A stretch of DNA of 64,000 bases. Source: Leptasterias polaris. Its lineage: Eukaryota > Echinodermata > Asteroidea > Forcipulatida > Asteriidae. The DNA is taken from assembly GCA_037783415.1 (NCBI GenBank), contig JAZGTN010000064.1, positions 620,001-684,000 of the forward strand, read 5' to 3'. The notes below the pieces were generated by a model. It worked only from the letters and a program-made list of their open reading frames with translations, was not told the DNA's origin and made no database searches. Shown one piece after another: positions 1 through 64,000 of this stretch. A program made the position numbers and the translations under genes. Numbering within the stretch: the first letter of the stretch is position 1; every line of letters begins with the position of its first letter.

Positions 1-99
1 CTTGTTTGGCTAGGCATATTTGTTTGACTGTCTCTTGCTTCTTCGCCGTCCTTGTGAGGCCATGATGTTCTCTTTTTTCTTAGTCTACGCACCCCTCCT

Positions 100-2073
100 C
101 TAGTATGTGACAAACTCACCCTCTTCACTGTCTTCAGGCTTGTCTCGCTGCGGCTGAGATATCTGTTCGGGTGTCTCCCGAGGTCGATGCGCAGGAGTTT
201 CCCGAGTTGATCGTTTTACTGTTTCCCAACGTCGTCGATTGGGTGTCTTTTCGGGTCGTTGGTCGGGGTCCTCACTGGGTTCCTGATGATCGGTAGTATC
301 TCTGGGTCGATGGTCGGCAGTGTCTCTTGGTCGCTGATCAGTAGTGTCTCTGGGTCGCTGATCAGTAGTGTCTCTGGGTCGCTGATCGGTAGTGTCTCTG
401 GGTTGACGGTCGGCAGTATCTCTGGGTCGCTGGTCGGCAGTTTCTCTCGGCCTCTGATTGGTAGTGTCTCTGGGTTGCTGATCGGTAGTATCTCTGGGTC
501 GATGGTCAGCAGTGTCTCTGGGTCGCTGATCGGTAGCATCTCTGGGTTGACGGTCGGCAGTATCTCTGGGTCGCTGGTCGGCAGTATCTCTGGGTCGCTG
601 GTCGGCAGTTTCTCTGGGTCGCTGATCGGTATTATCTCTGGGTCGCTGATCGGTAGTATCTCTGGGTCGCTGGTCGGCAGTGTCTCTGGGTCGCTGATTG
701 GTAGTGTCTCTGGGTTCCTGATCGGTAATATCTCTGGATCGATGGTCGGCAGTGTCTCTGGGTCCACGATCAGTAGTGTCTCTGGGTTCCTGATCGGTAG
801 TATCTCTGGGTTGACGGTCGGCGTCTCTGGGTCGCTGATCGGCCGTGTCTCTGGGTTGCTGGTCGTTATTGTCTCTGGGTCGCTGATCGGTAGTTTCTCT
901 AGGTCGATGGTCAGCAGTGTCTCTGGGTCGCTTGTCGGCATTGTCTCTGAGTCGCTGATCAGTTGTCTTTCTGGGTTGCTGGTCAGTTGTATCCCCAGTT
1001 TGCTGGTCAGGTGTTTGATCAAGTCCCTCTTTGGGTTGATGGTTGAGTCTCTTTCGGTGGTGTTTGTCCGGTTTATTTTGTGAAATCTGGTCTCGTTTCT
1101 CCCGGGGTTGTCTTTCTTCGTTTGCCATTTCCATGTCTGAGACCATCTCCATGTCTGAGCCCATTTCGCTTTCACCCTTTTCATCTCGGGGTAGTTTTCT
1201 TTGTTCTTGTTCGTCGTCACTAGTCTCCTCCTCCCTCTCTCGTTTCCGTTTCTCCTCTCTCATAGCCACATCCCAAAACCCCATACGTTTCTTTCTCTTG
1301 TTCGTTGTTTCTTTGGTTTCAGTGGTAGTTGTGTCTGCTATTTCTGCTTCCTCGTCATTATTGAGTTCGTGGTGCGTGTTTATTGGTCTTTCCCTGGGTA
1401 CAAATATGACCTGAGTGCTTTCTCCGCTGCGGTTGTCATCTTGATCAGACTCATCAGTTGCATTATTATACCTGTCATTGGATTCATGCCAGTTTGCCCG
1501 GTGGTTGTAACTCCCGCAAACGAAACATCTCCCTCTTACTGGACAGTCTCTTGCAAGATGGCCGGGTTCTTCACATAGCTTGCATGTTCTTTGCTGTCCT
1601 CTATATCGGACTGGTAGAGTAAAACCGCCGACTTTCACATAGCTTGGTATGGCTTTCTTCAAGTTCTTTACCAGGCAGCTTCGGACACCAGTCTCTATAT
1701 CTTTGTTGAAAAAGTGGTGTTGTCTCCTGATGTTGGCCACTGTGCCATACGGTGAGATAGCATTGAGTACTATCTGGTCGCTCATCTCGTACGGAACCTT
1801 GATATAGATCACAGCGCTGTTCTGTACATTTGCCCTTTCACATTGTATCAGAAGCTTCTGAAGGATCATGCCTCTATTGGAAATTTGGACGCAGTCATTC
1901 TCATTGTCAAAAGACACATTAAACCAACCATTTTCCAATTCAGCAATGCATTTCAGTGTTGCGACTGTATGGAGCTCTTTCTTTACAGCTGAATGGATTT
2001 CTTCAGGCGTGACGTGGCTTTCCATGAATCTTGTGTTAAACCTCACAGTGTTGGGCCTATTGAGCTGACCCAT
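100..2073 (-). CDS. LINE (Tx1/L1-like) ORF1-type zinc-knuckle protein
   Basis: Intact 657-residue ORF starting at an ATG on the minus strand. Residues 1-160 resemble the N-terminal nucleic-acid-binding part of Tx1-type ORF1 / ZCCHC3-like proteins. A perfect CCHC zinc knuckle follows (C164-x2-C167-x4-H172-x4-C177), then a second partial one (C183-x2-C186-x4-H191). Residues after about 250 are charged, and from about 360 to 590 consist of an eight-residue repeat of the type QRPRDTAD encoded by a 24-bp minisatellite. Family knowledge: ORF1 proteins bind element RNA and form the retrotransposition RNP. The partner ORF2 (endonuclease/RT) would lie to the left, outside the window. The absence of stops suggests a young copy. 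A domesticated host gene is the alternative, less likely. Confidence 0.75.
   Translation of the reverse strand: MGQLNRPNTVRFNTRFMESHVTPEEIHSAVKKELHTVATLKCIAELENGWFNVSFDNENDCVQISNRGMILQKLLIQCERANVQNSAVIYIKVPYEMSDQIVLNAISPYGTVANIRRQHHFFNKDIETGVRSCLVKNLKKAIPSYVKVGGFTLPVRYRGQQRTCKLCEEPGHLARDCPVRGRCFVCGSYNHRANWHESNDRYNNATDESDQDDNRSGESTQVIFVPRERPINTHHELNNDEEAEIADTTTTETKETTNKRKKRMGFWDVAMREEKRKREREEETSDDEQEQRKLPRDEKGESEMGSDMEMVSDMEMANEERQPREKRDQISQNKPDKHHRKRLNHQPKEGLDQTPDQQTGDTTDQQPRKTTDQRLRDNADKRPRDTADHRPRETTDQRPRDNNDQQPRDTADQRPRDADRQPRDTTDQEPRDTTDRGPRDTADHRSRDITDQEPRDTTNQRPRDTADQRPRDTTDQRPRDNTDQRPRETADQRPRDTADQRPRDTADRQPRDATDQRPRDTADHRPRDTTDQQPRDTTNQRPRETADQRPRDTADRQPRDTTDQRPRDTTDQRPRDTTDQRPRDTADHRPRDTTDHQEPSEDPDQRPEKTPNRRRWETVKRSTRETPAHRPRETPEQISQPQRDKPEDSEEGEFVTY
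280..960. repeat. 24-bp coding minisatellite inside ORF1
   Basis: About 28-30 imperfect copies of a 24-bp unit of the type TCTCTGGGTCGCTGATCGG plus five bases. Because 24 is a multiple of three, copy-number changes keep the frame, giving QRPRDTAD-type repeats on the minus strand. The same property keeps the plus-strand frames open, so long plus-strand ORFs here (for example 259-1083) are shadows. Confidence 0.9.
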
Positions 2074-2299
2074 CGTGCAAAATGGCCGCCTTCCCGACCT
2101 TTCTCAGAAATTCTGAAGCCAAAAGGCCTCAGAATCACAATTGTTGTGCAAACTGCTACTCAGGATTTGATGTATGTTACCTACCCAACTTAGAAAAAGA
2201 AGTGTCTCTGTCACTCGATGGCAAAAACAACTGATAAAATCTAAATTTCACCAAAATAAACAGGAGCGATGTTGAAGCACGTCTTGCGCCCTCAACGCA

Positions 2300-2300
2300 T

Positions 2301-2351
<51 letters not shown>

Positions 2352-2352
2352 T
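2300..2352. repeat. (ATTT)n microsatellite
   Basis: Uninterrupted TTTA repeats (about 13 copies), followed by about 170 bp of T-rich low-complexity DNA to 2,520. No gene is visible in 2,074-2,520 beyond the 5' flank of the ORF1. Confidence 0.95.
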
Positions 2353-2519
2353 ATACATACTTCTTTATTTGTTTATCTTTACTTTTACTGTTATTTTACT
2401 CATTTATTTTCGTTTTATAAATTAGTTATTTATTATTTATTTATTATTGTTTTTGTATAATTATCTGCTTTTATTATTGCGTGTACTATATTATATGTTT
2501 AAATCTATATTTATTTCAA

Positions 2520-2665
2520 TGTGTACCCCAGATGTGGGGCAACAGATCTACGGATCATAGTATGTATTTGCTTTTGTTGTCCCTTGCCCATCTCGGGGTA
2601 TATTGTCTTGTATTTTGTTTTGTACTGTTATGGCAAATAAAATAATAATAATAATAGTAGTAAAA
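2520..2665 (+). mobile_element. Probable LINE 3' tail remnant
   Basis: A short GC-richer block ends in TGGCAAATAAAATAATAATA, that is an AATAAA signal running into an ATA/ATT microsatellite. This is the usual look of the 3' end of CR1/L2/jockey-type LINEs. No coding part is recognisable upstream. DNA from 2,665 to 3,055 shows nothing I can name, apart from C-rich runs near 2,910-2,950. Confidence 0.35.
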
Positions 2666-3059
2666 CAGTTAGTTAAAATGGATATTAGAAAGTTTTGCAA
2701 GAAATCCAAACAACCTCCATCCCATGATGATAGGCACTGATCTGATTCTGAATCTAGCGATGGGAATCCTGAACCCAAACACAAACACCCCAGGATTGAA
2801 GTTAATATTGACGTAAATGTCCCAGATACCCCCCAGTCAAGAATAACGCTGGTGTAAGTCCGTCAATGCTTTTCTGCAGTACAAAATTTCATTATAGATT
2901 TTTGTTTGCCCCCCCTAAATTTAAGTTTGCCCCCCTCTTGCCCCCCAGAGGTGCCGCCGCTGCTTAGTCTCAAATATTTATGAGAGTATTTGCGAATTGA
3001 GGCAAAAAACGTGAATATTTTACGTAAATCTTCACGTAAATATATGTTTTATATATATA

Positions 3060-3756
3060 TATGTCGCTAACATAGTGTACCTCACATAGTTCACAAATAA
3101 TTAATGTTTAGTATTTAATTAGAACGACCACATTATAACACGTCTCAATATTCCTTGCAGCTAATTAGACCGACTAATTAGTGCCCAATTATACATTCTA
3201 TATGTGTTTTTCGTCCAAAGTGAATGGTATTTTTTACATGAAAATGACAAAGAGCGTATATTTAAAGCAAAATGTACCTCACATAATTCAAAAATATTTT
3301 ATTTTTAGTGTTTAATCATAAAGACAACTAAATATCTTAGAGACAACATCATAACACATCTAAATTTTCGTCGCAGCTAATTAAAACACACCATATAAAA
3401 TGGTGTAATTAGTGGCTCCATTTAGCTGCAATGGAATATTTAGATGTGTTTTAAAGTGGTCTCTACGATTACTTAAGAATATTGAAATATTTATGAAATA
3501 TGTGAGGAACATTTTATTTTAAAGCGACGCTCTTCGTCAATTTATAGCAAAATTAAGCACTAATTATAGTGGTTCTAACTAGCTGCAACGGAATAATTAG
3601 ACGTGTTATAATGTGATCATTAAGATAATATAATAATAATGAAATATTTAAAAATATGTGAGGTACATTTTGTTTTAAATATACGCTTTTCGTCAACTTT
3701 AAAGCAAAAATACTATTATTGGAAAGTGGCAAAAATCACAACATTATAAAGTGGTG
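3060..3756. repeat. Inverted GTACCTCACATA-type repeat modules (left part)
   Basis: A ~110-bp module (GTACCTCACAT, then TTTAGTGTTTAAT, then ACACGTCTAAATATTCC, then GCAGCTAATTA) occurs at about 3,074-3,190 and 3,272-3,375 in one orientation and at about 3,405-3,520 and 3,565-3,680 in the other. It therefore forms nested palindromes. A further copy lies at 6,730-6,850 beyond the LINE. The arrangement is MITE-like and appears to have been split by the LINE insertion at 3,757-6,720. Confidence 0.65.
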
Positions 3757-4984
3757 AAAATTGTCACTAATAATAATAATAATAATAAATATTTATACCG
3801 CGCTTAATACTACGTTTCTAAGCGCTATGGTGCTGATGTCCTAGCAGACTATTAAGTAAAACCAGGGCAGCAGCACCAAATTACAAAGATACAAAATTAC
3901 AAAAATAATGCAGTAACCGTAAAGCAGAAAATAAACATGAGAAAAGTAAACTAACATAAATTAGGTTAACAAGCTGCAGAATTTGGTAATTACAGAGATT
4001 TGCATAAGTGAGTCTTCAACATAGTTTTAAATGTTTCTAAGGATGAAGCTTTTTGAATTTGGGGAGGGAGAGTGTTCCATAATTTGGGAGCGGCAACAGA
4101 AAAAGCTCTGTCACCGTAGCGTGTTTTCACACGAGGGCCAGGCATCAGTTGAAGGTGAGAGGATGTGCAAGATCGTAGCCGGCTTGATGGAACTTTTTGT
4201 TTGATGAGTTCTGAGAGATATGTAGGACACTGACCATTACGAGTTTTGAAAGTGAGCAGAAGAATTTTAAACTGAATACGTAAATAATTGGAAGCCAGTG
4301 AAGATGACGCCGAGATCGTGTAACCATGCGTGCAGCAGTATTTTGGATACGCTGAAGAGGCATACGATGAGAGGATGGCAGGTTAATAAGGAGGCTGTTG
4401 CAGTAATCTAAATGGGAAGTGACAAAAGCATGAATGAGACGCTCAGTAGAAGATTTGTCCAAAAATTTGCGTATCTTACCAATTTTGTGAATGCCAAAAG
4501 ATGCAGCTCTACACACTTTTTGGATATGAGAATACATGTTAAGAGTAGAGTCCAGGGTGACACCAAGGTTTTTAGCTGATTTTGATGTCTTCACCACAAC
4601 ATTATCTATAACGAAGCTAGGCAAGGTAGATGATTTGCGGAACTGAGATGTGATGTGCAATATTTCTGTTTTATCTCCATTCAGCTTTAGGTAATTATTC
4701 AGAGCCCAATCTTTGACGTCAACAATGCATTCTTCGAGTTCCTTTATACCAACAGACTGATTACAGGGTTTAACAATTACATAGAGTTGGGTATCATCAG
4801 CATAAGTTACATGACATTATGAGCATTTATAACATGATTCAAAGGACTAGTATGAACTCAAGCGGCCCTAGAACAGAACCTTGAGGCACACCAAAAGATA
4901 AAGGTAAAGGGTTTGATATAGTGTCATTAATGACAATTCTCTGTTTTCGATGTTCAAGGTAAGACATAAATATGGTGGCCCTGA

Positions 4985-5188
4985 AGGGACATCGCATATC
5001 GCAAACGTGTGCGCATACGTATGCAATGTCGTGAAACAATTCGCGAATATACGTATGCAATGTCGTGAAACAATTCGCGAATATGTGCGCACACGGTATG
5101 CAATGTCGTGAAACAATTCGCGAATATGTGCGCACACGTCTGCGAATATATTTGAGATGTCGTGAATTTTATTGCATACCATGTCGCA
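4985..5188. repeat. 34/44-bp tandem repeat inside LINE remnant
   Basis: About 3.5 copies of a unit built on TATGCAATGTCGTGAAACAA followed by TTCGCGAATAT, with or without a GTGCGCACAC spacer. It separates two pieces of RT coding sequence that should be adjacent, so it is an insertion or local expansion rather than LINE sequence. Confidence 0.75.
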
Positions 5189-5198
5189 TACCTTTGAA

Positions 5199-5947
5199 TA
5201 GTCTTGGTCCAAGACGTCACTATCCTATACACGTAACTATCTTATACAATAATACTCGTGATAACCCGACAGAGGGCGCGCTTTTCGTTCTTGAATTCAT
5301 CGGGGTGCACCACACTAAATAAGCCAGAATTAATGCGCCAAGCTACTTATCATAATTTGTAAACCCACAACTTATTTTTAATTATAACGTTTTGGGGGTC
5401 ATGCAATTAATAGATTGTGTAAATATAAGAATCTATCACAACCTGGGGGTTCTGTGCTTCAACTTTTGAGGAGACTTGATAAATTTAGGCGTTAAAGTTG
5501 GCCCTATTTGACCGGGGAAGTGGAGAAGTGCTTCACGAAAACTGGCAGCAAGTCGGTTTTGGAAAAAAAAAAAAAATATCGTGTTTTTTCTTCTGGGGTA
5601 GTTAACAAAAATTCCAAACGGCTGACCTGCCAAAAATTGAAAAGAATTCTAAAGTTTAGTTGTCCAGAAATATGTCTGATTGGTTTTCAAGAGGCTGAGA
5701 GACTTTCAGGATTTTTTGAGTATTTTTGAATAATTATCATTTAGCATTGGTTCCTATGGGAGATTATTTAGAGGGGGCGCCCATCGGCGCGGCTGACAAC
5801 TGTGGAAGCTGGAAATCGAACCGCGGATAGTGACGCCCTCTGCTGTTTGAATTGATCCATTTCAGTGCGAACTACCAACGCAACGATGGATAGTGACTCA
5901 TTCTGTTGTTGGAATAGATACATGCGAAGGTCTTGGAACCAAGACTA
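5199..5947. mobile_element. 749-bp TIR element with palindromic tips
   Basis: Left tip TAGTCTTGGTCCAAGAC (5,199-5,215), right tip GTCTTGGAACCAAGACTA (5,930-5,947). Each tip is itself nearly palindromic. Flanking direct repeat CCTTTGAA at 5,191-5,198 and 5,948-5,955 (the identity extends to 12 bp if the terminal TA is counted as flank). No transposase ORF, so non-autonomous. The 8-bp duplication and TAG tip would fit a hAT-type element, but that is inference. Confidence 0.75.
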
Positions 5948-6724
5948 CCTTTGAATAAAATGTAGTACCGCCAATTCCAAACCTGTGGCAGAAGCGTTCA
6001 ACTAGAGTGATATGATTAATAGTATCGAAAGCTGCTGAATAGTCTAGCATTACTTGTATGGCCTCCTGACCCTTATCAACAGCCAATAGGAGATCATTGT
6101 AGACTTTCAGCAGTGCTGTCTCTGTTGAGTGGAACCGCCTGGAAGCTGCAGACTGTTCTTTCGGAAACAAGCAATTTTCCTCAAGATACAGTCAAGCTGT
6201 TTGCCTACAATACGTTTCATAACTTTTGAAACAAACATCAGGTTTGTAATTGGACGGTAATTTTTCAGTTCATTGCGATCCAGATTTTTTTTTTTAAAGA
6301 GCGGTCTTACATGGGATGTTTTGAAAGCCTTTGGAACAATACCAGTAGTCAGTGATTGGTTGACAAGTTTTGTAATAAATGGAACAAGCTCATTGATGCA
6401 TTCCTTGAGTAGAGTGGTAGGTATCGGGTCAAGCCTGCAGGACTAAGGACTCTCCTGGATAATTTTACGGACTGTATCCTCTGATACTGGATCAAAGTCA
6501 ATAAAAGAAGAGTTGCATGGTGACACTGCATCCGTAGGAAGAGGTGATCCTCCTAGTGAAGAGACGATACCTTGAACTTTCTTGATCGGATTTACTGTCA
6601 GGGAGGACCTGATCTGACGTAGGTGCAGTGAGCTTATTTACAAACTGGAACAGTTGTTTAGTGTCACTTTGCTCTATCTTTGAGGTTAAATAATGAGACT
6701 TGGATTCCATCAGAAGCAGGTTAT

Positions 6725-6910
6725 ATGAATTACTAATTAGTGGTTACAATTAGCTGCAACGGAATATTTAGACGTGTTATATCGAGTTTGATTTATTATG
6801 ATTAAACACTATAAATTAAATATTTGTAAATTATGTAAGGTACGTTTTGTTTTAAAGCGATGGTCTTCATTATTTTCATAGTAAAAACACTATTGGAAAG
6901 TGACGAAAAA
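6725..6910. repeat. Inverted repeat module, right part
   Basis: Copy of the module seen at 3,060-3,756, continuing on the other side of the LINE; it ends with the same CACTATTGGAAAGTG string seen near 3,715-3,730. The pair supports LINE insertion into this repeat. Confidence 0.6.
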
Positions 6911-7593
6911 AGACCGCTGAAAAAGACCGATGAACTTACATCATCGATGCGTATAATTATATGCCTCACACGCAGTCCGCCGCGGTGTAGTCCGTTGACC
7001 GCTGGTTAGACCTGTGTGCAGACCAGCGGCGGCGGAACACTTTTAAAAGTGGGGGGGGGGGGGGATTTTTTCCCCCCATGTATTTTATTTCCATTTGCAC
7101 AACATAGGTATGTAGGCACACACCGGCTATGTTGGGCTATTTTGGGGTACACAAATAGACCCACACATGACTCTGGAGGTCTTCCAGGAGTAGAGTAGAC
7201 CAATCCCTAAATGAAACCGTCAAATTTGGCCGTTATTGAGCATTTTCAAAAAACTACGTTCACGTGATGTATCTGAACCAATTTTTTTACGCAGATAAAT
7301 CATATGATCTTTGGACTTAACTTTACTTCCAGCGATCTAAAAAGTGTATTACTGAACCAAATTCAACTCGGTTAACAATGGGAGAGATTGACGCAGCTGT
7401 AAGCCCAAATGCAATTTGCCCGTAAAGATGGTGTTTTTCGGGAACAATCGTTAGACAAAATTACTATACCTTATACAATGAACAGCTACCACCATTCTGT
7501 GATTTGCCAATTGGCCATCAAGACGTGTTTTGTTACTTCGACTAAATGTAGATCGTGTCTATTCAGCCGCTAAGCTAATCGGATAACGTGGCG

Positions 7594-7673
7594 AGTGCGC
7601 AAGCTCATAAAGACGCATCCCGACTGTACCTCTAGACTCTTTCTAGAAAGGTGTCTTTATGAGCATGCGCACT
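7594..7673. repeat. Hairpin with ~21-bp arms
   Basis: Left arm AGTGCGCAAGCTCATAAAGA pairs with the reverse complement of TCTTTATGAGCATGCGCACT near 7,654-7,673, with only one or two mismatches. The loop is about 37 bp and contains TCTAGACTCTTTCTAGA, itself palindromic. Confidence 0.8.
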
Positions 7674-7866
7674 TGCAGACAAGCATTTTTCAAACGGCCG
7701 TTCAAGAAATCTTCTTTGCTGAATTATCGGAAATAAGATGATTTAATCGAGATGCTTTAACTTAAAAGTTCAAGTTTAAGCAAATGCTTGGGCCCAGTGT
7801 TCAACGGCGCAACCAGGATTATGTTTTGTTTTTGTTTTTGTTATTTTTATTATTATTTTTTTTGGG

Positions 7867-7985
7867 GGGGGGGGGGCTCAAACCAATGTACTGGGTGGTG
7901 TCCAGGGGCCGGCCTTACGGCCCCTGGTGTGGTCCAGGGGCGAAGCCCCGGTGGGGGTCCAGGGGGCTTTGCCCCCTGGAGCTCT
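7867..7985. repeat. GC-rich self-complementary block
   Basis: After a G run, the sequence carries successive short hairpins such as CCAGGGGCCGGCCTTACGGCC, GGGGCGAAGCCCC and GGGGGCTTTGCCCCC, separated by GTCCAG motifs. The composition contrasts sharply with AT-rich flanks. It looks like a mobile repeat end or structured DNA; family unknown. Confidence 0.55.
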
Positions 7986-8423
7986 GAGCTTGTGGCGATT
8001 TTGGGGTGAAAAATCAAGCCTCTTTATGCATAAAATTAGAAAAATAGACATACTTTTTAAGCACTTCTGATCCATATAAATCTTTTAATTTTATTAAAAA
8101 AAATTCAGTGATGCTCCTCCCTCTTGTTAGAACCTATTGCCATTCATCTGGGTTTAGGCTGATAATGCCCGCATGGAGTCCCCAGAATATTAAGTACAAG
8201 GTACACTGTCAGCAAAAGTTTTTGTTTTAAATAATAATACTGTGGACGTTGTTGATAAGAACATTGTGGGCGGTGCTACCTTCTTTTCATCACTGGGCGG
8301 CAAATTCCATGAATAAGTGGGCGGCAAACCCATATCCTACAGATAAACCTTTGTTTTGAGAAAGTGGTGTCACATAATAATAATTTATAAAATAAGTTAG
8401 TGGCCTGACGTTTCGACCCTAGC

Positions 8424-8494
8424 AGAGTCTTTCTCGAAGGCAAAATGACAACACACAATGTTGTGTGTTGTCATTTAGCCTTTCGAGGACTCTC
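8424..8494. repeat. Long near-perfect palindrome
   Basis: A perfect 16+2+16 bp palindrome (AAATGACAACACACAA at 8,443-8,458 against 8,461-8,476) extends imperfectly to about 34-bp arms starting from AGAGTC on both sides. It is preceded by TGACGTTTCGACCCTAGCAG, a string reminiscent of retroelement ends. No ORF. Confidence 0.85.
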
Positions 8495-9335
8495 TGAAAT
8501 AAAATCTTACGTTCAATTTTTACATTTTGTTTACAACTTGTACCCATTTGAATACGTAGGTTTTTGGGGGTCAAATACTCAAGATTAATTGTTAAAAAAC
8601 AGAGCTGATTTTGGTGCGTCTCTAACCCCAGGAAGGGATCGCACTGAAAATCAACGCTTGTTAAAAACTTTCGATCGCTTGTAAGTTGTAGAACACTTGT
8701 CGGTCGCTTCGCTCGTGTAAAAATCCACGTATTTTGACGCACCTTATTTTTAATGAACTATGTTTTCATAATTATGGTCATCACCTAGCCCTATTGATAG
8801 GACTCTTCCTCTATGCTGCACACAGATACAGAGTCCTAGATATAACTTAAATCTTACCTGCAAGAAAGCAAGAATTTCACCAGATTCACACTCCTGCATG
8901 CATTTTTCTGCGGTGGGTTTTGGACGTCATATATTCCTCAATAATTCGCAATTTTCATGAAATAATGCAGCTCTCAACGTAAACAAATTCAACGTTAAAA
9001 AATGTGTAATGCTCGAAAACGGCAAAATGTAATGGTTTCTTTTAGGAACCGTTCTTTTTCTCCAGCCGTTTTCGATCATTTTTCAAAAAACGAAGGTCAC
9101 GTGGGTTATCCGAACCACATTTTTGGTTCGGAAAACCCACGTGATCTTCGGAGTTAGTTTTACTTCCAGCCGTATAAAAATTATTTACTGCACCAGATTT
9201 AACTATAGTCTGTTGTTTTGAAAAATTATTCTTTAGTATTTGACCAAAAATATTACGTATTCAAATTATGGATACAACTATAAGTTGTAAATAATTATAA
9301 AAAAATCGAACGTAAGATTTTATTTCAGAGAGTCC
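8487..9335. mobile_element. ~850-bp TIR element
   Basis: Left end GGACTCTCTGAAATAAAATC continues to about 8,523 and is repeated inverted at about 9,298-9,335, giving ~37-bp terminal inverted repeats with few mismatches. The interior has no transposase and contains the 9,091-9,150 palindrome. Target duplication not resolved. Confidence 0.65.
9091..9150. repeat. Palindrome with paired CACGTG boxes
   Basis: Arms of 27 bp (9,091-9,117 and 9,124-9,150) contain TCACGTGGGTTATCCGAACC and its near-perfect complement, each with a CACGTG-type core. A diverged non-palindromic relative occurs at 7,235-7,340. Confidence 0.8.
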
Positions 9336-10019
9336 GAGCAACGGAAGCGTGTTTTACAGTGCACAGCGTGGGGACACGCTACACGTAAAACAGGGGCAGT
9401 CGTGTAGCTGTGTGGCTCGGTGGGGCTATTACGCGACGGAAACCCCTGAGCCAATAAATAGCTGTACCTGGAAGCTCATGAACATGTGGGAGGGGTAGGG
9501 AGCCAGACCACCAAGTACATTTTTGTCATTGCCGGTTTGTCAGTCAGTACACCTCGCTGATCGAATCCGCTGTTTCAAAAACGCAACGTTTCAATGCTCT
9601 GTGTACGTTCCTTCCCCCGATTTGTACGGAATCTTTTGGTAATTAAAACAGATTTATAGGCCTATTGTGATATAGAAATAATAGTCGATGATTCTACATT
9701 ACTAAATTACGTAAACAGTTAACCGGTGTGCCCTTTAATGACCCAACCTCCAGTGCTTCCTTTAAGCATCTGAAAATACTAACAAAGTGGAATCAATCAA
9801 TAGTTGCCGGGATGGTGGGCGGGTGCGAGGCACAAGTAAGTATACTCATTTCAAGAATCATAATTTCTTCGAAATTTTACACTCTTTCCCATAGAATCAA
9901 GATCAGTAAATACGGTAGATGGGAGGAAGCAACTCAAATTGATTGCCCCCAAAGAAAATGTAATTCCCATACAGTAATCAGAAACACAAACCAACCTCCT
10001 TCTATTCCATGTCCTGATG

Positions 10020-10730
10020 TCATACCGCTCGACCAAACAGTCCATCTGCTCTCTTCATAAGTCCAACCCCGTGTCTTGCAAACGTCTGAGAACTCCTAAA
10101 ATCGGCTGCTTCCATGACTTCCACCACTAGATGCTCCATTAAACATGGGCCATGATGTTGCCAGGGTTCTCGTAGAATGAGCCTGAATAGAGGGGGAATA
10201 TCAGCCCCCATCAACTGGTAAGTCTCCTTTATTGTTCTGACTAACCATCCAGAAATTGTCCGTTTTGATACGGGTAAACCAGGTTTCTTGCCCCCAAAGG
10301 ACACAAACAAATGATGTTCCCCCTTTTGGACCAAGGAGCTTGTCTTTACAAGATAATGCTCCAGAGCTCGCATAACACAAAGCTTCTCGTTATCAGCTTC
10401 TTGAAACTCGGGTAAGAAAATGTCTTGGCCCAAATGAAAATGGGTAGCAGTCTTGGGGAGAAACCCTTGTACATGTCGTACCCTCATCCCGCCTGCCTCA
10501 AATCGAAGGTAAGGATCTGTCTGACCCATTGCCTGATTTTCCGAACATCTTTTCGCTGATGTAATGGCTACTAGAAACTGTCTTGAAAGTACAGCGAAGC
10601 AAGGAAGAATCTTGGAGAGGTTCAAAGGGTTCCTTTTGCAAGCCTTCAAGAACACTATTGAGATTCCATGCCGGAATTAAAACTCGAGAAGGTGGATTCT
10701 TATGGAAAGGCCCTTTTAAAAATCGACACA
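10020..10730 (-). pseudogene. DIRS tyrosine recombinase, frameshifted
   Basis: Recognised by AITSAKRCSE (region of the first catalytic Arg), LPKTATHFHLGQDIFLPEF, LFVSFGGKKPGLPVSKRTIS and a following HSTR tetrad (His-x-x-Arg box). HSTR is in a different frame from the preceding segment, so a frameshift lies near 10,170-10,200. The C-terminal part reads FARHG where the family has a catalytic Tyr shortly after, so the nucleophile appears lost. Family role: integrates the circular DNA intermediate without an integrase-type target duplication. Confidence 0.8.
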
Positions 10731-11339
10731 TCACTGCATGCTGACCAATAGGTTTGCCATCTTGTCAAAAGAACACCCCTAAAGTTCGATATGCCATACC
10801 CTTGTCAAGCAAAGACTGCAAGAACGTACACACCTCGCTCACAGAGGCTGAGCATGGATTTAAACCCCGTTCAACACACCAATCTCTGAACATTGACCAC
10901 TGCCTACCGTACACCTCTTTGTGGATGATCTAACATCACTTTGGATTGTGCTGATGACTTCTTCAGAAAGACCTGCCTGTCGGTGTCTGCTCAGTCTCCA
11001 TGCCATGAGATGGAACGCTTCCGGTTTCCGGTGCAGGAAGCTGTATTGGAATATCTATCATAAGATCCAGTAACCTCGGCAACCACGACCGACGAGGCCA
11101 GTGAGGTGCTATCAGAATCAACACACAATTTTATTGTGTTACTCGATCCGGAATAAAATGTATCATAGAAAACGGAGGGAAAGCATAAGCCACTAGGCCG
11201 TCCCAATAGAGTGTCAATGCGTCCACAAAAAACGCCATTTGATTTTGATGTCTGGAACGGAAGAGGGAACCTGTTTGTTCTCTATTGTCGCAAAGAGATC
11301 GATCATTGGATCGCCCGTCTTCAAAAATAATGTCTTCAC

Positions 11340-12210
11340 AACTTACTTCTTCAGGGACCACTCAGTGTCCACCAGGCACTGTCGAGACAACTTGTCTGCC
11401 AGAACATTCCGAACCTCTTGTATGTGTACCGCAGACAAGTTCACATAATGATTCATGGCCCACTGCCAAAGTTGCCATGTCGCCATACACAGACGGGTGA
11501 CCTCGTTCCCCCTTGTTTGTTGATGTAATACACCACTGTTGTGTTGTCCGACTTTACTAAAATATGCTCCCCTTTCAGCATTGGCTGGAATTGAAGACAT
11601 GCTCTCATCGCCGACATCAATTTCTTCATATTGATGTGCCACTTTTTTCGTTCTACCGGAGACCAGAGCCCCTGTAGATGGTGAATATCCGTATAAGCCC
11701 CCTAGCTATAATCGCTGGAATCCGTTGTCAGAATCGTGTCTGTTGGGCTCGCTCTGGCAGCAGAACTCCCATTCTCTTCTGTTCTCCACCAGCGAAGATG
11801 ATGGACGAGATGTTCGTTTATTAGAATCAGAACTTCCAGATTCCTTGAAGATGGTTTCCAAAAATGTAAGAGGTATAATTAAATTGGTCTCATGATATGT
11901 AGCCTCGCAAGATGAACCACCTCCATGCAGGCTGCCGTGAGGCACAACAGACGTAGGAACACCCTCGGGCTTCTGCCTGAGTTTGATTTACAAATTGAAT
12001 TAGAAACTCCAACAAATCTTTCTTCCCCCCTGGGGAAGACAAACAACCTGTAGACCGGTCTTGAAATGACCTCCTATGAAAACTAGCTCTATCTTGGAGG
12101 TCAAACTTGACTTTTCCCGGGTGATCAAACATCCGCAATTTTGTAACAGAACAATTAAACGTTTGAACGTCTTTTTGAGCCTGACTAATTCTGCTCAGAG
12201 CTCGAATCAT
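11340..12210 (-). pseudogene. DIRS reverse transcriptase / RNase H remnant
   Basis: The 11,343-11,642 frame gives NSGVLHQQTRGNEV, LWQWAMNHYVNLSAVHI and EVRNVLADKLSR, typical of the DIRS/YR-element RNase H end. Nearby frames supply NEHLVHHLRWWRTEENG and the string WHINMKKL. Coding jumps between frames several times. The catalytic RT palm with its double Asp is not found, implying deletion. Confidence 0.75.
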
Positions 12211-12249
12211 GGGATCACGTAAACCCCTTCCATCCTAGCATTTTTGTGA

Positions 12250-13552
12250 AAACTCGCCTCAAGCAATCATGACTGAGATACAGCACAGGACATGCCAACA
12301 TGTGCCTCTTTCTCACTATTCATAAATGTCTGCCACATTCAGAAGTTAATTAGGAAATTTCGGTGACTCAGATTTAAATCCGGGCACAACTCTCCCTAGC
12401 TCATGAACCAACAAGGGAGGATCAAGACGGGATAGTGTCATATACATCTTGTAAACATCCTCTATCACTGCTGAGGCGCGATAAAGGGAAATGCGCTCAG
12501 GATTCCATTACCACACGGCATTAATCAGCTTCTTATGTCCCAACGCAAGGGGAAGCTGGACTTTATTTTGTTCGTTGTCAAAACGAGATGACGTTATTTG
12601 TGGGTCTTTCCTTCTCCTGAAAGGAATCAGTCATTCTTTATCGGAAGTGCATTGGCAGCCTCCTTCACTAATTGAAAAAACAAATCGGCATGGTGATCTT
12701 TGCCTTCAATTTTTAGAACAGTGGCTTCAATATCACTCCCAGAATCAGCTATCTCCTCACCAACCTGACTGACAGAATCATGTGAAGAAATAACATCATG
12801 GCTAGATTGCCTGCGCTAGAAATTCCCTGTTGAAAATTGGGATAAAGTGTCATCAAACATATCCTCCGGCTGAGGATGGAGGAGTAAAATATCATCACTG
12901 GAGCTAGTCTGACCCTCCATAGACCCAGTGTCATTTGTCCTGCCTCCACATCTGCCCCTCGAGGCAGAGAGACATTATTATTTTATGTTGTTGCCTATGG
13001 TGTCCCCTACAGGAACATCCGGCTGACTTGTGAATGTGGTGCAACTTCCTGCAGAAACCGCCAGTCTAGAGGGGATCCCCTCTTCCGTAGGTCTAGTACT
13101 GGTAGCAGTACAAGAAACAACCGAAACGATTTCGCTGAGCCATGCCCTGCATCATATTCTGCATCATCGATTGCATACGCATTTCAAAATTTGCAAAACT
13201 CCGTTGAAATTCTGCTCTGTTGAAATCAACATAAGGGCCAGTCTGTGATCTAGAGGGACTATGAACTGAACTTCGCCTAGCATTAGCAGCTGCTTCATCC
13301 GCAATCCTTTGCTTATTTCTTTTGCTTCAGCTAAAGAGGTAGCTGACAAAGCTGTAGATTGGTCCCCCATCTTACTGCAAAGATCACAAGAGTGGCACTC
13401 ACGACCCAAAACGGCACTTAAAACAAAAAGAATAAGGGTCATCAAGACCCAAAACTCGCTTACAAAGTCTGCTGGAACCATACGCCTTGGTACTCGTAGT
13501 AGTGCTGTTGCTGGGTTGAAATCTCGGCCATGCTGCTTCGGTCAGACGCCAT
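12250..13552 (-). pseudogene. DIRS gag-like ORF, frameshifted
   Basis: Likely start ATG at 13,550-13,552 (MASDRSSMAEISTQQQ). A frameshift near 13,460 leads to GLDDPYSFCFKCRF, then HSCDLCSKMGDQ, with paired cysteines, and later acidic segments. Downstream frames give SAVIEDVYKMYMTLSRLDPP. Pattern and position match DIRS gag. Several frameshifts. Confidence 0.65.
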
Positions 13553-13853
13553 GACGGGATTCTATACACTGTACATGTTACACACACCAAGCAAGAGTAG
13601 ACGGCCCACACACCGTTCTTTTGACTGGCCTTTTTGCTATTTCACTGCCCACAACAGCAACATTACACAAAAAGAGCTTACAGAACCCCAAAATAAACTA
13701 AAAAGGCGAAGAATATAACTTCACACTAACGATGAATATTTTTAAAAGTGTATTTTTGCTGGCACGAAAAAACATGACTAACTGGGAAAGATGCTTTAAG
13801 AAACACTGGTGCGCGTGCGTGAAGTGGAGTGATGGGGAGGTTGGGTCATTTGG

Positions 13854-14147
13854 TACGGAGCCCCTAAAGGGACAGGTAAAACAAATCTGAAAAGGTAAAC
13901 AAAAAATCCAAATTATTTCGTTCCCTTGAAATGTTATTTCGTTCCCTCGAATTAATATTTCGTTACCACGAAATAACTTATTTCGTTCCCTCGAACGAAC
14001 GAAATAATATTTCGAGGTAACGAAATGATTTCGAGGGAACGAAATAATATTTCGGGGGAATGAAATAATATTTCGAGGGAACGAAATAATTTCAGCTTGT
14101 TTTTTACCTTTTCAATTTGTTTTACCTGTCCCTTTAGGGGCTCCGTA
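13854..14147. mobile_element. 294-bp palindromic MITE (TACGGAGCCCC ends)
   Basis: Ends TACGGAGCCCCTAAAGGGAC and its complement (about 45-bp TIRs). The interior is filled with alternating TTTCGTTCCCTCGAA-like and GAACGAAATAATATTTCG motifs, so nearly the whole element folds back on itself. It is flanked by ATTTGG direct repeats at 13,848-13,853 and 14,148-14,153. Related end fragments occur at about 15,350-15,390 and 15,897-16,065. It sits at the outer edge of the DIRS element. Confidence 0.85.
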
Positions 14148-14153
14148 ATTTGG

Positions 14154-15890
14154 CACGATGTTGAGATTTTTTAAGCACGATGGATTGGGGGTTTGGGGAA
14201 ATGTCCTAAAAGTTATTGTCGAGGCAGAAGTAAGCATACGAATGAGAAAGAATCACGCGTATGGTTCGGGCGGGAGCGATATTATTGGCCACTCGGGACG
14301 CCGCAAATACACGCAGCAGCTGCGACAGCAGTTTGATCATCACATTGGCCGTGGTCGAACTTGGGCGGTAAACGCATGTTCCTAATTGGGATATAATCTT
14401 ATTCTGGCGCAGGTTGGCCATGAGATATACATGGCATCGCAAATTGTATACTGGTAGCGTAAGTCAAGAAGTCGGGGGGGGGGGGGGGTCTTGGGTCGAG
14501 GGGGTCGAGTTGTTTTTTATACAGAACAACCCGACTAATAGGCCCTCTGTTGGAGTAAGTTTGAGCTAAACCTTTTTGAATATCGACGTGTTCATAAAAT
14601 AAAATGTGGACAAAAAACGGTCATGTTGAGCTGACGGATCTCCTTTAAACGACTTTTGAGTAAATATGAGACTTTTGGTGATCTTTTCACGGAATAAAAA
14701 CGAAATGCTAAAAAGAGTTTTTACAAAGTATATCGTGTTTGTGCGAGAATTAATGGGGCGTCATGAAAGGTGCTATACATATAGGTAAGTACATTCGAGC
14801 TGCATGATAGAACGAAGCAATGACAGATTCTTTTCTGGCATTGCTCTTCCGATACTGATCTAACAACGGCTAGGATAACACCCGTGAAAACCAGATAGCA
14901 TTACAAAATAAAATTCAAAAGGGACATTTCTTTTACTACAATTTATTTGGAACACTCCTTTTTACGATCAGAAGAGACACGCAGGCCATCTTCGTCGCGC
15001 CACAACCACGATGGAGGCTGTCCTCTATGGACACCATAAACAAGTGTTTGTGGGTATCTAAGTGTTATTTGTCCCTACGGAATAGTTATATTAATTCGTT
15101 CCATCAAAATAATAGTTCAAGGAATTACGAAACACTAATTTTAGGAACATAACAGCTCGAAATAACAGCTCGTTCGAAAGAAAAATTATTGTATATAAAA
15201 TTAATTATTTTGTGGTAATAAAACGATTTCTTTAGGAGAACGACATAATAGTTAATGAAAACTGGTATCGGTGGTACTGGTAGTGAATCGGGTTAACAAA
15301 ATGTTCATTCGAGGGAATTCATGATTATTTCAAAGGAACGAAATACATGTTTTTACCTGTCCCTTTGCAAAGTGGCTCAGCCTCCGTATGAATTGGAATC
15401 AACTAATGTAATACTGAGCCCTGAAATGGAAACGTACAAACAATATTCAGCGAGTAATTTATTTCATCGCTATAAATAAAAGTTTGTTCCTAGGAAATAA
15501 TTAAGCGGTTACAGAGACCTTAGCTAGTCAATTTAGATGTCGGGTTTCTTTCCGAGTGATGCTGTAACCAGCAGTTAGTTTATGAGTAGTTTGTTTGGGC
15601 CTTTTTCTTAATTCAAGTTTCAGATGTGATGTTAGAGAGGAAGTCAAGAAACGTCGGCAACGGAATTCTGTTAAGTTCAATCTTAGTTTTCGGCGTACAA
15701 AGTAAAAACTGTATTATAGTTTAAAGGGATAATGGTAAGGTGCATTCTTGTCAACACATGGGCTGTCAGTCAAAACTATTGTGTTTTACTCATTTAGAAA
15801 ATGCAGTGAAATACAATTCGATATAGTTGTGTGAGAATTCAGAAAAGTAATATATAGTTTTCATGTAAATCCCGAAACGTCAAGTGGCAA
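14154..15890. other. Gene-free stretch, degenerate MITE fragments
   Basis: Contains a G run near 14,476-14,490 and degenerate relatives of the TACGGAGCCCC MITE between about 15,060 and 15,390 (for example TTTTTACCTGTCCCTTTGCA followed by CCTCCGTA). ORFs at 14,158-14,442 have no recognisable homology. Confidence 0.5.
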
Positions 15891-15896
15891 ATCAAG

Positions 15897-16065
15897 GGCT
15901 CCGTACCAGCTAAACGAAATAGCATTTCGTTCCAATTGAAATAATATTTTGTTTCCACAAAATGTTATATTATTTCTTCATCTCCACACACCTTCCCTGT
16001 TTCTGTTTTACCTATTCAAATTATTTTGTCTTTACCCGTCTATACGTCTCTTTAGGAGCTCCGTA
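15897..16065. mobile_element. Fragments of the TACGGAGCCCC MITE family next to the receptor 3' end
   Basis: Two right-end tips in the same orientation, GGCTCCGTA (15,897-15,905) and TTTAGGAGCTCCGTA (to 16,065). Between them is AAACGAAATAGCATTTCGTTCC, a family-typical internal motif. The fragments begin only ~50 bp past the receptor stop codon and so probably lie in its 3' UTR. Confidence 0.6.
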
Positions 16066-16115
16066 TATATGGATGAATAATAGAATGACTTTTTTTTTTA
16101 TGGTGCACGGAACAT

Positions 16116-16930
16116 TCACACGGGAGTCTCTCTTGAATTTAGTATTCCAGATGACAAGGCATTTTTTTCCAAAATATTCGATGTAAATGCTTCGCTTGCA
16201 GCAACGATTCCTGATTGGTAATCTAGAGGATCTGACGGTTGTTGAAACCTAGAAGTTTGGCTTTTGTGGTATTCTGATCCAAGTGGAATGTCAATTTCTA
16301 GTGGCGCATGTACATCTTGAAACACGTTATTGCATGAAATCATGGTTTCCATGTCGACGTCCTCGAAATGTATTTGATTCAGAAGCAGTTTGCCCACTGG
16401 TTTTGCTGTGTCATCTGTTGTTCGACTGTTGTTTTCTGTTGTTGACTCACTGCCAATGGTTGACATTCTGTCGCTTGCCATCTTTGGGAAATCATTTGAA
16501 TTAGCAATGACATGTGTTATGGCCCTAATGTCGTGTACGATACCACCTCTGCAGGAATCCATCTCATGGTTATTTACATTATCGCCTGGAGTAGGTATTC
16601 TCCTTGGTCGATATCCACGTGAAAGCAGTGACGTGTCAAGTGACGTGTCTCGAATCAATCTCTTCCGACGGTTTGTCACCAGCGGACTGGACAGTGGGGT
16701 ACTGGATGTAAGACGAGACAAGTTGGAGCAACGTCTTGAGCCATAAGTCCTTCGTATAAGCGGGTGTTGGTCTCTACAAAACCAACATGTAAGGATTTTC
16801 CTAAAGGCTCTGCGAAATGTCAGATTAGACATTGCATAAATGACCGGATTCACACAACTGTTACAATATCCTAGCCAAAAGAAGAAAGTAAAGACGACTT
16901 GAGGAAGCTTACAACTGTTACACACGGAAG
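16116..16930 (-). CDS. ADRA1-like: Alpha-1-adrenergic-like receptor, exon 2 (TM7 and C-tail)
   Basis: Begins after a polypyrimidine tract and TTCTTCACAG acceptor (AG at 16,932-16,931) and joins exon 1 in phase 1. It encodes 271 residues plus a stop. TM7 reads [14 protein letters not shown] with the NPxxY motif (N374-Y378) and the Tyr at 7.43. Helix 8 follows (FRRAFRKIL) and a CWFC pair (C395, C398) as probable palmitoylation sites. The ~220-residue Ser/Thr-rich cytoplasmic tail has no domain I recognise and would hold phosphorylation sites. The predicted whole receptor is 617 residues, within the range of alpha-1 receptors (vertebrate ones are about 460-570), slightly long because of the tail. 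Confidence 0.9.
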
Positions 16931-18242
16931 CTGTGAAGAAAAGGAAAGAACAATCATATCAATGTATTATTGCTTTATACAATAATATAAGGATTTCTAG
17001 CGTATAGTGATCCCCCATTTAACAATTCCTCCATCTCATGATAAATCTTTTCGAAAATGTAAATTTGATTATGGAAAAACCTAGTCCACCTGAGGCTGTT
17101 ATGGCTCGCTCTTTTAATATCGGTCTTATCATAATTGCCATATACAGCCCACCTATTACCATGTCTGTAAAACTAAAAGGCTAAGTTTTCAAAGTAGCCT
17201 ATAGTATACGAGTATTAAGTCGTACCACTTTGATTGCTACCCACCCTCTTTTAAACATCGCACTACTCCTTCACACTTCACATTATTGTGGAATTCTATG
17301 ATACATGATAGGGCTTACCAAATTATTAATTCGTCCAGATGACTATATTGAAAGTTACAACAACAACAAACTATTGAAGATTGCAATCAAATACTTTGTG
17401 ACTGGAGGCCGCCATCTTAGGTACAATGCCTGTTTATCTTGAAAAGTCAGGGTATCTGACTCTTTGCGTAATCAGAAGAAGACTGCACAGGTTATGAATA
17501 CCGGGTATGCATTCAGGTAACGTTTTCACACAAGGTGCATATACACAAGCGTCATGTGCATGCGACGACGAAACTGGTATGGGCGACGTCAGCTCATTGC
17601 ACATTCAAACATTTTCCATATTAATAATAAAAACGAGAGTATGCAGAAATTCTCGAAGTGCCTTCATCCTCGTACTATTTTGATTATCATTTTTACTTAC
17701 TTGTCAGTATTGTCCATTTGTCTAAAACTTGATCATTTTTATGTTGAAGGGTATTTGTTGGCCTTTAAAGTTTCATACGGCACTCTGTTTATTTTGTTCC
17801 AGGACGTTTCAGACTCTATCTCCGAAAAGGCGCGGGCTGGTTTGACTACCAAGTCGGCAATAGCTTAAGAAATTCTCATTTCAAAGAACAATAAAAGTAA
17901 ACCTGTTCCAAGCTCCATTGTTATGGAATTCCATACTTTGTTGTTATTTTTCATCTGAAAAGGGAAAGTTACGCCTACAAAACGTCGATACCCGTAGGCT
18001 TTGTACAAAGAAGAATGACCCCTTGGTCCTATTATTAGGCTGCCTTCGGTATAGGCACAGAACCAGAAACTGATTTTTTTTTTCACATGGAATACGTAGG
18101 GTGAGTAATGAATAAGTAATAAAAAATAAAGATGGTCTGTTGTACCTTCTTTCATTCACTTATATTACAGATAACAATGAGACTATAGGCTAATTTTGAA
18201 AAATAGTCGATTACGGAAAACAAATATATGATGAAAACTTAC
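16931..18242 (-). other. Receptor intron (1,312 bp)
   Basis: Donor GTAAGT (18,242-18,237) and acceptor TTCTTCACAG. The position, just after TM6, equals that of the single coding intron of vertebrate alpha-1 adrenergic receptor genes (established knowledge). ORFs inside (17,554-17,868 and 17,865-18,159) show no recognisable homology and are taken as chance. Confidence 0.88.
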
Positions 18243-19281
18243 TTAACGGTAGCAAGAAGAAGAATGGTAACCAGCAGATGATGAAGACACTAACCACAAT
18301 CCCAAGTGTCTTGGCTACTTTCTTTTCTCGGTTGAAAGTTGCCGTTCTTTGAGATAAATTCCTTGACCTCGAAGTACTTGAAGAATAATCATCTGACCGT
18401 CGACTACATTTTTCAGAAGATTGCAAATTATTCCCAACATGAATGCGAAGTATAATACGGCCATTATCAGGATCTCCAATCTGTCTTTTGAGGGTCTTGT
18501 TCTGAATAGATTTAGTTTCGTGTAAAACTGCACGATAAATACGAAAATACAGAACTATTATGACAGTAGAAGGTATGTAAAATGATCCAGCCACGGAAAA
18601 GAAAACATAACCTACGGAGTCTGACAATGGACACTCTAACTTAGATGTTCTAACGGGTCTCCATCCAAACAAGGGTCCAACTGCGATACCAAATGAGATC
18701 AACCAAACGAAGATATTGATCGCTATTGCCCTTTTTGGCGTCATTATAAGTCTGTGCTTCAGGGGCTGCGTAACTCCTATGTAACGGTCGACACTTATGC
18801 AACATAAACTGTTAATTGAGGCTGTGCAACACAAAACATCTACCGCAGCCCAGATGTCACAAAAAACTTCTCCGAATGGCCAATAGTGAATGACTTCAAA
18901 GGCACTAGAAAAGGGTAGTACTAGAGTACCAAGGAGCAAATCAGCTATTGCTAAGTTGACAATGAAGTAGTTGGTAACTGTTCGCAGAGCTCGTTCGAAG
19001 TAGACAGCCAACAATACCAAAATATTTCCAATGATAACTGCCAAATTTATCAAAAGAAGAGCTAAACTTGTCAGAACCATGTGTGACACGCTGAACTCAA
19101 CTACTGTGTCATTTGATAGGGATGGCGATGTAACATTCCACTGATCACTCATCACTAGCGATTGAGTGGCACTTTTTTCTTCCCATACAATCTCAGTGCT
19201 TATTTGGGTATAATATCCTGCACTCGCGTTGCCGTCCAGGCTCTGCTCCGTCACTCCTGACGAAATCGACACTGAATTCAT
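18243..19281 (-). CDS. ADRA1-like: Alpha-1-adrenergic-like receptor, exon 1 (N-terminus to TM6)
   Basis: Class A aminergic GPCR; plasma-membrane receptor for a catecholamine, expected to couple to Gq by family. Encodes residues 1-346. The N-terminus has sequons N18AS, N49VT and N57DT. TM1 GN (85-86); TM2 LAIAD with D114 (2.50); TM3 CDIWAAVDVLCCTASI with C141 (disulfide) and amine-binding D148 (3.32); DRY at 165-167; TM4 W193; TM5 FFSVAGSFYIP with S229 (5.42) and S233 (5.46), the catechol-contacting serines; TM6 CWLPFFFLLPL with W337 and P339. CDIWAAVDVLCCTASI and SVDRYIGV are close to alpha-1 receptors. Octopamine receptor is the alternative, but both TM5 serines and the intron favour alpha-1. 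The ATG at 19,281 is the first in frame and precedes a soluble N-terminus; no signal peptide is needed in this family. Confidence 0.92.
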
Positions 19282-19539
19282 CTTTTAAACAAATGCATCA
19301 CTTTTCTTCCTCTCGGAAATGCTGTATTCTTCGTCGAAGCGCTTCTATAAAATAAACGAATACATAAAAAACAAATAAATAATTAAGTAACCAAATAAAT
19401 AAAAGCTTTTGCAGAACAACCTAATTAATGTTAAAGGTAAACTCAAGAGTTTAAAGTTACAATTATACTGTGGCGAAGTCTTACCACAAAAGGGATATTG
19501 AAATCTTATGGTGTATGCCTACATTTTTCATTATTTTAG

Positions 19540-19745
19540 AATTCCAAAATGTCCCGTTGTGGAAAAAGTTTTTGTTTAAGCCAAAAGACGACTTCGTCCT
19601 CAACAGCGATTTGCTCAAAGAAAGAAAAGGTTTAACTCTCTTGAAACATGTAGTAAGATGTGGCACCCTCACTTCTTACAAAGAAATTGCGAGAATATGC
19701 AAAATTGCCAACAATAATGCGGACCGAATCGTCGGGAGAATGTAG
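19540..19745 (+). pseudogene. Possible MGMT-like (alkylguanine transferase) DNA-binding fragment
   Basis: A frame preceded by an acceptor-like ATTATTTTAG encodes LLKHVVRCGTLTSYKEIA and ADRIVGRM, then a stop. This resembles the helix-turn-helix part of O6-alkylguanine-DNA alkyltransferases (family pattern LLK-VVKFG-ISY-x5-A, then AARAVG). The PCHR active-site block that should follow is absent, so it would be a truncated exon or pseudogene. The similarity is short and could be coincidental. It lies ~260 bp upstream of the receptor start on the opposite strand. Confidence 0.28.
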
Positions 19746-20023
19746 TCTCAAACAGACCAAGCTTTAATACAGGAAAAAGGGCTAGTCCAAGTAATCACAT
19801 TTGCATCTCAAACATCATAATTTCACTTGCATATTACTTTGTGAAAATGTATCACCCCTATAAGATTCAAAGAGATTGACAAGAAATCTTTCTTCTCAGT
19901 TGTAATTTAGAGCGCCCCATAAGGTATGGAATCTTGTCATGGATCATGAAGACAAACAATGTTTTTATATATAAACTCAGGTGTTGTTTTCATCCCACTA
20001 AAGATCTGTTTCCTAAGCGTGGT

Positions 20024-21109
20024 ACAGTTGTATGGAGGACCAAAAGTGGACAACCCATTTTTACCAAAATCTGATAGAATAAAAACAGAATTCATGTTCA
20101 AATCAAGTCCCTTTTCAACATTTCATTTTCTGCTATCAGAAATTTTGAGTTTTCATTTCTCCATACACCGGCGGTCCGTAAGTGTACAACGCAAATTTCC
20201 AAATTTCTACTAGCAGAAAAATTGAATGCACGTTTCGGACCAAACTTTTTTTAAACTATAGCTATAGGGTATAATTTTGTGAGCAAATGTTGGTCGTTTT
20301 GGGCTACTCCATAAGTCCTGTTTTAGGGTTAAGGAACCTCAGCAAAGTGTTTCTTATTCAATGACGGAACATCCGATGAGGACACCTGGATCATTGCAAG
20401 GGAGCAAAGAACCCCCCCCCCCCCCATCTCTTTTTGAACGGTTCCAGTAAACTATTCTCGCCCAAAGTCCGGATACGAAATTTAGCGCATTTTCAGTTCC
20501 TTTATTATCTGCCGCCTCCCTGTGGTTTGAGAATTGTATTGTGCCGCGTTTGAGACTGTTTTGAGCATTGGCACATCTGCATCCAGTCAACCACGACTCC
20601 CAACTAAGGAGTGCATGATGGGGAGCAGCGCCTTCAACAACTTCCCCACCCCTAGTTTTCTCTAATTTAGGCTTGGATATGAATCACTTATTTCACCGTT
20701 AATTAATAGTGTAAACTTGCAAAGTGATCATTTAGAAAATTTCCTATTTTGTGCCTGTAAAATGTTGGAATGGAGATTTTGGCTCAAACATTCTTCCCTG
20801 ATATTCTGCTATAGTAAAAAGTTCGAATTTTGGCTTTGTCCAAAGGTTGTATCAAATTGTTTGCTAGTAAAAATTTTGAAAGTTGGTTTGGTCCGAATCG
20901 TTCATTCAAATTTTCTGCTAGTAGAAATTTTGAAATTTGTGTTGTACACTTTCGGACCGCCGGTGTATCGAGAAATGAAAAATCTAAATTTCTGATAGCA
21001 GAAAGTGAAAATGTTAAAAAGGGACTTGATTTGAACATGAATTCTGTTTTTATTCTACCAGATTTTGGTGAAAATGGGTTGTCCACATTTGGTCCTCCAT
21101 ATACAGTTG
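20024..21109. mobile_element. 1.09-kb long-TIR (foldback-type) element
   Basis: About 229 bp at 20,024-20,252 recurs inverted at 20,878-21,109 with roughly 90% identity by eye (TATGGAGGACCAAA, GTGGACAACCCATTTT, CTGCTATCAGAAATTT, CGGACCGCCGGTGTA). The ~625-bp middle has a C run at 20,411-20,425 and no transposase. ORFs here are translations of the repeats. Target duplication not resolved. Confidence 0.8.
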
Positions 21110-21284
21110 ACAATGTAACCTGTCCACTTTGTGAAACTGAGTGAATCTCATGAACACTTGTTTATCTTTTGTAGTCGCACTATGGATGATAGGACCAATA
21201 ACCGTCCGAGTAAACTCACGTGCACCAGCTTCACTGGTTTCCTTTCCCTCTCATTTTGTATCCCTACTCTCGTTGTTGTTGTTT

Positions 21285-22000
21285 TGTATTACATAACATT
21301 TATTTCAATGTTGCCCTAACGTTACATTTGTGTACATCATTAAAGTTAAGGTAATGAAAAGGAATATATAATGGCAAACCAGAGAAGTAGTAAAGACAAT
21401 AACAATTTACACGGAAGTTGAATAAATAATCACAAACAGGGCAACATTTAGGCCTAGGGTGAAGCAAAAGCTTTTGTTCCCGTACCTACGGACAGACAAA
21501 CAACAAACAAACACACCAACAGACTATCACAACACTGACTTAAATAAAAACATGTAGATACAAAGAAAAAACATCATCAGGAAATATGTCATAACTTTTC
21601 TTTCATTACTAAAGATTAAGGAACTGTGCTTTAAATTTTTTGGAAAAATTTGACAAAGTAAGTGCAGATTTTAACGAATCGCTGAGACTATTACAATATG
21701 TAGTACCACGTTGGACAATACTATTTCTAAACAATGATGTTCTGTTAAAACGGACATGAAGATTTTTCTTACGGGTACTTCGAGTATCATAAGAATGAAT
21801 ATTTGAAGTTAAGGTAAAGAAAGAGTTAAAACAAGAAGGTATATGCATTATGGTTGTATTTATACATAAATTTACCTAAATTAAGGTAATAAAGGTCATT
21901 GAATTTTAGAAGTTTAAATTGTTCAAAAAGTGGAGCTGAATTATCACGATAACCAGCATTAGAAATGATGTTATATAAAATAACAGTACCCTATTGTATA
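21285..22000 (-). mobile_element. Jockey/CR1-like LINE 3' end
   Basis: Minus-strand coding relic: 21,840-21,965 gives LFEQFKLLKFNDLYYLNLGK and FMYKYNH, and 21,609-21,848 gives NIHSYDTRSTRKKN, TTYCNSLSDSLKSA and LSNFSKKFKAQFL. These are typical of the extreme C-terminus of jockey-superfamily ORF2. The 3' UTR runs left to an AATAAA near 21,303 and a CAA-type tail. 5'-truncated and frameshifted. The remaining flank 22,000-22,725 shows no gene; a small palindrome ACGGATACGGATATCGTAT lies at about 22,368-22,410. Confidence 0.75.
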
Positions 22001-22726
22001 ACTTTGTTTATGAAAAGATACATCAATTGATTATTTATGTACTTCTTGTTTTGTGCTTGTAACTGAATCATTTGTGTGAATACTGTAATGAACGTTACTA
22101 AATAAACAGAGTCGTACAATTCAACATTCAAGAGAAAAAAAGAGTTGCTATCATTGGAACACTTTTAACATGCCATTTTCCAACCTTTCGGGACAAGAAA
22201 TACTACAGAATTATCAATCAGGCCTCATCATTGCACCATGGGCCCCCTACACTGGCGGAAATATCGACTTTGTCAAGAAAAAAATAAAAAATGTGTGTGT
22301 CCCCCGGTCGGCGTAAGTCCGCCTCCCCAACACGGTCCTGATATAGGGCTACTCAATGTGACACTTACGGATACGGATATCGTATATGTATCTGTATCCG
22401 TATCCGTACGCTTGCGAAACCTCTCTAATGTCTCTTGTTTCACAACACATACAGGATTTACTGGAAATTAAGAAAAACAGGTTAAATAGACAGAAGTCTT
22501 TCAATCTCACTACGCCAGAAAAATTTGCCTTGGGTTTCTTCGACCAAGTAACCAGCTACACTCGATGTATTATGATATAGGGCCTATAGCTGTCTTTATA
22601 TTGTTAAACAAGTTTGAACTTTGTCATTTGTTATAATGTTATAGAATAATAGGTAACCAAACATGTTTTGACTTCTCTGGATGACTGCAGTTAGTATGGC
22701 TTAATTTTGTTTGTTATTTCATTTGT

Positions 22727-24165
22727 TAATAATAATAATAATAATAATAATAATGGAAACTTATAAAGCGCCGGTATCCGCCGCAAGCGGCGCTCATGGC
22801 GCTGCTCTGGATAAACAACCAATACAAAAGATAAATTAGCATTACATAAGTAGAAAAGTAGAGTTAACAAAATGCTTCTTTATACAGGTAGGTTTTTAAA
22901 CTGTTCTTGAATATGCCAAGTGAGTTTGAAAGTTTCACAGTTTCAGGTAGGGAGTTCCAAAGCCTTGGTGCTGCGATCTGGAAACTTCTCTCCCCCCATT
23001 GATGTTTCGCCATTTTCTCCTGAAGGAGTTTTTGTCGTCCAGACCGTAAGCCACGATGCCCTGGGGCATGTAATTGCACAAGATCACTTAAATAAGCTGG
23101 GGCATCACCTTGTAAGATCTTGAAAACAATGAGGCACAGTTTATATTGAACTCTTTGTTGGATGGGGAGCCAGTGCAAGTCGGCTAAAACGGGTGTGATA
23201 TGGTCTGTTTTCTTGGTGTACGTGATCATCCTTGCTGCGATATTCTGTAGCCGTTGAAGACGAGAGAGGTGTGTATTGTTGATTCCATATAAAAGCGAGT
23301 TGCATGAATCTATCCTGGATGTTATAAAAGCATGGACAATGGTTTCGGCAGCATCCCTTGTGAGGTGATCCCGTATTCTTCCAATATTCCTAATTGACAT
23401 ACAAACAGCCTTAGATATTGCTGTCACCTGGCTTTCCATTGTCATAGCCGAGTCAAACATCACACCTAAATTACGAACATTTGGTGGAAGGCTCAATGTA
23501 AGCATCACCAACTCTGATATGTTCAATTCTCACTTTTTTAATTTGCTGTTTGGAACCCAGAATCATGAATTCAGTTTTTGCACCATTTAGCTTGAGAAAG
23601 TTCTGATTCATCCATGTTCCGACATCGTCGATGCAGTGTTCGATTCTTCGAAGCGCCGAGTTATAACATCTGCCTGTACAGGTTTCACCGGTATGTAAAT
23701 CTGAGTATCATCTGCGTACAAGTGATAATTCAGTTTATGCTGACGAATGATGTCTCCAAGTGGTAACGTATAGATTGGGAATAGTCCAGGTCCAACACAC
23801 GAGCCTTGAGGTAGTCCACAATTCAATGTAGCTGCATCGGAAATGTCATTATTAATGCAGACTGCTTGTGTTCTTCCAGTTAAGTAGGATTTAAGCCAAC
23901 CCAGAGCCACACCATGGATACCAATTCTGTTCTCAAGACGATGAAGCAGCTTATGATGGTCCACGGTGTCAAATGCCGCTGAAAGATCAAGCAACACCAG
24001 CAACACTATCTGTCCATTATCCATGGCATGGAGCACATCATTCTGTACTTTTAGAAGTGCGGTTTCTGTGCTATGAAAAGCACGGTAGGCCGACTGGTAG
24101 TCCTCACATAGGTTATGCTGATGTAAAAAGGGCACCAATCGTGCCAGAACTACAACGAGCCATTG
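22727..24165 (-). mobile_element. L2/CR1-type LINE, 5'-truncated, one or two frameshifts
   Basis: The ATT-repeat tail is at the left end (22,727-22,753). Minus-strand RT: FHSTETALLKVQNDVLHAMD, DLSAAFDTVDHHKLL, GLPQGSCVGPGLF and YHLYADDTQIYI (23,608-24,138), with the catalytic YADD intact. A frameshift near 23,530-23,600 follows, then FDSAMTMESQV, IDSCNSLLYGI, LHWLPIQQRVQYKL and RLWNSLPETVKLSNS (22,864-23,526). Better preserved than the copy at 3,757-6,720. The endonuclease domain is absent (5' truncation). Confidence 0.88.
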
Positions 24166-24489
24166 TTTAATGTATTCAATATGTTTTTATTCATTAGCTT
24201 CCCATCTGTTAATTTCACCTATTGTGTTCATTTAAATTCATCATTTATTGAACTCCACTTCAATTACAGAGCTTTCCCTTATACACGTTGTTTTAGATTG
24301 ATTTGTCATAAACTAGTTTACTTTATGTGATGTTTTTCTCTTCAATATAAAAAGGTTATTTCGCAATCGTTGGGCGATTTTGGTGCGGTAATGATGACCC
24401 AAACGTGCCCAGAAAAGGCTTCCAATGTAGAATATAAACACCAACCAACTTAATACATACGGTACTTCAGATATAATGCAATGATTAAG
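24166..24489. other. Gene-free AT-rich flank
   Basis: AT-rich sequence with no ORF of note and no repeat that I can match elsewhere in the window. Confidence 0.5.
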
Positions 24490-24491
24490 TA

Positions 24492-25703
24492 CACTGCAAA
24501 AACGTTGGTCAAATCATTTGACACGTTTTGTTGGGCAAAGTAACTTCCACAATTATTGGTCAATAATTGGCCAACGAAAGCAATAATTGGTGTTGTTGGG
24601 CAAACATTTTGTTTGCCCATTTTTTTATAAGAAGTGGAACAAAAGTTGGGCAAGTGTTGGGCAAATATTTCGTAATCTGAATTCATCATTATTGTTGGTT
24701 ACCCTATTGCCCAACTTTTTAGTAATTTTAATTAGTCGTGATTGTTGGTTAAAATGATGCACATTAGTTGGGCAAAATCGTCCGATCATGCGCACTACGA
24801 TCAAATAGTTGCCCAACAACTGGACACATTTTACCCAAAAGTTGGGCATTGTTCCCGCCAAACGCCATACGACGTGTGTGCATAAAAGCAAAAACAATCT
24901 TTTCCAACATGGCGAGCGGAGGAGTGGCTGTGACCGTGTCGTCTCTCTTAAACGAGCGGGGTTGCCCTGTGGTTAAATCCTTTTTGAAGGTTAGTTTTTA
25001 ACTAAAATGTGGAGTTGTGTTTCCTATTCAGTCGTACATACATAGTCGTGACAGTTGCAGGGCGAGCAAAACAGTGACACTACCGTTGAATTATTTTCAG
25101 TTTTATCATGCCTTTATGTGCAACGCCGGCCCGTGGCATGTATGCATATAATGTTGTGTTGTACATGTACATTATGTGTGTGTACATTTTGTACATGTAT
25201 GATAATACATGCATAAAACTATCACTGCATTGCTTGCGCTGCAACTGTCAGGACTGTGTACAACTGAACAGTAAACAAACTTTATTTTAGTTAAAAACTA
25301 ACCTTCAAAGGCATCTATAAACCACTGGGCAACCTCACGTTTTTATGCCTGGTTGTACCACGTACAGGAGGAACTGTGAATCAAATGGTTAAATATATTC
25401 ACCATTTGTTGGATAACACAATACATAATATTGACCAACTTTTGTTGATAAAAATGCCCAACACTTGGTCAAGTATAACTGCTCAACTGATACATCAAAC
25501 CTTTCTACCCAACAATTGGTTAAAACAAATTAACCAACAAAGTGTAATAATATTTTGCCCAACAGTATAGCAATATAAATAGACCTATTAGTTGGTCAAA
25601 ATATTTACCCAGCAATGTTGGGTATAATTTTGACCAACAGTTTAGTGAGTACCTAACGTTGGTCAAAATGTTGGTCAAAATTTAACCAATATTTTTTGCA
25701 GTG
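24492..25703. mobile_element. 1.2-kb CACTGCAAAAA-ended TIR element
   Basis: Ends CACTGCAAAAA and TTTTTTGCAGTG, flanked by TA on both sides (a TA duplication as in Tc1/mariner-type insertion is possible). Both arms are littered with TTGGGCAA, TTGGTCAA and TTGGTTAA motifs in opposite orientation. An inner inverted pair (24,955-25,013 against 25,284-25,340, including GGTTAGTTTTTAACTAAAAT) and an exon-like segment lie in the middle. No transposase. Confidence 0.75.
24909..24989 (+). other. Exon-like segment inside the TIR element
   Basis: An ATG in good context (CCAACATGGCG) opens 27 codons, MASGGVAVTVSSLLNERGCP then VVKSFLK, ending exactly at a donor-like AAG/GTTAGT. The composition is GC-richer than the surroundings. 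No recognised family. It could be a captured first exon or a chance ORF. Confidence 0.35.
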
Positions 25704-25959
25704 TAATGGTGTCTCCTAAAAGCAAGCTTGTTGGGTGCAAACCTCCAATATTTATGTAACTGGGTTAAGGAAGTATTGAGTATAAGAAATCTACAAGTAT
25801 TTTGGCTGAGATTAATAGTCTGCTCACCAGACTGAAGTGAGCACTAAATTTGGTGCCAGCACCAAATTACAAAAAACCTTGTCAACGACCGTCATTGACA
25901 GAGGGTACGGATTCCCGAAATCTCGAGTTACTACCTCGTTTTCAATTGCAATGTTTTCA

Positions 25960-28900
25960 CTGAAACAGGAAGAAATTCAATGTTTTTTCTTAACAGGTGG
26001 TTTTCTAATATCCCAAACTTTACTAAATAGGCACCCCCATTTAATTAGTCAACTGGTTAGCTCAGCACAACTAATTAAACATTTGCATAATTATAGCCCA
26101 TTTGCGAATTTACAACACGAGTCGTAGAGTAAATATGCAACTACCCAAAATTCATTTGAAAAGTTGTCATCGAAAAATAATAAAATCTTACGTTTTTTCT
26201 TCACAGTTGTCTTCCTTATATCCCAAACCATTATGCCTAGGCGCCCCCAATTAATTAACCCACTAATTAACTCAGCCCAACTAATTAAACAATTGCATAA
26301 ATTAGCCCGTATGCGAATTTACTGTGACAAAGTCTATGGTTAAACACGCAACTACGTAAATTTCATTTGAAAAGTTGTCATCGAAAAATGATAAAATCTT
26401 ATTTTTTTTGTTCACAGTTGTCTTCCTTATATCCCAAACCATTATGCCTAGGCGCCCCAAATTAATTAACCTACTAATTAACTCAGCCCAACTAATTAAA
26501 CAATAATGCATAATATAGCCCGTGTACGAATTTACTGTTTAACGTCCGGAACAAACATGCAAGTTTCATTTGAAAAGTTGTCATCGAAAAATGATAAAAT
26601 CTTAATTTTTTTGTTCACAGATGTCTTCAATACATCTCAAACCATTATGCCTGGGCGCCCCCAATTAATTAACCCACTAATTAACTCAGCCCAAATAATT
26701 ACACAATTGCCTAATACAGCCCGTATGCGAATTTACTGTGACAAAGTATATGGTTAAACTGACGCAACTACTTAAATTTCATTTGAAAAGTTGTCATCGA
26801 AAAATGATAAATTCTTCAGGTTTTTCTTCACAGATGTCTTCAATACATCTCAAACCATTATGCCTGGGCGCCCCCAATTAATTAACCCACTAATTAACTC
26901 AGCCCAAATAATTAAACAATTGCCTAATACAGCCCGTATGCGAGTTTTCTGTGACAAAGTATATGGTTAAACTGACGCAACTGCTTAAATTTCATTTGAA
27001 AAGTTGTCATCGAAAAATGATAAATTCTTCAGGTTTTTCTTCACAGATGTCTTCAATACATCCCAAACCATTATGCCTGGGCGCCCCCAATTAATTAACC
27101 CACTAATTAACTCAGCCCAACTAATTACACAATTGCCTAATACAGCCCGTATGCGAATTTACTGTGACAAAGTATATGGTTAAACTGACGCAACTACTTA
27201 AATTTCATTTGAAAAGTTGTCATCGAAAAATGATAAATTCTTCAGGTTTTTCTTCACAGATGTCTTCAATACATCTCAAACCATTATGCCTGGGCGCCCC
27301 CAATTAATTAACCCACTAATTAACTCAGCCCAAATAATTAAACAATTGCCTAATACAGCCCGTATGCGAGTTTTCTGTGACAAAGTATATGGTTAAACTG
27401 ACGCAACTGCTTAAATTTCATTTGAAAAGTTGTCATCGAAAAATGATAAATTCTTCAGGTTTTTCTTCACAGATGTCTTCAATACATCCCAAACCATTAT
27501 GCCTGGGCGCCCCCAATTAATTAACCCACTAATTAACTCAGCCCAACTAATTACACAATTGCCTAATACAGCCCGTATGCGAATTTACTGTGACAAAGTC
27601 TATGGTTAAACACGCAACTACTTAAATTTCATTTGAAAAGTTGTCATCGAAAAGTAATAAAATCTTAAGTTTTTTCTTCACAGTTGTCTTCCTTATATCC
27701 CAAACCATTATGCCTAGGCGCCCCAAATTAATTAACCTACTAATTAACTCAGCCCAACTAATTAAACAATTGCATAAATTAGCCCGTATGCGAATTTACT
27801 GTGACAAAGTCTATGGTTAAACACGCAACTACGTAAATTTCATTTGAAAAGTTGTCATCGAAATATGATAAAATCTTAATTTTTTTGTTCACAGTTGTCT
27901 TCCTTATATCCCAAATCATTATGCCTAGGCGCCCCCAATTAATTAACCCACTAATTAACTCAGCCCAACTAATTACACAATTGCCTAATACAGCCCGTAT
28001 GCGAATTTACTGTGACAAAGTCTATGGTTAAACACGCAACTACTTAAATTTCATTTGAAAAGTTGCCATCGAAAAGTAATAAAATCTTAAGTTTTTTCTT
28101 CACAGTTGTCTTCCTTATATCCCAAACCATTATGCCTAGGCGCCCCAAATTAATTAACCTACTAATTAACTCAGCCCAACTAATTAAACAATTGCATAAA
28201 TTAGCCCGTATGCGAATTTACTGTGACAAAGTCTATGGTTAAACACGCAACTACGTAAATTTCATTTGAAAAGTTGTCATCGAAATATGATAAAATCTTA
28301 ATTTTTTTGTTCACAGTTGTCTTCCTTATATCCCAAATCATTATGCCTAGGCGCCCCCAATTAATTAACCCACTAATTAACTCAGCCCAACTAATTACAC
28401 AATTGCATAAATTAGCCCGTATGCGAAAGTACTGTGACAAAGTCTGTGGTTAAACACGCAACTACTTAAATTTCATTTGAAAAGTTGTCATCGAAAAATG
28501 ATAAATTCTTCAGGTTTTTCTTCACAGATGTCTTCAATACATCTCAAACCATTATGCCTGGGCGCCCCAATTAATTAACCCACTAATTAACTCAGCCCAA
28601 CTAATTAAACAATTGCCTAATACAGCCCGTATGCGAATTTACTGTGACAAAGTATATGGTTAAACTGACGCAACTACTTAAATTTCATTTGAAAAGTTGT
28701 CATCGAAAAATGATAAATTCTTCAGGTTTTTCTTCACAGATGTCTTCAATACATCCCAAACCATTATGCCTGGGCGCCCCCAATTAATTAACCCACTAAT
28801 TAACTCAGCCCAACTAATTGAACATTTGCATAATATAGCCCGTATGCGAATTTAGTATTATAAGGGCTGGAACAAACACCCAAATTTCATTTGAAAAGTT

Positions 28901-29330
28901 GTCTTCGAAAAAGTGTAAAATCGTCAGTTTTTTTTTACAGATGTCTTCCTTATATCCCAAAACATCATGCCTAGGCGCCCACAATTAATTAACCTACTTA
29001 TGAACTCAGCCCAACTAATTAAACAATTGCATAATATAGCCTGTCCGGACTTTACTGTGACGAAGTCATGAAATAAACATAGTACTACTACCCAAATTCC
29101 TTTTGAAAAGTTGTCACCAAAAAATCTTAAAATCGTCTGGTTTTTCTTCATATATCTTCCTTATATCCATAACCATCATGCCTAGGCGCCCCCAATGAAT
29201 TAGCCTATTAATTAACTGAGCCGAATTAATTTAACAATTGCATATTTATTGCCCGTTTGCGAATTATTGATGAGTTTGTTATATAAATCTTCATGCACAG
29301 ACACCCCTGATAATTGATGCAAATATGGCA
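25960..29330 (+). repeat. Satellite array, left arm, ~16 monomers of ~212 bp
   Basis: The marker AAAAGTTGTCATCGAAAA recurs with spacings of mostly 211-213 bp and two of 202-203 bp between 26,163 and 29,110 (15 sites), with a diverged unit before them. The monomer contains TTCTTCACAG, TATCCCAAACCATTATGCCT, GGCGCCCCCAATTAATTAAC, TCAGCCCAACTAATTAAAC and GCCCGTATGCGAATTTACTG. Two stretches show dimeric higher-order copying (about 26,757-27,180 repeated at 27,183-27,606, and 27,600-28,020 at 28,020-28,440). ORFs in it are incidental. Confidence 0.95.
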
Positions 29331-30639
29331 AAAAAATCAAAATAATAACCGGTATAAACTCCTTACCCATTCCTTCATAAACGTGTTGGATCTGAAAACA
29401 TGAATTTATCTAATAACTCGTACCAAAAGTTATTGCCCAGATCAATCTGTTGAAATCAATCTTCTAGACTTGCCTATGCTTTTCCCACAATTTCATAAAA
29501 CCACACTTGCCATCTTTAGAAAATATTTATTTTCAGAATACAAATTGTCATAAACACATTAAACATCAAGCTAAAGGTTACATATTTCATTTACCGGTAT
29601 TTATTTTTATTTTTTAGCAAACATTTTTTTCCTAAGGAGGAACAAACATTGACTATATAAAACACACTGTCTGGGACCTCACACACATGCAATCGGGGAA
29701 CTTCTAATTATCCTGTTTTTGATTGTACAACATTTTTTCGGCAGCATCTCCAATTTTTTAAAGCACACTTTGGAAGACCCTTTATACTCAACCGGATACC
29801 AAAATTATTGTCCTCTTTTGTTATAATATCCCCGGTTTGAATGTGTATACCTACACCTATGTCCACACACACAGTTTAACAAACGAAAAACCCAAGTTCT
29901 ATAACAAAAATAATATAAACATTACTCTTTCATATCACAAGAAAGTGCCACTTATGTCTTTAACAAACAATGTTAACCAACAAATCAAAAATAAAACTAC
30001 ATCTGCAAAAAGTCATATCCACGACATTTTTGACCCATCAAAACCATTGGCTTGGAGAAAGGGAGACTCCTGTAATATAGAGCTCATACAATCTTACAAT
30101 AAGCCACTTAAGCACGCTGACATTGGCCTAAAAGTTTATTGAAATAGTATGAAAAAACTCTTCTCCAGGTATCAAGATCATGTCCTAAACCAGCACCGTT
30201 TGGCGAAAGACAATCTTTAAAAATCTCTTTAAACAGCTTGTTAATTTTGTGTTATCGCATCAACTAAAATCACACTTTTTATACCATAGTGTAAAACTGT
30301 ACACAATTGTTTTGTTTAACAAAATAATAATGTTCACCATCATTTGTTTTCCCTTTTTTTTTCTTGATGTGGAGTTATGCTACTCCGTTGATTTCACACT
30401 CTGAAAAATACAGCACTTCAAATAGACATTCACCATCATTTTGTTTCTCATATAAGTTGTTTATTGGGAGAACATTTCAATCATACATGTTGCCGTGTGC
30501 AACTGATTCAGAGATAGAATGTCAAAATTACCACTTCAACAATAATATTTCCAAGAAATTATCTTCTATTAGTGTTTTCCCCTACAAAATAAACAAGTAA
30601 TTAATGAATAAATAAATAACATAAATTGATTATTTTGAT
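29331..30639. other. Core between the inverted satellite arms
   Basis: Unique AT-rich DNA. Bases 29,331-30,175 are closely similar to 49,170-50,460 of the smaller element (shared TCTAGACTTGCCTATGCTTT, ACCACACTTGCCATCTTTAG, CCATTGGCTTGGAGAAAGGG). The ORF at 29,837-30,142 is not conserved in frame in the other copy, so it is probably not protein-coding. The part after 30,175 has no partner in the window. Confidence 0.7.
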
Positions 30640-31997
30640 GTTGTTGCCATATTTGCATCAATTACAGGGGTGTCTGTGCGTGAAGATTTATAATAACAAA
30701 CTCATAAATAATTCGCAAACGGGCTATAAATATGCAATTGTTTAAATTATTTCGGCTGAGTTAATTAATAGGTTAATTCATTGGGGGCGCCTAGGCATGA
30801 TGGTTTGGGATATAAGGAAGATATCTGTGAAGAAAAAAACAGACGATTTTAAGATTTTTTGATGACAAATTTTCAAATGAAATTTGGGTAGTAGGCCCTA
30901 GTGTGTTTATTTCATGACTTCGTCATGGTAAAGTCCGGACGGGCTATATTATGCAATTGTTTAATTAGTTGGGCTGGGTTCATGAGTAGGTTAATTTGGG
31001 ATATAAGGAAGACATCTGTAAAAAAGAAATGACGATTTTACAATTTTTCGATGACAACTTTTAAAATGAAATTTGGGTGTTTGTTGCAGACCTTATACTA
31101 AATTCGCATACGGGCTATATTATGCAAATGTTTAATTATTTGGGCCGAGTTAATTAGTAGGTTAATAAGTTGGGGGCGCCTATGCATGATGGTTTATGAA
31201 AAAGTGAAGACAACCGTGACGAAAAACCTGAAGATTTGAAGATTTTTCGATGACAACTTTTCAAATGAAAATTGGGTAGTTGCATGTTTAACCATAGACT
31301 TTGTTACAGTAAATTCGCATACGGGCTATTTTTTGCATTTGTTTAATTAGTTGGGCTGAGTTATGCATAATAGTTTGGGATATAAGGAAGACATCTGTGA
31401 AGAAAAAACTTAAGATGTTATGATTTTTCGATGACAACTTTTCAAATGAAAATTGCGTGCTTGTTCTGGACGTTAAAATAGTAAATTCGCATACGGGCTA
31501 TTATGCAATTGTTTAATTAGTTGGGCTGAATTAATTAGTAGGTTAATTAAATGGGGGCGCCTATGCATAATGGTTTGGGATGGAAGACATCTGTAAAAAA
31601 AACCTGACGATTTTACACTTTTTCGAAGACAACTTTTAAAATGAAATTTGGGTGTTTGTTCCAGCCCTTACAATACTAAATTCGCATACGGGCTATATTA
31701 TGCAAATGTTCAATTAGTTGGGCTGAGTTAATTAGTGGGTTAATTAATTGGGGGCGCCTAGGCATGATGGTTTGGGATGTAAGGAAGACAACTGTGAAGA
31801 AAAAACGTAAGATTTTATTACTTTTCGATGACAACTTTTCAAATGAAATGTAAGTAGTTGCGTCAGTTTAACCATATACTTTGTCACAGTAAATTCGCAT
31901 ACGGGCTGTATTAGGCAATTGTGTAATTAGTTGGGCTGAGTTAATTAGTGGGTTAATTAATTGGGGGCGCCCAGGCATAATGGTTTGGGATGTATTG
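30640..31997 (-). repeat. Satellite array, right arm, ~6 monomers, inverted
   Basis: Same monomer as 25,960-29,330 but reversed (markers GATGACAACTTTTCAAATG and GGGGGCGCCTAGGCAT). The innermost unit mirrors the innermost unit of the left arm, including ACAGGGGTGTCTGTGCGTGA. Some units are internally deleted. Confidence 0.92.
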
Positions 31998-32013
31998 AAG
32001 CTGTGAAGAAAAA

Positions 32014-32742
32014 CACCGGATAAAGTTTTTTTTTTAGTGAGTTCTAACATCCCCGGTTTCCTCATCACCCCAAACAACCCTACCCCTTCTCTAACAAACC
32101 CACCCTCCCTTTCTTCCGTGAAGATGCATAAAAACATCAAAGATTGGGTCAGTTTTAACCATCGCTTTGACTGTTTGAAAAAACGGAGCTCCAAAAACAA
32201 CATCCAAACAGTCATGGGATGATTTATTAACAGAGACCACACCGAAAACATGTGTTTTCCTTTTCAACCTCTCCCGTTCTCTGCCCTTTTTCGTTTGCTG
32301 GCTACCACCCGATCCAGCTTCGAATTTCCCGCACCATCATACACACAGCGCTACATGGGCTGTTTCTCACGCCCTCCATCCTATCTCCCCCCACCCCCTT
32401 TAACCAACACCTGTTTTCCTTTTGGCCCCCTCTAAACCCCCCCCCCCCCCACCAATCACTTTAAGAACTATACACTTGACGCCTCTTGCGTTTTTTAAAG
32501 CTTTAGTCTCCATACTTGATTCTCCATCGACATGGGAGAATTGTTAAATATTCAACCTAAAGCTTTTTGAACACTTTGAGTGCATTCCGGTCCTAATATT
32601 TTCCTTGCATGCCCGTCTCTAAAACTCTCTATATGATGCACATATCTAATACCATCAAAATATTTTTTTGTGGTCATACTAGTCTCATCTCATGGTCTGA
32701 TACACAGCTGCATGTATGATTCGCTTTTCCCCTTACACACAT
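32014..32742 (+). repeat. 720-bp direct repeat, copy 1
   Basis: Starts CACCGGATAAAG and ends CCCCTTACACACAT. Nearly identical to 44,101-44,820 in the same orientation (differences mainly in homopolymer lengths). It interrupts a satellite monomer at its outer edge (after GTGAAGAAAAA). Contains pyrimidine-rich tracts and a C run at about 32,437-32,450. It is LTR-like in layout, but the ends are not TG...CA. Confidence 0.92.
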
Positions 32743-34232
32743 TTGATTCTTTCCCCTGACCTTCCAGTCAGCGGTCGAAAAGTGAGCATTTGCATCTTTG
32801 GACCTTGGTCCGAACGATCCATGACAGCTTTAACGTACATTTGTTACGATAGTGTTTCAGGTCAGGGAGATTTTGACTGTTTTAAAACAACCACTAAAAC
32901 TAGCCTTTGAATATTTTCCCCATGGGTCACATCCATGACTGTATACCAAACCGCCCTTGTCACGGTAACTGACTATTCTTAATTCAAAATGGTGAAATAC
33001 AGCTGGACGTGTCACAAGGAATCATTGCATCTTAAAGTCTACGAACAAGATTTTGAATCACGTCTTTGTCTTCGCTTGCCCCCGCACCCCTGGGTGGTTA
33101 TTCAAAAAACGACGAGGACGCCGAGTTGATGCTTTTAGATGAGGACGATGATTTCCTCTATGTCCAATGACTGCAGCCCCGTCCTTGTAGCTTGTCGTCT
33201 CAAAAAAGGAAAAGCAGATCAGACTGAGCCATTCCGCTTACGGTGACTTTGTCCGTTTGTCCGGCGGCCTGATGTATCGGGTCCGGAGAGACAGGCGGAT
33301 ACACTGAAAGAAACCCTCGATCTTGGTGAAGCCTATGACTGGTGCAGAAAAACATACCAAAACACCAACCCTACCACTTTACGTCACCTGCTCTTTAAAA
33401 ACAAAAAAACAGCGGGCCTTGGAGTGGAATAGGGTTTTGTTGATCTCCGATCAGTACCAGTTGGGACTAACCGCGATTGAGCTGAAAAAGAGCGGAGTCC
33501 AGTCTGGTTTATCACACATCAAAAAGACGGAGAGCGTTGACGGGCTCTTCGTGGGCTGGAGATTATCACTGAGTTACGGAGCTGAAGGCCAGTCCCCTCG
33601 TAAGACTCAGGGGCGCAAGACGAAGATAATGGACATGGCTATGCCGTAAATCAATCACTGGCTCTTTTCAGATCCACCATATTGAAAAAGAGATTTTGAC
33701 CATGTTTGTTTTCATAATAGACTATACAACAAACGTATTCTTTGATTTCCTTATTGTTGGCCTCTAGCATGTCCTACTCAAACTCTTTAACTGACAGGTC
33801 AACTCTTGTTTCGTTTCCCCTCTGTATCTCTCTCAGTCCCTCTAGGTTTCTTTTTGGTGACATTTTCCTTGATGAAACGATTTATCAGTTTCATAAAAAC
33901 TCAAACGTGGAAAATCACCTTAATGTAAACTAGTTCTCTAAAAGACGGTAATTTTTACTTCTGATATACACAACTTGTTTTGCCTCTAAGTGTTGTTTTA
34001 CCCATCTCTTCTATCAACCCCCCTCCAGCAAACCCGCCCACCCTTTTTGTTTTTTTCTTGCTACATCACTCTCCTTCTTCTTCCCCAAAACCCCCCTTTC
34101 CTTCTTCCATTTTTTCTCTCTCTCCCTACCAAACCCTCCCTAAATCCCCCACGCCAGTCATAACCAAAATCCTGACCATCGGCTCCATTTTGTCATTAAT
34201 ATAACCTGACCTAACGTACCATTCCACACAAC
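32743..34232 (+). other. Unassigned region with coding-like remnants
   Basis: Several frames look coding in pieces: 33,077-33,170 (PLGGYSKNDEDAELMLLDED followed by DDFLYVQ and a stop, an acidic C-terminus), 33,295-33,432 (ADTLKETLDLGEAYDWCRKT, YQNTNPTTLRHLLFKNKK) and 33,323-33,649 (LISDQYQLGLTAIELKKSG, VDGLFVGWRLSLSYGAEG). I do not recognise a family. Frame changes suggest a decayed gene or genes. From 33,960 to 34,140 a C/T-rich tract resembles that of the 720-bp repeat. Confidence 0.35.
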
Positions 34233-34257
34233 CAACGGTATGGTGTTCTAAAGGCGA

Positions 34258-34616
34258 CAGATGTGCGTCGCGTCGTGCCGTCGCGTCGCCTATTCCGTCG
34301 TCCGTCGCGTCGTGCGTCGCGTCGTGCCTTCGCCCGTCGCGTCGTGCCGTCGCCCGTCGCGTCGCCTGTTTTTCAATTGATTTGCATGGTGACTTGGACA
34401 TCCGTCGTCCGTCGCGTCGTGCCGTCGTCCGTCGCGTCGTGCCGTCGCGTCGTCCGTCGCGTCGCCCGTCGCGTCGTCCGTCGTCCGTCGCGTCGTGCCG
34501 TCGTCCGTCGCGTCGTGCCGTCGCGTCGCCCGTCGTCCGTCGCGTCGTGCCGTCGCGTCGCCCGTCGCGTCGCCCGTCGCGTCGCCCGTCGCGTCGTCCG
34601 TCGCGTCGCCCGTCGC
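34258..34616 (+). repeat. Left CGTCG-rich subterminal array
   Basis: Irregular mixture of 5- and 8-10-bp units such as GTCGCGTCGTGCC, GTCGTCC and GTCGCCC, with CGTCG as the constant core and very high CpG density. It is interrupted once by CGCCTGTTTTTCAATTG and 30 bp of ordinary DNA. Arg-rich ORFs here (RRPSRRP-type) are artefacts of the repeat. Confidence 0.95.
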
Positions 34617-36416
34617 CCTATATATAATTGTGCCTCCTGGTGGCGCTGCAAGAGACTGTGCATCATGGTACAGTTCAAAAACTAATGACTTTTTCAGTGG
34701 CACTCTTGTCCATGTACTTGTGAAATGATGACAGACGTATGATGTTGTTTTTGTGTGGTTGAAGTGTCATTGTGAATCGAAAATAACCCCTAAGTTCCGA
34801 GCTTCCGAGGGAGCTATCAGAGCAAGTTACCGATGGAAATGTATGGCACATTATTAATGTTATACACCGTTTTCAAGTTTTCTCAACGTGATTTGTTTCT
34901 TGTAATGTGTCACTTCGTGTAACGTTACTCTCTATTGTGTGATCCATAACTATGTCACTTCTAGAAATCTCACACATGTTAACAATTCAAAGATGAAACC
35001 GTCAATTTGGAAAAGGCCGTTCAGGCCAAATGAAAGGTATCAGTTAATAAACCTGCTAAATATTGACATGACTAGTGACAGATAAATCATACTCGACCAT
35101 TGTGTCACTCCGTAATTTATTGCCCAATCAGTATTGAAATGAACATTACAAGTGAATGCTTACAAATTAATTTATCATCAAGTTAGAAACACCAAGGACT
35201 CATGACCATGTATTTTGTTTTAATGTTAGAAACACCAAGGACTCATGACCATGTATTTTTGTTTAATGGTTTGGTGTTAAACAAAGATTTTTTGTCTTTG
35301 CCTCCTTTTTGCATAATTGTTGCTACTTATGAACTTTCAGGCTTGCGAAAGGCGATATATTAATCCGTTGTCATTACAAATATTATTGATATTACATATT
35401 TTAAGATAAACGGGCCAATTACCACTTTAATCACTACTACATGTACTCTGGTAAATTAACTCTTCTGTCATAAATTATGGCATATTATTATTTACTGTGA
35501 AAAAGGCATGCACACATAACTTCTGTTTAAAAAAGAAAAAAACAAAACAATGGGAAATGCCCGAAAGTAACAAACTTACTATTTCCAGCCAGTAATTCTA
35601 TTTGAATATTCGCCATGAAAATTTACTTTATTAATGAACACTAGTTAATTTTATCACCTTTTTCTTCCGAAACATTTCTCATCGTTAGAGAAGTTTACTC
35701 CTTCCCACTCAAAGTTTAAACAGGGAAGGATGTAACAATAATTATCTGTTTGGTTTAAATTTGGTGTGAGAGTTTGTTGATGTAATTTTACTTCTTGTGT
35801 TTACTGCTAGAGGAAGTTTCTCCCTTTTGATGGCTTATTATGTAACAGGTCCAGAAAAACCGTGTTCAGTAGACCACGGAGAGACAAGTGTCTAATATGT
35901 TCCCTTCCACTGTTTATTCCAACTTAATCTCTTGAAGCACCCTGGTACAAGTTCATTTCAAGGAATCGTCTGTAATAAACAACCCTCTTGTTTAATCCTT
36001 AATCCTCAAGTAGTGGTAATTAAGTCACCCATTAAATGTATTATAGTTTACAGATAGCAGCCGGTGTGTTCTCCCACCATCACTTCTTTGATTTTATGTA
36101 CTGGTGGTTTTTCATGTTTTTAAGTTTTGCCTGTTTCAACTTTCAACTTGTCATTACTGCTATGGACTCGATTTTAGAGCCATTTTGTTTTTAATTTGTA
36201 ACCTTCCTTGGTGTTTTGTTGTTTTTAGTGGTTTTTATAAATCCTGTTAGTTCAGTAGTGTTACTGTTGGTCTTGGTTTAGAATTCACTTGATTTATTGC
36301 TTTACATGGTTTTGCTTTTGGTCATCGCTTCATAATCAATAAAGTAATTTTTCATCGCTTTATAATCAATAAAGTAATTTTGTGCAAGCCCACCAACCAT
36401 GTGGATAATAATTTAG
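34617..36416. other. Gene-free AT-rich interior
   Basis: No recognisable gene. Contains two adjacent copies of a ~40-bp unit (GTTAGAAACACCAAGGACTC, 35,186-35,265) and two copies of a ~30-bp unit with CAATAAAGTAATTTT near 36,320-36,380, next to the LINE start. Confidence 0.6.
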
Positions 36417-36640
36417 GTAAATTTCGATCTCAAGAACTGGAGACCGATTAGCCTTTTAAATGTAGATTACAAACTGTTGGCCAAAGTTCTCACAAATAGG
36501 TTAAAAAAAGGCCATGCCTTTCATAATAGGTGACGAACAGACATGTGGTGTACCGGGGAGAAAAATTCACGACAACCTCACACTTTTGCGTGATAGCATA
36601 GATTATATTAATTGGAACAATAAGGAAGCAGCTATTTTAA

Positions 36641-37000
36641 AGGCCCTGTACACTATTGGTAAGATCGAAAAACACAAATGTTCACAGATTCACACATACT
36701 AACTTACATGATTTAAAGTAATTAATGGTAGAAAGGGTTCTTTAAAATATTTCTGCCTAAAATGCTATCGTTTCTGAGAAATGAGTAAAACAATAGTCTT
36801 TATCGCGCGCGATAATAAACTCGATGTTTGAAAAACAGAAAACACATAAGGTCTCTTTTCACTATTTTCTCGTAACCTCGATGACCAATTGAGCTCAAAT
36901 TTTCACAGGTTTGTTATTTCATGTATGTGGTTGATTACACAAAACATGAACACTGTCTGTGATTATTTTGTCAGCTCTGCCAATCCTGTATATAATACAT
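36641..37000. mobile_element. 360-bp TTAA-flanked MITE
   Basis: TTAA at 36,637-36,640 and 37,001-37,004. The left end AGGCCCTGTACACTATTGGT resembles a MITE family I associate with echinoderm DNA; the interior GAGCTCAAATTTTCACAGG also fits. The right end is degenerate. It splits the LINE RT between AAIL and SINQEKAFD. Confidence 0.7.
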
Positions 37001-37099
37001 TTAAGTATCAATCAGGAGAAGGCTTTCGATAGAATTAATTGGAATTATATGTTTACCATGCTTGAGAAAATGGGGATTCCCCCCAAATTAATTCAATTT

Positions 37100-37450
37100 A
37101 CAGCATTTAAAGTTGCATAAAAAGGTAAATATTTGAAAATGGCGGCCATTTTGGACGCCATCTTGGTTTTATATACTAATGGGTTCTAAAATTTCAAAAT
37201 AATGGTTTTATTGGATTCCTTGTGCCTCAAAACCTATATTTAGACACTTTATTTGTTTTTACAGCATATCTGGTTGCATAGGTATGATGAGATTTGAAAA
37301 TGGCGGCCATTTTGGACGCCATCTTGGATTTCGGAAAGAGCTCCAGGGGGATTTTAGGGAACTTTTAGTATGTCATTCTAGACACATTCCCGGACCTATC
37401 CTGAAAAAATCAGCTTGTTATGAGCTATATCCGGGTTAAAGCTTATGCTC
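37100..37450. repeat. Insertion with two ~158-bp tandem units
   Basis: Both units carry TTTACAGCAT, GTTGCATA and then GAAAATGGCGGCCATTTTGG followed by ACGCCATCTTGG (37,133-37,165 and 37,291-37,325). The block breaks the LINE coding between LIQF and the next RT motif. Exact ends unclear. Confidence 0.65.
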
Positions 37451-38050
37451 TTGGCCTATATCGGACAAAAAAGGGTGTCCCCTGTCTCCATTGTTATATG
37501 CAGTCTGTGCAGAAGGTTTAGGAACTCTAATTAGAATCAATAATGGTTGCATGGTATTCAGTGTCCAGGTGGAACTGAATGTGTTAAAATTATCCAGCAT
37601 GCCGATGATGCCACGGTTTTTATTTCTAAAGAAAGTGACTTGAAGTCATTACGGATGTTTTGTATAATTAATATTGTAAAGGTAGCGGATCTAAGGTAAA
37701 CACAAGTAAAACCTCGGGTCTATGGCTTGGCAAATAGAAGAACAGAATGGACAAGCCGTGTGGCTTCAACTGGAACAATAATAAATTGAAAATTTTGGGT
37801 CTTCTTTTTGGAAACAATGTTACACCGGCTGACAACTGGGACCCCGGAATAAGCAAACTTAAATGCATGTTAAATATGTTTAGACAGCGGGACCTGACTG
37901 ACTCTGACGGGCAAGGCCGTTATTGTGAACGTCATGGTCGGAAGCAGACTAAATTATGTGGGTAACATTGTCTCTTGCCCGGAAGAGTGTGTAAAGAAAA
38001 TAGAAAACATTATTTTTAGTTTTTACTGGTCAGGTAAACCGGACAAAATC

Positions 38051-38772
38051 TAGACTTGATTCAAGTCCCTTTCTCGTGCGAGGTTCCTAACGTAACGCGC
38101 CAGCATGCGCATGCAGCCCCAGAATACCAGTGCGCCCTCACCGACAAAATGTAGTTATTTATGCGGTGGCGATCAAGGGACTTGACGGGGTCGTTTCCTA
38201 CTCCACGCATTTGAATAGAAAAATCTCCCCAAATGGGGAGATGTACAAATCCAATGGGAGCGTGGAAGTGCCGCCCCTTTCATTTAGTATTCATCTTGCT
38301 CTGTGACGTTTGTATCATGTATCTATGGACGTAAGCATCTCCAGAATGGCTGCCGGGCGGAAGAGGGGGGTGGGTGTTTTAAGTCGCTGAATTGCATTTG
38401 TCAACAATTCAAAGTATGCATTTGCAAACAATACCAATCCCAATGTATACGTAATATTAACTTGAATTCAAATAAATTTGTAGTTTTTATATATATTCAT
38501 GCATTTCGATCCTCGACAAAGTACTTTACCACCCCCGCAAATAAAAAAATCAACGAGTCTTCTTTTTGAACGCGTTTGATTGGACAACAAGTAATGCGCC
38601 ATAACTTTGCATATTCGTAAGTGAATAAATTTACATATCAGGCAACTGCGGGTTCGTCAAGTCCCTGTCCCGCGCGCGGAACAGGTTGGGGAATGCAGAG
38701 CGCAAAATAATAGTTTTCTGACGATGAGGCAAGGAAGGGCCTTGCACGGGATTGGGACTTGAGTCAAGTCTA
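38051..38772. mobile_element. 722-bp TIR element with palindromic tips
   Basis: Tips TAGACTTGATTCAAGTCCC and GGGACTTGAGTCAAGTCTA, each tip near-palindromic. Flanked by GACAAAATC at 38,042-38,050 and 38,773-38,781. It splits the LINE between the codons for DK and KRATITGPR. Similar in size and tip structure to the element at 5,199-5,947. No transposase. Confidence 0.82.
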
Positions 38773-38983
38773 GACAAAATCAAGCGTGCCACTATCACCG
38801 GACCTCGATACATGGGAGGGACAGGTCTTTTGGACGTCAGGGTCACTCCAGGTTACGCAGTCTAAAACTGATGTGGTTGAGTAATTATATCAAAAGTAAT
38901 GGTAAATGGAAATCCTTCTTTAACTATTGGATCGAGAAACCCGGCGAAAGCCATAATCTTGGTTGGTATGTGTTTGGTAAAAC

Positions 38984-39891
38984 CAGTGTTGTATGACTCG
39001 AGTCCAGGACTCGGACTCGAGTCCGTCTCGAGTCACAATTTCGGTGACTCGGACTTGACTCGAGTCACGTCTGCAAAAGACTCGGACTCGGACTCGGACT
39101 CGACTATCATGACTCGGACTTGTCCCCGAGGACTCGTGACTCGAGTCACGTATTTTCACAAACAATACCTTTTTAAAATATTAAAAACAATTCCGATGAT
39201 CCGATCGTCATTCCCGGAGTGCCCATGGAGTTAACGTCTAGCACAATAAATAAGTACACTGTCGTATGGTGTTGCAAGTAATAGTGTTCGTGATTATTGT
39301 GTAGATGGCCGGCCATCTACGTACAGCGCGTGTATGTTCGATTCGTACATGTATGTTCAATACGCATAATAACACTGGGATGCACGACACCAGTATAATG
39401 CTGGTATTCTGTCAACGTTAACACCATAGCCACTGCTTGTGCTTGGTGCATATTACCAGGGAAATGGCATGTCTGGTACCTGTAAAACACAGCCTGCATA
39501 TTGCACTGTGATGGCTGTGTGTAATTGTTTGCACCAGTTTCTACACATGGTCGACACACACACACGACGTCAAGTTTGGTCACGTCACTAGTAAAAAGTA
39601 GTACAACATTTTTGTAATCATGGCATCTGCCGTTCCGCCCCGTATTGTTTCTTTTGGTTATACCAACTTTAACAAAAACTTTAACAGAACTTTGTTTAAA
39701 ATAAATGTGTTTTATTTTGTCATTTCCAATTCTTATTTTACGACATTTGGTTTGCAATCAATATTTAAACAAGTGACTCGTGACTCGGAATCGGACTCGG
39801 ACCAAGTGACTCGTGACTCGGACTCGGACTCGACCCAAGTGACTTGAGACTCGGACTCGGACTCGACACAGGTGACTCGACTACAACACTG
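38984..39891. mobile_element. 908-bp hAT-type non-autonomous element
   Basis: Ends CAGTGTTGTA and TACAACACTG, flanked by an exact 8-bp duplication GGTAAAAC (38,976-38,983 and 39,892-39,899). The 8-bp duplication and CAGTG tip are hAT hallmarks. Inside both tips are arrays of GACTCGAGTC / GGACTCGGACTC motifs (38,995-39,150 and 39,770-39,880). It interrupts the LINE inside the codons for GKT. Confidence 0.9.
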
Positions 39892-40139
39892 GGTAAAACC
39901 AAGAAAAAGTCACTGCAGACCACTCCCATATATATGGACCTTTTTGCAGCCTACGAAAAATCAGGGGGTGTTTTCAGACCAGAATTCACCTCAGTTTTGG
40001 AAGTAATGAATATCCCTCTCTGGCATAATTCAGTGGTTACGATTAATAAGGATAAAGATTTAGCGAGTCCTGTTTTAACAAAGAATAACATCATCAAATT
40101 TCAACATGTTGTTAAAAATAACAGACTAATTACCTTTAA

Positions 40140-41115
40140 AGGCACCTGGAAATAGATTTTTTTTTTTTTTTAAATATAAGAGTATATGTATATTAACAAT
40201 AAAACAATTTTTTGAGTAATTGTTTGTTAGTATTTATATGTTAAAAAAATAGATAAAGTTGTTTGGGGGCGACTCCGCCCATCCCTTTTTGTGACGTCAA
40301 TCGAGGAAGACTTCGCCTCGATTGAACATCGACCCCACTCGAACTTGCCTGCATTTACGTTGTATATACACGTGCAAGTAGTGAGATTGTACGTTTCGTT
40401 TGGTTATCCAAAAGGGGGGTTTTTCTTGCATTTTTCCAGCGAAAATTGCTGCTGGATGCAGCAAAACGACTAAAGATGGGGTCAGCCAGCATTTTTTTCC
40501 TGCAGATCCCAAATATAGGCAGTTACGGGCATCGAAAATTAGGCTAACGAGGGCAAAGTGGTCCGGTCCGACGTCGTTTTCAGCGCTATGCAGCGAACAC
40601 TTGGATAGCCCGGGGATTTTTTCGTTGGTAGTAGTGTGCAAGGGAAGTTGCAGTGAAGCTTAGGTTACCAGCGAAATGTTTCTGGTGGAAAAACAATACC
40701 TCGTATTATCCGTGTTCTCGTTATGACCATGCTCGTATCTTCCGTTTTTAAGACATTGAAACGCGCATGGGACAGTTCGGGACCGGTGAAAAACCTCGTA
40801 TAAACTGGCGTCTCGTATATAAGTCGACTGTACACTGTCCTAGGATTGCATTGGGTGGTGACGTCCGAATACGAAAACGCATCATACTGATCAGGTACCC
40901 AGACGTAATGTACGGGGCCAGACTACACATTTTCTCCTGCCTCGATTGACGTCACGAACAGCGCCATGTAAAGGGGGGCCTATTTTTTAATTTGTAATTA
41001 AAAGAAAAATACAATTTTTTAACCTTAGCAAATTGTTTATTCACATTCCACTCATAAAAATGTATATATTAATGACAAAAGCTTTATTTTGAAAAAATAC
41101 CACTGCCAGGTGCCT
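40140..41115. mobile_element. 976-bp TTAA-flanked element with a THAP-like exon
   Basis: Tips AGGCACCTGG and CCAGGTGCCT, flanked by TTAA (40,136-40,139 and 41,116-41,119). It interrupts the LINE between ITFK and ELAKK. TTAA target choice is shared by piggyBac and Kolobok elements; the AGG tip and THAP-like coding favour a Kolobok-type relic (family knowledge plus inference). Confidence 0.85.
40400..40663 (+). pseudogene. Degenerate THAP-type zinc finger fragment
   Basis: The frame reads GCSKTTKDGVSQHFFPADPK, YRQLRASKIRLTRAKWSGPT and SFSALCSEHLDSPGIFSL. This follows the C2CH THAP order: first Cys region, Phe-Pro, a Trp in the middle, then C-x2-H (CSEH) and a terminal aromatic. The first Cys of the leading pair is replaced by Ala (AAGCS), and there is no transposase downstream. 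THAP domains bind DNA and are found at the N-terminus of P-type and some Kolobok transposases as well as host proteins. Confidence 0.65.
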
Positions 41116-42232
41116 TTAAGGAATTGGCTAAGAAGTGTAAAATTAATCGTATCAGTGCTGGACGCATAGCTAAACGTCTTGAACAAAACATCAATCCTGT
41201 CCTCTTCAAAGAAAAACGTTGTGGGCCTAATAACCATCCAAGCAGGTGGCTGAAGTTCCAATATTGAAATTGACGATGGGGATCAGGGTTTGGTACCCTT
41301 TTCTAAAGTTACCACGAAATTAATGTACAAATCATTGAAGGTCAAAGAATTTGTTTTTCCAAAAGCACAGGAAAAGTGGGCCTCGATTTTAGGCCTCACT
41401 GAAGTTCGACTGGGCCAATATTTGGACCAAATTAAACATGAACAATATTATGGACGCCAAAGACAAGGATACCCTTTTTAGACTTTATCACAGGATTCTG
41501 CCAACCCGAGATAAACTTAAACGCATGAAAATCATAGATACAGTCGACTGTCCTTTCTGTAAATCCGACACTGAAACTGTCGAACACTTGTTTCTATACT
41601 GTAATGAGGTAGTTGAACCCTGGTTATACGTCGAATTTTTAATTAGGAAACAAACTGGCTGCCGTTTCTTTTGTCTCAGTGATTGTATAAGAATTTTATG
41701 TATGAATTTGTCATTTGTATCTATGATAATTGTTGGCATGATGATCAATGTTATTTGGAGAATCCGGTGTGATCTGGTCTTCAATGAGGACAACGTTTTC
41801 ACAAACACAAACATTATCAAGACCTGCAAAGAAACTCTCAGATCATTTCTACTAAGGGAGAGGACTATAGGCTCCAAACAAGTAATTTTAACAAATTGTA
41901 CAAATTCCTGTGTACTTTCAATGAAGACGAGAGTCCAAAATTTATGTTCTGATCAAAATCGAATTTTGTCACCTCTCATATCTGTCCTTTGTGTACGCCT
42001 TAATTTGCTTTTTTCATGTTTTGATCTTGCCTTTGTTTGATATGTAATATCAACTTTTGTTCATTGTCCTTTAGTTTCTAGTAACCTATATGTACTTGTG
42101 TACTGATCTATCAGTAATTGCTTTAATGTTCCATAGGAGATGTATATACTTGTAATTACTTGAGTTGAATAAACGGAGTCTATAAACACTCAAAATAAAA
42201 AAAAATAAAAAAATAAAAATAATAATAATTAA

Positions 42233-42535
42233 GGTAGTATTTTTCCTACGATGCTGCTGTTGACATTGCTTTATTTTACAGGCTAGTAGGCATGGTAGGG
42301 AGGCCGAGGTAGTAAAAACTAATACTTGACATGTTTTTACAATTAAAATGATATTGTTGAGATGACACGGCAAGCAGGGATTGATCAAACTATACACATC
42401 TGCCATCTAGAATCTCGATAACCTCATCAGACTCACTTCGAATACGAGTATGGCGGAAATAATCAAAGAGCGCCACCAATTGACAGAAAAGTGAAGAACG
42501 TTTTGGCGAAATATTGAAGGTCCAAATCAATTGAA
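42233..42535. other. Gene-free spacer before the right array
   Basis: From 42,380 to 42,535 this sequence (GATCAAACTATACACATCTG onward) is repeated at 42,860-43,015 with one or two differences, part of a ~480-bp duplication of the right subterminal region. Confidence 0.75.
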
Positions 42536-43280
42536 AAACAGGCGACGCGACGGACGACGCGACGGCACGACGCGACGGACGACGGGCGACGCGACGGCAC
42601 GACGCGACGGACGACGGGCGACGCGACGGCACGACACGACGAACGACGGACGACGGACGACGCGACGGACGACGCGACGGGCGACGCGACGGACGACGCG
42701 ACGGACGATGCGACGGCACGACGCGACGGACAACGGCAAGACGCGACGGACGACATAAGTCAAAACCACCATTCAAATCAATTGAAAAACAGGCGACGCC
42801 GCGGGCGACGGCACGACGCGACGCACGACGCGACGGACGACGGAATAGGCGATTTGATTGATCAAACTATACACATCTGCCATCTAGAATCTCGATAACC
42901 TCATCAGACTCACTTCGAATACGAGTATGGCGGAGATAATCAAAGAGCGCCACCAATTGACAGAAAAGTGAAGAACGTTTTGGCGAAATATTGAAGGTCC
43001 AAATCAATTGAAAAACAGGCGACGCGACGGACGACGCGACGGCACGACGCGACGGACGACGGGCGACGGACGATGCGACGGCACGACGCGACGGACGACG
43101 GCAAGACGCGACGGACGACATAAGTCAAAACCACCATTCAAATCAATTGAAAAACAGGCGACGCGGCGGGCGACGGCACGACGCGACGCACGACGCGAGG
43201 GGCGACGGCACGACGCGACGCACGACGCGACGGACGACGGAATAGGCGACGCGACGGCACGACGCGACGCATATCTGTCG
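42536..43280 (-). repeat. Right CGTCG-rich subterminal arrays, segmentally duplicated
   Basis: Mirror image of the left array (GACGCGACGGACGACG-type). Separated into blocks by CAATTGAAAAACAGGCGACG (42,530, 42,780, 43,008, 43,145) and by two copies of a ~155-bp unique segment (42,380 and 42,860). This indicates unequal exchange within the end region. Confidence 0.93.
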
Positions 43281-43302
43281 CCTTTAGAACACCATACAAC
43301 GG

Positions 43303-44100
43303 ACATCAAATCTGGGCGGTGTCACATCACATGCGCAGGCGCATAACATTATGTTGTTGGATGGTCTGTCAGTTGTCGGGTTTTTAAACGATTGCAAACC
43401 ACCAATGATCGTTGCAACTCTATCGTCCTTAATGCCAAAACATCAAACTAAAACTGCTTAGGACTTTATTGTTGCAACTATGTCAAAAAGACTTAACAGA
43501 GGCAAAACACTTGAAATGATGACTGGCAATTTGATAAGTCCACTCTCTCTCGTAAAATAACCAAAACGAAAAATTGAAAACGAGAGAATGGATTTTCTTC
43601 AACAAAAAGCCACTAAAAGTCAACAGTTTGTCTATACTCTGTCTGACAACAAATTGTCTTTGTTGGAAACGATTGCTCTAGGACGAGGTTTGTACCACCT
43701 CTGTTGGACTATACCACACACAAAGAGCTTCAAAGACAAAACATTTCGGGCTAGATTACAAGTTTCAACCCATGATAACTCAAAGATTTGGATGAACGGT
43801 ACTTGCAAATCCTGCTTGAATTACTAGTGGGAACAACAGTCGGGTACACAACTTAAAAGAACAGCATGGCTCGAATCAAAGTTGAGATTACGTAAGCTAT
43901 AAACAAACAAAAACACTAATCTCTCTTAGTCTCTTTGCCTACATAAGTTATACAGGGATCACACTTCGTTGCAAAACATTACTAGAAAGGATGTAAAAGC
44001 TAAAAATGGTGACTGATAAAGTGCAGCTTATAAAATGCACAGAAAATATGTTTTGAGCCCCTCCATTAAAGGAACAAACAAAAGAGGCTCAACATATTAT
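43303..44100 (+). other. Unassigned region with a coding-like ORF
   Basis: Frame at 43,478-43,830 reads SKRLNRGKTLEMMTGNLISP, a stop, then MDFLQQKATKSQQFVYTLSD, NKLSLLETIALGRGLYHLCW and TIPHTKSFKDKTFRARLQVS. The amino-acid pattern looks protein-like, but I recognise no family. It may be the continuation of the decayed coding region at 32,743-34,232, now separated by the 9.06-kb insertion. Confidence 0.3.
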
Positions 44101-44820
44101 CACCGGATAAAGTTTTTTTTTAGTGAGTTCTAACATCCCTTTCCTCATCACCCCAAACAACCCTACCCCTTCTCTAACAAACCCACCCTCCCTTTCTTCC
44201 GTGAAGATGCATAAAAACATCAAAGATTGGGTCAGTTTTAACCATCGCTTTGACTGTTTGAAAAAAACGGAGCTCCAAAAACAACATCCAAACAGTCATG
44301 GGATGATTTATTAACAGAGACCACACAGAAAACATGTGTTTTCCTTTTCAACCTCTCCCGTTCTCTGCCCTTTTTCGTTTGCTGGCTACCACCCGATCCA
44401 GCTTCGAATTTCCCGCACCATCATACACACAGCGCTACATGGGCTGTTTCTCACGCCCTCCATCCTATCTCCCCCCCACCCCCTTTAACCAACACCTGTT
44501 TTCCCTTTGGCCCCCTCTAAACCCCCCCACCAATCACTTTAAGAACTATACACTTGACGCCCCTTGCGTTTTTTAAAGCTTTAGTCTCCATACTTGATTC
44601 TCCATCAACATGGGAGAATTGTTAAATATTCAACCTAAAGTTTTTTGAACACTTTGAGTGCATTCCGGTCCTAATATTTTCCTTGCATGCCCGTCTCTAA
44701 AACTCTCTATATGATGCACATATCTAATACCATCAACATGTTTTTTTGTGGTCATACAAGTCTCATCTCATGGTCTGATACACAGCTGCATGTATGATTC
44801 GCTTTTCCCCTTACACACAT
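44101..44820 (+). repeat. 720-bp direct repeat, copy 2
   Basis: Near-identical to 32,014-32,742. At its right edge it joins a satellite monomer mid-unit (ATACTTTGTCACAGTAAATT). The copies differ by the C-run length and a few substitutions. Confidence 0.92.
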
Positions 44821-45235
44821 ATACTTTGTCACAGTAAATTCGCATACGGGCTGTATTAGGCAATTGTGTAATTATTTGGGCTGAGTTAATTAGTGGGTTA
44901 ATTAATTGGGGGCGCCCAGGCATAATGGTTTGGGATGTATTGAAGACATCTGTGAAGAAAAACCTGAAGAATTTATCATTTTTCGATGACAACTTTTCAA
45001 ATGAAATTTAAGTAGTTGCGTGTTTAACCATAGACTTTGTTACAGTACTTTCGCAAACGGGCTATATTTTGCATTTGTTTAATTAGCTGGGCTGAGTTAT
45101 TTAGTGGGTTAATTAATTGGGGGCGCCTAGGCATAATGGTTTGGGATATAAGGAAGACAACTGTGAAGAAAAAATGAAGATTTTATGTTTTTTCGATGAC
45201 AACTTTTCAAATGAAAATTCGAGAATTCGCGATTT
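44821..45235 (-). repeat. Two inverted satellite monomers near the right end
   Basis: Same ~212-bp monomer, reversed, ending at AAATTCGAGAATTCGCG, which is also the junction motif in the 3.0-kb element (48,583-48,600 and 50,905-50,925). Confidence 0.9.
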
Positions 45236-45357
45236 CGTTCACACTGTCAACGACCGTCATAGGCCGTCGTTTTTTGAAATTTGGTGCTGGCACTAAATTT
45301 ATCGCCAGCAACAAATTTGGTGCTGGCACCAAATTTAGTGCTCACTTCAGTCTGGTG

Positions 45358-47800
45358 TGTATATAGGGGCTAGATCACGTCGAAGACCCCGTGACAAAAA
45401 TCTATCGTATGTTTTAGACGACCAAATAAACGATTTTTTTTTCAAACAGATAAATAATATTATAATTAGAAAAAAATAATGTTTGAATCTTGGTTTTGTA
45501 TTCCTCCCATTCATTCGTGAAATTAGGCTCTTTTATTTCTCTAAAAAGACCGGCCGCTTGGTTCGCCAAAGCACAACGTACGGGCTGGCAAGGCATGCAT
45601 TCGGTAGCGATCTATATGATACGTTCACAGGTCTCGATGTGGGAGCTGAATGGGCTCGATTCTACAAAGCACTAAGGTCCATCTTTTAAGATTAGTTTTC
45701 AGTACCATAGTGATTTGTATTCTGACATCCCACTTTGCTTAGCAATTGAGACTGATTTGCATTAAAGATCAATCTTAGCTCTTTGTGAAGTTGAGCCCAT
45801 CCAGATCACGCCACTTCCTGAATGAGTTATAGAGTGTTTATGTGACCTTCGTTTGAATTCACCTTTGAACAAAAATGTTTGTCACAATTTGCTGCCGATC
45901 CATAAAGCAAATTTTCGTATCGGGTTGATCCGTATGTCTTGTGACTGAGTGAATTGTCGTGCTTTTAGCTAGCATTCTGCACCCCTGTGTACCGAAATGG
46001 TGTCACGAAGGTACACAAAGGACCACTTTATTTGACGGTGACATGTCTGCGGTTTTCGGTGGCAGGAGTTGCTGGACATTTAAATGTTTTAACTGAATAA
46101 TCAGAGTAAAATGTCCACTTAGTCCATGTTTATATCCCACTTTCAAATGTGTCGTATAAACTATGTCATGCGTATAGGTCTGTTTTTGCCGAAAACGACG
46201 ACTTGTAGTACGAGTTATAGTCATTCGTACATTACGTCTATGACCGTTTTGCCATCTAAACGGACGAATAAAACAAGCACGCAAAGCAACAATGTGAACA
46301 ACTAAGATTTTGTAAATTTCTTACCTGACTCCTCCAACGTGCCAAGAGATATACATAAACAATACGTCTGGTATACACGACAAGTTTAGCTGAACGTCTT
46401 AGAAGCAGCACATTAAGTTGTTACAATTGAACCACCAAATCTGTATACATCAGTACGGCAATGCTGAACGGTAGGATGTTGTATACCTTGCGATACCTAG
46501 CATGCCGTTGCTATAAACCCTGACACTACATACATCAGAGCCACTGGGGTTAAGTTACTTTACTCATGTATGTCATTAATAAATAATGAGACTCCCTCCA
46601 TTTCGGCTGCAACATAGTGGTAGCCGCGACTTCCTCCGTCAAGCATTTATTCCACATGATATCACACAGGAGAATGCACCCTGAAATCTTCGACCTGCTG
46701 CCAACAAATCGATAAAGTCCTGCACTTCCTGCGGATAACACATAGTATGCGCGATATTGACGGCATCGTAAAGGATTGTTTTACACGTAATTACAGTCCA
46801 ATTGTATGTCTTATCCGAGATTCTATGACTACCTACCTGTTGAGTTTTACCATCTAAGGCACATGGCATTGTCATAACGACAACATTAATTGCAAGATAT
46901 CAGGCAAGAACACAGATTTGGAATAGGACATGCAGATGAAGTGGCCTCACAATGTATTAACAATTCAACAAAAACCTGTCCGGCGCATTACATTAACTTA
47001 ATAATGACCTGTGATGATATCATGGGAATTGTCATGAAACACCAATGGTCATTTTAGATTTCTGTAAAAAACGATTGTAGGGATGTAGAGGCATTGGTGT
47101 TTGTCTCCAAAGTAGAGCTTGGGAAATAGCTTTCCCTTCAACTCCCAAATTCTACCACATGACTCAAAGTCATGGAATACTTATTCGACACCCGGCTACA
47201 GTTTCGTCTACTTGTTAGGTTTCGAAAGATTTGTTGTGGGTCTTGCAAGTACATAAACTAATATACATTTCTGATTGTGCAGAAAATGTCACTTTTAGTC
47301 TGACTTTCACATACTCAATTACTTTCAAATTTCCGAATGAGCAATTCTATTAACTAAAACACTTAGTTGAATATGGTTGAACACATTGTGAGTTTGAAAA
47401 AAAGATACAACACTGTATGATGATGTTGTATTTTTTGTATTTGAAGAGATCAAAGGCAACTGTAGATAGAGAAGCAAGTTTGATTTCGACCTAACGTACT
47501 TTCAACTGTGTCTTTGAGGTCAAAGAACAATTCATCAATTGAAGCCATGTTCATATTCTCTACCACTTTGGCTCTAGAGCTCATCAAATCTCCTTGCGAA
47601 TATTATTCAATGAACTTCTGGTTTTCTCATTGAACTTCCGGTTTGCACCGTGAAATTGAGGTGAAGTAAATTAATGTATTTTTGTTTTTTGTCTTTCAAA
47701 ACTAATCCGACGATTGTAAAAAGAAAATTTATGTTAGTGTGTAGTTCACGAGTTTTTATATCTTGGAACATTAATACTTTGATTTAGTCTCACTAGCAAT
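45358..47800. other. Gene-poor stretch
   Basis: No gene recognised. The minus ORF at 46,639-46,875 (MTMPCALDGKTQQ, then a GTAGGT donor-like site; also TILYDAVNIAHTMCYPQEVQ) has protein-like composition but no family I can name. The plus ORF at 45,483-45,689 is similarly unplaced. Confidence 0.4.
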
Positions 47801-47804
47801 TTAC

Positions 47805-48190
47805 CCGGAATACAGATCTGGATACAGAGATCTGGAAGTAATTGTGAAGTTGGGCTACAGAACTGGAAGTATGTGTGAAGTCGGGTTTACATCTGAATGT
47901 GAGGTTGGATACATTATCTGGAAGTATATGAAGTTGGGTTACAGAACTGGAAGTACGTGTGAGGTTGGATAAGATCTGAAAGTACGTGTGAAGTTGGGTA
48001 CATATCTGAATGTGAAGTTGGGTTACAGAACTGGAAGTATGTGTGAGGTTGGATAAGATCTGAAAGTACGTGTGAAGTTGGGTACATATCTGAATGTGAA
48101 GTTGGGTTACAGAACTGGAAGTATGTGTGAGGTTGGATCAGATCTAAAAGTACACGTGTGAAGTTGGGCACAGATCTGCAAGTATGTGTG
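47805..48190. repeat. 28-bp minisatellite with 84-bp higher-order period
   Basis: Units of the type GTGTGAAGTTGGGTACAGAT plus CTGGAAGTA. The string ACAGAACTGG recurs at 47,941, 48,025 and 48,109, exactly 84 bp apart, that is three 28-bp subunits. It directly abuts the left tip of the next element. Confidence 0.92.
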
Positions 48191-48224
48191 AAGTATATGG
48201 TGTTCCATATGTGCTACTCGTGTC

Positions 48225-48490
48225 CGTCGCGTTTTCATTTTGTCCGTCGCGTTTTCATTTTGTCCGTCGCGTTTTCAATTTTGTCCGTCGCGTTTTCAAT
48301 TTTGTCCGTCGCGTTTTCAATTTTGTCCGTCGCGTTTTCAATTTTGTCCGTCGTGTTTTCAATTTTGTCCGTCGCGTTTTCAATTTTGTCCGTCGCGTTT
48401 TCAATTTTGTCCGTCGCGTTTTCAATTTTGTCCGTCGCGTTTTCAATTTTGTCCGTCGCGTTTTCAATTTTGTCCGTCGCGTTTTCAATT
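48225..48490 (+). repeat. Left 21-bp CGTCG tandem array
   Basis: About 12-13 copies of a 21-bp unit GTCCGTCGCGTTTTCAA plus TTTT, extremely regular (one T for C change at about 48,352). The first two units are shorter. Period divisible by three keeps all frames open; ORFs there are artefacts. Confidence 0.97.
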
Positions 48491-49734
48491 TTTCTTGCTG
48501 GCGAGAAATTTAGTGCCAGCACCAAATTTCTAAAAACATTGTCAACGACCGTCATGGGCCGTCGTTGACAGTGTGAACGAAATCGCGAATTCTCGAATTT
48601 TTATTTGAAAAGTTGTCATCGAAAAATCATAAAACCTTAAGTTTTTTCTTCAAAGATGTCTTCCTTATATCCCAAACCATCATGCCTAGGCGCCCCCAAT
48701 TAATTAACCTACTAATTAACTCAGCCCAATTAATTTAACAATTGCATAAATTAGCACGTTTGCGAATTTACTATTTAACGTCCGGAAGAAACACGCAATT
48801 TTCATTTGAAAAGTTGTCATCGAAAAAACATAATATCTTAAATGTTTCTTTACAGTTGTCTTCCTTATATCCCAAACCATCATGCCTAGGCGCCCCCATT
48901 TAATTAACCCACTTATTAACTCAGCCCAACTAATTGAACATTTGCATAACATAGCCCGTTTGCGAATTACTGATAAGTTTGTTATATAAATCTTCACGCA
49001 CAGACACCCCTGTAATTGATGCAGGTCCGTACTTTCTGCTAGCTGCAGAGTTGATTTCTTTAATCTCAATGATGCTGTAAATAAAGAAGAAACCAATTTA
49101 ATCTTTTAAAACCCTGTCATGAGCCCAGTGTCCTCCTACGATGAAGATGTTACTGACTGCGAGTGGGAAAATCAAAATAATCACCGAAACCCATTCCTTC
49201 ATAAACATGTTGGATCTGAAAACATGAATTTATCTAATTACTCGCACCAAAAGTGATTTCCCAGATTAATCTGTTGAAATCAATCTTCTAGACTTGCCTA
49301 TGCTTTTCCACAATTTCATAAAACCACACTTGCCATCTTTAGAAAATATTTATTTTCAGAATACAAGTTGACATAAACACATTAAATATCAAGTAAAAGG
49401 TTACATATTTCATTTACCGTTTTTTTCTTTTTCTTTTAGCAAACATTTGTTTTCCTAATGAACAAACATTGACTATATAAAACACACTGTCAGGAACCTC
49501 ACACACATGCAATCGGGGAACTTCTAATTATCCTGTTTTTGATTGTACAACATTTTTTTCGGCAGCATCTCCAATTTTTTAAAGCACACTTTTGAACTGA
49601 GGACCCTTTATACTCAACCGGGGACCAAAATTATTGTCCTCTTTTGTTATAATATCCCCGGTTTGAATGTGTATACCTACACCTATGTCCACACACAAAC
49701 TTTACTACAAACGAAAAACCCAAGTTCTATAACA

Positions 49735-50172
49735 TTTGCAAATTACTGAGTGACCTGGGCCCAATTTCATAGAGCTGCTTAAGCCCAAGAAGTAGCTTAG
49801 CACAAGAAAATTTGGTACAGGTAAAAACTAAAACCATTCGATTTACAACAACATTTCCTATTTTTGTTGTTTTTATCACAAACTGACGGATGGTTTTAAA
49901 CATATGCATTGCCATTAATTGTTTAACAGCTAGTAAGCCCAACTGATGGAGTCACATTTTAACATCAGATAAATTAACCTTAAATTGTTGTTCATATTCT
50001 CAGAGGTTAACAATTACATTTCTTATCAAACCATATGTTATTTGTCTTCGTACTCTGTTCAGGGTTATCAATCATGATGCATTGAGACTTGGAAACTGGA
50101 TACTCCTGGTATCATATTAATTCTCAACAACAGATCTTTGTAACTTGTTAATTTCCCTTTACACCTCACATA
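49735..50172. mobile_element. ~440-bp insertion in the core, with GGGCCCAATTTC end
   Basis: Absent from the otherwise matching core at 29,331-30,175 (empty site at TTCTATAAC / AATAATATAAACATTAC). Contains GGGCCCAATTTCATAGAGCT then GCTTAAGC near 49,757, an end I associate with a common echinoderm MITE. The other end is not clear. Confidence 0.6.
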
Positions 50173-51049
50173 TAATATATTAACATTACTCTTTCATATC
50201 ACAAGAAAGTGCCACTTACGTCCTTAACAAACAATGTTAACCAACAAATCAAAAATAAAACTACTTCTGCAACAATTCATATCTACGACAGTTTTAACCC
50301 ATCAAAACCATTGGCTTGGAGAAAGGGAGACTCCTGTGATATAGACTAGCTCATACAATCTTACATTAAGCCACTATAAGCACGCTGACATTGGCCTAAA
50401 AGTTATTGAAATAGTATGAAAAAAACTCTTTTCCTGATATCAAGATCATGTCCTAAACCAGCACATGATTTTTCGATGACAACTTTTCAAAAATCAAAAT
50501 AAGGTAGTTGCGTGTTTAACCATAGAATTTGTTACAGTCAATTCGCATACAGGCTATATTTTGCGATTGTTTAATTAGTTGGGCTGAGTTAATTAGTAGG
50601 TTAATTAAATGGGGGCGCCTATGCATAATGGTTTGGGATATAAGGAAGACAACTGTAAAGAAACATTTAAGATATTATGTTTTTTCGATGACAACTTTTC
50701 AAATGAAAATTGCGTGTTTCTTCCGGACGTTAAATAGTAAATTCGCAAACGTGCTAATTTATGCAATTGTTAAATTAATTGGGCTGAGTTAATTAGTAGG
50801 TTAATTAATTGGGGGCGCCTAGGCATGATGGTTTGGGATATAAGGAAGACATCTTTGAAGAAAAAAACTTAAGGTTTTATGATTTTTCGATGACAACTTT
50901 TCAAATGAAAATTCGAGAATTCGCGATTTCGTTCACACTGTCAACGACGGCCCATGACGGTCGTTGACAATGTTTTTAGAAATTTGGTGTTGGCACTAAA
51001 TTTCTCGCCAGCAACAAATTTGGTGCTGGCACCAAATGAAAAGGCGACG

Positions 51050-51205
51050 GAAAAAATTGAAAACGCGACGGAAAAAATTGAAAACGCGACGGAAATAATT
51101 GAAAACGCGACGGAAAAAATTGAAAACGCGACGGACAAAATTGAAAACGCGACGGACAAAATTGAAAACGCGACGGACAAAATTGAAAACGCGACGGACA
51201 AAAAT
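51050..51205 (-). repeat. Right 21-bp CGTCG tandem array
   Basis: Mirror of 48,225-48,490: units AAAATTGAAAACGCGACGG with GAAA or GACA variants; the GAAA variants cluster on the inner side. Confidence 0.95.
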
Positions 51206-51269
51206 GAAAATGGAGTGGCACATAATTATGGAACACCATACTCAACAGCCATCAGAAGTTTCTGTACCA

Positions 51270-52110
51270 TGCATCGTCGTGAGTATCAGACCCACTCCTC
51301 CAGTTGCTGCATTGCTTGAGTTGCGCCTTGTTGCTGCAGTTTAAAGTGTCCAAGCTCAGTCTTACGGAGTTGATCTCATCTTCCCTCCCTTCCTTGTGGT
51401 CTAGGCTATGCTCCCGCAAGCCACAGACTTCGATCCCCTATTTCTTCATATTCCAAGCTAGCTCCTCAGTCTTTAAAGCACCCCACCCTTCGCCCATCAT
51501 GGGGTTGAACGTCCGGATATTTTAGGTCGCATTTGACAGCTGCCCCCCGCCGTCCGTCTATCAAAACCATTCCACTGGGTGGGTTTGGGGCAACAACTTC
51601 ATCGACTCCGGCCCCTTGAAGTATACGATTTGCGTTTCCTGTGTACACTGGTCGGGACGCCACCTCTCTAGCCAGGCCCCTTCTTGCCGTTTTCGTTACG
51701 GGAGGGTTTTTGTGGTCAGAGTTGTCCTTCTCCTATAGGCAGATTGCTGACTTAGGCTAACAAGGTTTCAGCCTACCTGGGTTTGTGATCAGAATAGTCC
51801 TTCTCCTAGGTGGACTGGCAACCAAGTCTTACGAGCTCCACCTACCCGGAGCAACCTGGTTATAGTGCCAGGAACATGCCTACACCATCTGCCATTTAGT
51901 AGAAATAGGGTTGGCACGAGAAGCCCGACAGGATTTAATTAGTAGAAGCTAATGATGAGGCGCCGTGCTCTACAATGAGACACTTCTGTGAGAAAGGAGC
52001 AGCTCAACTCTCTATTCCACCCCAGCACATCCCCGTTTAACCCCCTACAAGTTTTTTCAACTAAAATAATTGGACCTGTAAGACCAGTGCCTGTCTTTAT
52101 CCTTGCGGAT
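51270..52110 (-). mobile_element. Probable LINE 5' region fragment
   Basis: GC-richer than its flanks. Contains two AGTCCTTCTCCTA-like repeats (about 51,724 and 51,806) and the minus ORF at 51,466-51,663 (NPPSGMVLIDGRRGAAVKCD). It resembles untranslated leader DNA of RTE-type LINEs, but no endonuclease or RT coding is present. Identification tentative. Confidence 0.3.
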
Positions 52111-53030
52111 AAAGATCGAGAGGGGACCGGACACAAAGTCTGTTATGCGCTCAGTAATGAAACACTTAACAGATTTTAACCTAATCTTTCTTCAGTTTGT
52201 TAGTGAAGTCAACACGGTTTGAGAAACACAGTCGGCGTAAAATCTTCATTTTCTCATTAGTTTCCGTATTTTATTTATTTCATTTTTATTTATTACATTG
52301 ATTGTAAGTTTAAAATGTAATAATTCCACCGATATGTTTTGGGGTGGGAAAAAAGGTGACGTGATAAAAATTAAAATTGCATAAAATTGCACCGCGTTAA
52401 TCTCTCTTAGCTGATGGCTCAGAGGTGCCTTTTCATCGCGAGACTTACACGGTCTTTTGCAAAATCCAATGCCATGTGGCTTTTCTTATCACGCTGTAAA
52501 AAGAAAATCGTGTAGCGCCGGTTATAACACGGTAATTGTGTATTTATCACGTGATGTGCTATTATGTTCAAAGACGCATGTACATGGCTCAGAGAAACAC
52601 GACGTAGACTACGTGCCCCATGGGGTATATTACACTGACGTGCCCATCGTTGGTCAAGCGCCTTGCATAATATTAGCCCCGGGTATGAGGTTGTAATTAC
52701 GCTGGTGCTTGATAAATTGATTTACATTCCTTTGTGATGTGCCGTAGGAAGCAATGAAGAAATCGTTCGTCACTGTTCGTCTCTGTTTTTTAACTGTGCC
52801 AATAATAACAGCAGATCACCTCCTGTTTCAAAGATCAGAAATTTAATCTTCGGCCAAAGTTCTTTCAATAAAATAAGGTAATTTTCTGTTGAAATGTTTA
52901 TTCAACTAAACAGCGGAATGCAATGTTCAACAACAAATTAATAAAGAAATAAAATTGATTTCACTTTATAATGTTTGTTTTCCCCCCTACAATCTATTAC
53001 CATGGTATAACTAAATTGTTGTATGCTGTT
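52111..53030. other. Gene-free stretch
   Basis: AT-rich DNA with no recognised gene. The ORF at 52,457-52,696 (SYHAVKRKSCSAGYNTVIVY) has no family that I can name. Confidence 0.45.
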
Positions 53031-54246
53031 GCAGGGAACCCCAAAGCGACCAGTGTGTTCATGTGTCTAATAATCCAACTTTGTGATTAACATACTTACA
53101 ATGAAAAGTTAAGTTGGTGGTCGCGCCCTTTAGGCTCACTCTCTTTTTACATTTTAGCTTTGAGCAAGAGAAAACAAATTTATTTTCAGGATGTATTTTT
53201 CTCTAGTTGGCCATGCTCCAGATACTATTCATTAGGGAGGGATAGGGTCCTAGAGCTCTCTGTGGGTATTGTTTGGTATTCAATTCATCATTTTATTCCA
53301 GAAATATTGTCATTTTTAGGGCTACTTATCGGGTCTTTGTAAAATTGTATGTGTATGTAGCTAGCCTTGTGTTGACCTTTCGCCCAAAGTGACTGTGTTA
53401 ATGCTATTTTGTTTTGTTTAGTATTGGAGAATTAAAATCAGTACAGGAGATTATTTTAAACTTTCGACGTCACCATTAGGATGTAGCTTTTGGTGTATTT
53501 TGGTGAATGCTCGTCCTATAATGTAGGGAACCCAAGTGCGCCCTCAGTGTTCAAGTGTGTAATCCAACTTTTGTGATTTACATAATAACACTAAAAAGTT
53601 AACTTTGGGGTCGCAATTCCTTTGGGCTCATTTTGTTTTCCATTTGTAGCTTTGAGCAAGAGAGAGCACAATATTTTCTGTCTGTATTTCTCTCCATTTC
53701 TTTTTTTTTGGGGGGGAGGCATGCTCCAAATACTATTCAGATAGTGTCCTAGAACTCTCTGTGAGTATTGCTTTGTATTCAAATCATCCTATTCCAGAAA
53801 TATTGTAATTTTTAGGGCTATTTGAATGGGTATATTATTGTATATTGTAAGTGTGTGTGTGTGAGTAGGTAACCACATTCAAACCGGGACCTATAACAAA
53901 AGAGGACAATAGGTCCACGGTTGCTATCACAAAGGAAAGCATTGTGGTCCACGGTTGCTATCACAAAGAGTTGAACAAAGGAGGGTCCACGATTGCAGGC
54001 TGTTACACACTTGGGTGTGCGTGTTCTTACACATGCGGGGTACTTTTAACAATGGAACAATGGACCCCACAAGGTAATTTCAATAGGAACAAAATTGGGC
54101 CCACAAGGAAATTCTTCAGAAAAGGGAATAATAGAACAATAGCAGTAGCCCACAAACCGGATTTGTGTGGGTGGGTGTGTGTGTGAGATAGCCAGCCTCG
54201 TGTTGTGCTGACCTTTTGCCCTTCACACTTAGTGACTGTGCTTCTA
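53030..54246. repeat. Diverged ~490-bp tandem duplication
   Basis: 53,034-53,440 and 53,526-53,850 (plus 54,180-54,246) share GGGAACCC, AATCCAACTTT, TTTGAGCAAGAGA, CATGCTCCAGATACTATTCA, AGAGCTCTCTGTGGGTATTG and CAGAAATATTGTCATTTTTA. The second copy is interrupted at 53,865-54,180 by DNA containing TATAACAAAAGAGGACAATA (reverse match to the core at 29,810-29,850) and repeated GTCCACGGTTGCTATCACAA. Confidence 0.75.
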
Positions 54247-55242
54247 CTGTTAAAACCATATCTGGCGTCGTGCGTCGTGCGTCGTGCGTCGTGCGCCGTA
54301 CGTCGTGCATCGTGCATCGTGTGTCGTGCATCGTGCGCCGTACGTCGTGCGTCGTGCGCCGTGCGTCATGCGTCGTGCGTCGTGCGTCGTCCGTCGCCCG
54401 TCGCCGTCGTGCGTCGTGCATGCCTCCTCCAAATTATCCCACGTTGAATTTTATTTTTTGGGGCAAAAATAACACTTGGTTTGAAAATAATAACCTTGTC
54501 GTATTAAATAAGTACTGTAAATAAATAAATAAAACTCAGCGGTAGATTGTATTTCTAGGCATAACTCATAATTATTGTGCACAACCATGACAACAGGCCT
54601 TGTAAGTTGTATTGTAATATTTCTGTCTGTTACATGTACACGATATCACAAATCAGACCCCGGACATACCATAGTAACGTTGAACTGATGCAGTAAATAC
54701 TCATGTTAGATTCCTTAATAGTTTGAACGAGATGAACTTATTCAGCATTATTTTGATGCCGGATACACATACAGTGAAATTTGTTGTATACTGAAGCTTC
54801 GACATGACTTGAATTGCAGGTAGGTGCACACAAGACTTTAGAAAAGTGTTTTATTAGCACAATAAATAGTGCTGATATGCTGGACTACCTGAAATCCTTG
54901 GCCCTATCCCCCTGGCACCAAAAAAAATAAATAAAATAAAAATATAAAAAAATCTGAAATTGGCAAACCAAGTGTTATTTTTGCCCCCAAAAATAAAATT
55001 CAACGTGGGATAATTTGGTGGGAGGCACGACGCACGACGGGCGACGGGCGACGGACGACGCACGACGAAAAATGGCATATATGGAACTGACATATGGCAG
55101 ACATGGGATACAATAAAGAGCAAGAGGCGACGGACGACGGGCGACGGGCGACGGACGACGCACGACGGGCGACGGGCGACGGACGACGCACGACGGGCGA
55201 CGCACGACGGGCGACGGGCGACGGCAGATATGGAACACCATA
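54247..55242. mobile_element. 1.0-kb CGTCG-array element
   Basis: The right tip TATGGAACACCATA (55,229-55,242) equals that of the 3.0-kb element; the left tip is degraded to CCATATCTG. Subterminal arrays: left 54,269-54,418 (GTCGTGCGTCGTGC), right 55,025-55,225 (GGGCGACGGACGACGC). Next, inside, a ~75-bp inverted pair (CAAATTATCCCACGTTGAAT at about 54,429 and its complement ending about 55,017). The middle (54,500-54,955) is gene-free. Deletion derivative of the same group as 34,239-43,296. Confidence 0.72.
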
Positions 55243-55244
55243 GT

Positions 55245-57835
55245 TGAGCGAGTTTCAAAGAGAACCATTAAAGCAGCGTTCCGGGATAATCCAGGACTGA
55301 CAGTCATACGCGTCAACAGAAGGTGACAATGATGAGAAAAAGGTAAACTTCTACAGCAAATTGAGACAGACACTCGAGTTAGTCACTCAACACAACTTCT
55401 TGACTGTCCTTGGCGACTTCAATGTCAAGCTAGGTCCTGAAGATTTACTCATCACAGCCACTCGAAAGAAAAGACCAACGACAGCGGCAGTTGCCTTCTT
55501 GAAGTCGTGGAGGAGCACCGGCTATACTGGCAGCAGCAAACACACTGTTCCAGAAGAGGAGAGGCAAGATGTAGACATGGATTAAGTCACCGCAGAACAC
55601 GACCCACCAGCTAGACTGTATGTACTTGTGCGTATAGGAAGTGGAGGAATAGAGTAAACAACTGTGAAGCCTACAGTTCCTTCGGGTCCCTACACTCAGT
55701 TCAGACAGCTGTAGTACGACTCGGCTTCAGAGCACCAAAGAAGTTGGGAAAACCAACGAGTGGAACAAGCTATGTAGTCGTAAACAAGGAGCAACAGACT
55801 TGCTATGCTGTTGAAGTCAGGAATAGGTATCAGGTGATGCAAGGTGATGGGGCAAGCTCTGGGACCTTTACAAGCACCCTGTGTCTGCAAGCAAGAGGCT
55901 GTGGAAGCTTGTCTAAAGCAAGTATAGAGAAGAAAAGAAAAGAGAGAAACAAGGACTCGCGAAATCTTGCCGCGAGGCAGAGGTTGCTTGAGGCAGAGAT
56001 TGCTTGCGGCATATTATGGTTCCTTAAACAGAGACAAAGATTCTGAGCTGATGCAGGAGATTAGCTGAAGAAACAGGAGCTACAGTGTTTATACTACTAT
56101 CGAAAGAGAGGAGCTGGAACAGAAGATGGCAGAGATTGAGAATGCGCATGTAGCCCAGCAGCACTCAAGTAGCTGGTCAGTGATCAACAACAACTCTGGA
56201 CGACGTAGCTTCCAAGCTGCCAAGCTCAAGGTCCTAAGGAACTGAGGAGAGGGTGCTGCACTGGCACGCACACTTTCAGAAGCTGCTTGGAAACCCGCCC
56301 GAGATAGTAGATGAGGATACACCAATAGTCCGGGTGTTTAGCAACCTGCCCTTACCTGACGGTCCATTCACCCCAAGGAGTACCAGAAGGCCATGGCAAG
56401 TCGAACACCAAGACAGGTAAAGTCTGTTGTGACAACACCTCGAGCTACTCAAGTTTTCCCACTAGACGATATAGTACCGGCACTTATACCTATGAGTCGT
56501 GGGAACTACCAGATGACTGGGTTACTCTCAACATCGTACAGGTACTCTAGTCGGGTGACCTCTCGAAACCAGACAACTACCGGGGAATCATTCTGTTCTC
56601 GCTTGTCATGAAGACATACAACCGCATGATTTTGAACCTCATACGCCCTGTACTGGATCCACTCCTACGAGACTCCCAGAATGGCTTTCCCAAAGCGAAA
56701 CACAGTCGGGCATATCATTGCCCTGCGGAGAATATTGGAAGCAGTCAAGGAGAAGAACATGTCATGTGTTATCACCTTCATTGATTAAAAAAAAATTTTT
56801 TTGACTCTGTACACCGAGGCAAGCTTGAGATCCTTCGTGCATGTGGTGTCCTAGCCTGAACATCTGACGCCACACTTCGAGACAGGGGACCAGTCTAGTT
56901 GTGTTCCAGAGAAGGTAGTGTTTAAATGGAAAACATTTACAAAGGTGGGCACCTCAGATGGTACAACGGACCTCTTCGAGATCCAGGCCGGAGTTTTCCA
57001 GGGGAACACGCTAGCACCCTTCTTGTTCGTGCTTGTGCTGGACTATGCGCTGAGGCGCGCAGTTTGAGGAAAGGAGGAGTAGCTGGGCTTCACGCTTACC
57101 AGGCGACGGAGTCGGAGAGTTCCAGCAGTGGTGATCACAGAACTGGAACTCGCTGATGGCATTCAACACTGCGCACCAAGCACGATTTTTGATTGCAGCT
57201 ATTGAGCTCCAGTGCAGCCGAGTAGGGCTTCAGCTAAACTCAAAGAAGACCAAGGTGACGACGTTCCTCGGATGATAGTATAATCTAGACACGAGATTGC
57301 GCTACCCTAGAGGTTGTTGAAGGGCGCCCTCATAGGATCAACCGAGAGCGAGATGAAAGTGAGGAGAGCTCTGCCATGGAAGGCCCAATGGCATGAACCG
57401 ATTGTGGAGATCTGATCTTTCAAACAACTTACATCAAGAGACTTATGTTCGTGGCTACAGTTGAGTCTGTACTTCTGTATGGAGCCGAGACGTGGACAGC
57501 CAAACACGAAAGAGCACTTGACGGGTCTATATAAGAATGCCAAGGATGGCACTCGACATGGCACCCTGCCCAGAGTATCTGCAAAGGTCGGGGAGCGGGG
57601 GATGGGGCTGGCTGGCCACTGTGTGCCTCATCCAGAGTTAATTTGCATCCCATCTAGTGCTGTGGGAACCCGTCGATGGAGCTAGGAGCATGGGCAGGAG
57701 AGATTCACATAATGTCAACCAGCTGAAGAAGGATGCCGCTGAGTTGAGGACACTTATACTGGACCGGGACGCGTGGAAAGCGACCATCAGAGGCGCCTAT
57801 AGTGTCGGCTGAAGAAGACCTCTCATAATACTAAC
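55245..57835 (+). mobile_element. RTE-type LINE, frameshifted
   Basis: Endonuclease part: LTVIR, then LRQTLELVTQHNFLTVLGDF then NVKLGPED (55,290-55,450), and WRNRVNNCEAYSSFGSLHS. RT part: YRGIILFSLVMKTYNRMILN, LIRPVLDPLLRDSQNGFPK (56,580-56,700), FEIQAGVFQGNTLAPFLFV (56,970-57,045, partly other frames), a corrupted FADD box (ELADG near 57,150), LQLNSKKTKVTTF, and the C-terminus SVLLYGAETWTA, LKKDAAELRTLILDRDAW (to 57,810). Many frameshifts and stops. Begins exactly beside the 1.0-kb element. Confidence 0.85.
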
Positions 57836-58959
57836 AAGCTTAAATTTCTGTGCTATGATTAGTCTGCTCTGAAGTGACGTAGTTTTTCACCTTCACCAGC
57901 AGCAGTTAACTGTACTTTCGATCGTCTGCCGCTGCGTCTGTGTGTGCATAATTGTTGATGTAATGTTGTTTTAATCACAGTTTAATGTGATATCTGGGCA
58001 GTTTCTGGCTTTATTCACGAGCCTCGAAGTGTGACGTCAGATGTTCAGGCTATAACACCGACTACAACGGATGCTGGTGCCCTGTATTTGAAACGCTCAT
58101 TATTATATGCAGCTACTTATAAAATTACTGTTAAAAGTATCATGATGGATAAACAACTGGGTAGGCCTGCAGTGCTGGAGTGATGTAGGCCTATACATGA
58201 TCCAGACACAGTCCTGAGTTAATCTCTTAGTGAACAACTATCAGTGAATTAGGCCTACATTTAGCCTAAGTAATGCAGTAAATTGCCCGCTACAGATAAT
58301 TAATATTATTACTACAAAAGTCATCATATTCGTGTAGATCTTGGTGTAGGCCCAAGGGTAAAAGTAAACAAATGCAAGGTAGAACTGTTTTATTGCCAAT
58401 AGAAATTAGATTTTCAGTGTATTAGAATGTTAGGAGGATAATATGGTTGCTCGTTTTAAACATTTGGACATTAATTAACAAAGTAATTCTGATGCAAAGC
58501 AAAGAAGTGCTCAATTGCTCAAATGAAATAGTTGGGTTAACAACAATTTCCCATTAGACAGGTAATCTTTTTAAAAATATACATGTTTGACAATATTATA
58601 GAAGACCTTCGGGTCTGCACAAATACATTTTGATACGAATGAAGGTCAAGGTCATGTTTTTCTTATTAATTCGAAATTATAGCGCAACACGTTACCATAG
58701 CCTAAAGTCTTCTGCATGCAGTCTATGTACTGCGTCCAAAATGGAAAACAAACCAAATTTGGCTAATGCAGTGACGCATGAATTAGGCCCATGTAACTTT
58801 GTCAGCCCCTCAACCCAATAAAAACCTTTACAGCCTACAATGAATACTTTCCAAACAGGGCAGCATCCATCTTGGATTTGTGAGGACAAACCAGGCATGC
58901 TGTAGAATGAACATCAAAGAATGGGGGTAGACCGAGACCAATTCAAAGACCAGCAACAC
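57836..58959. other. Gene-free stretch
   Basis: No gene. 58,019-58,053 (GCCTCGAAGTGTGACGTCAG, ATGTTCAGGCT) is an inverted match to 56,853-56,885, probably two copies of a small repeat. Confidence 0.5.
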
Positions 58960-58963
58960 TTAA

Positions 58964-60471
58964 AGAGCGGTTACAGGATGCTCTGATTTTTTAAGTTTTT
59001 ACATTTTTCCAATAGATGGAGTCCCAAAGAAGTATAAACAATTATTATGAGTCCCTTACCTCACGCTAAAACAGAGTAAAAATGTATTTTCCTCGAAACA
59101 CTCCCAGCCCAAAATCTGAAAACGCGAGGTCAAACAAACCATGCGTAACATGATTCGTGACGTCACCGGCGGCAAGTAGTTTGGACCTGCCTATATGAAT
59201 GTACGGAGCTAACGCAATATAAACCGCCAAGCTCCACCATTTGCAATCAATAAGGCTGCAAATGTGACTCTTCAATGGACGATCCAACGGGTTAAAAACC
59301 AGCAAGACAATTTACAACGGATTTGTGATTTAGGGATTTTCGTTCTTGAATGGCGAGGCGATTCCGCAGCTCGGCTTGATTTTGAGTACATCGATCCACA
59401 TATCGCAAGTAGACTGGTACTTTGTTTACGTAAATGTTATCACTATGGCGAGGCATGAGGACCCAGTCTACATAAATCCATCCAGCTCAATTGTTTTTAT
59501 TTTTTTATCCTGTCCGCGGACCGGCTGACCGCGCAAACTGTCTTCCTCGAGTGTAAGCGTTGTTACCAAGTACAGCGATGTACGTGCTTGGATTTGTCCA
59601 CAAAATGTTTTGAGAATCATTTAATTTGTCATAAAAATTTACTATTTGGCTATACATTATCATTATTCAATGTTTTCTGACTTTTATAGAATAAACTGGA
59701 GACAAGAAAAAGAAACAAAAATATAATAAATATTGCGATTATCTTGGGAAATCGACTATCTAGGTACATGGTAACCACGTGCATAAAGCAGATTGATGCC
59801 GTGAGCTTACTATCCAGGAAGACTATTGGCTCAAAAACGGGATCCTTTGGGCCATCAACCAACCCGCGGACAAGATAAAACAGTCATTGGCCAGTGTTAA
59901 CCGATGGCCAACATTCAACCGAAACAGTTTTTGGTTACTAAAACTTTATTGATGTCAACACGTGCGCCAGTGGACGACGACTCGACGTGAATGGTTGATC
60001 GTAATACGTCGGGTGCGAATTTTCGTGCGAATCGATTCGCAGAATCGCGTATCGCAGAATCGCGAATTCTAGGCCTTAATTACTCATATGTAGGCTTCAT
60101 TTTACAACAATAAATTTGAAGGATACCCTGGATTGACAGTAAGGTTTCTTTCATGTATAATGTAAGTGTTGTTTCTTCTTGATTTTGTTTTGTTTCCCCC
60201 CAAAAGAGACGTTTATGTGTGTGTGTCATATGCCGATCGTGTGTTTTTAGGCGCCGATGACGTCAAGGGGTCATTGCATATCATTATCATAGATAAGCAG
60301 TTTTTGACTCTCGGCTGAAAAAGCCACGCGGAGGGGTGCATTTTTGACTTGAATTATTTATTAATAAATGCAAATGTTATGTGTAAAATAGTTATTAACC
60401 GGTAACTACGATGTATATTCGACCATAAAAAGGCATTAAGTGCAATTTTGAGAGCATCCTGTAACCGCTCT
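58964..60471. mobile_element. 1.5-kb TTAA-flanked TIR element
   Basis: Tips AGAGCGGTTACAGGATGCTC (58,964-58,983) and its exact complement (60,452-60,471), flanked by TTAA at 58,960-58,963 and 60,472-60,475. No transposase ORF recognised inside. Contains GCGAATCGATTCGC palindrome near 60,030. TTAA target as in piggyBac/Kolobok. Confidence 0.85.
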
Positions 60472-60926
60472 TTAAACTAAACAGACCAACATTTCTGCGT
60501 CTAGCGTCTAGGTTACAAAAAATACTTTTGTTGAATGTCAACGATCCCATGGCACATCGACCAATCAACAATTTATGGATAAATGTACCATGGAAGCAGT
60601 TTGCTTGTTGGCATGTGATGACGTCCACACCGAGGGTGTTGTTTATATTACCAAAACAATAACAAACAACGTCAAAACCGTTCGACACATATAGTGACGT
60701 TTTAGCCTTATCTACAGATTAGGATCTAAGTATTTTGTGTTAATTAGTTCCAAGTGCAAGCTCTTGAAAGCGAAGATTGAAAACGGCTGCCGGTGGCATT
60801 ATTTCTGCAGTGTGCTAGGCCGTATCCGCAGTTGCGGCTATACGGCTACGGCTGTTGCTAAGGGCGTTGCTAAGGATGTTGTCATACTTTAACGCATAAT
60901 GACGCGACACTACCAAGATGCAGCTG

Positions 60927-61094
60927 TGTTAGTTCGCAAAGTAAAAGGAAAACCACGCAATTTCGAGGCATACTTGTGTGGATCATTGTTTTCTACTTTA
61001 AAACATCTTTCTAACCATATGCATTTTATAACAAACGGATACAAACGGTTTTCATAGACCAACTCGCCCGATCCAAGGCAACGTGTCCCTTTAA
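60927..61094. mobile_element. Half-palindrome MITE fragment (CAACGTGTCCCTTTAA end), copy 1
   Basis: Contains AAAGGAAAACCACGCAATTT, CGAGGCATACTTGTGTGGAT, CTAACCATATGCATTTTATA and ends GGCAACGTGTCCCTTTAA. A second copy lies at 62,955-63,138. DNA at 60,476-60,926 and 61,095-61,300 shows no gene. Confidence 0.8.
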
Positions 61095-61307
61095 GGATCC
61101 CTCTTTATGATGCATTTACGCCCTTTTACCGGCCATCAACATTGTTTTCTTGGTCACTTTCATGACTTGCTTGCACGCGGCTACATGATTTCAATCTGTC
61201 CTTTTTAAACATACAGGGTAAACATATCAAGAAAATACATTGATATTAAAATTGAAGTTTAATTCAACATTGTTTAACTACAAAGAAACTGACTGGGTTT
61301 ATTTTAA

Positions 61308-61728
61308 ATAGTTTTGGTTTGAACAAAGAAAAAAAAAAAACTAAAAAAAAAAACGACCTCTGGTTTAACGTACCGGCGCTCTACTAACTGAGCAATCTAG
61401 TACTATAGTCAATTTTTCTTGGTTCATAGCCAAACTATTTAAAATATACCCAGCCATATTCCCTTGTGGTCTTTTTCTCGATATTTAACATCTCTGGCTG
61501 CCGGTTCCAACGCTGTATCGTAATTTGGGTGTGGTCCCTGGCTACACGGCAGTTTACGATTGAATGGCTTCTGACTGGCACCCCCGAACAAAAATTTTGA
61601 CAAAATAGGGAGACCGCCAACATAGGGCTGGGTAGCTCAGTTGGTATTGCACCGGTAGTTGTTCCGGAAATCGTTGGTTCAAGTCCCGCCCATTAATTTT
61701 TTCTTTGTTCAAACCCAAACAATAATTT
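61308..61728. repeat. Inverted pair of tRNA-like sequences (SINE-like)
   Basis: Right half (plus): a consensus A box TAGCTCAGTTGG (61,633-61,644) and B box GGTTCAAGTCC (61,676-61,686), followed by TTTTTTCTTTGTTCAAACCC. Left half (minus): TTGCTCAGTTAGTAGAGC at about 61,377-61,400, with GGTTTGAACAAAGAAAAAA outside it. The acceptor stem of the right unit does not pair, so it is a tRNA-derived repeat and not a working tRNA gene. Confidence 0.6.
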
Positions 61729-62855
61729 ATCTGTTTAACTAAAAATCATAATAATAAATAAAACGGATACAGCCTTAAATCTAAAGCATAAACCCCAAAA
61801 CAAGGAAGGAAATACTGATGGAATAAACAACTTTAAAAAGGAATAAAGGCGCAAGCACTTCTTCCAGGAATAGACTGTGCAAGTCTCGCGCGTATCAGAA
61901 CGAGAAAACACGTCAAGCGAAGAACAATTTTTTCCGGAAATCAAATCATTGTCTTTAAATTAGATCTATTAAAAAATCTGAACAACAAAAATACTCATTA
62001 CAATTTGTATAAAATGAGTTTTAGCTTTCATAACAAAAACACAAATCATTTGTTAGTTTTTGTTGAAACAAACTGAAAACTCTGGGACAAGGATGCTTAC
62101 TCGATCTTAACTTTTAAGGAACCCCTTTTGTAAATCCACGCCAGAGTACGTGCAGCCACTAAATAAAAGCCGGTTTAAACGCAGACGCGAGATGATCGCA
62201 CGGGCGTAGAATTAACGCGTGACGCAGTTTAAAGAGGACGCTGACGCCTCAACAACCGTAGTCTGCAATGAAAAGGCTTAGCGTCTGACAATTACAGCGT
62301 CTGGTGATTTTCATCGCGCGACCAAAACAAATTTGGTGATCGGAGGTGGGCACAAATTCTTAATTTTTTGCAAGTAACCGGAAGCTGAGGTCAATTTTAA
62401 TTCTTGGGTTTTCTTCATTGTGTTGAATTGATTTTACTTTCATATTTGGTATCACTTAGTATTACATTCCCAACAACATATGTAATTTTCCTGGTCATAA
62501 AGTACGTTAAACTAAAATAATAGACGAAACAAAATCTTGGCAACGTAAAACTCCATATGGTTGGGACCACAATGGTCCCGGAAGTTCGATTACGCGCGAG
62601 ACTTGCACAGTCTATAAACCACAGAACTTGTGCAAGTTCCGTCGTAAAACAAGCTGCGTGTTACATGCCGTCCATGGGCTGTGTGGGCAAATAGTACCCG
62701 ATTTGAACAAAACAACATGGACCCCATCGCAGCGTGCAACAATTGACCAATCCGTACGCACAAGTCCTGCACGCCACGCCGCAATTAGCCATTTTGAGAT
62801 GGTGTACACATTATGATGACACTAGGTTTGGGTAAATGTGTATGTGTACTTCTTA
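61729..62855. other. Gene-free stretch
   Basis: No recognised gene. A small hairpin CTTGCACA...TGTGCAAG sits at about 62,603-62,637. Confidence 0.5.
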
Positions 62856-62857
62856 GT

Positions 62858-63243
62858 GTATTAAAGTAATGTGGCGTCCGCCACGTATCAACAAAACCTT
62901 GCCTGCCAGCACCTCAGCACACTAGTTGTGGAGTCAAAAGTTTGGCTCTTTAAAATGGCGGGCCGTGCTAGTTCACGAAGTGAAAGGAAAACCACACAAT
63001 TTCGAGGCATGTTTGTGTGGATCATTATATTATTCAAATTTTAAAACATATTTCTAACCATATGCATTTCAGAACAAACGGTTTCAAACGCTTTTCATAG
63101 CCCAAATCGCCCAATCCAAGGCAACGTGTCCCTTTAACTAAACAGAGTCTTCTCTAGTGTGCACCATGTCTCGAAAAGAGTAATGGCTGAGGTGCTGGCA
63201 ACATTGTGTTGATACGTGGCGGCCGCCACATTATTTTAATACA
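62858..63243. mobile_element. 386-bp inverted-repeat element hosting a MITE half
   Basis: Arms of ~60 bp (62,858-62,922 and 63,186-63,243) share TTGATACGTGGCGGCCGCCA, CATTA and GGTGCTGGCA. Between them lies the second CAACGTGTCCCTTTAA MITE fragment (62,955-63,138). Confidence 0.7.
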
Positions 63244-63462
63244 ATAATATGGCGGCTGCTGCCAGATTATGTGGCGGCCGACAGATAGATAATTATGTGG
63301 CGGCTGACATATATATATTTATGTGGCGGCCGCCAGATAGATAATTATGTGGCAGCCGACAGATAGAAAATTATGTGGCGGTCGACAGATAGATATTTAT
63401 GTTGTGGACGCCAGATAGACAGTTATATGTGGCGGCCGCCAGATAGATAATTATGTGACAGC
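63214..63462. repeat. ~30-bp minisatellite, GTGGCGGCCGCC AGATAGATAATTAT type
   Basis: Roughly eight units combining GTGGCGGCCGCCAGATAGAT with AATTAT, with NotI/EagI-like GCGGCCGC cores. The first unit overlaps the right arm of the preceding inverted-repeat element, suggesting the array grew from it. Confidence 0.9.
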
Positions 63463-64000
63463 AAAGGGTACACCAAAATATTCACGTGCTTATCAAGAAA
63501 TAGTTCACCTCTTATCCCCTAGTATACTATCCGGCTTTCGTAGTCCGGTAAGGCCCTTGGTCTTATAATACAAGGCGTCGACGTATGTGCTCTTACTGAT
63601 TTCGTTATATTGCACGTTATTGTGACAATGAAGAGATGCATCAGAAAATGTAGGGTTGTACAATGTGTAGTGTATTTGGGTTTCGTCCTACCTGTAAACT
63701 AAAAGTAATAAGAGTACCGCACTTCGTTTTCATTTTCTTTTCCGGTAAACCCCCGAGACGCGAATAGGTGACAAAACATGCTACTGATAGAAGAGGACGT
63801 GAAAAGAACACCGCTGATACAGTTTCCTGAGGTGGTCACTAATCCTTAACCCCAGGGAGAAACGTACACAATCAACCAACCCCAAGCAAACCACTTGCTC
63901 CTTCTTTTAAGACACAAAGCACACTGCCCAATTGTAAATGAATACCGGCAAACACCATCAGTAAATTAAATTTCCCTGTAGTTATCAGATTAAAGTGAAA
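63463..64000. other. Gene-free right edge
   Basis: No ORF, RNA gene or repeat recognised. Confidence 0.45.

Follow-up and report, generated by a model that had tools for sequence, protein, structure and literature searches.

Locus structure

The window, that is, the whole stretch of 64,000 nucleotides analysed, contains three elements that end in a ten-base tip, TATGGTGTTC, which occurs exactly at 34239 (+), 43287 (-), 48196 (+), 51231 (-) and 55233 (-), with a CGTCG array lying inward of every one of these five sites. The same search returned five further sites with one mismatch, and a shuffled window gives 4.95 matches in all at up to one mismatch. The largest element (group A, tip TATGGTGTTCTAAAGGCGACAGAT) spans 9.06 kb on the + strand (34239..43296), has exact tips at both ends (34239..34248, +; 43287..43296, -) and is flanked by the target-site duplication CAACGG, the left copy of which (34233..34238) is identical at all six positions to the right copy (43297..43302), as had been reported in the earlier note. 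Its left array (34266..34618, +), delimited with TRF, holds 48 CGTCG and no CGACG at a spacing of mostly 5, 7 or 8 bp, and its right side is occupied by an interrupted array or arrays (42543..43271, -; TRF), with 64 CGACG and no CGTCG in 42540-43296. The interior includes an ORF (41438..42040, +) which matches Pfam zf-RVT (6.9e-10) and belongs to a non-LTR retrotransposon fragment carried as cargo.

The second element (group B, tip TATGGTGTTCCATATGTG) is 3.05 kb long (48196..51240, +) and has the ten-base tip exact at both ends, the right one (51231..51240, -) being changed just inside (TATGGTGTTCCATAATTATGTGCC; CCATAATTATGTGCC). Thirteen copies of the 21-mer TGTCCGTCGCGTTTTCAATTT form the left array (48221..48492, +; TRF; 13 CGTCG, no CGACG) and eight copies the right one (51037..51210, -; TRF; 8 CGACG, no CGTCG). 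Between them lie two repeats of about 200 bp (48584..48968, +) and their inverted partner (50540..50913, -), recognised as an inverted-repeat match in which 48631-48968 and 50540-50877 agree over 338 nt at 95%. A satellite of about 211 bp, present in the window at 25982-29265, is related to these cargo repeats. In long blocks the element is 92-97% identical to nested elements at two other loci (L014 and L017).

The third element (group C, tip TATGGTGTTCCATATCTGCCGTCG), of about 1 kb, was delimited by the tip search and inspection of the ends (54256..55242, +). Its right tip is exact (55233..55242, -) and its left tip is lost, the remnant there being only CCATATCTGGCGTCG (54256-54270); the start at 54,247 given in the earlier note is not verified, since the tip is missing there. 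A left array of GTCGTGC-type 7-mers (54265..54419, +; TRF) has 14 CGTCG and no CGACG, and the right array, with an inner part (55025..55067, -; TRF) and an outer part of 7-mers (55126..55224, -; TRF), has 20 CGACG and no CGTCG over the whole right arm. Target duplication is kept in one of the three elements, the 9-kb one, and none was found at the ends of the 3-kb and 1-kb elements.

The proposed common tip stands at five of the six ends, the 1-kb element lacking it on the left, and the CATA said to adjoin it is found in two elements, those of 3 kb and 1 kb; the 9-kb one reads TAAAGGCGACAG there. The mirror-image arrays are borne out without exception at both ends of all three elements; outside the six arrays, CGTCG and CGACG together occur 45 times in the remaining 61,950 bp of the window. 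A possible fourth element, with TATGGTGTCC tips at 12996 and 15029, was not counted because it has neither a duplication nor a CGTCG array at its ends and tips with one mismatch are expected by chance.

Copy number and target-site duplications

Searches of 630 Mb of genome, with reversed patterns as controls, place the three elements in a large DNA transposon group. There were 467 near-exact matches (control 0) to the 22-base end that marks the 9-kb type, 1033 matches (control 8) to the 18-base end TATGGTGTTCCATATNTG of the 3-kb and 1-kb types, and 887 overlapping matches (control 1) to the pattern of tip plus CGTCG array, a search suggested in the earlier note; the claim that the shared tip unites the three elements is strongly supported by these numbers. 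Chance or an assembly artefact might be suspected from the low complexity of the arrays and the missing left tip of the 1-kb element, but the 467 near-exact ends are spread over many contigs against a control of 0, which refutes such an explanation and leaves it next to no probability.

Among 36 paired copies, which were chosen by tip and all have TATGG..CCATA termini, an exact 6-bp duplication flanks 21, a duplication agreeing at five of six positions flanks 6, and 9 have none. The only other exact lengths are one of 5 and one of 3, the latter inside a 6. The 16 distinct exact duplications have C or G at base 1 in 14 cases and at base 6 in 15. At L014 two elements of the group are nested, and an exact 6-bp duplication of its own flanks each of them. 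Group B fits the structural class of MITEs, being short, high-copy, bounded by inverted repeats and non-coding: 17 of 20 fetched copies measure 388-852 bp, and the match list contains many close facing pairs of ends. The coral MITEs of PMC2872659, in the available part of that account, are TTAA elements in which whole MITEs form tandem arrays, and are a different thing.

A candidate transposase in longer members

The longer members bearing a transposase that the earlier note proposed to look for were found twice. One element (C6:15184268-15196015), of 11.7 kb, has tips at both ends, arrays and the duplication CGCTGG; the other (C17:653929-667291) is 13.4 kb long, of which 9.1 kb were read, its right end lying outside the read part. 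In both, an integrase-like (Pfam rva_4) transposase is distributed over exons, its pieces lying in the expected order on the + strand, with both aspartates and the glutamate in the conserved motifs HVDQHDKL (first D), MDRGTEN (second D) and RIERFWR (E), and also with LxQSELDEVR. The alignment queries were an rva_4 transposase and the C-terminal end of an rva_4 gene from the genome (L093); the best E values were 2.8e-8 and 1.4e-8, and the reversed-query control was no better than 0.25. Five of the seven pieces match Pfam rva_4 in profile order, each below the curated cut-off of the family, namely profile positions 2-32 (4.1e-4) and 101-140 (2e-4) in the C6 element and 1-32 (7.5e-5), 104-141 (1.1e-4) and 141-173 (0.025) in the C17 element; the remaining two gave no match to that profile. 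The exons are short, and one C17 exon is disrupted, as it falls into two frames and contains one stop. These are integrase-core exons in order inside two elements with the TATGGTGTTC tip, and their transposase would be the one that moves the window elements.

The C6 exon has counterparts at 63 places in the genome, among which are the rva_4 genes of C2 and C11, each a single exon (56% identity, 3e-15). Three copies of the exon on C33 are 75% identical. A 22-mer, TATGGTGGAGCCGAGGATGGAA, lies 295 bp past the domain in the C2 and C11 genes and is likely to be the end of the elements that carry them. It occurs at 39 places, 35 of them without a nearby rva_4 among the matches listed. Its first base varies in 9 of the 11 one-mismatch copies shown, and the end of the C2 and C11 elements may therefore be ATGG rather than TATGG. 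Two other searches were abandoned. The genome search with an IS481 transposase profile was swamped: 68 of 1575 candidates were scored, and the four fetched all look like Gypsy integrases, with an HHCC-type finger recognised by eye and, in three of them, ADALSR upstream. The peptide QSQGSVERA, used as a DNA pattern, gave two identical matches, and the one fetched (L092) is attributed to chance as it has no long ORF.

Relation to IS3EU

Polinton termini start with AG, whereas the tips here read TATGG; none of the listed ORFs stood out as a Polinton gene, and most fetched group B copies are shorter than 1 kb, so that descent of the group from Polintons or Mavericks, as non-autonomous relics, is very improbable. 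What speaks for such a descent is the integrase-like gene in longer members and the 6-bp target duplication, which Polintons have as well according to the available part of PMC10045372. For hAT6, the length of the duplication fits but the tip TATGG does not agree with the hAT consensus.

The earlier note could not place the group in a named superfamily, a question which is now answered in part. As far as the available parts of the sources go, IS3EU elements always have TA..TA termini, usually have 6-bp target duplications and encode a transposase of the integrase type (PMC10045372), fungal TET+ IS3EU elements have TAYGG..CCRTA ends with 6-bp duplications, and hAT6 exists with 6-bp duplications too (PMC12730594). 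The group shares with IS3EU/GingerRoot its TA..TA termini (TATGG..CCATA), its 6-bp duplications (exact in 21 of the 36 paired copies and, as CGCTGG, at the 11.7-kb element) and an integrase-core DDE transposase inside longer members (the C6 and C17 elements, with Pfam pieces below the cut-off); it differs in its long polar CGTCG arrays, which those parts of the sources do not mention, in a transposase split over exons and in its cargo of retrotransposons and satellites. Membership in IS3EU, and the identity of the rva_4 transposase with that of IS3EU, are what we infer from this agreement. A separate lineage of DNA transposons with an integrase-like transposase, related to IS3EU but outside it, would resemble it in no more than five bases at the termini and the length of the duplication. 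Such a lineage would be compatible with the weakness of the single exon matches and with the indirect equation of rva_4 with IS3EU, for which no paper was found in the literature. It is nonetheless quite unlikely, as the group transposase is of the integrase type, like that of IS3EU, and both termini and duplications obey the rule published in the available parts of PMC10045372 and PMC12730594.

Polarity and proposed role of the CGTCG arrays

CGTCG points inward at a ratio of 695:2 on the left and 670:6 on the right, while the array unit varies by family (5/7/8, 6, 7 or 21 bp). These counts of polarity and spacing strongly support the view that CGTCG and not the repeat unit is the constant. 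The position of the array, just inside the tip, is constant as well. A tip with at most one mismatch accompanies 33 of 37 distinct uncut array runs, a sample biased by loci mostly fetched by tip and leaving out 18 further runs cut by the locus end. In group B, 249 of 308 units end in intact CCGTCGCC, with changes uneven between the two CpGs and copies that are not independent. A reading of the arrays in terms of methylation decay was examined in these group B units only.

The arrays could also be simple satellites, dispensable for transposition, that replication slippage has lengthened since the elements inserted. The copies of one amplified insertion share their flanks and differ in total length (442, 547, 610 and 652 bp), the difference between two loci (L032 and L034) lies largely in the left array, and oyster mobile elements commonly contain tandem arrays (PMC8268682, available part). 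This reading is unlikely, however: independent slippage is not expected to make the two ends mirror each other in polarity almost perfectly when the units of the families are unrelated, and the arrays always lie just inside the tip. The arrays are better read as polar, multimerised putative binding sites of the group's transposase, a role that fits their strict polarity and the precedent of Galileo.

In Ac/Ds and En/Spm, many copies of short oriented subterminal words serve as binding sites for a transposition protein, but these elements belong to other superfamilies with other target duplications, and their motifs are dispersed instead of forming head-to-tail arrays. The sea-urchin TU foldback elements, also from a marine invertebrate, resemble the group in having inverted-repeat ends composed of short tandem units, but with 15-bp units and 8-bp target duplications; we know of no TATGGTGTTC tip in them. 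For Galileo, the authors propose, in the available part of their account, that one domain of the transposase has several binding sites, although Galileo, which has a THAP domain, falls in the P superfamily and its tips, duplication length and repeat word are unlike those of the group. The IS3EU accounts PMC10045372, PMC12730594, PMC8268682, PMC5844308 and PMC10853768 make no mention of long polar CGTCG arrays in their available parts.

Cargo and proposed mechanism

Broken retrotransposons are carried as cargo by the group: 14 of 17 group A loci contain retrotransposon fragments, the zf-RVT cargo of the window being found by tblastn in 13 of the 17 and only the RT part in the fourteenth. A block homology comparison shows that the 9-kb copy holds blocks missing from a 4.6-kb relative (L009), which would most simply be later insertions.

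The window elements would be non-autonomous members of an IS3EU-like group of DNA transposons that move by cut and paste. An integrase-like (DDE) transposase would be encoded, in a gene with introns, by longer members of this group. This transposase would recognise the TATGGTGTTC tip together with the inward array of the CGTCG word (core CCGTCGC), pair both ends and insert them by a 6-bp staggered cut that generates the 6-bp target duplications. The interior would be free to change because recognition lies wholly in the ends, which could then have moved fragments of retrotransposons as well as satellite repeats and short foldback cores. As a whole, this account is held with good confidence. 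Opinion is evenly balanced on the further proposal that an IS3EU-like lineage replaced the fixed inverted repeat, as the feature by which its ends are recognised, with a short tip and a polar array that evolves freely and is built on one CpG-rich word (CCGTCGC). In this array families would have swapped the whole unit (5/7/8, 6, 7 or 21 bp) and kept the word, with ends able to mobilise almost any interior, retrotransposons and satellites included.

In the available parts of the published IS3EU accounts examined, no description of end recognition was met. Families that share a tip and differ in their units amount to a natural mutagenesis of the putative binding array, in which what stays constant (word and direction) against what drifts (spacing, unit and count) hints at the recognition rule, and the candidate transposase gene inside two elements of the group makes that rule directly testable. 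The group also illustrates the spread of retrotransposon pieces as the cargo of a DNA transposon, and a set of repeats that had been left unclassified can now be named, probably, as a variant of IS3EU, a class already known.

Tips, arrays and their polarity

In the window, the tip TATGGTGTTC is exact at five ends of three elements: a 9-kb element (34239..43296, group A by tip type), a 3-kb element (48196..51240, group B) and a 1-kb element (54256..55242, group C) which has lost its left tip. Five more window matches, with one mismatch each, are close to the expectation from shuffled sequence. Inside every exact tip lies an array with inward-pointing CGTCG, spaced mostly by 5, 7 or 8 bp, by 21 bp and by 7 bp in the three elements, respectively. 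The left arrays contain 75 CGTCG and no copies of its reverse complement CGACG, the right arrays 92 CGACG and no CGTCG, and both words together occur 45 times in the remaining 61,950 bp.

Searches of the host genome (629.7 Mb, 334 contigs) returned 467 matches with up to three mismatches to the 22-base end TATGGTGTTCTAAAGGCGACAG (reversed control, 0), 1033 with up to one mismatch to TATGGTGTTCCATATNTG (control, 8), and 887 overlapping matches to TATGGTGTTC followed by CGTCG and a second GTCG (control, 1). The tip-plus-array matches also include the tip types TAAAGACGACAGGTCGCG, CAAAGACGACAGATCG and CATACTGCCGTCG, one of which is carried by locus L085 with a 6-bp unit; counts of arrays without a tip are biased. 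Facing tip pairs among the matches listed gave 36 elements, two of them nested. Counted over the outer 450 bp at each end, or over half of a shorter element, CGTCG and CGACG number 695 and 2 in the left arms and 6 and 670 in the right arms.

Elsewhere in the window, a 2-kb region between one-mismatch tips TATGGTGTCC has at its centre (13912-14090) inverted arrays with a 21-bp unit around ATTATTTCGTTCCCTCGAAAT; this is probably a foldback element of another kind. Pfam also identified rhodopsin-type receptor exons, two in number (18211-19281 and 16116-16925, minus strand) and aminergic-like by eye; their presence suggests an animal host.

Target sites and placement

The target duplication CAACGG is exact at the 9-kb element; comparison of flanks showed none at the 3-kb or 1-kb element. 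Genome-wide, a 6-bp duplication is exact in 21 of the 36 elements, matches at five of six bases in 6 and is absent by this rule in 9, of which L009 has an exact 5-bp match. By flanking sequence the 36 amount to 31, one host-repeat flank being common to five loci and another to L014 and L017. A 37th element, on contig C6, has CGCTGG at either side. The 16 distinct exact duplications begin with C or G in 14 cases and end with C or G in 15. At L014, a group B element (duplication CTAGTG) is nested in a group A element (TACTAC). The flanks of L035 (ATTACGTTTAAC / GTTAAACGTAAT) and of the nested element of L017 (CTAGTG / CACTAG) are reverse complements with no direct duplication, which suggests inversion or recombination between copies.

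For IS3EU families, PMC10045372 (Kojima) gives TA..TA termini always, 6-bp duplications usually, and transposases without the HHCC motif, and PMC12730594 gives the ends of fungal TET+ IS3EU as TAYGG..CCRTA. Compared by published description, the group fits IS3EU in tips, 6-bp duplications and integrase-type transposase; it is a candidate IS3EU member and may correspond to a family already named. Polinton and hAT6 share the 6-bp duplication, but their tips differ from those of the group.

Transposase in longer members

Two longer elements, one of 11.7 kb (C6:15184268-15196015; L086 plus L087) and one on C17 (653929-667291; first 9.1 kb read as L021), carry plus-strand pieces that align to an integrase-like transposase, with HVDQHDKL, MDRGTEN, RIERFWR and L(L/I)QSELDEVR in the same order (best E 2.8e-8 and 1.4e-8; reversed queries at least 0.25). 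Aligned to the relative, the two aspartates and the glutamate fall in this motif set. Pfam rva_4 (integrase core) is matched by five of the seven pieces, which follow the order of the profile and each score below its curated cut-off; the other two have no Pfam match. A stop codon and a split over two reading frames show that the C17 copy is broken. The C6 exon has 63 genome matches (74 of 74 candidates scored), including itself, three at 75% on C33, the C17 element and many rva_4 genes, with 56% identity to those on C2 and C11. The three C33 copies (near 359873, 488079 and 591362) have equal scores and are possible further helper elements.

The rva_4 family, to which a transposase probe matches at 3.3e-88 with an additional helix-turn-helix hit, has 100 genome matches (127 of 127 candidates scored) and none in 14 control genomes; 22 of the 100 listed are concentrated on C58. 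The sequence ...GGCTCCACCATA downstream of the C2 rva_4 gene represents an inverted TATGGTGG whose end lies 58 bp beyond the stop codon. A 22-mer from it occurs 39 times in the genome (control, 0), at four rva_4 loci (C2, C11, C58, C175) 277-298 bp past the domain, and at 35 other places with no rva_4 nearby among the matches listed. Base 1 differs in 9 of 11 one-mismatch copies among the matches listed, as at an element boundary, the candidate end being either TATGG or ATGG.

Cargo

Three tblastn queries (the zf-RVT ORF of the window and the reverse transcriptases of L016 and L012) detected retrotransposon protein fragments in 14 of 17 group A loci, L086 and L087 counting as one, and none in L014, L015 or L017. 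Pfam assigns RVT_1 or zf-RVT to the cargo of L009, L012, L016, L019 and the window. In all nine cargo-bearing loci with unlike ends (ATGTG vs ATATG) the retrotransposon runs from the ATGTG end, a constant orientation most simply read as a single capture with later spread. Since the 11.7-kb element also contains retrotransposon pieces, an element of this kind could have lost its transposase half and given rise to the group A forms of 8 kb and less.

Within the cargo of the 9-kb element, a ~1-kb insert (40138-41117) with inverted ends AAAGGCACCTGG / CCAGGTGCCTTT is absent from its relative L009. Outside the element's duplication, a direct repeat (32178-32742 / 44262-44820; 91-98%) surrounds its region. 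In addition, CACCAGACTGAAGTGAGCACTAAATTTGGTGCC occurs near 25830 and, in inverted orientation, near 45350; it may be a tip of a further, larger element enclosing the 9-kb one. The 3-kb element instead carries ~200-bp repeats in inverted orientation; they are related to a satellite of 15 copies at 25982-29265, whose ~211-bp repeat also lies at 30710-31991, 44818-45250, 48584-48968 and 50480-50913, and forms inverted pairs, one inside the 3-kb element.

Array turnover and a model for the CGTCG word

Copies of a single amplified insertion differ in element length, which suggests that slippage lengthens and shortens the arrays while direction and word are kept. In 20 fetched group B loci, CCGTCGCC ends 249 of 308 units, the copies not being independent. 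At L020 (C41:3415083-3424000), group A ends stand back to back, 16 bp apart, at 284-301, and at 5256-6533 two long arrays meet head to head (51 CGACG, then 101 CGTCG) with no tip between, as if two copies had fused through their arrays. Were the arrays passive satellites, their changes in length would be accounted for, but not the mirror polarity shared by families whose units are unrelated. We infer from the kept word and direction that selection acts on CGTCG itself. A precedent for repeated binding sites is Galileo, for which PMC3688188 proposes that such sites in long inverted repeats may give specificity. The simplest model is docking followed by cutting, in which the transposase would dock on an array of putative directional CGTCG sites and then cut at the tip.
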